Assembly: GCA_015832175.1 (NCBI GenBank)
Contig: WJXW01000018.1
Coordinates: forward strand, 310,001 to 374,000
DNA: 64,000 bases
DNA from: Paraphaeosphaeria minitans
Lineage: Eukaryota > Ascomycota > Dothideomycetes > Pleosporales > Didymosphaeriaceae
Direction: 5' to 3'
Of this stretch, positions 1-64,000 are shown piece after piece. Under the pieces are notes generated by a model. That model did no database searches. It saw only the letters and a list, made by a program, of their open reading frames with translations, and had not been told where the DNA came from. The position numbers were made by a program, and so were the translations under genes. Each line of letters starts with the position of its first letter. Position 1 is the first letter of the stretch.

Positions 1-777
1 CCCCCTTCCCGCGAGGTGCGGAGGCCCCGGCGCTATGGCTGATTGGTCCATATTGCATCTCCCTATATCACTGGGCAAGACTTCTGGACCGCTGAAGATC
101 TTCGCCTCGAGGCTCGCGCCACCCGACTTCGGGAGCCTCACTAGCCGTACTGGTACGCGACAGTGGAATGGAGTCCGATCACTAGCTGGGCAGGTCTGTA
201 TGAAATACCAACGGCTTTCTCCCCTTAACTTGCTCTCTTATTGCTCCGCGTTGAACATTCGCGTGCATTCCTCATCGTTTTCGTCTGCCATTGCCAACTG
301 CCTTCTTTTACTCTCCTTAGTTCTCCTTAGTGCTCCACTGTTTTCGGAACCCCGAGTCTGCCTTCTTTGGCTGCTGAGATTCGCATCTTGCCTTCTTGCA
401 CATGCTCCCGAGCTGGTCTTTTGCTGACTCCATCACTGCACATATCAGCATCCACCCCGGGGCTGATAGCAACATACACAGACCCACTCGGGAGTCTATC
501 CTCAGTGCTCTATCCTGGGTTCTGCTGTCGAGGTACGGCCTTGGTCTCTTCTTTGTGCTCGCCATCGAAAAGCCCCAAGCCGCTGCATGCGACTCGATCC
601 AACCTTCTGTCCTCTGATATTCTACCGTGCCTTCACAAGGACTGTATCATATAACACATTAACTAGTACCAGCGCCGGTCGCTGGACGGACTAGACCGTG
701 GATACACGCTTCCGCGTGGCTTCATCTTCATCACTACGAACACTGCCCTGGTGGACAAAGACCTTATTCTCCAAAGC
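1..777. other. 5' flank without a supported gene
   Basis: No gene is supported here. Several short overlapping open frames exist on both strands (for example around 35-427 and 367-654), but they are low-complexity Ser/Leu-rich translations with no family resemblance. The region probably holds the promoter and 5' UTR of the acyltransferase gene that follows. Confidence 0.5.
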
Positions 778-2184
778 ATGTTGGTCGTTGATCCCAACGA
801 ACGCATCATGCAAGACAGCGGCTGGGCAGACGGCCTGCGAGGCATCGCTGCCGTCTATGTCGCCTCCTCTCATCTTGTCCTCTGCTTTGGCAGACAGTAC
901 ACGAATCCTTGCTGCACCGACAACGGGACCCCGTGGCTTTTTCAACGACCAATCTTGCGCCTCATCGCCTCCGGACACAGCTGGGTCGCCATTTTCTTTG
1001 TACTGCTGGGCTTTGTCAACGCCCTGAAGCCCATCAAGCAGGCACGAAGTGGTGATTCCGAGTCAGCGTTGTCAGGCCTCTCCACAGCAGCCTTCCGTCG
1101 CTCCTTCCGCTTGGTATTGCCGGCGAGTGTCGCCACCATCATTTCCTGGACGCTGTGCCAGACAGGTGCTTATGAACTAGCCAGGAACAGCGATGCCTAC
1201 TGGCTATACACCAACACTCCGCCGCAGAGCGACTCGTGGTGTGGAGCTGTTCACAGTCTGGTTCTGGCGTTGATGTCTACTTGGAGACTGGGCGACGGCA
1301 ACCTATACGATCAACCACAGTGGGCGTTGATTTATTTGTTGATGGGCAGCATCGTGGGATACTTCGTCTTGCTGGCCACCGTGCAGTTGACTTCAGTCTG
1401 GAGGAGCATCACCCTTGCGCTTTGCTTATTTTGGTCCTGGAGCTGGTCTTACAACCAGAGGGATCCCCTGGTCGGCTTCACGGTTATCGGAGGCATCCTG
1501 CTTGCGGAGTTCAGTGTCTCCCCACAGCCAGCGAGGTTGGCCACCTTGCCACTCGTGTCGACCTTTCTTTCTCCCGTCCTCGCCCTGATGGGGCTGGTGT
1601 TGATGTCCTACCCGTCGAGCAACCCAGACTCTGCACCATGGTCCGCGGTCTTGAAGTATGTCTTCGGCAGCGTTTTCCCCAAAACGGCATCCTTTTCGAT
1701 GCCGCGTCTCGTTGGCAGCGTCGGCGCCCTGACGCTGTGCTTGGCCATCCTCATCAGCACGCATCTGCGCCGCGCACTCTCCGTCAAGCCGCTCCGCTGG
1801 CTTGGCAAGCTCAGTTTCCCCATCTACCTACTACACGGCACCGTCATGCGTACCGTGCTTGCATGGGTCGTTTTCGCTGGCCAGCCTCTCGAAGCGTTCC
1901 CACTTGAACACCCAACCGACGACCACGATACCATCTACCGGTATGCTCAACCCGGCATAGCGCGCATTGCATTCGGTCTCATTATCATGAGCGTTGTCAC
2001 CCTCTATGCGAGCCACCTGTGGGCAAACAACTTCGAACCGGCGTTTGGCAAAATCACTGCATGGGCGGAGGGGAAGATGAAGTTTGCAGGCGACGGACCT
2101 ATACTGACGGGTTCCCTGAGCCCACATTCAGCCCCGCGGACTCCACGGAGCCCAATTGACAGGCCCGAAAAGAGGGAGGGATAA
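778..2184 (+). CDS. acyltransferase-3 family integral membrane protein
   Basis: Single-exon frame of 468 aa from the ATG at 778. The frame stays open upstream to a GTG near 751, but 778 is the first ATG. Near the N-terminus it has the family hallmark DGLRG (here WADGLRGIAAVYVASSH, with the His used in catalysis in this family), then the segment FFVLLGFV that matches the usual second conserved block. Many hydrophobic helices follow along the protein, with a late block KLSFPIYLLHG typical of the last conserved region. Family members transfer acyl groups to extracytoplasmic sugars or lipids, and fungal paralogues are numerous with mostly unknown substrates. The Ser/Pro-rich C-terminus is probably cytosolic. 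I am sure of the family and cannot name the substrate. Confidence 0.85.
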   Translation: MLVVDPNERIMQDSGWADGLRGIAAVYVASSHLVLCFGRQYTNPCCTDNGTPWLFQRPILRLIASGHSWVAIFFVLLGFVNALKPIKQARSGDSESALSGLSTAAFRRSFRLVLPASVATIISWTLCQTGAYELARNSDAYWLYTNTPPQSDSWCGAVHSLVLALMSTWRLGDGNLYDQPQWALIYLLMGSIVGYFVLLATVQLTSVWRSITLALCLFWSWSWSYNQRDPLVGFTVIGGILLAEFSVSPQPARLATLPLVSTFLSPVLALMGLVLMSYPSSNPDSAPWSAVLKYVFGSVFPKTASFSMPRLVGSVGALTLCLAILISTHLRRALSVKPLRWLGKLSFPIYLLHGTVMRTVLAWVVFAGQPLEAFPLEHPTDDHDTIYRYAQPGIARIAFGLIIMSVVTLYASHLWANNFEPAFGKITAWAEGKMKFAGDGPILTGSLSPHSAPRTPRSPIDRPEKREG

Positions 2185-3122
2185 GGAATGGGCCGAAAAT
2201 GAACAAACACGAGATCGCTCGCTATAGCTCTTCATGCGGACGCAGCTCAGCTTGACAGCTATCGGTTCGAGATAGCATACCACGCTTCGAATGGATAGGA
2301 TTGAATTACTGGAAAAAGTTCGATGGATCGAATATACCAACACTTAGGTCACGACCAGGCCGACTCAGGGATTGAAGCTTCGAGCACGATGACTCAGTAC
2401 TCTGAAGACACGACGGGCACAACCTACGCCTCGTTTTCATAGACTTGCATACAAAGGGAGAGAAGGCATGGGGTAGGATTGGATACCATATCCTCATTGA
2501 GCTAGATGGATTGATGATGTGGCCAAGGGAGCCACTACCTCGTCCGCCACCAGCCGCCAACGCAGGCCAGGTGCGAAGCAGCACTCACCATGTCAACATA
2601 GTTTTCCAATCTCTTGAAATCCATGATAAGCGGCCAAGTTGAAGGCTGACGATACCCAATGCCGGGAATGATATTTTTGGGACAGGTGTCGGCGTTCCCA
2701 TGACAGCTCACGTCGCCGATATGCACAGTAGACTCCTGAAACATGGCGATACTGTGTACCACGCTTACGCATGAATCCGAGCACGACGGCAGGTTGCCAG
2801 GCGTTTCATGAGAGATTCCAGACGTGAGACGGTGGCACTGGCACTGGCACTGGCACCGGCACTCGATGGAGGCCCGGCGGGTAGCAGATGAAGCCAAACT
2901 TAAAGCAGCTAGAGCGGAACCGTGACGCAAGTTTGCAGCAGAAAAGTCGCCTAGTCCTCGCATGCATCGCAGAAGGAAAAGAGGATGAGGCCAGTCGTGC
3001 CCCACCTCCACGTCCACTCCTTTCCCGAGTTCGAGCACCAGCTGCACCGCCTCTTCTGCACCCGTCGCAGCTATCACAAGTTCTCGCGCCTGCCCGTCCG
3101 CGAGCAGAGGGCGAGAAGGACC
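2185..3122. other. intergenic region with a GGCACT microsatellite
   Basis: About 0.9 kb between the acyltransferase and the pseudouridine synthase, both on the plus strand. It must hold the terminator of the first gene and the promoter of the second. A 6-bp tandem repeat lies at 2834-2863. Open frames on the minus strand here translate that repeat as a Gln/Cys/His run and do not look real. Confidence 0.5.
2834..2863. repeat. (GGCACT)5 microsatellite
   Basis: Five tandem copies of GGCACT, the fourth with a T to C change. It lies 122-289 bp upstream of the two candidate starts of the pseudouridine synthase. Confidence 0.85.
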
Positions 3123-4910
3123 ATGGGCCCCGGCTACGAGCAGTGGACACACCGTCAGCTCGTCGCGCGCATAAAGGACCTCGAGTCCCAGCTTGTGACC
3201 TCTACTCCAGTCTCCACGTCGAACACCGTCCAGCCGAATGCTGCGACCTTCACGAGCTTCCCCATCCCGTCGTCCGCGGACGGGGAAAAGTACAAGAAAC
3301 CACCGAGGCAACAACCAAGTGCCTTCGACGCGTCCAAGTACAGTACTAGGCTCATTGCGCTGAAGTTTGCATATCTGGGGCAAAAGTACAATGGATTGGA
3401 GCACCATGCGAACAACAAGACGCCGTTACCCACGATCGAGGAGGAGCTGTGGAAGGCGCTCATGAAGACGAGGTTGATCAGTCCGACGCCGAAGGATGGT
3501 GAAGAGGCGGAGACATTTAAGAGGCTGGACAGGAAGACTTTTGACAAGTGGGATAGAGACGGGGCCGACGTCAATTGGGAGGGGTGCGAGTACTCCAAGT
3601 GCGGCAGGACAGACAGAGGCGTGAGCGCCTTTGGCCAGGTCATCGGAGTGCGGGTCAGGAGCAATCGGCCCTGCCCAAAGCCTGCGGTTGCACCGGAAGA
3701 CCAGGTCATGGAAGATGCCACACCAGAGACCGATACCGTGGCGCTGGTTGAGCACGAAGAAGAGCCCACAAAACCCTTGGACGACACCAAAGACGAGCTC
3801 GCCTACATCCAGCTCCTCAACCGCGTCCTCCCGCCCGACATACGCATCTACGCCTGGTGTCCGGACCCACCGCCCAACTTTAACGCCCGCTTCTCCTGCA
3901 AAGAGCGTCGCTACAAATACTTCTTCACGAACCCGTGCTTCGCGCCCGTCCCCGGCACATCGGGCCTCTACCCACCCTCGCTCCCCGCCTCCACCTCCTC
4001 CCCGCCCATGCGCGAAGGCTGGCTCGACATTGCCGCCATGCGCGACGCCTGCGCCCGTCTCGAGGGCCTCCACGACTTCCGCAACTTCTGCAAAGTCGAC
4101 CCCAGCAAGCAAATCACCAATTACAAGCGGCGCATCTTCCGCGCCGCCATCGAGGAAGTCTCGCCCCTGTCGGTGCCAGCCTTCATCTCGCACCCCGCCA
4201 TGTCGAATCCTGCCACCGGCGAACCACCCAAAATGTACGCCTTCGTGCTGCACGGCTCCGCGTTCCTCTGGCACCAGGTCCGCTCCCTCGTCGCCATCCT
4301 CTTCCTCGTCGGCCAGCGCCTCGAGCGCCCCGAGCTGGTTTCCCAGCTCCTCGACGTGGAGCAGAATCCGACCCGGCCAAAGTATGAGATGGCCTCGGAC
4401 GCCCCGCTCGTCCTCTGGGACTGCATCTTCCCGCACGCGCACGAAGTCCAGGACTCGGAAGTCCGCGAGCACGGCTACGAGGACCGCCTCCCCTGGGTCT
4501 ACGTCGGCGACCGAGGCGGCATCGAGCCCAAGTCTCTGGGCACGGCGAAGGCCGGCGGGCCGAGCAGCATGGGCCGCGGGAAGTGGGGGCGAGGCGGGCT
4601 CGTCGACGACGTGTGGGAGCTGTGGCACGGGCACAGGATCGATGAGACGTTGAGTGCGCTGCTGCTGGATGCGGTTGCGGGGCAGGGGCAGGCGAATCTA
4701 GACAAGGAGGGAGGTCTGGAGGGCAATGGGATGCCCAAGGGCGGGCCGCGGTGCTTTGACGGCGGGAACATTGGCAAGGCCAAGGGGAACTACATGCCGG
4801 TTTTGAGGAGGGAGAGGCAGGAGGCGGTGGAAGTGGTGAACGAGAGGTATGCGAGGAAGAAGGGGTTGGATCCGGATCGGAGCAGGAAGGAGGGGGCCGC
4901 GGATGAGTGA
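3123..4910 (+). CDS. DEG1: tRNA pseudouridine(38/39) synthase (Pus3/Deg1)
   Basis: 595 aa from the ATG at 3123. TruA-family enzyme that isomerises U38 and U39 in the anticodon arm of tRNAs. Seen: an N-terminal coiled segment YEQWTHRQLVARIKDLE, as in Deg1/Pus3 proteins; the catalytic block CGRTDRGVSAFG with the nucleophilic Asp at about residue 164; the block RRYKYFF; and DFRNFCKVD..K.I near the middle. An acidic insertion (about residues 190-225) and a Gly/Lys-rich C-terminus are fungal extras. I chose 3123 because homology begins there and it has a good start context (ACCATGG). An in-frame ATG at 2985 would add 46 residues rich in Arg and His that could serve as a mitochondrial presequence. 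Convergent with the next gene. Confidence 0.9.
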   Translation: MGPGYEQWTHRQLVARIKDLESQLVTSTPVSTSNTVQPNAATFTSFPIPSSADGEKYKKPPRQQPSAFDASKYSTRLIALKFAYLGQKYNGLEHHANNKTPLPTIEEELWKALMKTRLISPTPKDGEEAETFKRLDRKTFDKWDRDGADVNWEGCEYSKCGRTDRGVSAFGQVIGVRVRSNRPCPKPAVAPEDQVMEDATPETDTVALVEHEEEPTKPLDDTKDELAYIQLLNRVLPPDIRIYAWCPDPPPNFNARFSCKERRYKYFFTNPCFAPVPGTSGLYPPSLPASTSSPPMREGWLDIAAMRDACARLEGLHDFRNFCKVDPSKQITNYKRRIFRAAIEEVSPLSVPAFISHPAMSNPATGEPPKMYAFVLHGSAFLWHQVRSLVAILFLVGQRLERPELVSQLLDVEQNPTRPKYEMASDAPLVLWDCIFPHAHEVQDSEVREHGYEDRLPWVYVGDRGGIEPKSLGTAKAGGPSSMGRGKWGRGGLVDDVWELWHGHRIDETLSALLLDAVAGQGQANLDKEGGLEGNGMPKGGPRCFDGGNIGKAKGNYMPVLRRERQEAVEVVNERYARKKGLDPDRSRKEGAADE

Positions 4911-5231
4911 GTGATGTTGGACGATGACACTCTCGGGCCGTGGACTGAAATGATACCCAGTGCGAACAATGTTGTTAGATTTCCGGCTCCTGTGATGACA
5001 CAAGTGCATTTTGACGAAAGGAAACTTGCGCTTCAGGGTATCGTGATTTGTGGGCTGCGTCTCGATGACGCCTACGTGGAAGTTCGCACCGCAAAATTCC
5101 AACGCAGCCGCATGCCTGTCTCGCTCGCTCCCGTCCTATCATGCTTGCCAGGCCCACCCACGTCGTCTACAGCACTCTTTTCAATATGCCTCATTCAGCA
5201 GCCACACCTAAATATATCCCCCTTCCCTCGT
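4911..5231. other. short convergent intergenic region
   Basis: About 320 bp between the 3' ends of DEG1 (plus) and HUB1 (minus). Presumably it carries both 3' UTRs and polyadenylation signals. No gene is seen. Confidence 0.5.
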
Positions 5232-5936
5232 CTAATCCCCAGTATTCAACTCCAAATCAATCTGCACCCCATGACTGACCCCATAGTCGGCTAGGCTCAA
5301 CTGATCATGGAACGGCCGCTCCCCCTGCCGCTTCAGCATGATCTCGTGCACCGGGCGGCCAATCTTGGCCGCCACCATCGCTTTGAACACCTTCACCGGG
5401 TCCGACGCCATGCAGGGGATCTGGGCTTTTGTGCCTAGCCGGTCGTTGACCGTGACGATAATCATGGGCTCGCCTGTTGCGGCTGGGACGGGCGCGGCGG
5501 CGGCGGCGGCGGGCTTGGAGGCCTTGTCTCTGGGAGGCTTGTCGGAGCGAGGACGGTCAGAGCCGCGGTCTCGACCCCGTCTGTCGCGGTCGTCGCGGTA
5601 GTCTCGGCGCCTGTCGTCGTCCCGTCTGTCGCGGCGCTCGCGGTCGTCGCGCGATCTGTAGCCTCTGTCTCGTTCTCTGTCTCTGTCGTCGCGGTGCCGG
5701 TCGTCCCTGTCGTGCCCGCCCCGCCTGTCGTCCCGGTCACGATCTCGCTCGCCGTCGCCAGAGCGCTCTGGTTTCTTCCACTTCAGGCCGGAGTAGCTCT
5801 TTGGTTTGCGCGGGGAGCGCGAGCGTGAACGTGCGCGAGAGGATGCATCGGGGCGAGCGTCTTTGCGCGCGGGCGAGCGTGGTGTTGCGCCCTCGACGAG
5901 GGCGATGCGGTCGGGATGTGGGGCGGGTGAGGGCAT
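5232..5936 (-). CDS. HUB1: Hub1/UBL5 ubiquitin-like protein with Arg/Asp-rich N-terminal extension
   Basis: 234 aa, single exon. The last ~78 residues form a Hub1/UBL5 ubiquitin-like fold: MIIVTVNDRLGTKAQIPC at the start matches the conserved VNDRLG block, and later IGRPVHEIMLKRQG and LADYGVSHG follow the family. Hub1 binds the splicing factor Snu66 non-covalently and modulates 5' splice-site use. The first ~155 residues are a highly charged tail: an RSRSRSP start, then many RDRD/DDRR repeats, then an Ala/Pro linker. Yeast Hub1 is only 73 aa, so this is a long fusion. The usual C-terminal double tyrosine is not present; the protein ends LELNTGD. Divergent from GPI15 across 263 bp. Confidence 0.85.
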   Translation of the reverse strand: MPSPAPHPDRIALVEGATPRSPARKDARPDASSRARSRSRSPRKPKSYSGLKWKKPERSGDGERDRDRDDRRGGHDRDDRHRDDRDRERDRGYRSRDDRERRDRRDDDRRRDYRDDRDRRGRDRGSDRPRSDKPPRDKASKPAAAAAAPVPAATGEPMIIVTVNDRLGTKAQIPCMASDPVKVFKAMVAAKIGRPVHEIMLKRQGERPFHDQLSLADYGVSHGVQIDLELNTGD

Positions 5937-6199
5937 TATAGAGGTGTGGAGGGAGGAGAGAGGGTTGCGTGAGTGGAGAGTGAGTGTTTGCAGAGGCAGC
6001 TACGACCGACACTTTTGGGGAGCTAGGTAGACTTCCGTATGACGCTTCTCGCTTGTTCCCGGCGGGCGTTGGTAAGGCTGAGCCGCGGTCTGGTTTCTCT
6101 CCACCACACTCTCTACCACTCTTTAGTCTACCACACTCTACCACACTCACCCGTCCATGGCTTGCTTTCCTTTGCGCTGTAAAACACGATCATGACGAA
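5937..6199. promoter_or_regulatory. bidirectional promoter region, HUB1 / GPI15
   Basis: 263 bp separate two divergent starts, so both promoters must fit here. It has a pyrimidine-rich stretch with repeated CTACCACACTC units near 6110-6150, just upstream of the GPI15 ATG. No specific binding site was identified. Confidence 0.5.
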
Positions 6200-6985
6200 A
6201 TGGCAACGGTAGTAGCAGCGCTGCACCGGCTCAGCGCGCCGCCCGTGCAAACGCTGCGCACGCTGCAACCCACCCAGGCAACCGTCTCCTACACCGTGTC
6301 CACGCGCCCCGAAGCGACCACGGTGGCGGCCAAACTGCGCTTCTACACTGGCATCACGCTGCGTATGCTCCTTGCTCTTGCGGTCGCGCTCCTCGCGTGG
6401 ACGAGATGGTGCGCTGGTCGCGAGACGCCCGCTGTGGCTTTGTCGTGGATACTCGGCCATGCACGCTCCGAGGAACTCCTCCAGCTGGTCTCGCGGCTTC
6501 CGTGGCGGTATTTGGTCCCCGCGTGTTTGTGCGTCGTTTATCTCGCTCTTCGGAGGGGCTATACAGGTGCGCTTCTTTCTATTGCTTCACTCTGAACGCT
6601 AAAGGACAGATTGATTATTCTCTGTGCCCATTTACCCCCAACACCCACCCGCTGACGGCCCACAATAGAAGAATCGCTACTCGTACTCCGCGGCCTCGGT
6701 CTCCAGACCAGCACCACGTCCTCCATCTACCTCCGCACACCTACCACGCGTTTTATTCCCACGCCCAGCGTCCAGGATATCTTCATACACGAAGCTTTCA
6801 AGGGCTTCGAGGTTAGGTTCTACCTTGCGGTTGTGGTGAAGGGGGAGGAGGATGTGGTGGTTGTGTTTCCGCGGCTGTTGCCGAACCGGGGGATACTCGA
6901 GGACGTGTGGAGGGGGAGTAGGCGATGCTTATGGGAGGACACAGGGCGTGGAAAGGGGAAAGATAGAGGACGCGAAGATGCCTAA
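6200..6985 (+). CDS. GPI15: GPI-GlcNAc transferase subunit PIG-H/Gpi15
   Basis: Two exons, 6200-6566 and 6669-6985 (102-bp intron, GTGCGC..AATAG), 227 aa. Subunit of the ER complex that moves GlcNAc from UDP-GlcNAc to phosphatidylinositol, the first step of GPI-anchor synthesis. The N-terminal half has two hydrophobic helices (around RMLLALAVALLAW and YLVPACLCVVYLAL). Exon 2 encodes the PIG-H domain: EESLLVLRGLGLQT, then RFIPTPSVQDIFIHEAFKG, then FYLAVVV and a closing ILEDVWRG, all classic for the family. The splice restores the frame exactly at the start of that domain. A small tail rich in Arg, Lys and Gly follows. Convergent with Dim1, with only 158 bp between. Confidence 0.9.
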
Positions 6986-7143
6986 GGGGTCGTAGAAAAG
7001 CGAGTGTGTATCTATGAATAACGAAGCCGTGTCTGTCGTCGTGCGCTCCGCCCATCTGTGATGGCCAGAACCATCTTCGTATCCTAATCATCAGAACAAT
7101 TGCATTACCCAACACCTCACCACACGCCCTTAACCAACCCAAC

Positions 7144-7687
7144 CTAGTACCGATACCTCGTCGAATAATCCTTCGGACTAACCACCAGACCCCGCCCCTT
7201 CTTCGCGCCCCGATAAATCGTCTCAATGATGTCAATAAGCTCCTGCTTGTCCTCGAGCACCCAATTGAGCTTGTTGTTGTTGCCCGTCCCGAAATCGCAC
7301 ATCATGTGTTTGTTGCGGAAGAAGAACATGACGGTGCACGCGTCGTACAGCTCGTACATGGCTTTGAAGTCAGGCACTTCATCCAGGTCGCAGAGGTAGA
7401 GTACCTGTCATCTATACCATCAGCATCTACTGCATCGCCTGATTCGCCGCTAGGTTGGGCCGGAAGGGAACCAGACGTGGGGAATCACGTGCGAGAAGGG
7501 AAGACGGGGAACTCACGGCAAAGTTCTTCACCTTGTCCGCAACCTTGTACAGCACTTCGTCCTGCCGCATGCAGTCCTGGTCGTGGTCGCGCCCGAAGCG
7601 GATCACGACGAGGCGGTCTTCTTCGCTGAGGATGGCTTGGTCAACGTGCCAGCCTGTTCGGAGGTGCGGGAGGACGACGGAACCCAT
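7144..7687 (-). CDS. DIB1: U5 snRNP 15-kDa protein Dim1/Dib1 (thioredoxin-like)
   Basis: Two exons on the minus strand, 7687-7517 and 7404-7144 (112-bp intron), 143 aa, the family's usual size. Component of the U4/U6.U5 tri-snRNP, required for pre-mRNA splicing. The sequence is very conserved: LPHLRTGWHVDQAILSEEDR near the N-terminus, FGRDHDQDCMRQDEVLY in place of a redox-active CxxC, then CTVMFFFRNKHMM, FGTGNNNKLNW and the closing VVSPKDYSTRYRY. The thioredoxin fold is kept but lacks the catalytic cysteine pair, as in all Dim1 proteins. The intron lies between FA and VLYL, after 57 codons. Confidence 0.95.
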
Positions 7688-8147
7688 GGTTTTCCTGAAT
7701 TACCACCTCTTTTCTTCTCCAGCTGCGGATCTTGGCGTCGTCTGTCGCGCGTGGTTGCCGTCTTCTTTGCTGTTTCTTGAATGTTGAGGTAGGCAAGTGG
7801 CTCGTAGTAAATGTGTTGCGATTGAGAGATGAGGATGCTGAGGCCGCGAAACGTGCTGGAGGAGGTTCCAGATCCGTGCAGTGCGGCAGCGATAGAGTTG
7901 ATTAAGCTTCTGTGGCGTGGGATGCTGGTATATTCGTGCGTATATCTCGCTGTTGTAAGTTTCTACGAACGGTGCAAGGCTGCCATGTCACGTGTCGCTC
8001 AAAGATGGATTCGCCCCGCGCTAGCCCGGATAGCATCTAGCGCAATGCTTTCTGGAACCTCTCTTTTACAATTGGAGCGCTGTGGAGCTCCCCCTATCCA
8101 GAAGTTGTAAAATAATAGTTGCAAGAACTATTATAATAGCTGGTAGA
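7688..8147. promoter_or_regulatory. bidirectional promoter region, DIB1 / RWD gene
   Basis: 460 bp between divergent starts. No coding signal on either strand. An AT-rich stretch at about 8105-8140, just before the plus-strand ATG, is the most promoter-like part. Confidence 0.45.
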
Positions 8148-9047
8148 ATGGCTGCGTCCTCGTCGTGGTACCTCCTCCCGCCGGAGCTCATCGAGCACCA
8201 AATCGCTCAAGTCGACCTGTTGATGGCCATGTACCCCGAAGAGGAAATATCAATGGAGCATACATCCCAAGAAGCCCTAACTGTCTTGAAATCCGGCATC
8301 GAAAACAACACTCTACCCCTTACAAACACTCTCAACTCCTCAACAATCACCCTCCTCCTCAGTCTCGAGTTCTCAATAAACACAACACTCCAACTAGACA
8401 TCAACGTCCCATTCGCACACGAGAGCGACGACGCACCGGAAGAATCTCCTCCCGCAAAACTCCGCATACGGCAACCCCCCTGGTTAACCAGAGCCGCGAC
8501 CTCCCAACTCAACGCCCAAGTCTCCGAGACGACCGACCTCTTCACCGCAATCGACGACATCAAAGAAGCCGCATCGGACCTCCTCCAGTCGCAGCTCGCG
8601 CTCACCGAGCCACCCCGACCGGACGCGTCTTCGGAATCCGGCCCCCTCGTCCGCGCCTGGTTTTACTTCCCCTCCATCTCCACGCGCTCCAAGCGCGACG
8701 ACTTCATCACCCACGCGCCCGCCTACGGCCTCACTGGCTTCCTGTTCGCGGGCAAGCCCGGGCTTCTCTGTCTCGAGGGCTCGTCTTCTGACATCGATGA
8801 TTACATGAAGTTCATCAAGACGGAGAGCTGGGGGGATATTCCTAGTCATCATAAGAAGGTTAGTGAGAGGTTGAGGGAAGAGGGAGGCGGGAACGGGGTA
8901 AAGAGGGTTTTCGACGACATGCGGGAGATTACGGATGAGGTTGGGGAGAGGAGGGGCGCGAGGGCGAATAGGGGGGATATGGGGGCTGTGGAGGGGTGGC
9001 TCGGGGAGAGGGGGTTGGGGGAGGTGTTGGGGAGGGTTTTGATGTAG
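8148..9047 (+). CDS. RWD-domain protein with Prp3 C-terminal-like (DUF1115) domain
   Basis: Single exon, 299 aa from the ATG at 8148 (MAASSSWYLLPPEL). Residues ~10-130 form an RWD domain: it opens with LIEHQIAQVDLLMAMYPEE, the characteristic helix and YPEE turn. Residues ~185-250 match the RWDD2/Prp3 C-terminal domain: RAWFYFPSI, then GLTGFLFAGKPGLLCLEG and a pattern of short strands. The same C-terminal domain occurs in the splicing factor Prp3 and in RWDD2 proteins. Function is not established. The C-terminal 50 residues are Gly/Arg/Glu-rich, encoded by a G-rich stretch. Confidence 0.8.
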   Translation: MAASSSWYLLPPELIEHQIAQVDLLMAMYPEEEISMEHTSQEALTVLKSGIENNTLPLTNTLNSSTITLLLSLEFSINTTLQLDINVPFAHESDDAPEESPPAKLRIRQPPWLTRAATSQLNAQVSETTDLFTAIDDIKEAASDLLQSQLALTEPPRPDASSESGPLVRAWFYFPSISTRSKRDDFITHAPAYGLTGFLFAGKPGLLCLEGSSSDIDDYMKFIKTESWGDIPSHHKKVSERLREEGGGNGVKRVFDDMREITDEVGERRGARANRGDMGAVEGWLGERGLGEVLGRVLM

Positions 9048-12000
9048 TTGGTGGGCAAGGATGGGGGATGTGTGGTGAGGTGGGGTTTGTGACGCTTGGG
9101 TGTGCCTATTTTCTTGATATTGAGGCATGATGGAATTTTTCTCAGACGCAGTGGTAACAGGGAGGTGTATATCTTCCGTTGCAGATGCGGTTGGATACGT
9201 GTCCGAAATCTGTCTGTTAAAGCGCTCTAGATGCATTTCACAGGGTTGAAGGCCTTCGTGATACGGCCGAATAGTCACACATCTCTTTGGATGATTTTTT
9301 CTCTCTTCGTGGTGGGACGCACTCTGTTGCTGGACTTCTCGCTTGGGTTGCGTTTTCTGCGGTGGCTGTGGGCACAGGGACGGGAAAGTAAAATATTGAA
9401 AGGAAACGACGTGAAGGCCCCCATCTGTGCCGATGCCAGATGATTTGACTAGCTGGTTCAACTCCCGCGTGGGCAGTTATAGTGTATGGTGAACAGGCAG
9501 GGTCTATCCCCAATCATCCGCGACCTGCCGCCGATCCACTAGAAGTTGTAAAAGTGTGAAGAAAGTCTCAGCCGAGCCATGGTCAGAAGAATTCAGTTCG
9601 ACTGAAAAGGAGGTCTTCCGCAGAGAGTTCCGAAAGGTTATGCAAGTCTACTAGTTGCATGATGGGTTGATAGGTTGATAGGCGGACTTCAGCCTCAGCC
9701 AAAGACCCTGGTCCAACCACTGGCTAGCTGTAGGTAGGTATCTAGGCATCTTAGTCGCTTGGACGTATCTGAAACCGCAGTTCCAGGCAGCAGCAAGCTG
9801 TTCTATCCACTTCGCCAAGAGCCAACGTATAGAATACTACTGTGCTAATAGTTGAGTCTACTAGGACATCAAATTGTGCTTTATGTTGAGCTTCCTCACT
9901 ACAGACAACGCAGTTCCATATTAAATTATGGAAGACATGCACTCTCTCAATATGCTCTAACTGCATTGAGTTGAAAGTCGTCGAATGGTAATGCCTTCAT
10001 ATCAGCCTGGTCACGTCTGATGTTGCGCACATTGCTTACGCAATTTTTGCCGCCATGGTGTAAATACCAGGCACAGGCGCTGTGTTCTTTCAAGCATGCC
10101 CGAGCTTTGAGGTAAAGCAACTGCGCATCTGAAGAGAACGTCAAACCGCAACGGAGTGAGAAGATGGTCGTACGGCATATCACCGCCAAAGGCATTCAAA
10201 AGAAAAAACGGGACACTGATAGTACCTGTACCTCTCCACGGTGCAGAGATCAAGTGTCATGTCCTACGGCTCTGCTAATGGCAAAGACGACATGGTGGCG
10301 CTTCCCGGGGAGAATATTCCAAATAGGTCGTATAAAGATACAACCGGCTAGTGAAATCCAGGCACCACTTTTTCATCACAGTCAATGAATTGAAGGATCG
10401 TAGGTTCGATGAACCGCACTCTGACAGCCATCCGCAGCCAAAGAATGACACAGTAAAGATCTGGTCCTTTGCGAGGAGTTTTCGAAGACCGGTCAACAGC
10501 CTCTTGTGGTCGACAACATACACTTGTGCGTGGATGCTATTGATCCGTCGCGCGGCGGCGATTACCGTGGCAAGGTCCAGCGACGGTACAGTGACGACAC
10601 TGAAGCCCGTATGGCTAACTCCTACATCTGAGGCTGCGCGGCCAGATCTTAGTGATGAAATTGTCGGCCCGGTTATTCGTGCTGCAATTTCATTGTTTTG
10701 GGAGGCACTAGCTGCAGCTGCGGTAGCCTCACGAAGGAAGTGCGACATGATTCTTTGGCCACTGATGGGTGTCTCGGGACTTGTGTTCTTCGGGTGGTCC
10801 AGACAGGCAGCGTTCATACAGCCCCGAAGTGGATGGGAGTACTTAAAACACAACGTTTATGTGCAATGCTAATTTCCCTAGGAATTTGATGGCGTGAGTT
10901 ACTTAGAACATCTGTGAGTTGTAGCCCCATATTTGGAGTGCGTTATACATTACCCGCAGACGCAATTTCGCGTACAAACTCTAGCGGAAGATGTCAGCAT
11001 CATAATAATTGAATGATAAAACTTTAAAGACATCTCCGTGGAATTTGTATGGAAAGTAAATGGCATTCGTCCAACATGTAAAGTACAGTTTCAGGCCAGA
11101 GACAATACAGTCGTGCAACAATCTTGGAGTTGTAGACATAGTCAATAAAAAGCACAAGCGATCGAAATACTATAGTTTGGCTGAATGAGACGAGTCTGGA
11201 TTGCAGGTGTGAAGACCGAAAACGAATTCCAGCATATGTCCAAGCCACAGCCTCAACCTTCATCGAGGGACAGGCTGCCCTGCCGGTTCTCTGCTGCCCA
11301 GTCAGCTCCCGAAAATCTTTGGATTGACCAAAAGACTCTATCTGTCTTAGATGCTTGGTGGATCGATGCTATACATGCCCGTCGACCCGCATGTTCTCCA
11401 GATTGCGCTCCAGGCGACTCTAGCTTTTGTCTAGTCGCTCTGTGACGAAAGGGACAGCGTGTCTGATTCGCAGAAGACTCTCCTACAACTTTAAATGTAT
11501 TCGCCATCATGGTTGTATGGGGAGACTGCTGATGCGGTGTGGACGATCGACGTCAAGTGGCTTAAGGGATGCGCGGAATCGCGGTGCGACGAGTGATCGA
11601 CGAGAAGGTCACCTATGGGCATGTCACCGGTAAAATTGGCGACTTGAAGGTGGATAGGATTGTTAGTGGTTTTGTTAAGAGGCCGAGGCTGGCGTTGACG
11701 GAGTTACTGCTGGCCCAGGAGGAGAGAAGCGCTGATAACAGCGAACAGGCTTGTCGCATAAGGCCATGTAGGGCCTGAATGTCGTGAAGAGCCCCCTGGA
11801 AGATTTTCCTGCCCGTAGAACCACTGGCAGTCATTCGTTTTCTCAGTGATGTCGAGGTGAATGATGTGTCACGTGATGTAGGAATTTTCCGTGAAGAACT
11901 CCGCACGTTTTGACCGTCCAAGCCTGGATGGTGGATAGTTATTTCCGAAAGAGGCCCAGTTACTTGTTCGCAGTCGTTCATTTTGCCTGTAACGTGAAAA

Positions 12001-13814
12001 TCGAGACAAGCCCCTGGGGAAGGTCGCCCTCATAAGGACAGCAGCGACCCGCCCCCTTGACTGGTTTTACCATTACACTGCCTAATCCCTGCATTAAACA
12101 GCTTCTTCTTATCACGTACTTAACCCTCTACACGGCTTTTGCGGTCAGTGATACCTTCCTAAACCTCTCTTTGCGTTGACCCGCCACCTCGTTGGCGGTA
12201 GCGACCGAGATCATGCACGCAAAGCAGATCTGGGAGTCCAGCGCTACTGGCCCGGCATGCATGTACTTGGGCAAGCATATCGCATGAGATCGTTGCTGCA
12301 GGGCCTGATTGGACCCTCGATGTTGCGGGTCTTGTGTACAGTAGGGTGACGATTCGCTCGGAGTCGACCGTGAGATAAAGGCGCAATGTCAAATGGTCTG
12401 TGGAGCGGGGCGGAACCCTATGATGACAACTATTGATCCACAGTGGGATGGTGCCCACCTGGCAGACACATCAGATGCGAACTGTCGGCACGTGGGAGTG
12501 AAGGGATGAACCTTGAAGAAAGCTGCTTGGAATGGGGCAAGGCTAGAATGCGGAGGTTTCTGGAGGCTTTACTGGGTCGACTAATGCAACGGACCGCATG
12601 TTCGTTGCGTCACAGCATGATGTACTGCTCTAATGCTGTGCAGCTTTATCCTCGGAAGCTTCCAAAAAGAGATCTATGGCATACAAAAGTAGTACGAGTG
12701 GAGATACGATGGTGCAGTGCAACAGGCTGATGGAGGAGAAGGACATCAAACAGTAGCCGCGGACTTGTGATTGGAAGTAGCCTTTCAGTGTTTACGCAAT
12801 GACTATGAGCAGCGACCCAAAAAACGAACGGACTAGTGCCCTTCCACCTAGTTCTTTAAGACTTATTGAATATTTCTTTTGAACACTTGCTTGGCGATAG
12901 AGCCGGACAAAGCGCTTTGGGCATGCCGTCGTGAATGTGCAGCCGACAATGTCCAATGTCGTCTGAACAGACTTCTGCACCGCCACACATCACTACTTCA
13001 CGATGCGCAAACAGAGGAATCGCCCGCCAAGCTCTATTATTGCAATGCTAACTCACTTACAGCTCCAAGTTTTGAAACTACAGGCTCACGACCAGGCTGA
13101 ATCAAGGGTTGAACGGCGGTCATTATTCCCGCCATCCCGTGCCGCCCACACTGAAACACAACGTCGGTAACACAACATATAGATACCTTGACCCATGCAC
13201 CACAGAAGGATCCTCATCTGCATTGCGCTTCCCCCTGAAAAACTAAGTTCAAAATCCCTCACGCACATCTGCCGTAGTACATAGTCCTAGGCGCCGACCA
13301 TCGGCGACGTTCAGCTTACCCGGTGTGTGCACACAAATCGTCAACGGAAGCAGCAGTGATCGTCTACTCCGCTTCCCCCAGTATAAGGACACGTCGGCGT
13401 CCTCCAAACAGGCAGGTCTGAATGAAGATCAAGATGGATAGGTATTGCTCGCGCGGCTCGGAATGTTACCCTCCGACGGAAGACGCCCCATTGCCAACGC
13501 TCGAGCTCGTAGATTCTGCACAGACACAATATTAAAAATTTGCATCACACCGAGAATACGATTTGCGGCGCCAAGGTGAAAAATCCTACCAAGATGCTTG
13601 TGTACAGACTACGATACGCGCCCAATGTTACCCAAACAAGCGAATGAGAGACTTTTAGGCCGCCCAATGTCCGCGGAGCAAAACGACGCCCAAGAAACAG
13701 TATGCAAGGAATGCGAGCGCCGTCCCAGATTATGAAGGGTTGGAAAGTAATAATGCCGAGTAAAACAACGATGCGTCACCGCCATTTTGTACGCGGAAAG
13801 GAAAAGCGACAGCC
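9048..13814. other. 4.8-kb region without a supported gene
   Basis: A long gap between the housekeeping block and the transporter. Many short open frames exist on both strands, none with a recognisable family or convincing splice structure. The longest are minus-strand frames at 10275-10748 (Ala/Ser-rich N-terminus, then a plausible mixed sequence) and 11613-11981. They could be remnants or lineage-specific genes. No transposase, reverse transcriptase or terminal repeat was recognised by eye. Confidence 0.45.
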
Positions 13815-16800
13815 TCACTGAGCGATCTCTAGAAAATCGTCCTCACCCGCGGGCCCCACGTTCAGCGACACGTCCTCGTACAAGGATTTGAACCAGCTAC
13901 CTTCGCGCTCGAGGAGCTTGTATGGCTCGCCATACTCCACAAGCTGGCCCTGGTTCATCACAATGACCTTATCGAAGTCAAGCACGGTGTCAAGCTTGTG
14001 GGCAACGGCAATAATAGTGTGAGCCGTGAACTTCGATCGCAACAAGCGCTGGACGTGAGAGTCTGAGGCTTGATCCAAACTGCGGCGGGATCAGTCAGGG
14101 TCGAGTGGGTGGACATCATAGGGCGACTACTTACTTGCTAGTTGCTTCATCGAGCACGAGGACACTCCCTTTGTCCTTCCTCAGGATCGCGCGAGCAAGA
14201 CAGAAGAGCTGCCGCTGCCCATGCGAGAAGTGCAGGTCTTCAACATCGACGTCCAGCGGATGCGCATACTTGCTCTCGTCGCCCTTGCTTACGACGGTGT
14301 CCCAAAGCTGCACATCCTTGAGTGCCTGCATGATGGCTTTGTCGTTGCTTTGCTGCAGAGGGTCGGCGTTCAGCCGAATGGAGCCTGGCAAAAGATACGC
14401 GTCTTGAGGGAGACCGATTAATCTTGATCGTACAGTCTGGCGAGGGATTCGGTGGAGGGGAAGACCGTCGATGGTAATGGATCCGGCCGAGAGTTCGATC
14501 ATACGAAAAAGCGACAGGACAAGTGAAGACTTGCCGCTTCCAGTGCGACCGACGATTGCAACCTTCTCGCCTGGCGCGATCGAGATGGAGAATTTCGAGA
14601 TGACAGGTTCATATGGCCGGTAACATGCGGTAACATCCTTGAAATCTATCTTGCCATCGCCAGGCCAGCTTGGCGGCGGCACCTGGTCCTCTCCCTCCAA
14701 GTCTTCGCTGATCGCATCAGTGGTGAAGGTCTTGATACGCGCAACACTTCCGATGTGTGTCTCCAGCTGCGTCCACCAGTGAATGAGCAGCTTGATGCTC
14801 TGAGAGAAGAGAATGACGTTGAGCAAAGCGACACCGACGTAGCCGGCGCTGAGCTTCCCTTTGAGCACGACTACCAGTATGATGAGGAGAGTGGCTACGG
14901 CTGCGACAATGAGATCCAGTACCAGAGTCAGCCAACGCTGCACGGCGAAGAGCAGATAGAAGGGACGTTGGCTGCGATCCAGTAGCTCTCTGGCTTTCTC
15001 TTTGAGAAAGTCTTGCCACCCGAAAGCTCGGATAGTGGCTAGACCCTCTAATATCTCGTTAAATTGTGTGTATAGAGGCGATTTGGCTTCGAGGTCGAGG
15101 AACCGTAGCTGTCTCGAGGTGCGCAGGTAGAACTTCTGTATAAAGTAGACACTCCCACCAACTATGGGGAAGGAGATGGTTGCAAATGGAGAGGCGACGG
15201 CGATGAGAATCATTTGGGCGATACACAAGATGAAAGCTATTCTTTGTTAGTCGGTTCAGTGAGGAAATTCCAGCAGATTGACTCACTTGCGAAAGTGTTC
15301 AGCGCAGAAACGGGCAGCTCCATGTCAATGAGCATGAGATCCTGACTGAAGCGGTTCAGAGTGACACCGGTATCAGTGGATGCAAAGAACGACATTGGAG
15401 AGCCAAGAACCGTATCTAGGAGTCTCTTGTGAAAAGCGATGCCCGAACGTGGGACCATCTCAATGATGAGTTGCCAACAGCTGATAATAAGGAATATCAT
15501 AGCTCCGACACCAAGAGCAGCGTATACGCCAAGGTAGTATCCAAGTCGCCGATTAGGAAACTCGTTGTTATACTCAGCCCAGAGCTTTACCCAAATCGTG
15601 GGGAATGATTGTCCAAAGATGAACAGCGTGACCGATACCATGAAGATAAGAGCGGCACTCCAGCCTACAGATTTGATGTAGTAGTAGTAGACGGCCACAT
15701 CACCTGTGCGACGGTTGGTCTCCGCCTGGATGTCGTCTTCAGTGACCATGCCGTTTTTCGCACGCTCGGAGTACCGCGGCGGTGCTTCATAGATGTGCTT
15801 CTCGGGAACAAAGTCCCAGTCGGGAGGGGGCAGGTCGAAGTTAGCGACATATCCACTGGTTGCGTTTAACTTTTCGAATGTGCCTTGCTCTAAGATGCTG
15901 CCTTCTTTGCTGAGCACGACGATGCGGTCGCAGTACGGCAAGCGTTTTGCTGCAGATGAAGAGGATTAGTGTCCGTGGGCAGGAGGGGCAAAGCTGGAGA
16001 GTGCGTACCCGATGAAGATGCGATAATGACGGTGGATCTGCATCTTCGAAGAAGACCATTGCGACCGAAGAGACTATGCCACACACGGTTTTCGGTCTGA
16101 CCGTCAAGCCCACTCAGGCAATCATCGAGGATGACGATGTCCCTTTGAGCATAGACTGCTCTCGCAAGAGCCTATCAAACGCGGGAGTTAGTCATGGGCA
16201 CGGTATGGTGGGGTCATTGGTTGGGTGCTCTCACAATACGCTGGCTCTGACCCCCACTCAATGCAATGCCCTTACTGCCGATCTGCGTCTGGTCTCCTTG
16301 CGGCATTTGGCGCAGATCTTCGTCTAAAGCGCAGCTGCGAACGACCGCTGCATACCATCGCTGATCGAATTCCGATGCTCCGATGATGCTCTTTTGTACT
16401 GTGCCATTCACGTGCCACGGCGTCTGATCGCACAAGGCGATGCGCATGGACGACAGCTGGACTGTGCCACCCATTACTGGGAGCTCACCTAGCATAGCCT
16501 TGATCAATGTCGATTTGCCGCAGCCTACCGGACCCACGACCATGGTAATCCTACCTCGTGGGACAGCCAGGTTTATCGCTTGCAGGCAGCTTGTTGCTTG
16601 CTTTTCCTTGTCCCATCCAAAATATCCATTCTCAATTAACACGGCCGTTGAGGATATAGACCCGAGCTCTCGGACGTTTAAGGAGAAGCGACTCTTCTGG
16701 GATTCGTCCGAATCCTTGTCAGATTCATCGCCTAAGTCTGACGTTGACCCAAGGGTCCCGATCAGATATGGAGACCGACGATGCTCAGCCTGGGTTGGGG

Positions 16801-19012
16801 TGACAAGGAACGTTTGGATTCTCTGAAACGAGCCGACCCCGCCCATGAATGAAGACAAAGACATAATGAGCGAGCTGAGAGGCTCCGACAAGAGCGTGAA
16901 GAGCGAAAGCGACGTGAAAACCTTGGCTGTATCAAGCGTGCTGGTGCCGTTGCTCTTTTGCGCAAGGACAGAGAACACCGCAAAAGTAAGGATAGGCGAC
17001 AACAGCGGAGAGGAAAATGCTGTAGTCATGTAAGCACGCGTCTTCAAGGTGATGTTGCAGTTACTTACATATCGCCATTGTCCAGATCAGAAGCTTCCTG
17101 AACTTCCTTGATATGGTGAGCTCCTCGACGCGCAGACGATGCAGGTCCGCTCGCAATACATCTGTAAGGCCGGTCATCTTGACCCCACGTATGGAGCTCA
17201 ACATAGCGGTTGTGGCTGCAATCCGTCGCTCGATGCCCTCCAGCCACAAGGCTTGTTTTTGCATCACCATACTAGTTGCGACAAGCGACCCACCAAAAGA
17301 TACTGTAATACGAGGTCAGCCAGTGCTACCGCAAGCGCAAAGAAAGTTACTTACAGACCGCTACTCCAATGGGGACAGTGCAGGCAATACCGAGCTGTCG
17401 TTGAAGCAAGTAAATGGCCAGTCCGACCTCAATAGTGTTTGCCCAGATCTCGTGGCCAGTCTGCATGCCCGTAACAATGCGCTCTATGTCAGCGCTCATC
17501 AAAGTGAGTGATGATGCCGTATCCACATCGTTCAATGGGACGGCTACAGCCTTATTGTAGAGCATTGATATGAGACCGCCCCGCATCATCGTGATGAACC
17601 GAAAGGTTAAATGCTGATATTGCCCAGTGGATACCTTGAGAGTCATCAGTACCAGCAAGTATCGTTCATGGGCTACATACCGCAATCCCCACATACACAA
17701 TGACGTATGCGCCAATCAACCCATATCCTACGTTACTTGTTTGGGCAGACTGAGCCTGTTCCGAGTACGATACGGCGCGGTTGATGAGAAATGGCTGGCA
17801 GAAATTGAACGCCATGAGACAGACGCGGGGCGGTACAACTGCCAGGATGGGCAATTTGAGTTTCCCCAAGGTGGTAACAAATAGCGAGTTCGAACCAACT
17901 TGCGCCACTGTCGATGTCAGCCCATTCCGCATGCCGTTTGAGAGTGGCCGCGACCGCTGGGGCTTACCCTTGTCCCATGCTGATCTAATGATCCCATGGA
18001 GATAATCAGCGCGGAGGTACTTGTCTAGTTGATACAGGTCGTCGATGGAGAGAGTGTTATTGAACCCTTTCTTGAGCAGCGCATTCTGCCACCAGAACAG
18101 TGAGCGACTGTAGACACCAGCAGCAGCCTCTGGAGTCTCGTCGGTGTGGCCCGGCAGCAGAAGATTTCCCTTTCCTTTCGCCTCGAAAGCCGCGAGGAAG
18201 ACTTTGACTCCAACTCTAGTGCTAAACAGAATCGATATTTGGTCCAGCTGTTCGTCAAGGGAAAAACTGCGTGAGCGAGCAGTGTCAAGAAGGACCGTGA
18301 AGACGAGGTATACGTTGAGCCAAAAGGAAGTCCGGATGCATCGCGAATGCTCGAAGTAAGACAGGGTGCCCAGCACGAGCGCTCCCACGAAACCTGAAGA
18401 AGCACCCAGTCAGTACACGCAGTGAACGCTGTTGCGGCATCTCTTGGGGAGCACGCGAATTAACTCACTGAGAACGGCTGAAGGAACTGCTGCATCGCTC
18501 CTGAACCCGCGGTGGTTGATCCAAAGTATCAGGAGGGCGACGTCAAAGCCTGCAAGACTGAGCAAAGAAGCTAGTTAGCGATGAACTTAATGATGTGGTG
18601 GATCAAGACGAAGGTGCACATCCTCCGAACTCGCGGAAGCAGCGAGATAACATACAATAACCATGCAATCTATTGCCCACGATTAGCTATGATATCAATT
18701 TTCGAGTGGAGAAGGATCTTCACTTACAAGTTTCGTTGGTAATAACAGGGATGCCGAGGTCTTTTTGCTTTTCCGCCAGAGGTATCCTATTCTGAGGGGA
18801 GCGATGCATAAAATCAATGCGATAGGTGCTATAGATAGGAAGGCATCTTCAAAAAGAAGAGTAAAATCGAAACCTCCTCGACCTTGGGGTACGATTAGCA
18901 GAGATTCTGTGTGTACACAGATCAACATACAGTGTGCACCAGCATAAGGACCGATTGTGTTGTCGACAGCGGCACAGCGCTGGCTGGAGTCTGATGCCAT
19001 TGAGTGGTCCAA
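13815..19012 (-). CDS. ABCC-type (MRP) full-length ABC transporter
   Basis: Thirteen exons, complement of 13815-14079, 14135-15236, 15287-15949, 16009-16171, 16235-17019, 17069-17302, 17355-17634, 17681-17907, 17968-18393, 18469-18557, 18656-18669, 18728-18882, 18931-19012; the sum is 4,485 nt, 1,494 aa. The N-terminal TMD0 opens CRGGFDFTLLFED. The first membrane domain is followed by NBD1 with Walker A GPVGCGKST (about residue 663), signature LSGGQSQR and Walker B DIVILDDC. A second membrane domain is followed by NBD2 with Walker A GRTGSGKSS (about 1267), degenerate signature FSHGQ and Walker B VLVLDEATS. This order is that of MRP/ABCC exporters of conjugates and metabolites. It is divergent from the NRPS, so it probably exports or detoxifies the peptide. 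The start could instead be the Met at 19000. Confidence 0.9.
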
Positions 19013-22000
19013 AGATCAGTTACCTTTCCTGAGGTCGATATTCAGCACATTAGATGGAAAGTTGATGGGATCTGAAGGTTCACAGTCAGGAGCCGACATG
19101 CGACCATGGGCTACTAGCCAGTGCTGATTTCATCAGCCGGCACGATACTGCAATCGACACTCAAAGGCGTGACAAGGCCGGTCGTTGGCTATGGGGCCCG
19201 ATTAGAACATGCTGTAGGTATGTCGATCTTCAACAGTTGTGAACTTGTCATGTAATACTCCATCCCAGCTCGCTTGGGCTAAGAATGCAACCCCGTAAAG
19301 CGCACGGCTAGCTCTCCGGTTTCAACAGAAAATCCTGCTTCTGTTCTTGGAGCAACGGACGACTTAGATCGGATCCTGGCTTCAGTGCATCGTCCAGGAT
19401 CAAGCATTGCGCGTTTTTCAATCGCCTGCGTCCTGGATGATCAGTGCAAGGATGCCAAGCTCATGGCTGGGGGCCGAGCGATGGCATTATCAAAGTTGAT
19501 TCGTGTGCCTGGGCGGCTCTTTGACGTACCATGCGTCTGCACAATTATGGATGTGGCGCTGATCGTTACTTCAAACGCGGGAAAACCTGACCCAGACTGT
19601 ACGAACAATCTATTTGCTGTACTAACCAGAACCCTACAATAGACCCTGAGTACACGTTACATCTCACTACAGCGTAGCAACATGCAACTCGCCACTGCCA
19701 AACAACGGGTCTATCACATAGCTAGAGGATCCGGGTCTACGGGTTCACCTTGCCTAAAGGTGGCGTGGTAATACTATTCGCTACTTGGGATGAACATCAT
19801 GGGTAATATGCCAAGGCCGACTTGAAGTGGTTAAAGTGACGCTGAATCATCTTTACGCTGGATATGTACAATCAGGGCTGTATAATACTTCAACCAAAGA
19901 TATTGTACGGAGGCATTAGATCGGTTAGTTTTGTTCTGGTGTAACTGACCTCATTCCAGTGTCATGCCATGGGCTGGTCATTGTGTGCGCCGAGCCAAGT
20001 CCGGTTCTCGCCACACCCTGTATGCTGCGGCCCACTGTAGCATAGCTCCTTCTAGCGATTTGAATGACTAACTCACCGGACTCGTCTCGAGGATGCACTG
20101 CACTAGAATATGTGGATTCCATATGCTCCTTGTTTCCCTCAGCTCCGCCGACTTGCGACTCTCGGGATTGAGCGAAGGCATCGACCAAGATTGAGCAGCC
20201 GCCTTATCGTCGAAGGTAATTGGCGGAAGGATCCGCCAGCATCCGAAACTGAAGGTTTCCGCAAGCCATGTACCACAACATCCTCTGCGGAGGGCTGCCG
20301 CGTGGAGCATTGCATCTCAACAGAGATTGTTTTCTTTATTAGTGGGTGCGAATCGACGATGACATCACTTTCCGTCCGTGGCGTGATATTCGAGAATCAT
20401 GCACTGCTCGTGCTGAGGGCACTTACCTGAGAGGTTATCCCAAATTTTTCATCATGTAGAGCCAGTTCAGTTCTGTGACCCAAGGCTTCCCCCGAAGTAA
20501 ACGACACATGCACCAACCCTCGGTAGTAAGAAAAACTACGTCTATGAGGGCGTCGTCGTGCTTCTGGAAGTGTGTAAATTCGATGTGATACGAACGATGT
20601 CACTAAAACCAGATAAATAGGTTACGTGAAGGGTAAGCAGGAGCTCGTGTTACATGTCTACTTTCAGCCGAGCAGCTAAGCGCTGCGCTAGTTTTGTATG
20701 GATGTCGGCAGAATGGCGTAGTGTGGACAAGCGAGTATCCACCAGCAATGCAGACATTTCAGGCGGGTAGCAAAATGAAGGTGTACGCACGAGAGAGTCT
20801 ACCTCGAGGCCCTGAATGCTGTGGTCTGCAGTTAGCGGGTTTGGAACAGCAAGATCTGAACGCCACATTCTTTTGTGTGATCTTGCCATGTACCAGGGTA
20901 GGTGTGACGTAGATTATATCGACTTCGTATTTCAGGCAGAGTACTCCGACTGTTCCTCAAGTCACGCTAGTGATCCCTGTGTAGTCATTGCCGGTATTCT
21001 CCTCTCACGGCAACGTAGTTGTTCGGGTGTTCGTAAAGGAGGCGATATAGTGCACGAACTTCGTATGGCTAAATCAAGAGGGTCTGGGACAGACACCAAG
21101 ACCTTTGACTGCCGTCCCCGGTTGGGCCAAGTACCCCACAATCAATGCTGGTGATCGGCACAGCAGGTGGAGCGGTGCCAGCTATTACTGCGTATTCGGC
21201 GCCATGGGCAGGGTCTGGAAATGGAGTGAAGCCAAAAGCTGTGGCTACCAGAGTGATGATCACTTCACTGCTCACACTCGAAGGAGAATGAGCAGCACCG
21301 GTACATGGGATACGAGCGGAAGAAGCCGTAGGCATCCACTGCAGCTGGGGTTGTCGAGGGGCGGGCCGGAGATGGGAGCGGAAGAGCCGCCATGGTTTCC
21401 GCTACGCTACGGTAGTGTCGTGACCGTTGAGTGGCTGACCGATTGGCAATTGTCAGGTGGGCCGCACGACAGGGGAATGCGTACGAGGCGTCCACAGGGA
21501 GCTGAGCGCGTTTTCGTGGACCCACGACAGGGAATTGGCAGCGTATCATTCATGTTAGGAACGGCAAAACATGACGACGATGGCATGATTGAGACCAGAC
21601 AGCGAGGAGCAAGCAAGTGGTTAAGATGGCTGTGAGGCTGGCAGCTGATGGGGGACATGATGAGTGAGTGTCAGAGAGTTGGCGGGGGACACCGGGGGAC
21701 GTTGACGGAGAGGATGCGCCCGTCCTCTTAGACGGCTAGATCGTTCCACTGTGTCGGGTCGCTTGGCCTTGCACACCAGGAACCAAAGGTGATGGACACA
21801 AACTGGGTATCCGTCGACTTCGCAGGCCCCCTATCACGAATGCAGATTATCCATTGTAGGTAGCTGTTTGCGCAGTCCTATCCGCCTGTCACCGCGACGG
21901 ATGTCACTAATCCGCATCGCATCCTGGACCGAAAGGTGCGTTGGCGCCGAGACGCGTCGCCAGCTCCTTCTCTCCACCACAACTCGTATTTCGTGCGATG

Positions 22001-22825
22001 CGCGACGCATGCATGTCCGTCGGCCGTATTCATATTTTACCTGACCGCCATCGACTTCAGCTCGCTTGCTCCGGTGCGCCGTGGCTAATATGCAGCGCCT
22101 ATTGCACCATCACGTGGCAGCTCCACACTCAACTGATGCATCCAGCGCAGTGCGATGACGATCGCTCCAGCTTTGTAACTACCCCGGAGTTCAGGTTGTC
22201 TTGACAAATACCGATCGTTTGTGGTGTTTTCATGGCTCCATCCGGTCCACCCTGGCCTAGGCCTGGCGCAGCGCAGCGCCTTCGTACACAACGATGTTTA
22301 CCCGTACCCTGAGACCTCAGCAACGGTGGAGAATGAATGCAACCTGAGTATTGTGGCTATTTCGGGCATCGACTGGTGATAATGACCTCATCGGATTCTC
22401 GAAGAATTATGCTGGATTAGACCTCGTTCAGGAGGCGTCTCGGGGTCTGGTAACCCCCCGGAATGAGTAGTGTGAACCGACTATTTCGTCAATTGCACCA
22501 TCCTGATTTTGACCATGGTCCCTTGTTGCTGTAGTTTTGTGGAAATATTATTGACCATCTGCGAATCGTTCCCGGGTCTCGTGTGGGTCGGTTGATTGCA
22601 GAGCGCGTAAGCAATTCCCCCTGTACAAATTCTCCAAATGCTAGAGCTGCCCGTTACTGATCCAGAGAGGCAGCTAAAATTTGGCTTCCTCAGATCGACA
22701 AAGCTGTTTGAAACTTCATAAGCTTTCATTGTCTTTCGCCGCAATTTCTGTACGCCGATTGAGTGGACTCGGGGCTGCAGTGTTGTACGTATATCCCGAA
22801 TTATAATATCTAACTTTTAGCTCCA
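19013..22825. promoter_or_regulatory. 3.8-kb divergent spacer between transporter and NRPS
   Basis: Both flanking genes start at its edges, so it should contain both promoters. That is far longer than a normal shared promoter. No gene is supported. Short frames (for example 21105-21635 plus, 19925-20310 minus) have no family resemblance. An AT-rich run TTATAATATC at 22801-22810 lies about 16 bp before the NRPS ATG, and an inverted repeat lies at 22441-22460. Confidence 0.5.
22441..22460. promoter_or_regulatory. inverted repeat CGGGG-N10-CCCCG upstream of the NRPS
   Basis: A perfect 5-bp inverted repeat with a 10-bp spacer, about 366 bp before the NRPS start codon. Paired CGG/CCG triplets in inverted orientation are the typical target of fungal Zn(II)2Cys6 dimers. 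That it is a real operator is inference. No such regulator is encoded in this window. Confidence 0.3.
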
Positions 22826-25800
22826 ATGGACATCATGGCTTCGGAAAACGCTCAAGTTCACTCTTGCCAATTCCCTTCCCTCGGTAGGGGTTCTGGCAGT
22901 GAAGAAAAACGGCCACTGTCGGTCAGGGTCGAGCTACAACATCCCGAGCGGCTTCAAAAGCTCTTCGCGGAAGAAGATGGCAAGGTTTCCTTCGTTGCTG
23001 CGGTCAGAACCGCCTGGGCACTGGTGTTGCGCACATACACTGGCTTGGACCAGGTCTGCTTCGGTCTCGGCGAGGTTAGAGGCGACGAGTCACCCGGCAA
23101 AGATGGACAACGAGACTCTGTTGTCGCGCATCTTGTCAGTGACGAGGTGTCGATTGCCGAACTCATCCAGTGCAAGAAGGACAAATGCTTCCCAATTGAT
23201 CAGCCCGAGCATGAGCGCTTACAATACAACACCTCAGTGCTGTTCCGATTTGCTGTGCAAGCTGGCACAGCATCGAGAGTGAACAACACGGCGTCAACGA
23301 CAATGGCCGCGTCGGTAGGCCATTCCTAATCCTCATGATTATACCCCTGCTGACGTCTTCCAAAACAGTGCCACCTCCGCCTGCTCATTAAGGTGCTGAA
23401 GACCGGTATCAGTCTTCTTCTTGAGTATCGCAACTCTTACATTCCGACCGAGTTCGCCAAAAGCATTGCGACTACGACCGACAAAGCGCTCGATCTTGCT
23501 ATTTCCATGCCACACTTGACCATTCGGGAAGCCGACCTGCTCAGCGAACGCAACCGAATTCAGCTCGAGAAGTGGAACTCGAAGCCGTTGGCCCACGTCG
23601 ACCGCACGATCCATGATACTGTCGCTGAAGTAACGAGGCAGAGTCCTCACGCTGAGGCAATCGCGTCATGGGATGGAAGCTTCACATATCGCGAGCTTGA
23701 CGAGTATGCTTGTAGGCTTGCAGGGAGCTTAATCGAGCTCGGCGTGGGCGCCGATGTGATTGTGCCCTTGTGCTTCCGAAAGTGAGTTCTTCGATGAGGT
23801 AGGGTTCGATATGCTGATGAATACTAGGACGCGATGGAACGTGGTTGCCGTCCTTGGCGTGTTGATTGCGGGAGGCGCATGTGAGTAGAGTAGTTGTTTT
23901 TCTTATCGCGCATAGATCCCGTGCCTTCCCCACGCCACTTCTCATCCGAGGACGTGGGGATAGGTAGAGAACCTGTCTCCGCTCCACCACGATTTGCACG
24001 TACTAACCTTCCGGAAGTTCTCCCACTCGACCCTGCGGCACCCCGGGAACGTCTTGAATACCTCGTCAGTGCTGTTGGCGCTAGTGTTGTCCTGTGTTCT
24101 CCTGCGGAAAGCCATCTCGTTGACAGCCTCGCGGAGAACATCTTTGCTGTCGACGACACCCTCTTCGAATCCCTACCGCCATTCGTAGAGCGGCCTCAAA
24201 GCCGTGTTGACAGTCATAATGCAGCTTACGTTATCCCCACTTCAGGCACTACAGGCCAGCCAAAACTGTCCTTGCTTGAGCATGGCAATTACTGCACGGG
24301 AGCAAGTGCGCATTATGTGGGACTTGGGATGGATACAAAGCCTCTGCGCGCGTTACAGTTTGCGGCCCACTCCTTCGATTCATCAGTGCTAGAGATCTTG
24401 TCCCCACTGATGTTCGGTGGCACCATCTGCATTCCAGACGAGAACGACAGACTGAATGACATCTCTAAAGTGATTAATGATATGCACATTACGTGGGCCA
24501 GTCTGACTCCGACTTTTGTTCGCTTTCTCCAACCTTCAATGGTACCCACTCTTTCTACCATCATCCTTATGGGTGAGGCCATGTCGCAAGCGAACCTCGA
24601 CACCTGGTCTAGGATCAACCTGATCAACGGGTGAGCACAACACCGGTGTATATGGCGACTTAGCTAACACACCTGGCAGTTACGGCCCCAGCGAATGCGC
24701 GGTCTGCTCCTCGTCTAGTCTGCACATGCAACCGACCTCGGACCCTAAGGATATCGGCTTTCCTGTCGGTTGTAACCTTTGGGTTGTTGCTCCGGAGAAT
24801 CGCCACCGCAGACTTCCTATCGGGTGCACGGGTGAGCTCTTGGTAGAAGGGCACATTGCCGCTCGAGGCTATCTCGGCGATGAAGAGAAGACAGCACAAG
24901 CCTTCGTCACAGACATCTCGTGGGCTCCTCGGCCTTTCCGAGGCTATCTGACCGGAGATCTGGTTGTCCAGCGACCTGATGGCGGCTTCACCATCGTTGG
25001 TCGAAAGGACAACCAAGTAGTATGTTCATAAGTCCTTCCTACGATGCCTACTGACCTGGTTTGCAGAAATACCATGGGCAGAGGATCGAGCTTCTGGAGA
25101 TTGAATATCACTTGAATCTTGATTCACTGGTCAAGCATAATCTTGTCTTTTTGCCTAAGAGCGGACCTTGCAAAGAACGATTGGTAGCTGTTGTGTCTCT
25201 CGCACAATACACATCAGAACAGCAGCCGCTCCATCTCTTCGAGGGACATGAAAAGACTGCCACCGATACTGATGTGGAAGCCATTCGCGCTCGATTATCT
25301 ACTCGGCTGCCTTTCTACATGGTACCTACCGTCTGGATTGCAGTCGTGTCTCTGCCTCTCCTCGCATCAGGAAAGCTGGATCGAAAGCGGACCTCGCAAT
25401 GGCTTGATACAATGTCTGACGAGACTTATCAAAGAGTCGTTCCAGCGAATGTGGAGTCTCAGTCTCAAAATGAATCTGCCTCCCTACATGAAGATATATT
25501 GAGGTCAGTATGGGCCCGTGTTTTGAACCTACCAGTCGAGCAGATTGGTTTGAACAAGGCATTCTTGTCACTTGGTGGCGATAGTATCAGCGCCATGCAA
25601 GTCATGGGATATTGCCGAAAACAAGGGATAAGCGTTGGTGTGCAGGAGATCCTGCGCTCACGCTCGATAGCCGAGTTGGCTACCATGGTGAAAGACGTTC
25701 AAGTGTCTGCGGATCGCGCAGCGGAAGAAATCGACGTTCCTTTCGACCTGACGCCAATCCAGTCACTTTGGTTTCAACTTCCTAACCAGGGACATGGCCA

Positions 25801-27115
25801 CTTCAATCAGTCGTTCTACCTCCAAGTGAAGCGCAAAGTCAATCCAGCAGATTTCCGCGCAGCTATAGATACGCTCGTGAGCCGACACTGTAAGTAAATA
25901 CCAAATCGTAGTTAACGGAATCCCACACTCACTATACACCATTAGCTATGCTCCGAGCTCGTTTCGCTTTGTCGGATGATCGATCCTGGCAACAGTGTGT
26001 GACGAATGATGTATCTGGGTCGTATCGGTTCCGACATGAGTCAGTGTCAACAAAGGAGCAGGTGGACCACATGATAGAGGATTCACAGAAGTGCCTCAAC
26101 CATGCCACAGGTCCCCTACTGGCCGCTGACCTGTTTGAAATTGGCAAAGAGCAGCACGCCTTTCTCGTAGCTCATCACCTTGTCATCGATCTGGTATCAT
26201 GGCGTCTAATTCTGGAAGAACTTGAGGAACTACTGACAAACGGATCGCTATTGCCGCCAGCTCTGCCTTTTCAGACATGGGCGCAGTTGCAACGTGAGCA
26301 CGCTCAGATGCAGCGAATCGATAAGGTTTTACCACCGGCTGAAATACCAGCGCTTGATTTCAACTACTGGGGCATTCAACACGCATCCAACACTTATGGC
26401 AATGCTGGTCATGCTAGCTTCGAGCTAGACCAGCATCTCACTTCCTTGTTCTTGGGTGAATGTCACGCGCCCCTCAAGACAGAGCCTGTCGAGGTTCTTC
26501 TGGCATCCCTCCTCCACTCGTGGGTCAAGGTCTTTGACGATAGGCCCATTCCAGCTATTTACAACGAAGGACATGGCCGGGAGCCCTGGGACTCGGATAT
26601 CGACATCACTCGGACAGTGGGCTGGTTTACGACGGTGTATCCCATATATGTCACACCATCTCACGATCCTCTCGAAACTATTCGGATGGTCAAGGACTTC
26701 AGACGCCAGATACCCTTCAATGGTAGACCGTACTTTGCCAAACGGGTCCTTACCAAAGATGGGAACGAACACTTCGATACTCACTGGCCAATGGAGATCA
26801 GCTTCAACTATCTTGGTCAATACCAGGTAAGCCAGACATCATTCACTACATTGCAGCCACATCGTGACTGACATCCGCTAGCAACTGGAACGTCAAGAAG
26901 CGTTACTACAGCCCCTCGAAAGTATGGCTGGCGAGACCCGCGAGGCAGGCGGAACGGCCGACGTGGGTCATGCATCTCCTCGGTTTGGTCTTTTCGAAAT
27001 ATCCGCCATCGTATTCAAAGGGCAGCTGAAGTTTGCATTCACGTTCAATCGTAACATGCAGCACCAGGAGCGTATCCGAGACTGGGTGTCGAATTGTGGT
27101 CAGGTACTCACGGAC
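22826..27115 (+). other. NRPS loading module: partial C, A1-T1-E1
   Basis: Residues 1 to about 1280. The first ~235 residues look like the C-terminal half of a condensation domain (AVRTAWALVLRTYTG, CFGLGE) without an HHxxxDG motif, as is common at fungal NRPS N-termini. A1 (about 243-740) has FDSSVLEI and YGPSECAV blocks and ends SGKLDRK. Its A3 core reads TSGTTGQPKL, where a Gly after the Lys is usual. T1 has LGGDSIS (Ser ~809). E1 has AHHLVIDLVSW (about 985), EGHGREPW and RTVGWFT. The first residue should be loaded as L and epimerised to D. Confidence 0.8.
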
Positions 27116-30100
27116 ATGATAGAAACATTGCCCTCGGTCGCCCCAAGGCCAACATTGAGCGACTTCCCTTTACTCACACTCAACGAAGACCGCTTCCAGG
27201 CTATGCTGCATCGTCTCTCTAGAATTTCAGTTTCAGCTAATGAGGTTGAGTCCGCATATCCCTGCTCTAGTATGCAAGAGGGACTTCTGCTTTCCCAGTC
27301 CAAAAACGCAGGCTTCTATGCAGCTGTGACTATCCACGAGCTAACCATACCGAATGGGCACCCGAAGTGGGAAGATATTGCCGACAGCTGGGCGAGAGTG
27401 GTTGCTCGACATCCCGCCCTTCGCACGATTTTCTTGGAGAACATTGGTGCTGAAGAAGGCCTGTATGATCAGGTCGTCTTGAAGAGCGTCGAACCCAACA
27501 TTGTTCATCTCCAGTGCGCAACTGAAGAAGAGGCACTTGAGCTCATCGAAAATCAACGCTCAGTTACGTATGAGGACAGTAGAAGCCCTCCCCACCGGTT
27601 CACCATCTGCAGTACGGCTGATGACAGGGTTTTCTGTTGCCTCGAGATCAGCCATGCCATCATGGACGGGCATTCCATGAGCCTACTGTTCCGGGACCTG
27701 CGAGATGCCTACGGAAAGTCACTTGCCGAAGACGGTCCTCCGTACGCCGACTATATTGCATACCTGATGAATCAGCCCCAAGAGGCTAGTCTCGACTTCT
27801 GGAAATCCTACCTTAAAGGAAGCGAAGTTTGCTCATTCCCAATGCTGAACGATGGCATTTCAGCTGAGAGGCAGCTTCAGAACATACGCGTAGACTGTGG
27901 CAGCATCAGCATCCTCGATCTGCACGCGTTCTGTAGTGCACACGGCATCACGTTGTCGAACATCTTCCACACAGCATGGGCAATTACTCTCAGCCTCTAT
28001 GTCGATAGTCCCGACGTCACGTTCGGTTACCTCACCTCAGCAAGAGACTCGGACGATATTCGACGTGTGCAGGATATGGTTGGACCTATCATCAACATGC
28101 TTGCCTGCCGCGTGCAATTGACTGACGGAGCGCGGTCTCTTCTGGATGTCATCCGAGATGTACAGCGCGACTATGTAGAGTCCATACCGCATCGACACAT
28201 TGCGCTCGCAGAGGTGCAGCACATGTTGAACCTAGGAGGCGCGAACCTATTCAATACTGCGCTATCTTACCGCCGATTGCCCCCGGATAGCACGTCCAGC
28301 AACGAAAAACTCCAATACATCGAGAAGGCGCCTATCTACGACCCGACCGAATACCCGGTTTCGATCAATATTGAAGTTTCGGATGAGGCCACTATGATCG
28401 ATCTCGATTTTTGGACTGATCACCTGTCCCCTAGACAAGCTGAAAACGTTGCCAGCACTTTTGTGCGTACTTTGGAGAATGTCCTCCACAACGCTGAGAA
28501 CAGCATCAACTCCCTCGATAATCTAAGCGGAAGGCACTGGCAGAGGATCCAAGATTGGAACGTCATACCTGAAACCATCCATGAATGTGTACACCACAGA
28601 TTCCAGGAGTGGGTAAAGATTCAGCCTGATGCTCCGGCTATTCGAGGACACGATGGTGATTACACTTACGCTGAACTTGACGCTGTCACTGAGCGCTTGG
28701 CCCATTACCTCGTCGATCTCGGGGTGGGCCCCGAGGTTTTCGTCCCCACATGCTTCGACAAGAGCTCATTTGCAGTTGTTGCCATGCTGGCTGTACTCAA
28801 AGCTGGCGGGGCAGCAGTTCCCCTGGATGCCAAGCATCCGAAACCAGCTCTCGAGTCGCGAGTTGAAGATACACAAGCGCAAGTAGTCTTAACTACAGCA
28901 GCCCGCTCAGAACAGTTCGAAGACATAGCACCAGATGTCATTGTTGTGGATTCGGTGCTACTTGAGGACCTCTCGGATGTGGAGCGCATTGCCTGCACCG
29001 ATGTTGAGCCCCACAATGCAGCATTCGTTATCTTCACAAGTGGAAGTACTGGACGACCAAAAGGCGTTGTACTGGAGCACGCGGCGTTCGTGACAAGTGC
29101 GTACGCCCATGGGAGTAGACTGGGCGTAGATCGTGACACCCGCTTCTTGCAATTCGCGTCCTACACATTCGACAACTCACTGGAAGAAATGTTCACAACA
29201 TTGCAAAGAGGGGGTTGCGTTTGCGTTCCGTCGGAAGAAGATCGTAAGCGTCTACCTACTTTGGTTCGCATTTTAAACGCTAACACATTGTCTCTCTTTA
29301 GGTATGAATGATCTTGCTTGTGCAATTGCCCGTTTGAATGCCAACTTTATGGACTTGACGCCCACAGTCGCATCACTTCTCAACCCCAAAGACGTGCCCA
29401 CGATCAAAAGCGTAGCCCTGGGTGGAGAAGCCTTGACTAAAGCGGTACTGGAGCAGTGGACTCCATATGTGCACGTCATGGGCCAGTATGGACCAAGCGA
29501 GGCATCTGTAAATTCGGCATTCAAGAGCTTCAGATCTTTCAAGCAGGGCGACGACCCTACCAACATTGGTAGAGCAGTCGGCAGCGTCTCGTGGATCGTG
29601 GATCCAAAGGATCGCAATCGCTTAGCACCGATCGGATGCAAAGGCGAGCTACTGATTGAAGGCCCTATCCTTGCCCGAGGCTATCTGCAGGACCCAGAAA
29701 AGACACTTTTGGCCTTCATACATGATCCTGCTTGGGCTCGTAGCAGCGATGGACATAGTCGCCGGTTCTATTGCACTGGTGATCTGGTCCATTATACTGG
29801 GGACGGAGAGTTGATGTATCTGGGAAGGAAGGACAGTCAAGTCAAGGTGAGCGGATACCTTTAGACGAAACAAAGCATTCACTGACCTGGAGTAGTTGAA
29901 CGGCCAACGCATCGAGCTAGGCGAGATCGAGTATCATCTCAATCTTGCTCTACCCTCAAATGCCCAGTCTGCAGTCGAGCTGGTCAAGTTCACCGACAGT
30001 AAAGGAACCAAGGCTCTTGTGGGCTTTGTTTGTCTTGCTGAGACATCGACTGAGGCCATCCCAGGAGTTGGGGAGATGACAGACGACGTGCGGGCGAAGG

Positions 30101-33100
30101 CAAAAGAGGCCGAAGTTGCTCTTGCGAACGTACTTCCAGCATATTATGTTCCTTCGATGTTCATGCCCTTGAATAGTATGCCAATGACAACATCTGGAAA
30201 GCTCGATCGAAAGGTATTGCGTCAACTGGCTCAAGCAGTCCCCGAGGATCAACTTGTTATCTTCCGACTTGCCGGTAAGAGTGGCCGAGCACCATCAGGT
30301 CCTGTAGAAACAACACTTGCCCGGCTTTGGTCGTCACTCTTAAATCTTCCCGCTGATTCCGTCGGCGCCAATGATTCCTTCTTTCGCCTCGGCGGTGATT
30401 CCATTGGCGCGATGCGGCTGGTCACCGCAAGTCGCAAAGAAGGCCTCGTGCTTGCTGTTTCCAATATTTTCTCACAGCCACAATTGGCGGAATTGGCGGC
30501 AACTGCTAGCATTCTCTCTTCGGATGAGCTCTCCGCCGCTCAAGAGCCGGAGGTGGCTCCTTTCGAGCTTATCTCCGAGCATAAGAAGCGCCAAGTAATC
30601 GAATTGGCTGCATCAGAGTGTGGAGTCTTTCCAGACTCTATCGAGGACATCTACCCATGTAGTCGTCTCCAAGAAGGTCTCATCGCACTCTCTGCGACGG
30701 AACCTGGATCGTACGTAGCTGAGACCATCTATCGACTGCCAGCTGATGTCGATGTACAACGTTTCCAGGATGCTTGGAACAGGGTCGTCGCAGAAGAGGC
30801 TATACTGCGCACGCGCATTATATACGTCCAGGACCAGGGTTTCATTCAGGTTGTCTTGCGTAACAGTGTGGACTGGTCTCAACTGGAGAGCTTGCAGGAT
30901 ATCAGCAACGTCCACCGTCACCTCCCAGTCAAGCCTGGAGCTCCATTGGCTTCGTATGCCATAATTGGGCAAGGTACATCATCTGTATTCTTTGTCTGGA
31001 CTGCACATCATGCGGTTTATGATGGTTGGAGCTTGACGAGCCTCCTCGGCAAAGTAGAAAGCTACTACCAGAACAGCACTCAAGCGTCGCACGCTACCGT
31101 TCCGTACTCGAGATTCATTAAATATGTTACTTCGCTGGATCCGAAGCAGGCAGACGACTTTTGGCGTTCCATGTTCGAAGACACCGCTGCCCCTCAGTTC
31201 CCTCAACTACCGAGCCCGGATCACAAAGTCGAAGCCTCTGGCCAACTCTGTCATCACATACCTGTGACCCGCCGAAGCGGAACAGATATCACAATGCCTT
31301 CTATGATACGAGCTGCCTGGGGCTTGGTACTGTCAGCTTACTCTGGTTCAGATGACATTCTATGGGGAGAGACGAACAGCGGACGTGAAGTCCCTGTCTC
31401 TGGCATTGAAGACATTATCGGTGCCACCATTACTACATCTCCTATGCGACTAAAGTTGGATCGTCAACTTACCGTTCAAGAATACCTCCAGGAGGTACAG
31501 CGCCAGACCTCGGCTGCAATTCCACACCAGTTTGCTGGGCTGCAGCACATTCGCAAACTTAATTCGGATACTGCTGCTGCATGTGACTTTCAGAGCTTGT
31601 TGGTCATCACAAGTGGAGACAGCATGAAGGACCCCGAAGGCGGATTGTGGAACCTCCAAAGCACGGGCGCCGTTGGTACCAACTTCTTCAACTATGGTCT
31701 CATCTTCAATTGCTTTGTCAACAAGAACGGCATCGAAGTTGAAGCACATTACGATGGCCAGGTGATACATTCATGGCTCGTTCAACGCCTACTTCAGCAA
31801 TTTGACTTCTTGATCAAGCTCCTAAATGGGGAAGATGCTCTCCAACACGTACTTGGCAACTTGAGCATGCTAAATCCTGCCGATGAAGCTGTGATTTCTT
31901 CCTGGAACAGTCGCCCAGTCAATGTTGCGGACATATGCATTCACGACAGCGTTTCCCAAAGCCAAGTCATCCTTCGCCCTACGTCAATTGCCATCGACTC
32001 GTGGGATACCGGTGAGATGTCTTACAGAGAGTTCGATGAGCGCACCACGCGGCTCGCCTCACGGCTCATTTATCTCGGTGTTAAGCCCCAGAGCTATGTA
32101 CCGATTTGCTTCGAAAAGTCCGGCTGGACTATTGTGGCTATGTTTGCCATCATGAAGTGTGGTGCAGCTTTTGTGCCACTTGACTTCGAAGCACCTCTTC
32201 TGCGACTCCGCGAGATCGTCGGGGATGTAAAGGCCGAACTCATCCTCTGTGATCCACAGCACGAAGAGTTGTGCAAGTCTATTTCTTGCAAGGTGCTCGT
32301 TGTCCATCGAGAGGCTACCGAACAACACACTGGCTACTCTCACAACCAAGTAACGGTTCATAGCGACACGACTGCCTACGTGATCTTCACTTCAGGCTCC
32401 ACCGGCAAGCCGAAAGGAGCGGTAATCAGTCACCGCGCGTTTTCGTCTGCGTCCGCGGCCTTTGCCCCCGCCTTTGGTATCTCTGAGAACTCTCGCGTCC
32501 TCCAATTCTCCTCTTACACATTCGATGCGTGTTTGATTGAAATATTCAGCACTTTTGTCATGGGTGGTACTGTCTGTGTTCCTGATCAGAGTTCGCGGAC
32601 GAATGATCTTGCTGGAGTCATCAACAAGTTCAGGGTCAACTTAGCCTGTCTGACTCCCTCCGTTGTCCGAATGATCCAGCCTTCTCAAGTGCCCAGCCTA
32701 AAGACGCTCCTTTTGGTCGGAGAGGCTATGTCTCAGCAAGATCTGCTCACTTGGGCTGACCGAGTGATCTTGTGCAATGGCTACGGCCCTACAGAGTGCA
32801 GCGCTATCGCCACTGTGAACGTCATGTCTGCCACCACGAAGCCAAACAATCTAGGCAAGGTGGTAACCGCCAGAGGATGGGTTGTGTCTCGAAATGACAT
32901 CAACCAACTAGTCCCTGTCGGAGCAGTGGGTGAACTGGTTCTAGAGGGGGGTGGTGTCGGCTCTGGTTACCTCAACAATCCCGCGAAGACCGCCGATGCT
33001 TATGTCGAAGAGGTCAACTGGACAATGGGAGAGGATCTGAATGTTGGCGCTTCGAGGAGATTCTACAAGACGGGTGATCTTGTAAAGTACAACGAGGATG

Positions 33101-36100
33101 GTACTCTGCTCTATCTTGGGCGTAAGGACAACCAGGTAAGCTTCATGTTGTTGTTCATACTAAGTCTAGTTAGCTAACCCGCCTTGCAGACAAAAGTGAG
33201 AGGCCAGAGGCTCGAGTTGAATGAAGTGGAACATCACCTCATCCAGGACTCTGTAGTGCAAAATGCTTTGGCATCAGTACCTAAAGCTGGACCATGCGCG
33301 AAGCGTCTTGTCGGTATCGTTTCGCTTCGAGGCGTGGCGCCATCCGGCACCTCCACGGCAGAATTGCAGCTTCTCCCTGAAGACACTGCTTCGTTCAATA
33401 TTGCGACGATCCGAGAACGTCTTGAAGCACGGCTTCCATCCTACATGATCCCATCGCTGTGGATTGCCATATCAAGATTTCCACTGATGCCATCTGGGAA
33501 GCTGGATCGCAAGAAAGTGGTACAGTGGCTCGAGAACATGGACAACGACACATATCGCACCATCTCCACTCTCGGAATGGAAGAAACCGTAGAAGATGCG
33601 GACTTAGTCGACCGAAAGCTGCAGACGATCTTCGCAAAGGTTCTTAACCTGGGAACAGAAGATATTCGTATGGGCTCATCTTTCCTGCGGCTTGGAGGGG
33701 ACTCGATCGCAGCCATGCAGGTATGTTCGATGTGTCGTGCTCAAGGCTTGGCTGTCTCCGTTCAGGACATAGTCAAGTCTAAGTCAATTGCTGCTCTCGC
33801 GGCAGGAGTCTCTATCTCTAGAACCTCTGCAACTACGAAGTCGCAGCCTCAAGATTATAGTCTGCCCTTCGACCTCAGTCCTATACAAAAGCTCTTCTTC
33901 GCAACAGTTGGCGATAACTATGGCCACTTCAACCAGAGTACAATATTTAAGTTCGCCCGGTCGTTCGAGCCCAAGGAGATCGAAGAAGCGCTCAACGCTC
34001 TGGTGGAGACGCACCCCATGCTACGAGCGCGGTATTTCCAAGATGAATCAATGCTTTGGAAGCAAAGCATTGCAAAGATTGCCAACCCGTTCAGGCTACG
34101 ACACCACCAAGTCAAGTCAGCCAAAGAGGAGTTCATGCGCCCAGTCATCGACGAAAGCCAGGCTACACTGGACATCGTGAAAGGTCCAGCTTTCTCTGCT
34201 GACCTCTTCGACATTGATGACAATTTTTCCCAGGTCATTGCGCTGGTCGTGCATCATCTGGTCATTGATATCGTTTCATGGGGCGTTATTATTGAGGATT
34301 TCGAGAGCTTGCTCAATGGCACAGCACCCCCGCCTCAGAGCCTTCCCTTCCACGCTTGGACACAACAGCAAGCTGCACAAGCTCTTCGGGAATGTGCTGA
34401 AAAAGTCATGCCATTAGCTAATATCCCACCGGCAGACTTTGACTACTGGGGTCTTGATGCATCTGATAATCTGAACGGCGATGTCATTAGCGAGGACATC
34501 GAGCTCAGCCCCAAAGACTCGATGTTGATCCTCGGGGCACATGACGCATTGGCTACTGAGCCTGTGGACGTATTCATTGCAGCACTACTGGAGTCATTCC
34601 GCAAGGTTTTTCCTGATCGACACGCTGCGACAATTCATAACGAAGGGCACGGCCGTGAGCCTTTCGACTCCCAAGATCTGAGTAGGACAGTGGGATGGTG
34701 TACGACTATGGTACCCATCCACCTACCAGTAGCCCCTGAAGATCCTACGGACATCGTAAGCACGATTCGTTGGGTATCCAGCCTCCGAGAGAAGACTCCA
34801 GGGAAGGGCAGACCCTACTTTGCGTATCGACTCCTCATTGGTGAGGGTCAGGATCGCTTTGCATCCCACTGGCCTGCAGAGGTAACCTTTAATTACCTAG
34901 GAAGGATGCAGAACATGGAGCGTAAGGATGCCTTGCTACAGAGAATGACTAGCATCTCGACTACAGACATTAGCGCAGCCACTCCACGACTTGCACTTTT
35001 TGAAGTCACTGCACTCGTCGCTCAGGGAACCATCAAACTCTCTTTTGACTTTAACCGTCGGATGAGCAGGCAATCGCAGATCAAGAGCTGGATGGCTGCA
35101 TGCAAAGACACGCTGGTTGACGCTGTTGATCAGCTTCTCCAGCTGCGATCTGAACACAGCCTTGACAACTTCAAGCTACTGCCTCTAACCTACAATGGCA
35201 CGTCGAAGCTTTCTGCGTTGTTACCTACAGGCACCACTATTGACGAAATCGAGGATGTGTATCCCGCTTCCCCAATGCAGCAAGGCATGCTCTTGTCTCA
35301 GCTCAAAAACCCTGAGCTGTACTCATATCATTGCATTCTCGAGATCAAGTCGACGGCCGCCACGCAGCAGGTCAATCCACGTAAGATCGCCGAGGCATGG
35401 CAGGTTGTGGTGCAGCGCCATCCGATCCTGCGTACCGTGTTCGTTGATAGCATTTCTAAGACCGGCTTGATGGATCAAGTCGTATTCAAAGAGAGACCTG
35501 GCAGTATCACGTGGATCGCTGACTGCGATACTGAAGATGTGGCTCGGTTCTTAAGGAATCAACCTCTGATTGACTTCCGCGAGTTCAATTGCCCTCATCG
35601 CTTGACGATCTTCACAACAAAGGCGAACAGCATTTGGGCCAAATTGGAGATGAGCCACGCCATTTGCGATGGCACTTCGATTCCTATTATCCTGAACGAC
35701 CTCGCGAGGGCATATGGGAACAAGTTAACGAGAGCGGATGCTGGGCCTCTCTACAGCAACTTCATTGCTCACACTCTCACCAACAATCGCGATGCCGATG
35801 TGAACTTTTGGAAAGCTTATCTGACTGGGGTGGAGCCATGCTTCTTCCCAGTCCTTCACGATGGCGTACCCGGACCACACGAAATGGGATCGTATGAGCT
35901 TCATCTGCAGGATATTGCCCCCATGACGACTTTCTGCAGGAAGTTCGGTGTGACTCTTTCTAACGTACTGCAGCTTGCATGGGCTCTACTTCTGCACGCC
36001 TACGTCGGTGCACCAGATGTGTCATTTGGCGTTGTAGCATCTGGTCGCGACGTTCCAGTGAAAGGCATCGACGAAGCAGTTGGCTGCTTCGTCAACATGC

Positions 36101-39100
36101 TCATTTGTCGACTGGAGCTATCAGATGATTCCACCGTCCATCAGCTATTGGAAAAGATACAAACCCATTCAGTCGATGCAATGGCTCACCAGGGATGCTC
36201 ACTCGCTGATCTTCAGCATGAGCTTCAGTTGCCGTCGCTTTTCAATACAGTCTTCACGTATCAACGTCGCCAACTCTCACGCGACCCCACCAAGACGGCA
36301 TTAACGTTTAAAAATATAGAGGCGGCCGATCCAGGCGAGTTCTTGATGACACTGAACGTGGAGGTATCAGATGAAGGAGCCTCGATCGATTTTGGCTTCT
36401 GGAAGGACAGATTACACCCTTCGCAAGCGCGCAATATCGTAGATGCATTCGAAAAGATACTGTCAAGCATCATCTCAAGCAGCGACAAAGATGTCACCGT
36501 AACCGAACTCGACATGTTGACGACGAGCAGTGTGCAGCAGATCATGGAATGGAACGCCGACCTACCTCCGCCTGTACGACGATGCGTACACGATGTCGTC
36601 CAGGAGCAAGTCCTGCTTCGGCCACGCTCGACGAAGGCCATCGAGAGCGCAGAGCTGACGGTTACGTACCAAGAATTCGATGAGATTACCACGCGTCTGG
36701 CACTGCACTTGCAGGGTCATGGAGTTGGCCCTGAAACCTTCGTGCCAATTCTGTTCGAGAAGAGCCCTTGGGCGCCAATTGCGATGATCGCAATCATGAA
36801 AGCAGGAGGTGCATACGTAAGTGGAAACGACCATTAAAATGGACCATGCAGTTACTGACACACTTCCTAGGTTCCTTTGGATCCAAAGCATCCGCCAGCT
36901 CGCCTTCGCGAACTGATCGGCGATGTGAGCGCTAAGATCGCTTTATGCTCAAGAATGTACCATTCTCGGGCAAGCGAGGTCATCAGATCCGCAATCATCG
37001 TCGACCGACTATCCATCAACAAGCTTCCTCTGCCCAAGGGAGTGAAGTTGAAGTCAAATGCAACCCCAGAGAACCCGGCGTACTGCTTATTTACGTCTGG
37101 CACAACAGGTAAACCAAAAGGAACCATAATTCCACACGAAGCCTATTGCACGAATTCAGCAGCGTTCGCTCCAGCGATAGGCATTCACAGCAACTCTAGA
37201 ACCTTCCAATTTGCGAGTTATACGTTCGACGCCAGCTGTTTAGAGATTCTCTCAGCCCTCATGGTAGGAGCAACTATCTGCGTGCCGACCGAGGACGAGC
37301 GAATGTCAGACCCAGCAGGAGCCATCCGTCGGATGGGGGCTACCTGGTCTCTCTTGACTCCATCGGTCCTGAGCACCCTCAAGCCAACACAGTTGCCGAC
37401 TCTGAAGAATCTCTGTGCAGGAGGCGAGGCAGTGCCTGCGGCTGAGGCCGAAAAGTGGCAGAACAGGCTACACTTTGTCATCGGTAAGCAACACCCACAC
37501 CCACTGCGCACCGCGAGCTAGGAGCCAGACTAATTCACGCACAGCCTATGGTCCGACTGAAACCGCTGTCATTGCCAGTACCATTCATAAGACGACCGAT
37601 GTTGATGGAAGGAACATTGGGCTTGCCTCTGCATGCCGTTTATGGGTTGTTCACCCCAGCAATCATGACAAGCTCATGCCTATCGGCGCAGTTGGCGAAC
37701 TTGTTATCGAAGGATACACTGTTGCTCGAGGCTACCTTGGTGATGAAGCCAAGACGGCGAAGGCCTTCATCACCAATCCAGCTTGGGCATCGTCGCTGCC
37801 AGCAGAGAACGGATCATTCGAAACCGCACGGATGTACAAGTCTGGAGATCTCGTACGCTATAACCCAGACGGTACCTTCGGATACATAGGTCGGAAGGAC
37901 ACACAGATCAAGCTCAACGGCCGAAGAATCGAATTAGCCGAGATCGAGTTCCACGTCAACGACAAATTCGCGGACAACATCCAATCCGCCGTGGAGCTTG
38001 TTGCACCTGCAAGTCGTACCTCTGCTAAGGCTTTGGCTGTCTTCTTCGCTGTCAACGACGACCCGCGAGCGTCCTCTACCGACGTCGTCCAACCTGCATC
38101 ATCCGACCTTCCGCAATCCGATGAACTCCTCCTCCCGATGGATGATGGTGTGCGAGAGGTCTGCAAGTCCCTTGAGAATGCCCTGGTCGGTTTCCTACCT
38201 GCGTACATGATTCCCTCCATCTTCTTCCCGATGAAGAAACTGCCTTGGACGCCGGCCGGGAAGTTGGACCGTAATCGACTGCGCGTGTTGGTGCAAAACC
38301 TAAGCAAAGAGACATTGTCGCCATATCGCCTGGCGAACTCCATGCACAAGAAGAAGCCGACGACTGAGGCCGAAAGAAGGCTCCAGAAACTGGTCTCATC
38401 GGTGCTAAATTTGCCGCTGTCATCGGTAGGTGCGGACGATAGCTTCATCCGACTTGGAGGGGACTCCATAGCGGCCATGAGGCTTGTAGCCGCTGCGCAA
38501 GCAGAACATTTAGATCTCTCGGTTATAGACATTTTCAAGCGTCCTAAGATCTCTGACCTGGCTGCCAAATGCAAGATCTCTGCTTCAGAACCCAAGAACG
38601 AGCGTAGCATCGAGACATTTGAGTTGTTGCCTCGAGAGCTACCGAGGAATCAGGTGATCCAAGAGCTTTCCGACATCTGCCGCATACCCAAGAACAAAAT
38701 TCAAGATGCATATCCACCAAGCCCGCTACAGGAAGCATTCATTGCTCTCTCGATAAAGCAACCTGGTGCTTACGTTGCTCAACACATTTTGGTCCTCGCA
38801 GAATCTGTCGACGTCAAGAAGTTCAAGGCCGCGTGGGAGAAGGTAGTTCAAGAGATCGACCTCTTGCGCACGCGTATTGTCCAAATCCAGACAGGCGCAT
38901 TCATACAGGCTGTTCTTGTTGAAGATCCAATTTTCTGGCGCGAGGTCAGCACTCTTGAAGAGACCGAAGGAGACGCTGCTAATCTACCGACCTACCTTGG
39001 AGGGAAGCTTGCGACATATGCGATTGTCCGCACAGCCTCCGCTGCTAGATACTTTGTATGGACTATCCACCATGCTCTTTATGATGGCTGGAGCATTGCT

Positions 39101-42100
39101 TTCATGCTCCAACGTGTACAGCAAATCTACCAATCTGGATCGTCCAAGGTTCCCAAGGTGCCGTACACCAAGTTCATTCAGTACCTTCAGAAAACGAGCC
39201 GAGACGCCTCCGCCGCATTCTGGAAGCATCATCTCGCTGGTGCCGCACCTTATCAGTTCCCACAACAACACAGCAACATCAGTGAAACTCCCGACGGACA
39301 AACATTGCAACACACTGCCAAGCTCATTCCCCAGCGACATACAGACATGACGCCACCAACTTTCATTAGAGCTGCCTGGGCTCTCTTACTTTCGGCATAT
39401 ACTGGTAGCAATGATGTCATCTTTGGTGAGACGCTCACTGGTCGTGATATCGCTGTTCAAGGCGTTACCGACATCTGTGGCCCTACTCTCACAACTGTGC
39501 CAACAAGGGTACAAGTCAATCGCGATGGAAACGTTCTGGACCTTTTAAGGAGTATCGCCCACGACTCTACAGATCGCATACCGCACCAGCATTTTGGTCT
39601 CTCCGAGCTGAAGCGTATGGACGAAAACACATCTGCCGCGTGCGACTTCCAGAATCTGCTCATTATTCAAACGGATAGTGAACAGCCAGCTGAATCCATG
39701 TGGTCTCATCATAATAATGGCGTTCAAGGACAGTACTTCACGTATCCTCTGGTCGTCGAATGTCAGACTAGTCAGACGAGCATCTCCTTCACGGCATATT
39801 ACGACGCGAACGTCATTTCTACGTGGGAGGTTCAGCGTATCCTCTACCAATTTGATGCTGTTCTATCACAGCTGAACTCGGTGGGCAACATCCGCGATGT
39901 CCACGTTTTTAGTGTGCAGGATGCTCAGTTTGTAAGCAGACTAAACGCTGCGGAACCTTTGGTTGTCAACGAAACGATGCCCTCGTTATTTTTCCAACAA
40001 GTATCGGCCCACCCACATGCCACAGCCGTGTCGGCATTTGATGGCGACTTCACTTACGGCGAGCTTCGGGACTTGGCATCGCAGCTCGCGCAAATGCTCA
40101 TAAGATTGGGAGCTGGCCCTGAAAAGCTCGTGCCTATATGCATGGACAAATCATGTTGGGCGATAGTAGCGATTATGGGCGTTCTGATATCTGGTGCGGG
40201 ATATGTTCCACTGTCTCCGGATCACCCAGCTTCACGCCACCGACAGATCATTCAGGACTGCAATGCTTCAATCGCTCTATGCTCGCCACAGTATGAATCA
40301 CGCATGACAGACATCGTCGAAAAAGTCATTACGACAAGTAAGACTACCATTCATCAGCTCTCGACGCATCAGTCTCCATTGACACTGCGCGCGGCACCCG
40401 AAAACATATGTTACGTTCTCTACACCTCTGGTAGTACCGGAGTTCCTAAGGGAGTTGCTATCGAACATCGAGCCATCGCGACCAGCTCTGCGGCTATGTG
40501 CAAGTCGCTTAACATCAAGCCCACTTCCCGGGTGTTCCAATTCGCCTCGTTCGTCTTCGACGTCTCGGTCATGGTAAGTCGGCCACCAGCCTGACTATAG
40601 CTCTACTGACCCATCTAGGAAATCCTCACTGCTCTCAGCTGCGGTGCGGTCGTGTGTGTTCCCTCGGAAGAGATTCGCACCACGGACATCGCTTTGGCTA
40701 TCAACAGCTTGAAAGCTACTTGGACGTGCCTGACACCTTCTGTTGCAAATGTCATTGAGTCACCGGAGAGTGTGCCGACTCTCCAGACATTTGCATCTGC
40801 TGCTGACCCATTGACGCCGGAGACAATCAAGAAGTGGGGCTCAGGGCTCCAGCTTCTGAACGCATACGGGCCTACAGAAGCCTCTGTCATTGCCCTTTCG
40901 AACAAGGTTGCCTCGATTCTTGGCGAGTCTACAATAATCGGTCGCGCTCTGGACAGTGGGCGAGCTTGGCTCACCAACTCAGAGAACCCACATCAGCTTG
41001 CTCCCGTTGGCGCGGTCGCAGAACTCTGTCTCGAGGGGCCTTTCCTTGCCAGAGGCTACTGGAACAATCATGCAAAGACTGCTGAAGTATTCGTCGAAAA
41101 CCCGAAGTTCATGAAGAAATTTTCGAAAGATCTCTTTACGCGGATCTATCGTACTGGTGATCTGGTAAGGTACGCATCAGATGGTCGTGTTCACTACCTA
41201 GGACGCAAAGACAACCAGATCAAGTTGGCAGGTCAGCGTATGGAGCTTGGGGAGATCGAACATCACCTACAAGCCGACGAAACCGTTAAAAACGCTGTTG
41301 TCATTTTGCCTAAATCAGGCGCTGCAAAGAGAAAGCTTACAGCGGTTGTGTCGTTACATCGGATACCGGCTAAAGCCGATGCGCACGATCAGCATTGGGA
41401 CACGCCAATAAACCATCCAGACGTGCTCCAACAGATCAAGGTTGCAAAGGATCGGCTGTCCGATCTTGTTCCCCCGTACATGGTGCCGACACTGTGGATT
41501 GCGGTCCCTCGCATCCCTGCTTTGGCTTCGGCAAAGCTTGACAGGAAGCAGGTCGGGGCTTGGCTCGCAGACATGAACGACGAAACCTATCGCATGATTC
41601 TAGACATTGAGCGCAGCATGGAACCAGTGATTCCTTCCTCTAAAGTAGTGATGAAGATGCAGGGTATTTGGGCAAAGGTGCTCAACATGCCAGTCGAAAA
41701 TGTGAAGAGCAACAAAACATGGTTGTCACTTGGAGGGGACAGTATCACAGCCATGCAACTACTGGCTAGATGTAGGAAAGAGGGCATCAACATCACGCTG
41801 AACCAGATTCTAAGAAGTAAATCGCTTGCTCATCTTGCAGAAAGCGTCAGAGCTTCTGTTATCGTCGACTTTGAGAGTGACAAAACGGACACGCCTTTTG
41901 CACTGTCCCCAATCCAGCGCTTCTACTTCCGAAGCTTGGACGATGACAAAAACTCTCACTTCAACCAGTCTTTCACGCTCAAGTTGTCTCGCAAGATGGA
42001 TTCCTCCAGCCTGAAGGCCGCCCTTGATGCGATAGTCCATTGTCATTCGATGCTACGTGCCCGATTCACCAAAGACACCGGCGGCATATGGAACCAGATA

Positions 42101-45100
42101 ATTCCGGGCGATCTCTCCAACGCATACGCATTCAATTTTCACAATGGCATCCCACTTTCCGACATCCCGGAACTCATCTCGAAAACCCAGAAGAGTCTTA
42201 ATATCGTCAGTGGACCCGTCTTTGCAACAATGCTGCTCAACACGGAGACCGGGGAGCAAATATTATTCCTCACAGCGCACCATCTTGTCATTGATGTTGT
42301 GAGCTGGCGGATAATCTTGGGAGACTTGGAAGAGATCCTCATTTCGTCATCTTCGGTCGCACTACAGAAAGGTCTTTCCTTTGCCACATGGAACGAGAAG
42401 CAGATCTTGCACACAACTAATGCAGCTCAAACTTCTGCCATCCAGAAGCAATTTCTACATGTCGAACCTGCTGACCTAGCGTTCTGGGGCCTCGACAAGC
42501 GTCCCAACGTCTATGGCGATGTGGAACGTGAGATGTTCTCGTTGGACGAGAAGATCTCGGCATCGGCTTTGAGCCATCACTCGGCATTACGCACCGATAT
42601 CGTCGATCTTTTCCTGGCAGCAATTGTGCACTCGTTCTCACGGGTCTTCGTTACGCGAAAGACGCCGACCATCTTCAACGAAACACACGGTCGTGAGCCA
42701 TGGGAATTCAGTAACCTGGATTTGTCAAGGACCGTCGGCTGGTTCACCACATTGTACCCTGTACATGTAGCCATAGCTGAAGACGAAGACGATGTGATAC
42801 AGACAGTACGCCGAGTGAAGGATCTTCGCCGAAAGGTCACGGACAACGGACGCCCCTACTTTGCTCATCGCTTCCTCACTAAGGATGGACAGGCCGGTTT
42901 CGCCGAGCATGAGCCAATGGAGATCTTGTTTAACTACCTTGGAAAGATGCAACAGCTCGAGGCTGAAAATGCACTTTTCCAGCCGATGCACTTCAGCGAG
43001 GATGACGAGGCACGGATGACCGATACCGGGGCTGATCTCCGGAGACTTGCTCTCTTTGAGGTCTCCGCGTCGGTCGATAACGGGAAGATCCAACTCACCT
43101 TCATGTACAACCAGATGATGAAGAACCGAAAAGGCATTCGCAGGTGGATAGCGGAGTGTCAACGAACGCTTGAGGAGATTGTCTCGGCACTTTCAGAGAT
43201 AGACACCCCTCAACCAACTCTCTCCGACTTCCCTCTACTACCGTTAGACTCGTACGACCGCCTTAACCGCGTAATCAAGTCGCTTGCATCCGTAGGCGTT
43301 TCTTACCCTCAAGTTGAGGACATCTATCCTTGCGCTGCTGTTCAAGAAGGTATGATCCTAAGCCAGATCAAGGATCCCAGCGCGTACTGGTCTTTCACAA
43401 CCTTCGAGCTGAAAGCCAAACGAGGCCGAGTGGATGTGCAGCGCGTGCTACAAGCTTGGAAGCATGTTGTCGATCGGCACCAGGCTTTGCGTACTCTGTT
43501 TGTTGATAGCGTCAGCAAAGGGGGTGTATTCGACCAGGTCGTTGTGAGAGTCCCTGAAACCGGCGCCCTCGCAGTGACTTGCACCGACGACGAACTCAAC
43601 ACTAAGCTCGACTCCATTCAATACCGCGATCTAAATGGGAAAAAGAAGCCTCACCTCCCTCATCAACTTGCTGTTGTGCAGACTACATCAGGTAGAGTTG
43701 TTGTAAAGATGGAGATCAATCATGTTGTCATTGACGGTGGATCGCTCGCTGTTATCCGGAATGACCTAGAAGAGGCGTACGAGGGCCGCTTGCGCCAAGA
43801 AGATGGCCCGTTGTACAGTGACTATATCAAGTACTTACGTGCGCTTCCCATGAAAGATTCTCTCGACTTCTGGAAGGGAAAATTACGCGGTGTCCGGCCA
43901 TGCCACTTCCCGATTGTGCCGCAACACTCGAGCAAACAACGACAGCTCCATTCGCTCTACGTAAAATTCGACCGATTCTCTGACATACAGGTACTTGCCG
44001 AGAGGAACAACATTACCTTCGCCAACATCTTGCTTGCCGCATGGTCACTGGTACTCCACACCTATACAAGCTCATCAGAAGTATGCTATGGCTACTTAAC
44101 ATCAGGCCGCAATGTCCCGATCAATGGCATCGAGAACGCAGTAGGAGCTTTCATCAACATGCTGGTGTCTCGCGTCGAAGTGTCTAGCTCGCGTTCGCTC
44201 CTTGCCATGAGTGAGAGCGTCCAAAATGACTTTATCGAGAGCGTTCCGTACCAGCATTGCTCTCTTGCCCAATTCCAGCACGACCTTGGTCTCTCTGGCC
44301 AAGCTCTCTTCAATACGGCTGTTTCCGTCCAAAATCAAGGCGCTACGGAAGGTGAACGAGCTTCTCAAGCAAATGTGGAGTTCTTACATCTTGATGGCGG
44401 TGACCCAAGTGAGTTTGCATTGACAGTCAACATCGATACAACCAGGAACGACGAAGGTGTGCGGTTAGCGTACTGGACAGATTCCGTGTCTGATGAGGAA
44501 GCGAAGAACGTTTCTTCTCTGCTAGTCGAGATCCTCACACAGGTTCTTGCTGACCCAGGTCAAACGGTAGCGGAGCTTGATGCCGTCATCACAAACAAGC
44601 CAAAGTCGATGCGGAAGCCCAGAGTCTACACACCTTCGGTCCGATCGCCCATATCAAGCCCTTACCTCGACATTCCGGATCCCATGGCTTCCGCCCGGAT
44701 CATACCCAAAGTCGAAGTACTCCAAGCCCCAACACCTACCACGATGGATGCTCCCGACTGGAGCAACTTAATTCGGTCCATTGTCAGCGAGATGGTACCT
44801 CAGATTGTGAACCAGGTCATGGAGAAGAACAAGCTTGCCCCAATCGCCACCCAGTCGACGGTCAGTGAGATGACCAATCAGATGGCAGGTATGCTTGCGA
44901 GGCGAGCATCGACAAGCAAGAGAGGAAGAAACTTGGAGAGCGCTTCTATACGCTCGCGACGGCTTAGCACGGCTAGTGATACCGGGAGCAGGATTCAGAC
45001 TGCGGCCGACATGGTGGCAGCAGCTGGCGTTATGGCAACTGAAGCCTTGAAGTCAGTGCCGCCGGATTTTGTGGAGAAGAAACTTCTAGGATTGTGGAGC

Positions 45101-47554
45101 GACCTACTTGACATGGTGGAGGATTCGATTGATAAGGACGATTCGTTCTTTGTATGTATTTTCTCTACGGACTCTCGTGCGTTGCTTACCATCTGCAGCA
45201 ACTGGGAGGCGACTCAATTATCGCAATGAGACTTGTCGGAGCTGCAAGAGAGGAAGGTCTGTCGATGACTGTCGCAGATGTCTTTAAAAATCCGACTTTT
45301 GCCGACATGGCCAGAGTAAGTTTATTCTGCCGGGAGATACATCGACTAACTGCTCTAGGTCGTTCGTGTTGCTGGCGAAGTCATTGACGAAGTCATGTCT
45401 CGAGCTGGAGGAGAGAGCCTCAAAGAAGCACGTGCGAGCTCTTCTAAGCCAAAGATACAGATTCCAGAGCGCACTGTGTCAGCCTGGCGCGACTTCCAAT
45501 CCATGGTATCTGAGCAAGCTATCGATGATAAGACGACCGAGGGCGGAAACACCCCACCGGCTCAACAAGAGCGGCAACTGCAGGAAAAGACTGACCAGAT
45601 GTTCAAGAAGTGGACAGGATTCGCGAACGGACAGAATAGCAGGCCTCAACTACAGCGCACAGTCAGCCAGAAGCCCATTATGCCCCAAACGATACAGGAG
45701 GACTCCGCACCCAAGTCGATATCCCTGCTGGGCGATCCCAATGTTGACAGTGTTATCTCGAAAGTTCAGGTTTTCAAGGGCGGTATCACCGATGTTCTTC
45801 CTGTGACCGACTTCCAGGCGCTCGCCATCACAGGAACGTTGCTCGAATCGAAGTGGATGCTGAACTATTTCTATCTGGACGGAGAAGGGCCGCTCGACCT
45901 TCGAAAACTGAAGCAGGCGTGCTTCCGTATTGTACAGGCATTCGATATATTGCGTACAGTCTTCGTGCCGTACGGTGATCGCTTCCTACAAGTCGTATTG
46001 AGGAAGCTTCAACCTGACTTCCACCACCAGGAGACTGACGAAAGCCTGGACGATTTCACAACAGAACTCCGCCACAAGGACCAAGAACATGGGCCTCGAC
46101 TTGGTGAAGCATTTGTCAAATTCGTTGTGGCCAAGCAGAAGGCCAGCGGCCGCTACCGTATCTTCATGCGACTATCCCACGCACAGTACGATGGCTTCTG
46201 TTTCTCGAAAATGCTCACCTCGCTCCAGGCGGGCTACAATGGCTTGCCTGTGTCAACTACTCCAAGCTTCGGCAACTTTGTCCGGGAATCGGCGAAAGCA
46301 GTCGCAGGAGCCCACGATCACTGGCGCGAGGTACTGAGAGGATCCAAGATGACCGAGATCGTGCATCGCTACGGGCCCAACTATCAACGATCAGCCGGGC
46401 GCACCGTCACACTCAAGCAAACACTGAAAGTTCCATCGCTGTCTCAAATCAACATCACGACAGCCACTGTGATGAAGGCAGCATGGGCAGCAACTCTTTC
46501 TCGTGTCGCGGGCAAGTCAGACATCGTGTTTGGTCACGTTGTATCTGGCCGCAGCGGCGGCGTGCCAAATGTCGAAAACATTATCGGACCATGTCTCAAC
46601 ATGGTTCCTGTGCGCGTGGTGTACCGCCCCGAGTGGACCGTCTTTGATCTCCTTGGCTACATCCAGGAGCAGCAGATCAACAACATGGCGTATGAGTCTC
46701 TGGGATTCCGAGAGATTACACGCAATTGCACGGACTGGCCCGACTGGACGAATTTCTCCAGCGTGCTACAGCATAACCAAAACATCCAGTCAGAGGATGC
46801 GACCCTCCAGCTCGGCGGTATTGAATTCAAGATTGGAGCTGCAGGCAATCAAGAAGATTTCGCTGACATATCAATTCTCTCGGCTTCAAAAGCAAGAAAC
46901 GAGGTCGAGGTGACCCTCACTTATGCACCCAACAGTACATTGACGGCTGAATTCACACAAGATGTCTTCGACATGCTTTGCGCAAATGTCATCACGTTCT
47001 CAGAAGACCCTTACACGCTACTGCCAGCTCAGTCAGAGATTGGGTCTCAGAGCTCCACGACTATCACATCGGAAACTGCCCGCAAGAAGTCTTCGGAGAA
47101 AAAACCTCTCACACTTCCCACTGACACCGGGCTTTCCAAGCACGAGCTTGCGACGCTCTCAACGAAGTTGCGTAGCGCATGGGAGCAAAATCTTAGGGAC
47201 GAGAACAACGCGCCTCCTGCTATAGACTTAGCATCCGACTTCTTCCAGTTGGGCGGCGACATTCAGGGGATCGCTCAGATTGCCTCGATATTCAATCATG
47301 AAGACGGGTGGAAGGTGCGAGTCGAAGACCTGCTCGACAAGCCGGTCTTTGTCGACCAAGTGGGATTGCTGGCTGCAGAGCGGAAGAAGCAAATTGAGAA
47401 AGAGGAGATGAACCCATGGGGAGAGAAGAGAAAGATTGCTCCCAAGGGATCGCTTAGCGACAAGGAAAAGCTCGAGCGGAGGCAGAGTGGACTGGGGGCT
47501 TTGGCAAGGAAGATTGGACTGAAGCGGAAAGATACACACAAGGAAGCAAAGTGA
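22826..47554 (+). CDS. giant nonribosomal peptide synthetase, five A domains, ending C-T-C-T
   Basis: Sixteen exons: 22826-23314, 23369-23781, 23828-23880, 24018-24630, 24680-25019, 25067-25889, 25946-26826, 26882-29243, 29302-29846, 29896-33135, 33190-36816, 36871-37483, 37545-40573, 40619-45151, 45199-45315, 45359-47554. The sum is 23,874 nt, 7,957 aa, without a frame break. Order: partial C (1-235), A1-T1-E1, C2-A2-T2, C3-A3-T3-E2, C4-A4-T4, C5-A5-T5-E3, C6-T6, C7-T7. A domains activate amino acids, T domains carry them on phosphopantetheine, C domains form peptide bonds, E domains convert L to D. T1-T6 all keep LGGDSI; T7 reads LGGDIQ and lacks the Ser. E domains keep HHLVID.VSW. There is no thioesterase, so release probably uses a terminal C domain, as in many fungal cyclic peptides. 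The product is predicted as a pentapeptide with D residues at 1, 3 and 5. A Cochliobolus NPS4-like relationship is only a guess. Confidence 0.92.
27240..30540 (+). other. NRPS module 2: C2-A2-T2
   Basis: Residues ~1325-2390. C2 starts VESAYPCSSMQEGLLLSQ and carries SHAIMDG (~1460). The first His of HHxxxDG is Ser, while the catalytic second His and the Asp are kept; it follows an E domain, so it should accept a D donor. A2 has TSGSTGRPKG, FDNSLEEM and YGPSEASV and ends SGKLDRK (~2272). T2 has LGGDSIG (~2341). No E domain, so the residue stays L. Confidence 0.8.
30620..35110 (+). other. NRPS module 3: C3-A3-T3-E2
   Basis: Residues ~2415-3890. C3 has AHHAVYDGWS (~2543), the full HHxxxDG motif. 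A3 has TSGSTGKPKG, FDACLIEI, YGPTECSA and SGKLDRK (~3354). T3 has LGGDSIA (~3424). E2 has VHHLVIDIVSW (~3607), EGHGREPF and RTVGWCT. Predicted to add a D residue. Confidence 0.8.
35240..38620 (+). other. NRPS module 4: C4-A4-T4
   Basis: Residues ~3935-5020. C4 has MSHAICDGTS (~4073), again with Ser in place of the first His after an E domain. A4 has TSGTTGKPKG, FDASCLEI, YGPTETAV and AGKLDRN (~4902). T4 has LGGDSIA (~4972). No E domain, so L is kept. Two introns of this A domain sit at the same places as introns in A1. Confidence 0.8.
38695..43150 (+). other. NRPS module 5: C5-A5-T5-E3
   Basis: Residues ~5050-6520. C5 has IHHALYDGWS (~5173). A5 has TSGSTGVPKG, FDVSVMEI and YGPTEASV. Its A10 motif reads ASAKLDRK (~5978), with Ala for the usual Gly before the catalytic Lys. 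T5 has LGGDSIT (~6050). E3 has AHHLVIDVVSW (~6230) and RTVGWFT. Predicted to add a D residue as the last activated amino acid. Confidence 0.78.
43300..47554 (+). other. NRPS terminal region: C6-T6-C7-T7 without A domains
   Basis: Residues ~6570-7957. C6 has INHVVIDGGS (~6709). Where an A domain would stand there is only a ~150-residue linker (about 7000-7150) rich in Ser, Pro, Arg and Lys with a predicted amphipathic stretch (SNLIRSIVSEMVPQIVNQVM). T6 has an intact LGGDSII (~7192), split from its upstream FF by an intron. C7 has LSHAQYDGFC (~7498). T7 reads FFQLGGDIQGI (~7855) and lacks the attachment Ser. The protein ends in a Lys/Arg-rich tail. One of these C domains should release or cyclise the chain. 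Confidence 0.75.
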
Positions 47555-48545
47555 GTGGGAAGGGCTCTAGCGCGGAACACGTCCGACATCGCGATTAAAC
47601 TCTTTTCTTACCTTTGGGTCGATTTGCACGGGCGCTTGGTTATCGTTGCACTTTTCTGTTTCCTGATTGCACCACGAAAATTTTTTGAATTTCAAGACTT
47701 CCGGGTAGATAATACGATATACAATACTTGAATCACAACTTCTTATCCCATATTACGTCTGCCTTAGGCTATCAAGAGGCTCTCGGTCCGCTCGCAAGGA
47801 ATAATCAATCCCACCCCTCCCGTACATGTCATCATTGCTGAATGTCCACACAACATAGTGATACCTTCCTTTCTTAACGTTCTTGCATTTAATATGCTAT
47901 ACAAGCTAAGACTCGCATCTCCCCTTCGTGTCTTCGGTAGCCTGCTGATCCATCTCGCCTATAAAATCACCATCCCAGTAAGCCTGGAATCCCTCATCCA
48001 AGGCCGTTTCATCGTACAGTGTAATACGAGTGGTGTCGTTCTCTTCTACCGCAACCTGTACAGAGACCACACACACACACAGATACGATTTATTATCTGG
48101 CTGAGTTGACGTCTTTGCCCTTGTATTGTATTTTATATCCCCGCATTCGAGCTCGTGCCGGAGGTAGGGCGAGTTGATTTGGAGTGGATCCAACTGAGCG
48201 CAAAGTCCTACAGATTTATCTAGGGCGCAGGCTCGAACCTGTAATTTTAACCTTCTCTCACAGCGGTGCCAGTGGTACGCCCCACCAATCATATCTTAGT
48301 TCCGTCTTGTCGCTCGATAGGTGATTCAGGATTTATCGTGGGCAGAGCCACGTCTACCTCCTCGTCCATACAAAAGCTTACATCGCATACACCTCCGAGG
48401 GCGCTTCGTGGCGGCCATTTCAAAAGCACAAAACATGGAAACCTTTCGCAAACATTTATATTCTTTAATAAAAACGAGCGTTAACCCTACACTTCACCAT
48501 GTACAACCCTGTCCCCACATACCCGACAATCTTTCCTCGTCCCAT
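47555..48545. other. intergenic region 3' of NRPS, with one possible small minus-strand exon
   Basis: About 1 kb between the convergent 3' ends of the NRPS and the secreted repeat protein. It holds polyadenylation regions of both. A minus-strand frame at 47906-48292 ends in a protein-like stretch (ITLYDETALDEGFQAYWDG), preceded by a good splice acceptor (TCTCTGTACAG, about 48057-48067). I found no matching first exon, so I do not call a gene. Confidence 0.4.
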
Positions 48546-49544
48546 CTAAGCGGAAGCCGTGGGCGCAGGAGGCGCAGGAGGCGCAGGAGGCGCAGGCGCG
48601 CTACCGCTTGGACGTCCTGTAGGACGCGGGGGACGGCTGAAGCTAGGGATGGGCACCGTGCCTGTAGGACGAGGCGGGAGGCCAGTTGCTAGTCACACAT
48701 CTTCATTAGCACAGTCCCAGTCCCATTCACACTTAATTTAAAGGGAAAGGAGGACGACTTACGCAACCCTGTGCCAATCGGGAATGAGATAGACGGGAGG
48801 CCTGTGGGACGCGGAGGAAGAGAGAAGCTCGGTCCGCCCGTGGGGCGAGGCGGGAGGCTGAAGCTGGGAGGCGCGGGTGCGGACGTGGGCGCCTGGCGGA
48901 CTTCGAGGTCTAAGGCGCTGGAGGGAGCAGGTGGCGCAGAAGGGCGGGCGGAGCGCGAGAAAGAGGGACGCGCGGAGCGGGAGACGCTGAGGCGGGGTGG
49001 CAGGCCGGTCGCTGGGTGTGGGTGTTAGTGTCTTGGAAAGGAAGAGGAAGGAGAATAATAAGGGAGGCTGAAAAGGGAAAGAAGGGAGGGAGTGGAGCGT
49101 ACGCAGACCAGTGGGCGCACCAGTTGGGCGGAGAGAGCGGCTGAAGCTGGGGAAGCCGGTGCCGCTGGGACGGGGTGGGAAGCCTCCAGTTGGCAGGCCA
49201 GTTGCTGTGCGGGTCAGCAGGATGAAAAGAACTAGTCAAAGGCTTTCAAAGTAAATTTCTCGTCCTATGGTTCACACAGTGCAGGTCGAACATTTGACAA
49301 GCTTTATAAGACACGGAAAACATACGAATGGGAAAACCACTGGGTAGGGATAAGCTGGGGAAGCCCGAGGGTAGGCCAGTCGGACGAGTTGGCCGGGAGT
49401 GAGTAGGAGCAAAAGTGGGCGTAGCCTCCTGGGCGACAGGCACGGCGATGGCGCTGGTACAGTGTTAGTTTTCTTGCCCTGAGCAATTCTCGGATGAATG
49501 TCCTACCCGGCGGCAAACAGAGCAGCAATGACGAAGACCTTCAT
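48546..49544 (-). CDS. secreted proline-rich repeat protein with duplicated exons
   Basis: Five exons on the minus strand, 49544-49507, 49453-49326, 49204-49103, 49011-48763, 48688-48546; the sum is 660 nt, 219 aa. Exon 1 plus the start of exon 2 give a signal peptide (MKVFVIAALFAAGAIAVPVA). The mature protein is almost wholly Pro, Ser, Gly, Arg and Thr in loose repeats built on PPRPTG, PSFS and PTGLP. Introns 2, 3 and 4 all interrupt the Pro codon of a PTGLP motif in phase 1. There are no cysteines and no dibasic Lys-Arg sites. It is likely a wall-associated or intrinsically disordered extracellular protein. It lies 1 kb from the NRPS but a functional tie is not shown. No family was recognised. 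The splice model is by eye but all junctions keep the repeat register. Confidence 0.75.
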
Positions 49545-51874
49545 CTTGGTAGCGAAGTGGGGTTTTGAAAACAAGAGAGAACGGAATGTGGTTGCTAAGG
49601 CCGAATACTGAAGTCAAGGGTGCTGAATTGGCGTCAAACAGGTCCGTACCTTTATATTTCACTTGTCGGTATACTGATCAACTTGTTGTCGAGTTATGCA
49701 CGTCGTGTTTCTCCGTGTAAGCGTCCGGGTCCCAGCCCATTGTGGACCCAGTATGGCCATCTAGCTAGGAAGGATGTTGTGATGATCGTTCAGACATAGA
49801 TGAGCCGCAATATGCGATGATGCCACCATAGCGCCCGCCATAGGTCGCCCCGTCTCTCGTGCTACGGCTGTCTTTCCTTAAGCATGCTGAAATTCCGTGA
49901 TTTTAGTCTCCGAACATGATGGAATTGCGGAGAAAGGTGCGAGCTACTGCAGGGACGTTTGAACATTGCTGCAGGATACATTGATGGCTGGTATGGTCCG
50001 AGAGTAAGCTTCTGACGGCAGTAGCCAAGCGGTCTTGAACCGAGTAAGGAGGCAGAGGAGAACACTCTAGAAGTGGCGGGTTATGCCACGAATAGGACAT
50101 TCGTGGAACGTGCAGGGTAAATCTGTGTCACTGTTAGATTGTAGCTACATGTAAACCGTGCTGGTATACCGGCATCCCTGGGTAAACGTAACGAATGACG
50201 AGTGTGCCATGAGCACGATGATCAGGAGATGGTCACAGTCGCGGACCGCTTGATGCTGTCGGGTTGTGACTTCTTGAAAACCCCTTCTCAGCATTAATCC
50301 ATTCTGCATTTAGAAGTTCGGAGCTCGTCGCGAACTGGATGTTCAAGTCGGGCGCGGTTGACTGATGGTGACTGGCACGATCAGCGCCCGATCCAAGATT
50401 ATTACTACGTTTCAGCGATATGTCTCCAGCAGCCCACGCGTTAACCTGGTAAGCTCTGCGTCGTAAACCCGGCTGGGTTTAAGGTCTAGACTATCGCTGT
50501 TACCAGGTAACAAATCTTCCGACAAATGACCAATGCGGGGGACGTTGGATGACGTGTGACCCATGATGGAACTAGCCATACGATGCCTTCAGCAGTAAAT
50601 GAACTCAGCAATTCAACCTCTGCTCATTGGAAAAGTGAAGGTATTGTAAAAGCTGATACAAATCTCTTGGCGTTCAGGATATTCGTGACTTCACCAATCA
50701 GATCCTACAAGACGCGTAAGCTCGCCTTCCTGGGATTCAGCTTCAAGGTTCCGAGAAAGCGAGTGAGCACGTCTATCTGATATCAAGACACGTCAACGTA
50801 CAAGAAAAGAACATGAAGACGTAGCTTCAGTGGCGTCAAAAAAAGGGGCGAGGTGCAAGTAAGCTTCGAGTGTGATTAACTTGCTAGAGTTAGATGAGGT
50901 AAAAGGGCTCGTATACTGATTGGCTGGTTCAAGTTGTGCATTCTACCGTTGTTAGTATTTCTCCGCTCCCCGCAAAGCGGCGACGATCCTGTGGAGTAGC
51001 GGCGGGCGCTATAGAACAGACCGGAGATTTCGAGGCTGCAGAGGCAGGTCTAGACGCTATGATGGCATTTAAATTGCGATGTCTTGGGCAATTCGTCATT
51101 TCGCCTTTTGTGAGCGAAAGCTGCCGCCCGTCTGAACACGGTCAGTTGATTCTGGGGAAATGATATCAGTGTGTAATAAACACATAATTCTATGGCTGGA
51201 CTGAAACAACGACGTTGACGACAAGATGCCCAATGACGGAGATGAGTGCACCGGAGAAACTTTCCGGTGGCCCTATTAAATTACTGTGTCCCAGGTTGCA
51301 CAAAACATTTTTCTCAGCAGGTAGCAAAGGCTGATTTCTTTGCTGCTCGCGTGGCGTGATATTGCCTCGTCGCGTAAAAGCGTTCCGGCCTAGATAGCAA
51401 GGCCGAAAAGCGCTGGACTACGTATGCGGCTGCGGGCGCCCGGGCCACTTGAAGTCCACAGCATCTGAAGACGGTGGCACAACCTCGTATGGAGACAGTC
51501 CGGATATGATGCTCCTGTTGGGCAACATATACTCCGGGAATGGTTGCCATGTGAAGATCTCGACGCAAGGGTTTCGGGTGAATACAAGATAGCGGCTGAT
51601 AGTTGAAGGACGCGCCAAGGCATGGCCATGGGGGAAATAGGTAGGATAAAGTACAGGGTGAATTATGGTATCATGTTGAGAAAACAAGCACAAAGTTGTG
51701 CAGACCTTGATTCTGGAAGACCGGCCGATGAGCAAAGATGCTGGAAGGTTGCGCAAGGCCGCGAGTGGGAGATTGAACGCAGGCATGACTGCAATGATTG
51801 GTGGCGAAATGTCCGGGTGGTGTTGCTACGACAGTAAAAACATCGACCTCCTGCAGCGTGCCGGCAACCCAAGC
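49545..51874. other. 2.3-kb region without a supported gene
   Basis: Upstream of the secreted repeat protein (minus) and downstream of the PRKRIP1-like gene (minus). A minus-strand frame of 122 codons at 51418-51786 ends close to the PRKRIP1-like gene but shows no known family. I see nothing else convincing. Confidence 0.45.
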
Positions 51875-52495
51875 TCAGTCGTCGTCCTCGATGACGAGGC
51901 CAATCTCCTCAGCGTTTTTGACTTCTCCGCCTCCGTTGAGGACCGAATCCTCTTCCTCATCGGCAGGTCTGGGAGCATTGGTGTTGGGCGCGAGCTTCTT
52001 CTTCAGCTTGTCGCCCTCTGGAGCGGGTGAGGTTCGACTGCCATCGGCATTGCCCTTTTGTCCTTTCTTCAGCTTGTCCTTGCGTGCGCGTGCCTTCTCT
52101 CTCTTGGCTCTGTTCTTCTCCGTCTTCTCGCGGTCTTTGCGCTCCTGCCCTTCTTTCTTCTTCTGGAACTCCCTCTCGTCCTCCTCTTTCTTGACCTCTT
52201 CGTCCATCATGCGCAGCCGTTCATACTCGCGCCTGCGGCTTGCCTTGTAGACATGGAACTCGCCGCTGCCTGCTCCTGCGCTGGAACCTTGGACATTGGC
52301 CACGATTTCGGGCGGCGGCGCCATGCTCTTGTCGGCCTTGGAGCCTGGGATGTGGATCTCCCGGTCTGGTTTCGCGAACAGGGCTTCCACGTCCGCAGCG
52401 AGCTTGCCTCCAGGCGTGAGAGCGCGCTTCTTAGTTGGCCTCTTAGAGCGCGGATCTGCAGAGGTTGGGATAGACTCGGCGATGTTTTCGCTCAT
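51875..52495 (-). CDS. PRKRIP1 / DUF1168 family protein
   Basis: Single exon, 206 aa. The block IPGSKADKSMAPPPEIV, then NVQGSSAGAGSGEFHVYKA and SRRREYERLRMMDEE are the signature of the PRKRIP1 (DUF1168) family. A long Lys/Glu/Arg coiled stretch follows and an acidic tail closes it. The human member is a nuclear protein found in late spliceosome complexes; the fungal role is inferred from that. It starts with an N-terminal basic stretch (SKRPTKKRA) fit for nuclear import. Divergent from the histidine phosphatase. Confidence 0.9.
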   Translation of the reverse strand: MSENIAESIPTSADPRSKRPTKKRALTPGGKLAADVEALFAKPDREIHIPGSKADKSMAPPPEIVANVQGSSAGAGSGEFHVYKASRRREYERLRMMDEEVKKEEDEREFQKKKEGQERKDREKTEKNRAKREKARARKDKLKKGQKGNADGSRTSPAPEGDKLKKKLAPNTNAPRPADEEEDSVLNGGGEVKNAEEIGLVIEDDD

Positions 52496-53012
52496 GGCGG
52501 AGAGCAGATGTTCGTCTGAGCTTCGCGTGGTACGCGTAGGCAGCAGGGTGTGGTTGATATTATGATGGACGAGAAGGCGTTGAGCTGCAGGCGGACACGC
52601 GTGGACTAGAAGGTGCAGGCAGAGGACAGCCGCGACGACGTGCGTGGACTAGAAGGTGCAGGAAGGCTCGGCGTAGCTGTATAGTCACAGGCGGCAGTGG
52701 CGGAGATTTGTCAGGCAATTGTTGCAGTGTGCTGGGAACGATGAACGGCGTGTACAAAGTATGCGCCGCTGAGCTTGGGCCGGCAGGTTTTCCTCCGCGA
52801 TACCTACGGCGGGGCGCAACTTCCAATGGGTGCATGGTCACAGATGCCGCCGCCGCCGCCGCCACAGCTCTGAAACGCGTTTGCGAGCACACTTGGGATC
52901 TTAACGATAGACCCCTTCTTCTTTGTCGCTCCTTCACTCCGCTGCTTCTGTCGCCGACTCCCTACGATATCACAGACAACAGTCCAGCTTCAACCGCAGC
53001 CCTCACGCCAAC
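52496..53012. promoter_or_regulatory. bidirectional promoter region with 21-bp direct repeat
   Basis: 517 bp between two divergent genes. It contains a 21-bp exact direct repeat (52599-52619 and 52642-52662) and a short (GCC)n run near 52845-52863. No gene is supported. Confidence 0.5.
52599..52662. repeat. 21-bp direct repeat pair
   Basis: GCGTGGACTAGAAGGTGCAG plus a final G occurs at 52599-52619 and again, identical, at 52642-52662, a 43-bp period. Confidence 0.85.
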
Positions 53013-54849
53013 ATGGGCAAACCTCGGGTATGTGGACGCTGCACTACGATCCAGGAATCCAAGACGCGCGGCTGACACAGGCACAGATGATCATCTTGGT
53101 GCGCCATGCACAGTCCGAAGGGAACAAGAACCGCGACATCCACCAGTTCATCCCCGACCACCGCGTGAAGCTCACCCAGCTGGGCTGGAGTCAGGTACGC
53201 CCCGCGCCCCCACCTTGCGGGAGTCCGCAGCTCGGAGCTTGTCACTGACCGCTGCTATGCAAACAGGCCGAAGAAGCGGGTCGACAGCTTCGCACCCTCC
53301 TCAAACCAGATGATACGATCCAGTTCTTCACATCGCCCTACCGACGTACGCGAGAAACCACCGAAGGTATCCTGCGAACCCTCACCTCAGACGAGCCCTC
53401 GCCCTCGCCCTTTCCACGCAACAAGATCACCGTCTTCGAAGAGCCGCGTCTTCGCGAACAGGACTTTGGCAACTTCCAGCCATGCTCGGCCGAGATGGAG
53501 CGCATGTGGCAGGAGCGAGCCGACTACGGTCACTTCTTCTATCGCATCCCCAACGGAGAAAGTGCCGCTGACGCCTACGACCGTGTGAGCGGCTTCAACG
53601 AGAGCATGTGGCGACAGTTCAGCGAGCCAGACTTCCCGAGCGTGTGTGTGCTGGTCACCCACGGCTTGATGACGCGAGTCTTTCTCATGAAGTGGTGAGT
53701 GTCACGCGCCCCAGTAACCAAGAGCACATGTCTAACTTGCACAGGTACCACTGGTCCGTCGAATACTTTGAGGATTTGCGCAATGTCAACCACTGCGAGT
53801 TTATCGTCATGAAGCAGAACCCTACCAATGGAAAATTCATACTGGAAAACGAGCTCCGAACATGGTCCGACCTTAAGAAGCGTGCAGCCGCTGGAGACAA
53901 AGAGAAGGGGAGCAACGGCACACCCACTTCTTCCAGACCAACTCCCTTGACAGGAACGTCGGGAAACGCGACCTCCTCCCCAGTGGTTCCCATCCGCCGC
54001 TGGGGAGGCTGCGCGAACGGCTGTAACCACGACAAGATGAGCTGGCCGAAGCGAGTGATGCGCAAGAACACCGCCGAGTTCCTAGGTAACCAGCCTGTGG
54101 CACCCCTTGCCCAGGTTGCTCACGCCGACGGCGAAAAGAATGACAACCCCATTGCGTCTCAGGAAGGTGATCATGCTTCAGCGATCAAAGAGCCCACGCC
54201 TCAGAAACCCACACGCAAGGCTAGCACAAAGGCTGCTCCGGGGCCATCTCTGCCATTGACCCCGGCATCGCCAAACGACGCGTCTGACGACGGGTCAAGC
54301 GAGGATGAGCAAGTCATGAGCAGCGAGCAGGAAGACTCTGGTCCTGTTGCGCCCCGCAGACACCATGCTGCGCCAAGGGCTGGTGCGATTCTGCGTCATC
54401 TGCAACCCCCTAGCGTTGGTGAAGGCTTCTCAGACGATTCGGACTACTTCCCTGGCATGCAACATCTCCATGTCCATCACAATGCTGCCCGACGCGCGCA
54501 AAGGGAAAAGAGCAAGGAGCGCAAGGCCGCCCGCAAACAAGAGAAAGCATGGATGCAGGAATCTGGTATGTACTCCGGAGCGCGCGCTGATGGGCTGGGC
54601 GATGGTGACGAACTCAGCGATGTTGGCTCGGCCTCCTACGTGAGGATCGTATCCCCGACCACAATGGAAGGCAGCGAGAACATGCCGATTCTCAAGGAAG
54701 CACTCAAGGGCGACATGACTGTGGACAAGAGCTCAGAGGAGGAGAACCGAGCGGAAGACGACAAAGAAGTTGCCGAGAAGAAGATCCACGAAGAAGACGT
54801 CGAGAAGCTAAAGGAGGCAGACAGGAAGACCCTGAGTGAGGTGTACTAG
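53013..54849 (+). CDS. histidine phosphatase (phosphoglycerate-mutase-like) with long disordered tail
   Basis: Four exons, 53013-53027, 53087-53194, 53267-53694, 53745-54849; the sum is 1,656 nt, 551 aa. Exon 1 encodes only MGKPR and joins to MIILVRHAQSEGN, which holds the phospho-accepting His of the RHG motif (about residue 12). TSPYRRTRETTEG follows, then the proton-donor region LREQDFGNFQ, and VTHGLMTRVFLMKW with the second catalytic His. The set resembles the yeast Det1 acid-phosphatase-like group. After about residue 235 comes a ~300-residue Ser/Pro/Glu-rich tail with an acidic, Lys/Glu-rich C-terminus and no recognised domain. The substrate is unknown. Confidence 0.87.
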
Positions 54850-55725
54850 CTGCGGTGTGCTGTAAAAACTGGCTTATTCTAATGACTATACGGGCGTAAT
54901 GTTAACGAAGTAGGAAGAATGTATCCACAGGAATTGGATGGACGATATGCAGCGTTGCAACATACAAGATGAAGCTATCTTGCGGCCGTGGTGCACTGTT
55001 CATTTCGAAAGGCTTATATCTCCCACTGCCACCGAAAATTTTCTTCGCTCGCTCTTACATGTCATATGAGGGGGTGCGGCATGTTTTTGGATAGATGTGG
55101 GATTAATGAGAAATGAAGGTTGGAGGTGTCAGAGTAGAGGCTAGGTGAGTGGTCGCTGCTTTGTGGAAAGTGCTTGGAGACTTTTGGGCAGGTACGATGA
55201 TGGAGTTGGCGAAAGAAGGCAGGAGGGGAGTAGCTGGGAACGTGGAGGTTGAAATGATGTTCTCTGTATCGAACAGTGAGCTAAAATCAACTGATTTATC
55301 CAGATGGAGTCTATCGGACATGCGATCCGCCTTATGGGTTCTCTGGATTTGGTATGCTCGAATATTGGTGCCTCGCAGGCTGGGGCTTGGCGCCACGTGA
55401 CGGCTCCCATCCTGCCCCAGGTTGGGCCACCAGCACGTGAAGCGCGATGGAGCAACTTTATGGCTCAATCTAGGTCATTTTAACGGTATAGAAATCAGAA
55501 TGAGCAGAGTATAATCTTGGTGCTTCAGAGCGCTGATGAGGTTCGAATGTTCAGGCGATCATCCAAACCCCCCCCCCCGGCAGCCCAAACCTTCAAAACC
55601 ATATCAGCGCCTCAAGTCTTCAAACTGGGCACGGAGAGGCTGGAGGTTCCAAGAGGCGATTTTTTTTTTCTCGACGCAAAGTCATCTTTATGAAGGAACA
55701 CATCTTATGGGAATGTCTGGTCTAG
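54850..55725. other. intergenic region, no gene seen
   Basis: About 0.9 kb between convergent genes. It contains homopolymers: a C-rich run near 55567-55578 and a T run near 55660-55670. Nothing coding is supported. Confidence 0.5.
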
Positions 55726-56503
55726 CTACACTCTTGCTTCCCATACATCTACTAGAGCAGCAACAAGTTCCTTCGTGACATCTATCCCGATATCTACCTC
55801 GCCTTTTCCATCCAGGTGGGAGACGTGGAAGAACACCACATCCCGGCTCGCGGTCCGCTTCTGCATTTCTATTAGACTTGAGAAGTAGATCAAGCCGCAC
55901 ACATACGTCCCCACGTCATCGCTCACTCTCAAGTCAACCTTTCTCTTCTCCCGTTTTGATTTCCCGGTCCCGTTGCCTTTGTGCGAGCTTTTTTTTTTTC
56001 GATGGGAAGCCCCATCGGCCGCAGGCAGACTGCCACGCACTGACCGCAGACGCCAGATCGAGTGAGGTAGCCAACGACGATGGCGCTTTGCCGAAGAGTT
56101 TCTTGTTTTCCGCACGCGTGATGACCTTGCGGTCGCTGTCTGATACATCATAGTACCCTTCCTTTGGCGCGCTCTGCTCGACAGCATAGTAGTCCCTATC
56201 AACCGCCAGACCCATGTGCAGGACTATATGCGGCTCATGTTTTGCGATCAGGCTGAAGATTCCGCGAGCAACTTGTGGTATGCTGCCGGAATCGGCGCAT
56301 CAGGGGTTATCAGTGAAATTGGTGTGCCAATTGTGGAGGAAAGGGTACTGGGGAGGCTTTTGGTGGTTTCCCAGGAGGGGTTTGTGGTTATGTCGAGGAA
56401 AGGCTGGGTCTGTCAGCCTTGCTGTGGAGGGGAAGGTTGCACAACATACGCCAAAACCCGTCACAAGCACTTTTATGGATGCGGGGTTGACTTCAGTTGG
56501 CAT
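55726..56503 (-). pseudogene. pyroglutamyl-peptidase-I-like (C15) gene with two frame breaks
   Basis: Begins MPTEVNPASIKVLVTGFG (exon 1, 56503-56450), then a 46-bp intron, then PFLDITTNPSWE from 56403: the C15 family start, where GFGPF and NPSWE are hallmarks. An in-frame TGA at 56248-56250 stops it; family sequence resumes one base out of frame (HEPHIVLHMGLAVDRDYYA). A second break lies at an A11 run (plus-strand T run, 55989-55999), after which the protein resumes with VSDDVGTYVCGLIYFSSL, holding the catalytic Cys, and VVFFHVSHL with the catalytic His. It would cleave N-terminal pyroglutamate. Either a recent pseudogene or two sequence errors; all later catalytic parts are preserved. Confidence 0.75.
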
Positions 56504-58202
56504 TTTTGGTGACTTGATGGTCTCAAGCGCTGTCGTCAATGTGGATGCCAGTTGTGTATGGTTGTTTGATCTTTCTTTCATTTGTTTCCAATCACAATAC
56601 GACAATTACAGATTAGGTACTCAGGATGTAGTGGCGGGAAGCTAAACGCAGGAAGATGCACTGGGGCACATGGTTAATGAGGCTGGTGTAGAACCTTGGT
56701 TCGTCTGACCATCCGGATCTCGCACGCCCCATACGGTAGAATCGGGCTGTGCCATCAGTACAAAATACAATAGTTACACATGCGGTCATACTAGCAGATG
56801 CCATGCAAATGTTGTTGCGTAGACTTTGAGCCATTCAAAGTGTTGAAAAGCATCAATAAGCATTGCTTGCTATAATCTCAAATCTGATTGGGCGATTCCC
56901 GGGGGCGGGTCCCGGGGATGATGTCGACAGTTGATCACGTGATAGAACCCTGTTCTGGCGGTTTCGGGATTGCGCTCCGAGTGATGCATCTTCTCTTACA
57001 CACAATATCTTCGCGACGGTGCTAATTGAACTATCGACATATATGAGAAATGTTCGCTGGCCGTTGAATGGCTGTTCTGCAGAGCTGTGTGCGCTAAGGC
57101 AGAGGGGTCCCATCGCTCCACATGGCTTCCTGTTACACATGCAAACAGTATGAAGGCATAAAAGCAGTGCACACCAACATGAAACTCGACTCAGCCTCAT
57201 TGGCAGCCAGTCATCAAGATCTTGTTTTTGGTCGACGCGTCTCACAATTGAAAGCAGCTCACATCATGTTTGCTGGATGGCATGTGCACTTTGATATGGA
57301 AGATCAGGTACATTTGCCAAGGGGTTCCCACGGCCAACATCGAAAACTATGTACTTACTAACTGCATAGAAACCACTAATAATACTACATCAGAGTGTCA
57401 CAGTCACTCCGAGTACTTAACGAAAAGTAGATACTCCGCGTGTTGAGTTCACTGTGATTGGTCAAACCTTGGCCCGACCACCTAGCGTTCCTTACGATCC
57501 CAGCGCTTAAGCGCATACTGTTCGCGATCCATCGCCGACTCCTTCACATTCTACAGCTGGATTAGCGCTTGAGTAACCATTCCTTGCCAATCGTTCACAT
57601 AGTGGTGGCCAGCGCTGCATCTATCGTGCATCATCACATCATTGCGTGTCCTTACCGTATCTGTTAGCCGTGGACCCCTAGCAACATCGACAACTCTCTT
57701 GATAGCGGGGACGAGGCTGACCGAGTTTTGGGTTTTTGCTGCAGTGATTGTTGCGAGACGACAACTACTGCTACAACTTGTCATTTTCACTGCATACCAA
57801 GTGCTTCTGCCTCGGAACACTGTTTCGTAGTCACCGGCCACTATTTCGACTCGCACACGGTACACCTGCTCGTGCCGACGTAGCGAATTGCTTGCGTATT
57901 ATTCCTCCCGATACCGATTGATTTCCTATTGGGTTTCAAAGAATGCAAGTCTAAGGTCATGGCCATAGGAAAGAGTTGATGGGCGCCAATTTCTGTGAGG
58001 AAAGTGATTTGATGCGGGACCATGGCTGAAGCTCGATATCGACTGTGCCGCAACCATGCATCTCGACCGTTTAACCGTGGCAAGGCGTTCTTGCGGCCCG
58101 CTGAATCTGCCATGATATTTATCGAAAGATGTTACCACACTACAAAGCTATCACGTAGTCGCACAATCCTGAGGCCTCGGGGATTTTGGTGTTTCGCTCA
58201 AA
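56504..58202. other. 1.7-kb region without a supported gene
   Basis: Between the broken peptidase (minus) and the orphan protein (plus), so it contains two outward promoters. Short frames on both strands, none convincing. Confidence 0.45.
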
Positions 58203-60964
58203 ATGAGCTCCGCGCTCTGTATCAGCACCCTAAAGGAACCTGGACCCAGCTCCAAAGGCAAACCACGAATTATTTTACGCTCCTCAGAGCCGCCCAGATC
58301 ACCTCTAGCCACGTCCAACGAATGCGAAGCTTTGGAGAGCAATGGTCGCCCATGTCAGCAGTCGTTACCTCGAGATGAGGATACATGGTGCAGAAGACAC
58401 TCCACGGAGCTAAAGAATTTCCAATCCAAATGGGACAAGGCCTTCGGAGATGCGGAAAAGGTTGAAGCGGATACACCGGATACTGCTCGACAAAAGATCT
58501 TGAAGCTGCGCCAAGCGGTGGACCTAAGACGCCAGATTCGAGAAAGGTTCTACGCTCGGGGAGGAGATACATCGGACTTTATCAACTGGATGACAAGCGT
58601 GGAGAAAGATATGAGGACACTTGCCGACTCTATGCTGAGTATGTGGTCCTTGTACTTCGCTCTCGAACTCAATGGTAACCTTTGACAGTGCTGAATCTCA
58701 ATCGTGAACCAATCCCAGAAACCCCAGGCGGGATATCACCGCACCCAATGCAGTCAGGTGTTGAAAAGATTATGATTCTACAGTCTCCCCTATCTCCGCG
58801 TATTCCAATTACTTCACTTCACAACATGCCAGATGATGGGACTATACTCATTCTGAAGCACTTCTACAGCGACTTGTGTGTAGAAGGAGTCCAGCGTTTG
58901 TACGGCATCGTACCTGACTTAAACGACTCATGTGAGTATTTAGGCTCGCCAGTTTTGAAGCCTAGGAATGACCGCGGGACGGATATAATCCGCGCTTGGT
59001 TTCGGATTATGATACTTAATACCAGTAACGCTGAAACCTTGGAGCATGCGGTTAGATCCCCCACGATAAGCGAGTTTCTTTCTGGCTGCCATGCCAGTCA
59101 GCTAGAGACTTTCTGCGACTTCTTCGAGAAGGCATGGCGGCCACATGCTCTTCAGTTCCTCCGCGTTGCCATCTGCGCGCAGACGTTGGCTGGAAGTGAC
59201 GTCAAAACGATTGGTTTACTTGGAGGCATGATACCGAGCACAACAGAAGGTTTGAAGATGAGCAAGGCGTCCTGGGACATTCTGTACGTTTTCCCTGATG
59301 AAGATGTCTGCCATCACTGACCAATATTAGTCATCGGTGGTTCCCTATGCTACTGACTCCATGGACGCTGGCAAGCATCTGCTCCAACTTCGAAGACTAT
59401 ACTACCGTTTGCAAACTACTGATGCTCGGGCTGTACCGTAACTACTGGTTCGACCCCTCGAGCATTCTGGTAGAATGCGTTACCGGTGGCTATCTTGGGT
59501 TTCTACCATCGAGCAAAGGGCCACCAAGCGCAAGGGGTCTGAAACAGGTCAATGACACCATCGTGCAAACGGAGTCACGAAACTACGTATGCGGCCAAAT
59601 GGCGATTGGAGACGCACTTACGCAGGGGTTTCTAGACGAACTTCAAAAGCGGACGGGAAGACTGCTTCTCGTGGTTTATGAGGGGACAAACGCAGACGCG
59701 ACGGTACACCCAACCGAAGGTGAATTAGTCATCAAACGCCATCGATCAGCGAGGTCACGCCAAGCACTAGATCTTACGGAGTGGACTATCGATACAACCT
59801 TGGAAGACATCAAGAACGACTTGCGGTTCCGGAAAAGCTCCATGTACGACCCTATCGTGGTAGACTCTTGGCAATTCATCATCATCGATCGAGACCCCAA
59901 CCTGCCATTTGAGTTATTCGAAATCATCGAAGACATTCTCTTGATGCTCGTCGATGATCCCTCGCCAAGAGATATAATGAGAAGAGTCATCGAAGAGGTG
60001 ATACCACCAGCCGCGCAAGATATCTTCCTGGAAAAGATAGACATCGACAAGATCGCGGGCGTGGGTTTCCCCTCACCACCGGAAGTACAATACGAAGGCA
60101 ACCGACAGAGAAGCCACGAACCAGACCGCCAGATACTCTTAGCGCACCAGAAAAAGATGTTGCAAGATGGAAGGTCCAGAGAGGCAAATCGGTTCATCAG
60201 GCGTGTCGTCGATGACATGGAGCGCTGCGGCATCATCAGCCTTGCGCCAGAGCACGAGTCACCGCAGACCCGCCCAGTAATAATCCAGGGTTCCGATGGC
60301 GCCCTGGACCTGTATTTCCCGTACGAGTTTGGACATCTTTCGCCGGATGTCGAGCTCACGCCCAATTTGTCGCTGCCCCGGAAAACCTGTTTGGGCGACT
60401 TCGTCGGGCATTTCAAAACCCAGCACCCGGAAGGCATCGTAGCCAAAGGTAGCATCTTGACACATTATTGCGCGTGGCCAATGCCTGCGCTGAAGCGGAT
60501 GGGGAAAAGCAAACTGAACTTCGGTACTTGGGAAGGTCATGTGTACCGCTGGAACGCAATGCGTGAGTACTTTTTCTTTCCCATCTCAACGTGGGCTTCC
60601 CGTTGCAGGATACATTATGTGGAGAGCCCGACACAAGTTTTGGATGCTCGAAAGTAATGTTCCATGACCTTTTCCCTTGAGGCTGACTTGTTTTCCAGCA
60701 TTCGATCGTCCATGGTCATCTCACGCGTGGCAATACTACCTCCAACACTACATCAACTCAAAGTTTCCCTTCGTCATGTTCTACCTCAGGACCTTTGTCA
60801 TATGCGCAACAGATATAGAAGATGCCGAGAAGAAGGCAGCTTTGCTGTTCGAAGAGACGGAAAGCAGAGGCTGGCGCATTGTCCTGCCCAGTGCGAGAGA
60901 CTGGAGGACAAATGTCAATGATTTAAGGCTCGAAAAGCTGTTCGACGGTGTGGAGCCGATGTAG
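58203..60964 (+). CDS. uncharacterised 842-aa protein with N-terminal Cys/His motif
   Basis: Four exons, 58203-58638, 58689-59283, 59331-60562, 60699-60964; the sum is 2,529 nt, 842 aa. I do not recognise the family. Near residue 40 a small Cys/His cluster, CEALESNGRPC followed by WCRRHS, resembles the short zinc-binding motif seen in several DNA- or RNA-related fungal proteins. A helical region rich in Arg and Glu follows (ILKLRQAVDLRRQIRERF). The C-terminal third has a Trp- and Tyr-rich section (WEGHVYRWNAM, then FDRPWSSHAWQYYLQHYI) and ends with an acidic helix. Splice sites at all three introns are canonical and restore frame. It is probably a lineage-restricted Pezizomycotina gene. Confidence 0.65.
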
Positions 60965-61577
60965 TGTAATATCCATGCACATTCCATACCTCTTGTCTCG
61001 AATCTCGTCCGCGGATAGTTTCTCGACTCTACAATGTTGCTCCGAAAAGCATCTTTTACCGCACGCTCTGAAAGGTGGTTTCTTTTTCGACAGGCTTGAT
61101 CGACAGCACTAGAGGTCCCCAAACGGCTAGTCTTGTTCTACGACCGTAGGGCCCCCATCGCCTCCTGAAACTGGTGGATCAGTGATTCATTGCTTCTAAC
61201 TCACCTCAGTGCAGTGCATGACGCCGAGATGTTACTGTTGCGTTCTTGGGCGGATTTCGCGAACACGTTGCTAGGAGGAAGGTTTTTTAAGGTTCGGGAA
61301 CGCGGCGGGAGTGGCCCGAACGGCATCGGTTACCGTAGCCTTTAGCCTCCGTGGAACCTCGTCACGCTTGACTGCGTTAGGCACTACACGATGTGGAGAA
61401 ATATACCGCTCCTACGTCAGGGAGGCAACCGACCTAGCTCAGGTACTCGGACGTCGGTCCGCGGCGTGGTATAACATTGCTAGACGATCGCTGCCAGCTT
61501 CAATACCTACCACGGGCCAGCTCCTCTCAGATCCCCCAGTCACAACCCCACCTAGCTGTATATTCACAGTGTCCAAC
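60965..61577. promoter_or_regulatory. upstream region of the small secreted protein
   Basis: 613 bp. An open frame in phase with the secreted protein runs back to about 61311 but lacks family character, so I treat it as 5' UTR and promoter. A TATA-like TGTATATTCAC lies at about 61558-61568, only 10-20 bp before the ATG. No defined site was found. Confidence 0.4.
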
Positions 61578-62207
61578 ATGTACAGCAAGTCGTTCGTTGC
61601 TTTGATCGCGGCCACCGCCGTATCCGCAGCTCCTGCGATGAAGGTCGCACGAGGCGACCTCCAGCCCTGGCAGATAACCCAACTCTACACACATACCCCC
61701 TCGGGACGTCCAGGAAACGATCCTCATTCCACTCTCAACATCACCATCGCGGACCCCAACACGATTCCCGCAGGCCCATCCCCCACCGGCCAAGCCGTGT
61801 TCCCTCCCACATCCGCCAACTGCTCGCTGCAATACTTGACCAACGACGACGTCCCGTGGGGCGTGGAGCAGCCCTGCACCACGGACGACAACACCAAGGC
61901 ATACTCGACGTGGAGTTTCACCATCAACAAGCCCGCAGACGGTGGTTCGGCGTATGCCTCGGAGAAGTTCGACTTGGTCTTCCAGGTACCCAACTACCAA
62001 CGCACGTATATACGAAAACAAACTAACGTGGGATAGCTCGTCGACCATGTTCGCCTTCCCGGCCAGGAGGTTACCAAGACGTTCGCTGGCGGTGATCACT
62101 TCGGGATCGGCGACAACATGAGCGGGCAGTGCGGTGGAAGCGGGGTGTGCAACTGGAGTTTGGACGAGACACCTTATGAGGTTCAGCAGGTAGAGGCGAC
62201 GGCGTAG
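61578..62207 (+). CDS. small secreted protein, unknown function
   Basis: Two exons, 61578-61985 and 62037-62207 (51-bp intron), 192 aa. It starts with a clear signal peptide (MYSKSFVALIAATAVSAAPA). The mature part has LQPWQITQLYTHTPSGRPGN and later an even pattern of short strands, with four Cys (SANCSL, EQPCTT, SGQCGG, GVCNWS) that could make two disulphides. This looks like a conserved secreted ascomycete family of unknown role; effector or surface protein are guesses. I chose the ATG directly before the signal peptide. Confidence 0.7.
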
Positions 62208-63360
62208 ATGCTTTGATGATGGACGTACCGTTAATAACTATGTGAATGAGCTCCCTAGCCAGGAAAAAATCGAATCAAGATGCAGACGCTCTGCCCGGCA
62301 AACAGGAACCATGGGCTCGCGGCTCAAGAAGGGAAGATGTTGGAGCGTTACCGATGAATGCTGACAGATGCACGGCTTACGAGTGGAAGGACACGACTGG
62401 GAGAGAGCTTGCTCGCTTCGGGTGAGCGGGTTGGACCCAAGTCGGAAGGTTTTCAGACCAAAAGTCGGAACAGCATCGCGTGCGGAGAATGAATGCACAC
62501 ATGTTCCGGGCCGCATTGTATCTCGGATGGAAGGATCGATGGCGTGTTTCGAACGTAGGCGCATACGGTAGGTAGACCATCACGGTGGCCTTGGGATCGC
62601 TTACGAGAGAGAGAGGCGGCTCGACGGCGGTCAAAGTTTCTCCCGCGAGGGAATACCTAGATAGCTAGTCTACCTAGTCTACCCCGTCTACCCCGTCTAC
62701 GTACCGTAATGTGTCGCGTGGTGACAAAGCCACACGGCGTGACCATGGACGACGATGGCATCGCCCCAAAACAAAGTGGCGCGAGCGAGCTTGGCTGAGC
62801 TTGCTGGCGGATAGCGTCTTGGGTTGCTCGCGAGAGAATCTTTACCGGGTAGACGATCCATCCGACTTTGGAGGAATGGCATGTGAGAGCAGAGGCAGCT
62901 CCAACGCCGATGGCAGAGGGCACGCCTCCTCGGCCGCGCTCCACCCATCTCAACGTGTTCCCAAGGGATTCTCCCGCCCCTGTGTCTCCTGTCCATCTTT
63001 GCTGTTGCCTGTGTCCTGAATGCGATCGACTCCCAACACTGCCCGTCCAGTAGACAGCCACGGGACGACGGACAATGCTTACGTGCACCTGACGATGCCA
63101 AGCACTCCCGCGGCGTGCCAAGACGCCCCGCTCCCGGCTAACCGGTTGCAGCGGTTGGCACGCGCAATGGCGGGTCATGGCGAGGCGTCTCGACTCGCGC
63201 TGGGACGGTGTCATTGGCACGCAGGACGGCGACGGTGGCCCTCGTACCCACCCAGAGACAAAGAGGCTTGTCACCACGGAGGGTCTGGAGCTCACGAGGG
63301 TACGCTCGGATCCAGTTGCCCATTTCCAAGCACGACAACAATCGACGTGTGGGACGAGTA

Positions 63361-63540
63361 TCGAGCTGGAATAGACTAGGTAGGCACAACGCCGATGATC
63401 GAGCTGGAATAGACTAGGTAGGCACAACGCCGATGATCGAGCTGGAATAGACTAGGTAGGTTCAACGCCGATTATCCAGCTGGAACAGACTGGATACAAC
63501 GCGAATTATCGAGCTGGAATAAACTACCTAGATACACCGC
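63361..63540. repeat. 38-bp minisatellite, about 5 units
   Basis: The unit starts TCGAGCTGGAATAGACTAGG. Copies 1 and 2 (63361-63398 and 63399-63436) are identical, copy 3 (63437-63474) has small changes, and copies 4 and 5 are shorter and diverged, so the array decays rightwards. Confidence 0.9.
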
Positions 63541-63689
63541 GCAGGGCCTCGGGGCCGCTTGGAAGCTCGTGAACAGGCAACCCAAGCGGTGACTCAGACG
63601 GAGCGCCTGCAGCTATTGGTAAACCTTTGCTGGTCAGCTTCATCTTGTCAGCACAGCCCCAAAGACGTCCATCGAGTCGTCCGGTATCT

Positions 63690-63719
63690 AGTCTCTCTCT
63701 CTCTCTCTCTCTCTCTCTA
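63690..63719. repeat. (CT)n microsatellite
   Basis: About 14 CT units in an uninterrupted run, followed by AGTCTCATC. Confidence 0.9.
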
Positions 63720-63882
63720 GTCTCATCCTCGTTCGACGGCGCATGCCCAGACCCTTACTTTAATCACCATCAGCTGGCTTAATGCAGATCGCGCTAAAAC
63801 CCCGCCTTTCACACACCAGTCTACACCTGTCCCCACCCAGCACCTTGCCAGCAGCGTTGCTCATAAATCTGCTGTCCGCCAC

Positions 63883-64000
63883 ACAACTCGCGATAAACAT
63901 CTGTCCGCCACATAAATCACGATAAACATCTGTCCACCACATAAATCACGATAAACATCTGTCCACCACATAAATCACGATAAACATCTGTCCACCACAT
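63883..64000. repeat. 29-bp tandem repeat array at window edge
   Basis: Unit ATAAATCACGATAAACATCT plus nine bases (GTCCACCAC). Three exact copies start at 63912, 63941 and 63970, with one diverged copy before them. The array continues past the end of the window, so its length is unknown. Confidence 0.9.

Follow-up and report, generated by a model that had tools for sequence, protein, structure and literature searches.

The nonribosomal peptide synthetase (NRPS) gene in the window analyzed here, a 64,000-nt stretch of Paraphaeosphaeria minitans DNA, is probably orthologous to the NPS4/NRPS4 (fusahexin-type) synthetases and would make a cyclic hexapeptide with D-L-D-L-D-L chirality; the probability of this assignment was estimated at roughly 0.78. 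P. minitans is placed in the Didymosphaeriaceae (Pleosporales), and the source assembly of the window comprises 47.45 Mb in 30 contigs.

Gene model and genomic context

The NPS4/NRPS4-type gene occupies positions 22826..47554 of the + strand and was confirmed to be real and intact, with 16 exons, 15 GT-AG introns and a predicted product of 7,957 aa. The public P. minitans protein PMIN07_006815 (P0121, 7,957 aa), matched against the reading frames of the window, maps to 22826-47554 (+). Exons 1-6 are located at 22826-23314, 23369-23781, 23828-23880, 24018-24630, 24680-25019 and 25067-25889, exons 7-11 at 25946-26826, 26882-29243, 29302-29846, 29896-33135 and 33190-36816, and exons 12-16 at 36871-37483, 37545-40573, 40619-45151, 45199-45315 and 45359-47554 (all +); their lengths total 23,874 nt, i.e., 7,957 codons and a TGA stop codon. 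As about 15 single residues differ between P0121 and the window (residues 319 and 911, which are split by introns, fall outside the exact matching), the window and the PMIN07_006815 record probably represent two strains of one species. The presence of two or more genes at this locus is unlikely, given that a single public 7,957-aa model spans it, and an in-frame stop at 33175-33177 was rejected as a break in the gene since it falls within the intron at 33136-33189.

Pieces of an ABC-C (MRP-type) transporter, divergent from the NRPS gene, were identified with Pfam on open pieces at 14131..17086 (-), possibly extending to 18409; the best solved matches of the piece at 14134-15246 were MRP1, ABCC2 and YCF1. 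This adjoining transporter would probably export the peptide. An ABC transporter gene is common to this locus and the F. graminearum NRPS4 cluster, which is described in the available part of PMC10967133 as consisting of four genes, including MFS and glycoside hydrolase genes; in contrast, neither an MFS nor a glycoside hydrolase gene was found in the flanking ORF pieces of the window tested with Pfam. For F. avenaceum, excerpts of PMC11677700 describe a two-gene NRPS4 cluster. Tailoring enzymes were likewise not found in the flanking ORF pieces tested with Pfam, a search that short exons could escape. The other genes detected (pseudouridine synthase, Prp3 C-terminal, acyltransferase, DUF1168 and histidine phosphatase) are apparently unrelated, and a 194-aa open frame between the transporter and the NRPS gene (21051-21635, +) is without a Pfam match.

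Domain organization

Domains were called with Pfam on the open exon pieces and with local HMMs built from P0121, which gave the order A1-T1-E1-C2-A2-T2-C3-A3-T3-E3-C4-A4-T4-C5-A5-T5-E5-C6-T6-C7, all on the + strand. A weak N-terminal C-domain remnant (22841..23083; local HMM, 21 bits) is followed by A1 (23615..24998; Pfam and local HMM; pocket code DSLSIMGVC), T1 (25481..25672; Pfam and the motif LGGDS) and E1 (25757..27148; local E model; HHLVIDL). Module 2 comprises C2 (27260..28549), A2 (28592..29822; local HMM; DNEDAGQVN) and T2 (30298..30489), module 3 C3 (30655..31896), A3 (31951..33117; DAICLVGAI), T3 (33601..33792) and E3 (33883..35154), module 4 C4 (35263..36543), A4 (36589..37888; DALLCGAVI) and T4 (38363..38554), and module 5 C5 (38714..39934), A5 (39992..41200; DVMCAAAVI), T5 (41639..41830) and E5 (41912..43210); T2 to T5, E3 and E5 were called with local HMMs, pocket codes were read for A2 to A5, and C2 to C6 are supported by motif and by placement in the C/E tree. 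After C6 (43328..44608) come T6 (45065..45303; motif, HMM and carrier comparison), an intact L-type carrier (LGGDS) without an A domain of its own, C7 (45800..47065; TqaA match and C/E tree), a terminal C domain of the cyclizing type (SHAQYDG), and a degenerate carrier (47129..47326; 17.4 bits, below the Pfam cut-off) in which LGGDI is without the serine.

E domains are confined to modules 1, 3 and 5, and all three contain HHLVID. The C domains that follow them read SHAIMDG (C2), SHAICDG (C4) and NHVVIDG (C6), and C3 and C5 read HHAVYDG and HHALYDG, respectively; variants of the HHxxxDG motif were interpreted in the sense generally given to them in condensation domains. The active-site serine is kept in carriers T1 to T6. 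The preliminary description of one intact 7,957-aa, 16-exon gene with five A-T pairs and E domains after modules 1, 3 and 5 only was thus borne out by the P0121 mapping, the GT-AG introns, the exon sum and the Pfam and HMM calls, and its SH/NH and HHxxxDG readings for C2, C4 and C6 and for C3 and C5 were exact; T6, C7 and the LGGDI carrier were absent from it. One further observation concerns A5, where SAADP is found in place of the GGEA, VGEA or MGEA of the other four A domains; A5 retains the core lysine region (KLDRK).

Conservation and orthology

The homologue set comprised 307 proteins among the matches listed, 187 of them with at least 6,200 aa; as these homologues are the best-scoring part of longer lists, the conservation counts apply to close relatives only. 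The core order T-E-C-A-T-C-A-T-E-C-A-T-C-A-T-E-C was found in 184/187 long homologues among the matches listed, the others being P0302, in which one C-A-T is missing, and two proteins that begin only at E1 (P0159 and P0182). Among the 184 core homologues listed, A1 is present in 139 and T6 plus C7 in 179, including F. graminearum P0260 and F. poae FpNRPS4 (P0289), which have the order A-T-E-C-A-T-C-A-T-E-C-A-T-C-A-T-E-C-T-C in common with the window NRPS. Judging by the species and length of P0260, by its architecture and by how closely it resembles FpNRPS4, we infer that this protein is F. graminearum NRPS4 (FGSG_02315). Stemphylium and Curvularia proteins named nonribosomal peptide synthetase 4 also fall within the core set; the name NPS4 alone proves nothing, however, because Clonostachys rosea nps4 is described, in the part of the source available, as being of an 11-module peptaibol type. 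The motif pattern is shared as well, with SH at C2 and C4 (180/184 and 177/184), NH at C6 (181/184) and HH at C3 and C5 (183/184 and 184/184) in the homologues among the matches listed.

Among the matches listed, 45/184 homologues, from Alternaria, Bipolaris, Curvularia, Stemphylium and Bimuria among others, are annotated from T1 and have no A1, which is present in the P. minitans, Kalmusia and Lojkania proteins. T1 starts within the first 50 residues in 43/45 of these A1-less proteins, and some of the 15 starts inspected (P0139, P0127 and P0131) keep linker or A10-like residues; because of these remnants, the absence of A1 may in part represent truncated annotation, possibly mixed with true loss. 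Glonium stellatum (P0157/P0165) and Zopfia rhizophila (P0131/P0169) have two members each, one with and one without A1.

Two quick trees placed the window domains within this family. The C/E tree contained 218 domains, from 23 hand-picked proteins of the 184 and 11 paralogue domains of the P. minitans genome itself, the paralogues having been flagged by the program for their long branches; E1, C2, C3, E3, C4, C6 and C7 each formed one clade (7/9 positions), while C5 and E5 were not single clades, two changes being needed, and may nevertheless each have one origin. In the A tree (110 domains from 22 proteins chosen from the 184), A2, A3, A4 and A5 each formed a single clade, and 15/16 A1 domains, including that of the window, fell into one starred clade, although A1 was not one clade overall. 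By these trees, the A and C/E domains of the window are orthologous, position by position, to those of the family proteins including the F. graminearum protein. In the C/E tree, C2, C4 and C6 group together with a value of 99, and C3 groups with C5 with a value of 98, a split that indicates two condensation types according to whether an E domain precedes; a C2/C4/C6 clade is what would be expected if these domains take D-donors, and the alternating D/L programme proposed previously is supported. P0135, which is labelled Anthostomella pinea, was placed with proteins of Pleosporales by each of the two trees; this may reflect a mislabelled source or a transfer.

Proposed assembly of the peptide

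In the assembly proposed here, A1-T1-E1 would set the first D residue and C2-A2-T2 would add an L residue, C3-A3-T3-E3 and C4-A4-T4 would form a second D-L unit, and C5-A5-T5-E5 with C6-T6 a third, the last module having no A domain. T6 would be charged by the A domain of another module, with A4 (n+2) as the preferred candidate, and C7 would release the finished chain as a six-residue ring in which D and L residues strictly alternate. The closest solved structure to C7 is TqaA (5dlk, 125.7 bits), the best non-TqaA chain scoring 67.6. Precedent is provided by F. graminearum NRPS4, which is reported to have five modules and to make the cyclic hexapeptide fusahexin (PMC10967133), with alternating D and L residues (PMC12340964) and the structure cyclo(D-Ala-L-Leu-D-allo-Thr-L-Pro-D-Leu-L-Leu), according to the portions of these sources available. 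Taking into consideration that C6 needs an acceptor and T6 is available, that T6 is intact and L-type, that C7 is of the cyclizing type and that the F. graminearum precedent exists, cyclo(D-L-D-L-D-L) is the most likely product. Loading of T6 by another module's A domain, which we infer, is known in kind from SidC, where A3 is described as loading T4 and T5 of later modules, one or two modules downstream (PMC10192304, available in part).

Since A1, A3 and A5 differ in pocket code between the window NRPS and the Fusarium protein, the product appears to be a relative of fusahexin and probably not fusahexin itself.

Pocket codes and residue order

Nine-letter pocket codes were read at the positions known from GrsA. 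The codes of P0260 for A1 to A5 are DVTLVGCVV, DNADAGCVN, DAMLVGAVV, DAMLVGAVI and DIGFVGGVF, which share 2, 7, 2, 7 and 2 of 9 letters with those of the window NRPS, so that the two proteins are alike at positions 2 and 4 and differ at positions 1, 3 and 5. In the 76 proteins with a P0260-type A1 code among the matches listed, the A3 and A4 codes share a mean of 7.95/9 letters, and the next best pair of A codes a mean of 5.79/9. As fusahexin contains a single D-Leu-L-Leu neighbour pair, the likeness of A3 and A4 points to modules 3 and 4 as those for D-Leu and L-Leu, and the sole rotation that has D residues at positions 1, 3 and 5 and gives modules 3 and 4 an identical amino acid starts with D-allo-Thr. 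From the codes, the preferred register of fusahexin would therefore be D-allo-Thr, L-Pro, D-Leu, L-Leu, D-Ala and L-Leu (on T6), by which T6 would bear the residue of A3/A4.

The codes thus suggest a register other than that given in a review (PMC10967133, citing Westphal 2021; available in part), namely D-Ala, L-Leu, D-allo-Thr, L-Pro and module 5 used twice, where A5 would charge both T5 and T6. A hexapeptide made in this way is possible if doubtful; A5 is the closest upstream A domain to T6, but the published register demands near-identical pockets for allo-Thr and Pro, the residues that it assigns to the two most similar codes.

In a set of 40/184 proteins with less than 70% identity over A2-A5, pocket identity at the L positions was 0.75 for A2 and 0.86 for A4 (n=40 each), and at the D positions 0.52 for A1 (n=36, four proteins without A1 being left out), 0.61 for A3 (n=40) and 0.62 for A5 (n=37, three with a gapped code being left out), with a whole-domain identity of 0.51-0.58 at all five A positions. 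L-position pockets are held and D-position pockets vary. A wider reading, in which the family is a frozen (D-L)3 machine of three D-L bimodule copies that lost its last A domain, A4 loads T6 with L-Leu in the revised register, and the alternation of the ring and its L residues are maintained by selection, as the held L pockets and variable D pockets would imply, is offered tentatively and is itself rather unlikely to hold in every part.

The code of A2, in which position 278 is Asp, looks nearer to codes for basic residues such as ornithine and arginine than to those of proline, which is treated as a lead only. At the four positions at which the Fusarium A2 code reads AGCV, the siderophore-like A domain L012 of the P. 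minitans genome reads AGCV as well, unlike the other A domains of that genome. The available part of PMC12340964 mentions, besides the oxidation of proline, an alternative route via glutamate semialdehyde. As a further lead, A2 may use an ornithine- or semialdehyde-type substrate as the source of the presumed oxidised proline, an origin that would be consistent with the lack of an oxidase gene in the tested flanks. A search of full-text literature with six partial pocket codes gave no match.

Number of residues in the product

The preliminary description had proposed a D-L-D-L-D pentapeptide without an assignable product; the latter statement no longer holds now that the enzyme can be assigned to the NPS4/NRPS4 (fusahexin) family, and the former is probably wrong, given the intact L-type T6 and the cyclizing-type C7 after C6. 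For a pentapeptide, C6-T6-C7 would have to be vestigial or merely chain-releasing, an improbable arrangement that would agree with the presence of only five A domains, a last module without one and a carrier after C7 without serine. In the homologues among the matches listed, the first GG[DNHE]x motif after C7 is GGDS in 0/179, and 74/179 have no such motif there. T6, on the other hand, is a sixth intact carrier, contrary to what would be expected of a pentapeptide synthetase; it reads GGDS, with the serine, in 177/179 homologues among the matches listed, and the NH motif of C6 is conserved as given above. In all 178 proteins measured among the matches listed, T6 is nearest to T2 (98) or T4 (80) and never to the carriers that precede E domains, so that its sequence is that of an L-type elongation carrier, and the matching F. 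graminearum architecture reportedly yields a hexapeptide. On the basis of T6 and C7, the pentapeptide was rejected as the product.

An NRPS confined to this lineage and unrelated in role, e.g., a toxin or siderophore synthetase, is a very improbable alternative; homologues bear the public names HC-toxin synthetase (P0223 and P0302), dtxS1 (P0164) and atnA (P0208), and SidC likewise has A-less modules (PMC10192304, in the part available), but these names look like automatic misnomers, since P0223, P0164 and P0208 hold the core order and P0302 all but one C-A-T unit, and the C and A domains of the SidC-like locus of the same genome (L009 and L010, assigned by architecture only) fall outside the window clades in both trees. 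No E domain was seen in these SidC-like pieces (L009 and L010). By architecture, the P. minitans genome contains, among L009, L010 and L012, a SidC-like NRPS (L009 and L010) and an A-T-C-T-T-C NRPS that resembles an extracellular siderophore enzyme.

Possible biological role and significance

Cochliobolus heterostrophus NPS4 (ChNPS4) is reported to affect conidial surface hydrophobicity, and an Alternaria NPS4 homologue conidial wall integrity (PMC2823734; PMC12675215; both in part). The reference list of PMC10967133 includes, in the portion available, a paper title on NRPS4 overexpression raising surface hydrophobicity, and fusahexin is described as practically insoluble in water (excerpts of PMC12340964). 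The abstract of PMC11677700 ranks fusahexin among virulence factors, whereas its text deems an involvement unclear; the available part adds that overexpression limited disease spread and that a hydrated analogue was more abundant than fusahexin. To judge from ChNPS4, from F. graminearum NRPS4 and from the insolubility of fusahexin, the product of the window NRPS is likely to affect cell-surface hydrophobicity.

Cyclic D,L-peptides can stack, and it might be speculated that insoluble rings assemble into a water-repellent surface coat. Simple stacking of flat rings is disfavoured because turns are described in fusahexin (PMC12340964), and the words nanotube, stack and aggregat are absent from the available portion of that source; fusahexin is unmentioned in the ring-assembly literature among the matches listed.

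In the literature searched, parts of which were available as excerpts, no product other than fusahexin is named for the NPS4/NRPS4 family. A literature search for Paraphaeosphaeria minitans together with nonribosomal peptide gave no match, and a looser search for Coniothyrium minitans gave no title on the window NRPS gene among the matches listed. The kind of system is already known, and what is new here are the variant residues and the family-level reading. With the fixed D-L-D-L-D-L hexapeptide reading, many NRPSs currently recorded as hypothetical gain a product that can be tested, and both the fusahexin register and the way in which the A-less module is loaded are cast in a form open to in vitro assay. 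Since P. minitans is a mycoparasite with applications in biocontrol, its peptide variant could be of practical interest.

Comparison with known systems

The terminal C domain of TqaA resembles C7 as its top solved-structure match; the two systems differ in enzyme and in product, that of TqaA being fumiquinazoline. The ferrichrome synthetase SidC/NPS2 has A-less modules charged from elsewhere and yields a cyclic hexapeptide (PMC10192304, in part), as proposed for the window NRPS, but its product is a siderophore and its A and C domains belong to other clades. The C. heterostrophus NPS4/Alternaria AbNPS2 type (about 7,200 aa) has the same T1-to-C7 order, which was seen in Stemphylium, Curvularia, Bipolaris and Alternaria proteins, and the C domains of three sampled members share clades with those of the window; unlike the window NRPS, the annotated proteins of this type open at T1, without A1, and ChNPS4 is described as tetramodular in the available part of PMC2823734. 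F. graminearum NRPS4 (P0260) has the same order as the window NRPS, including the A-less C6-T6 and the terminal C7, after which 3 aa follow in P0260 and 162 aa in the window NRPS.
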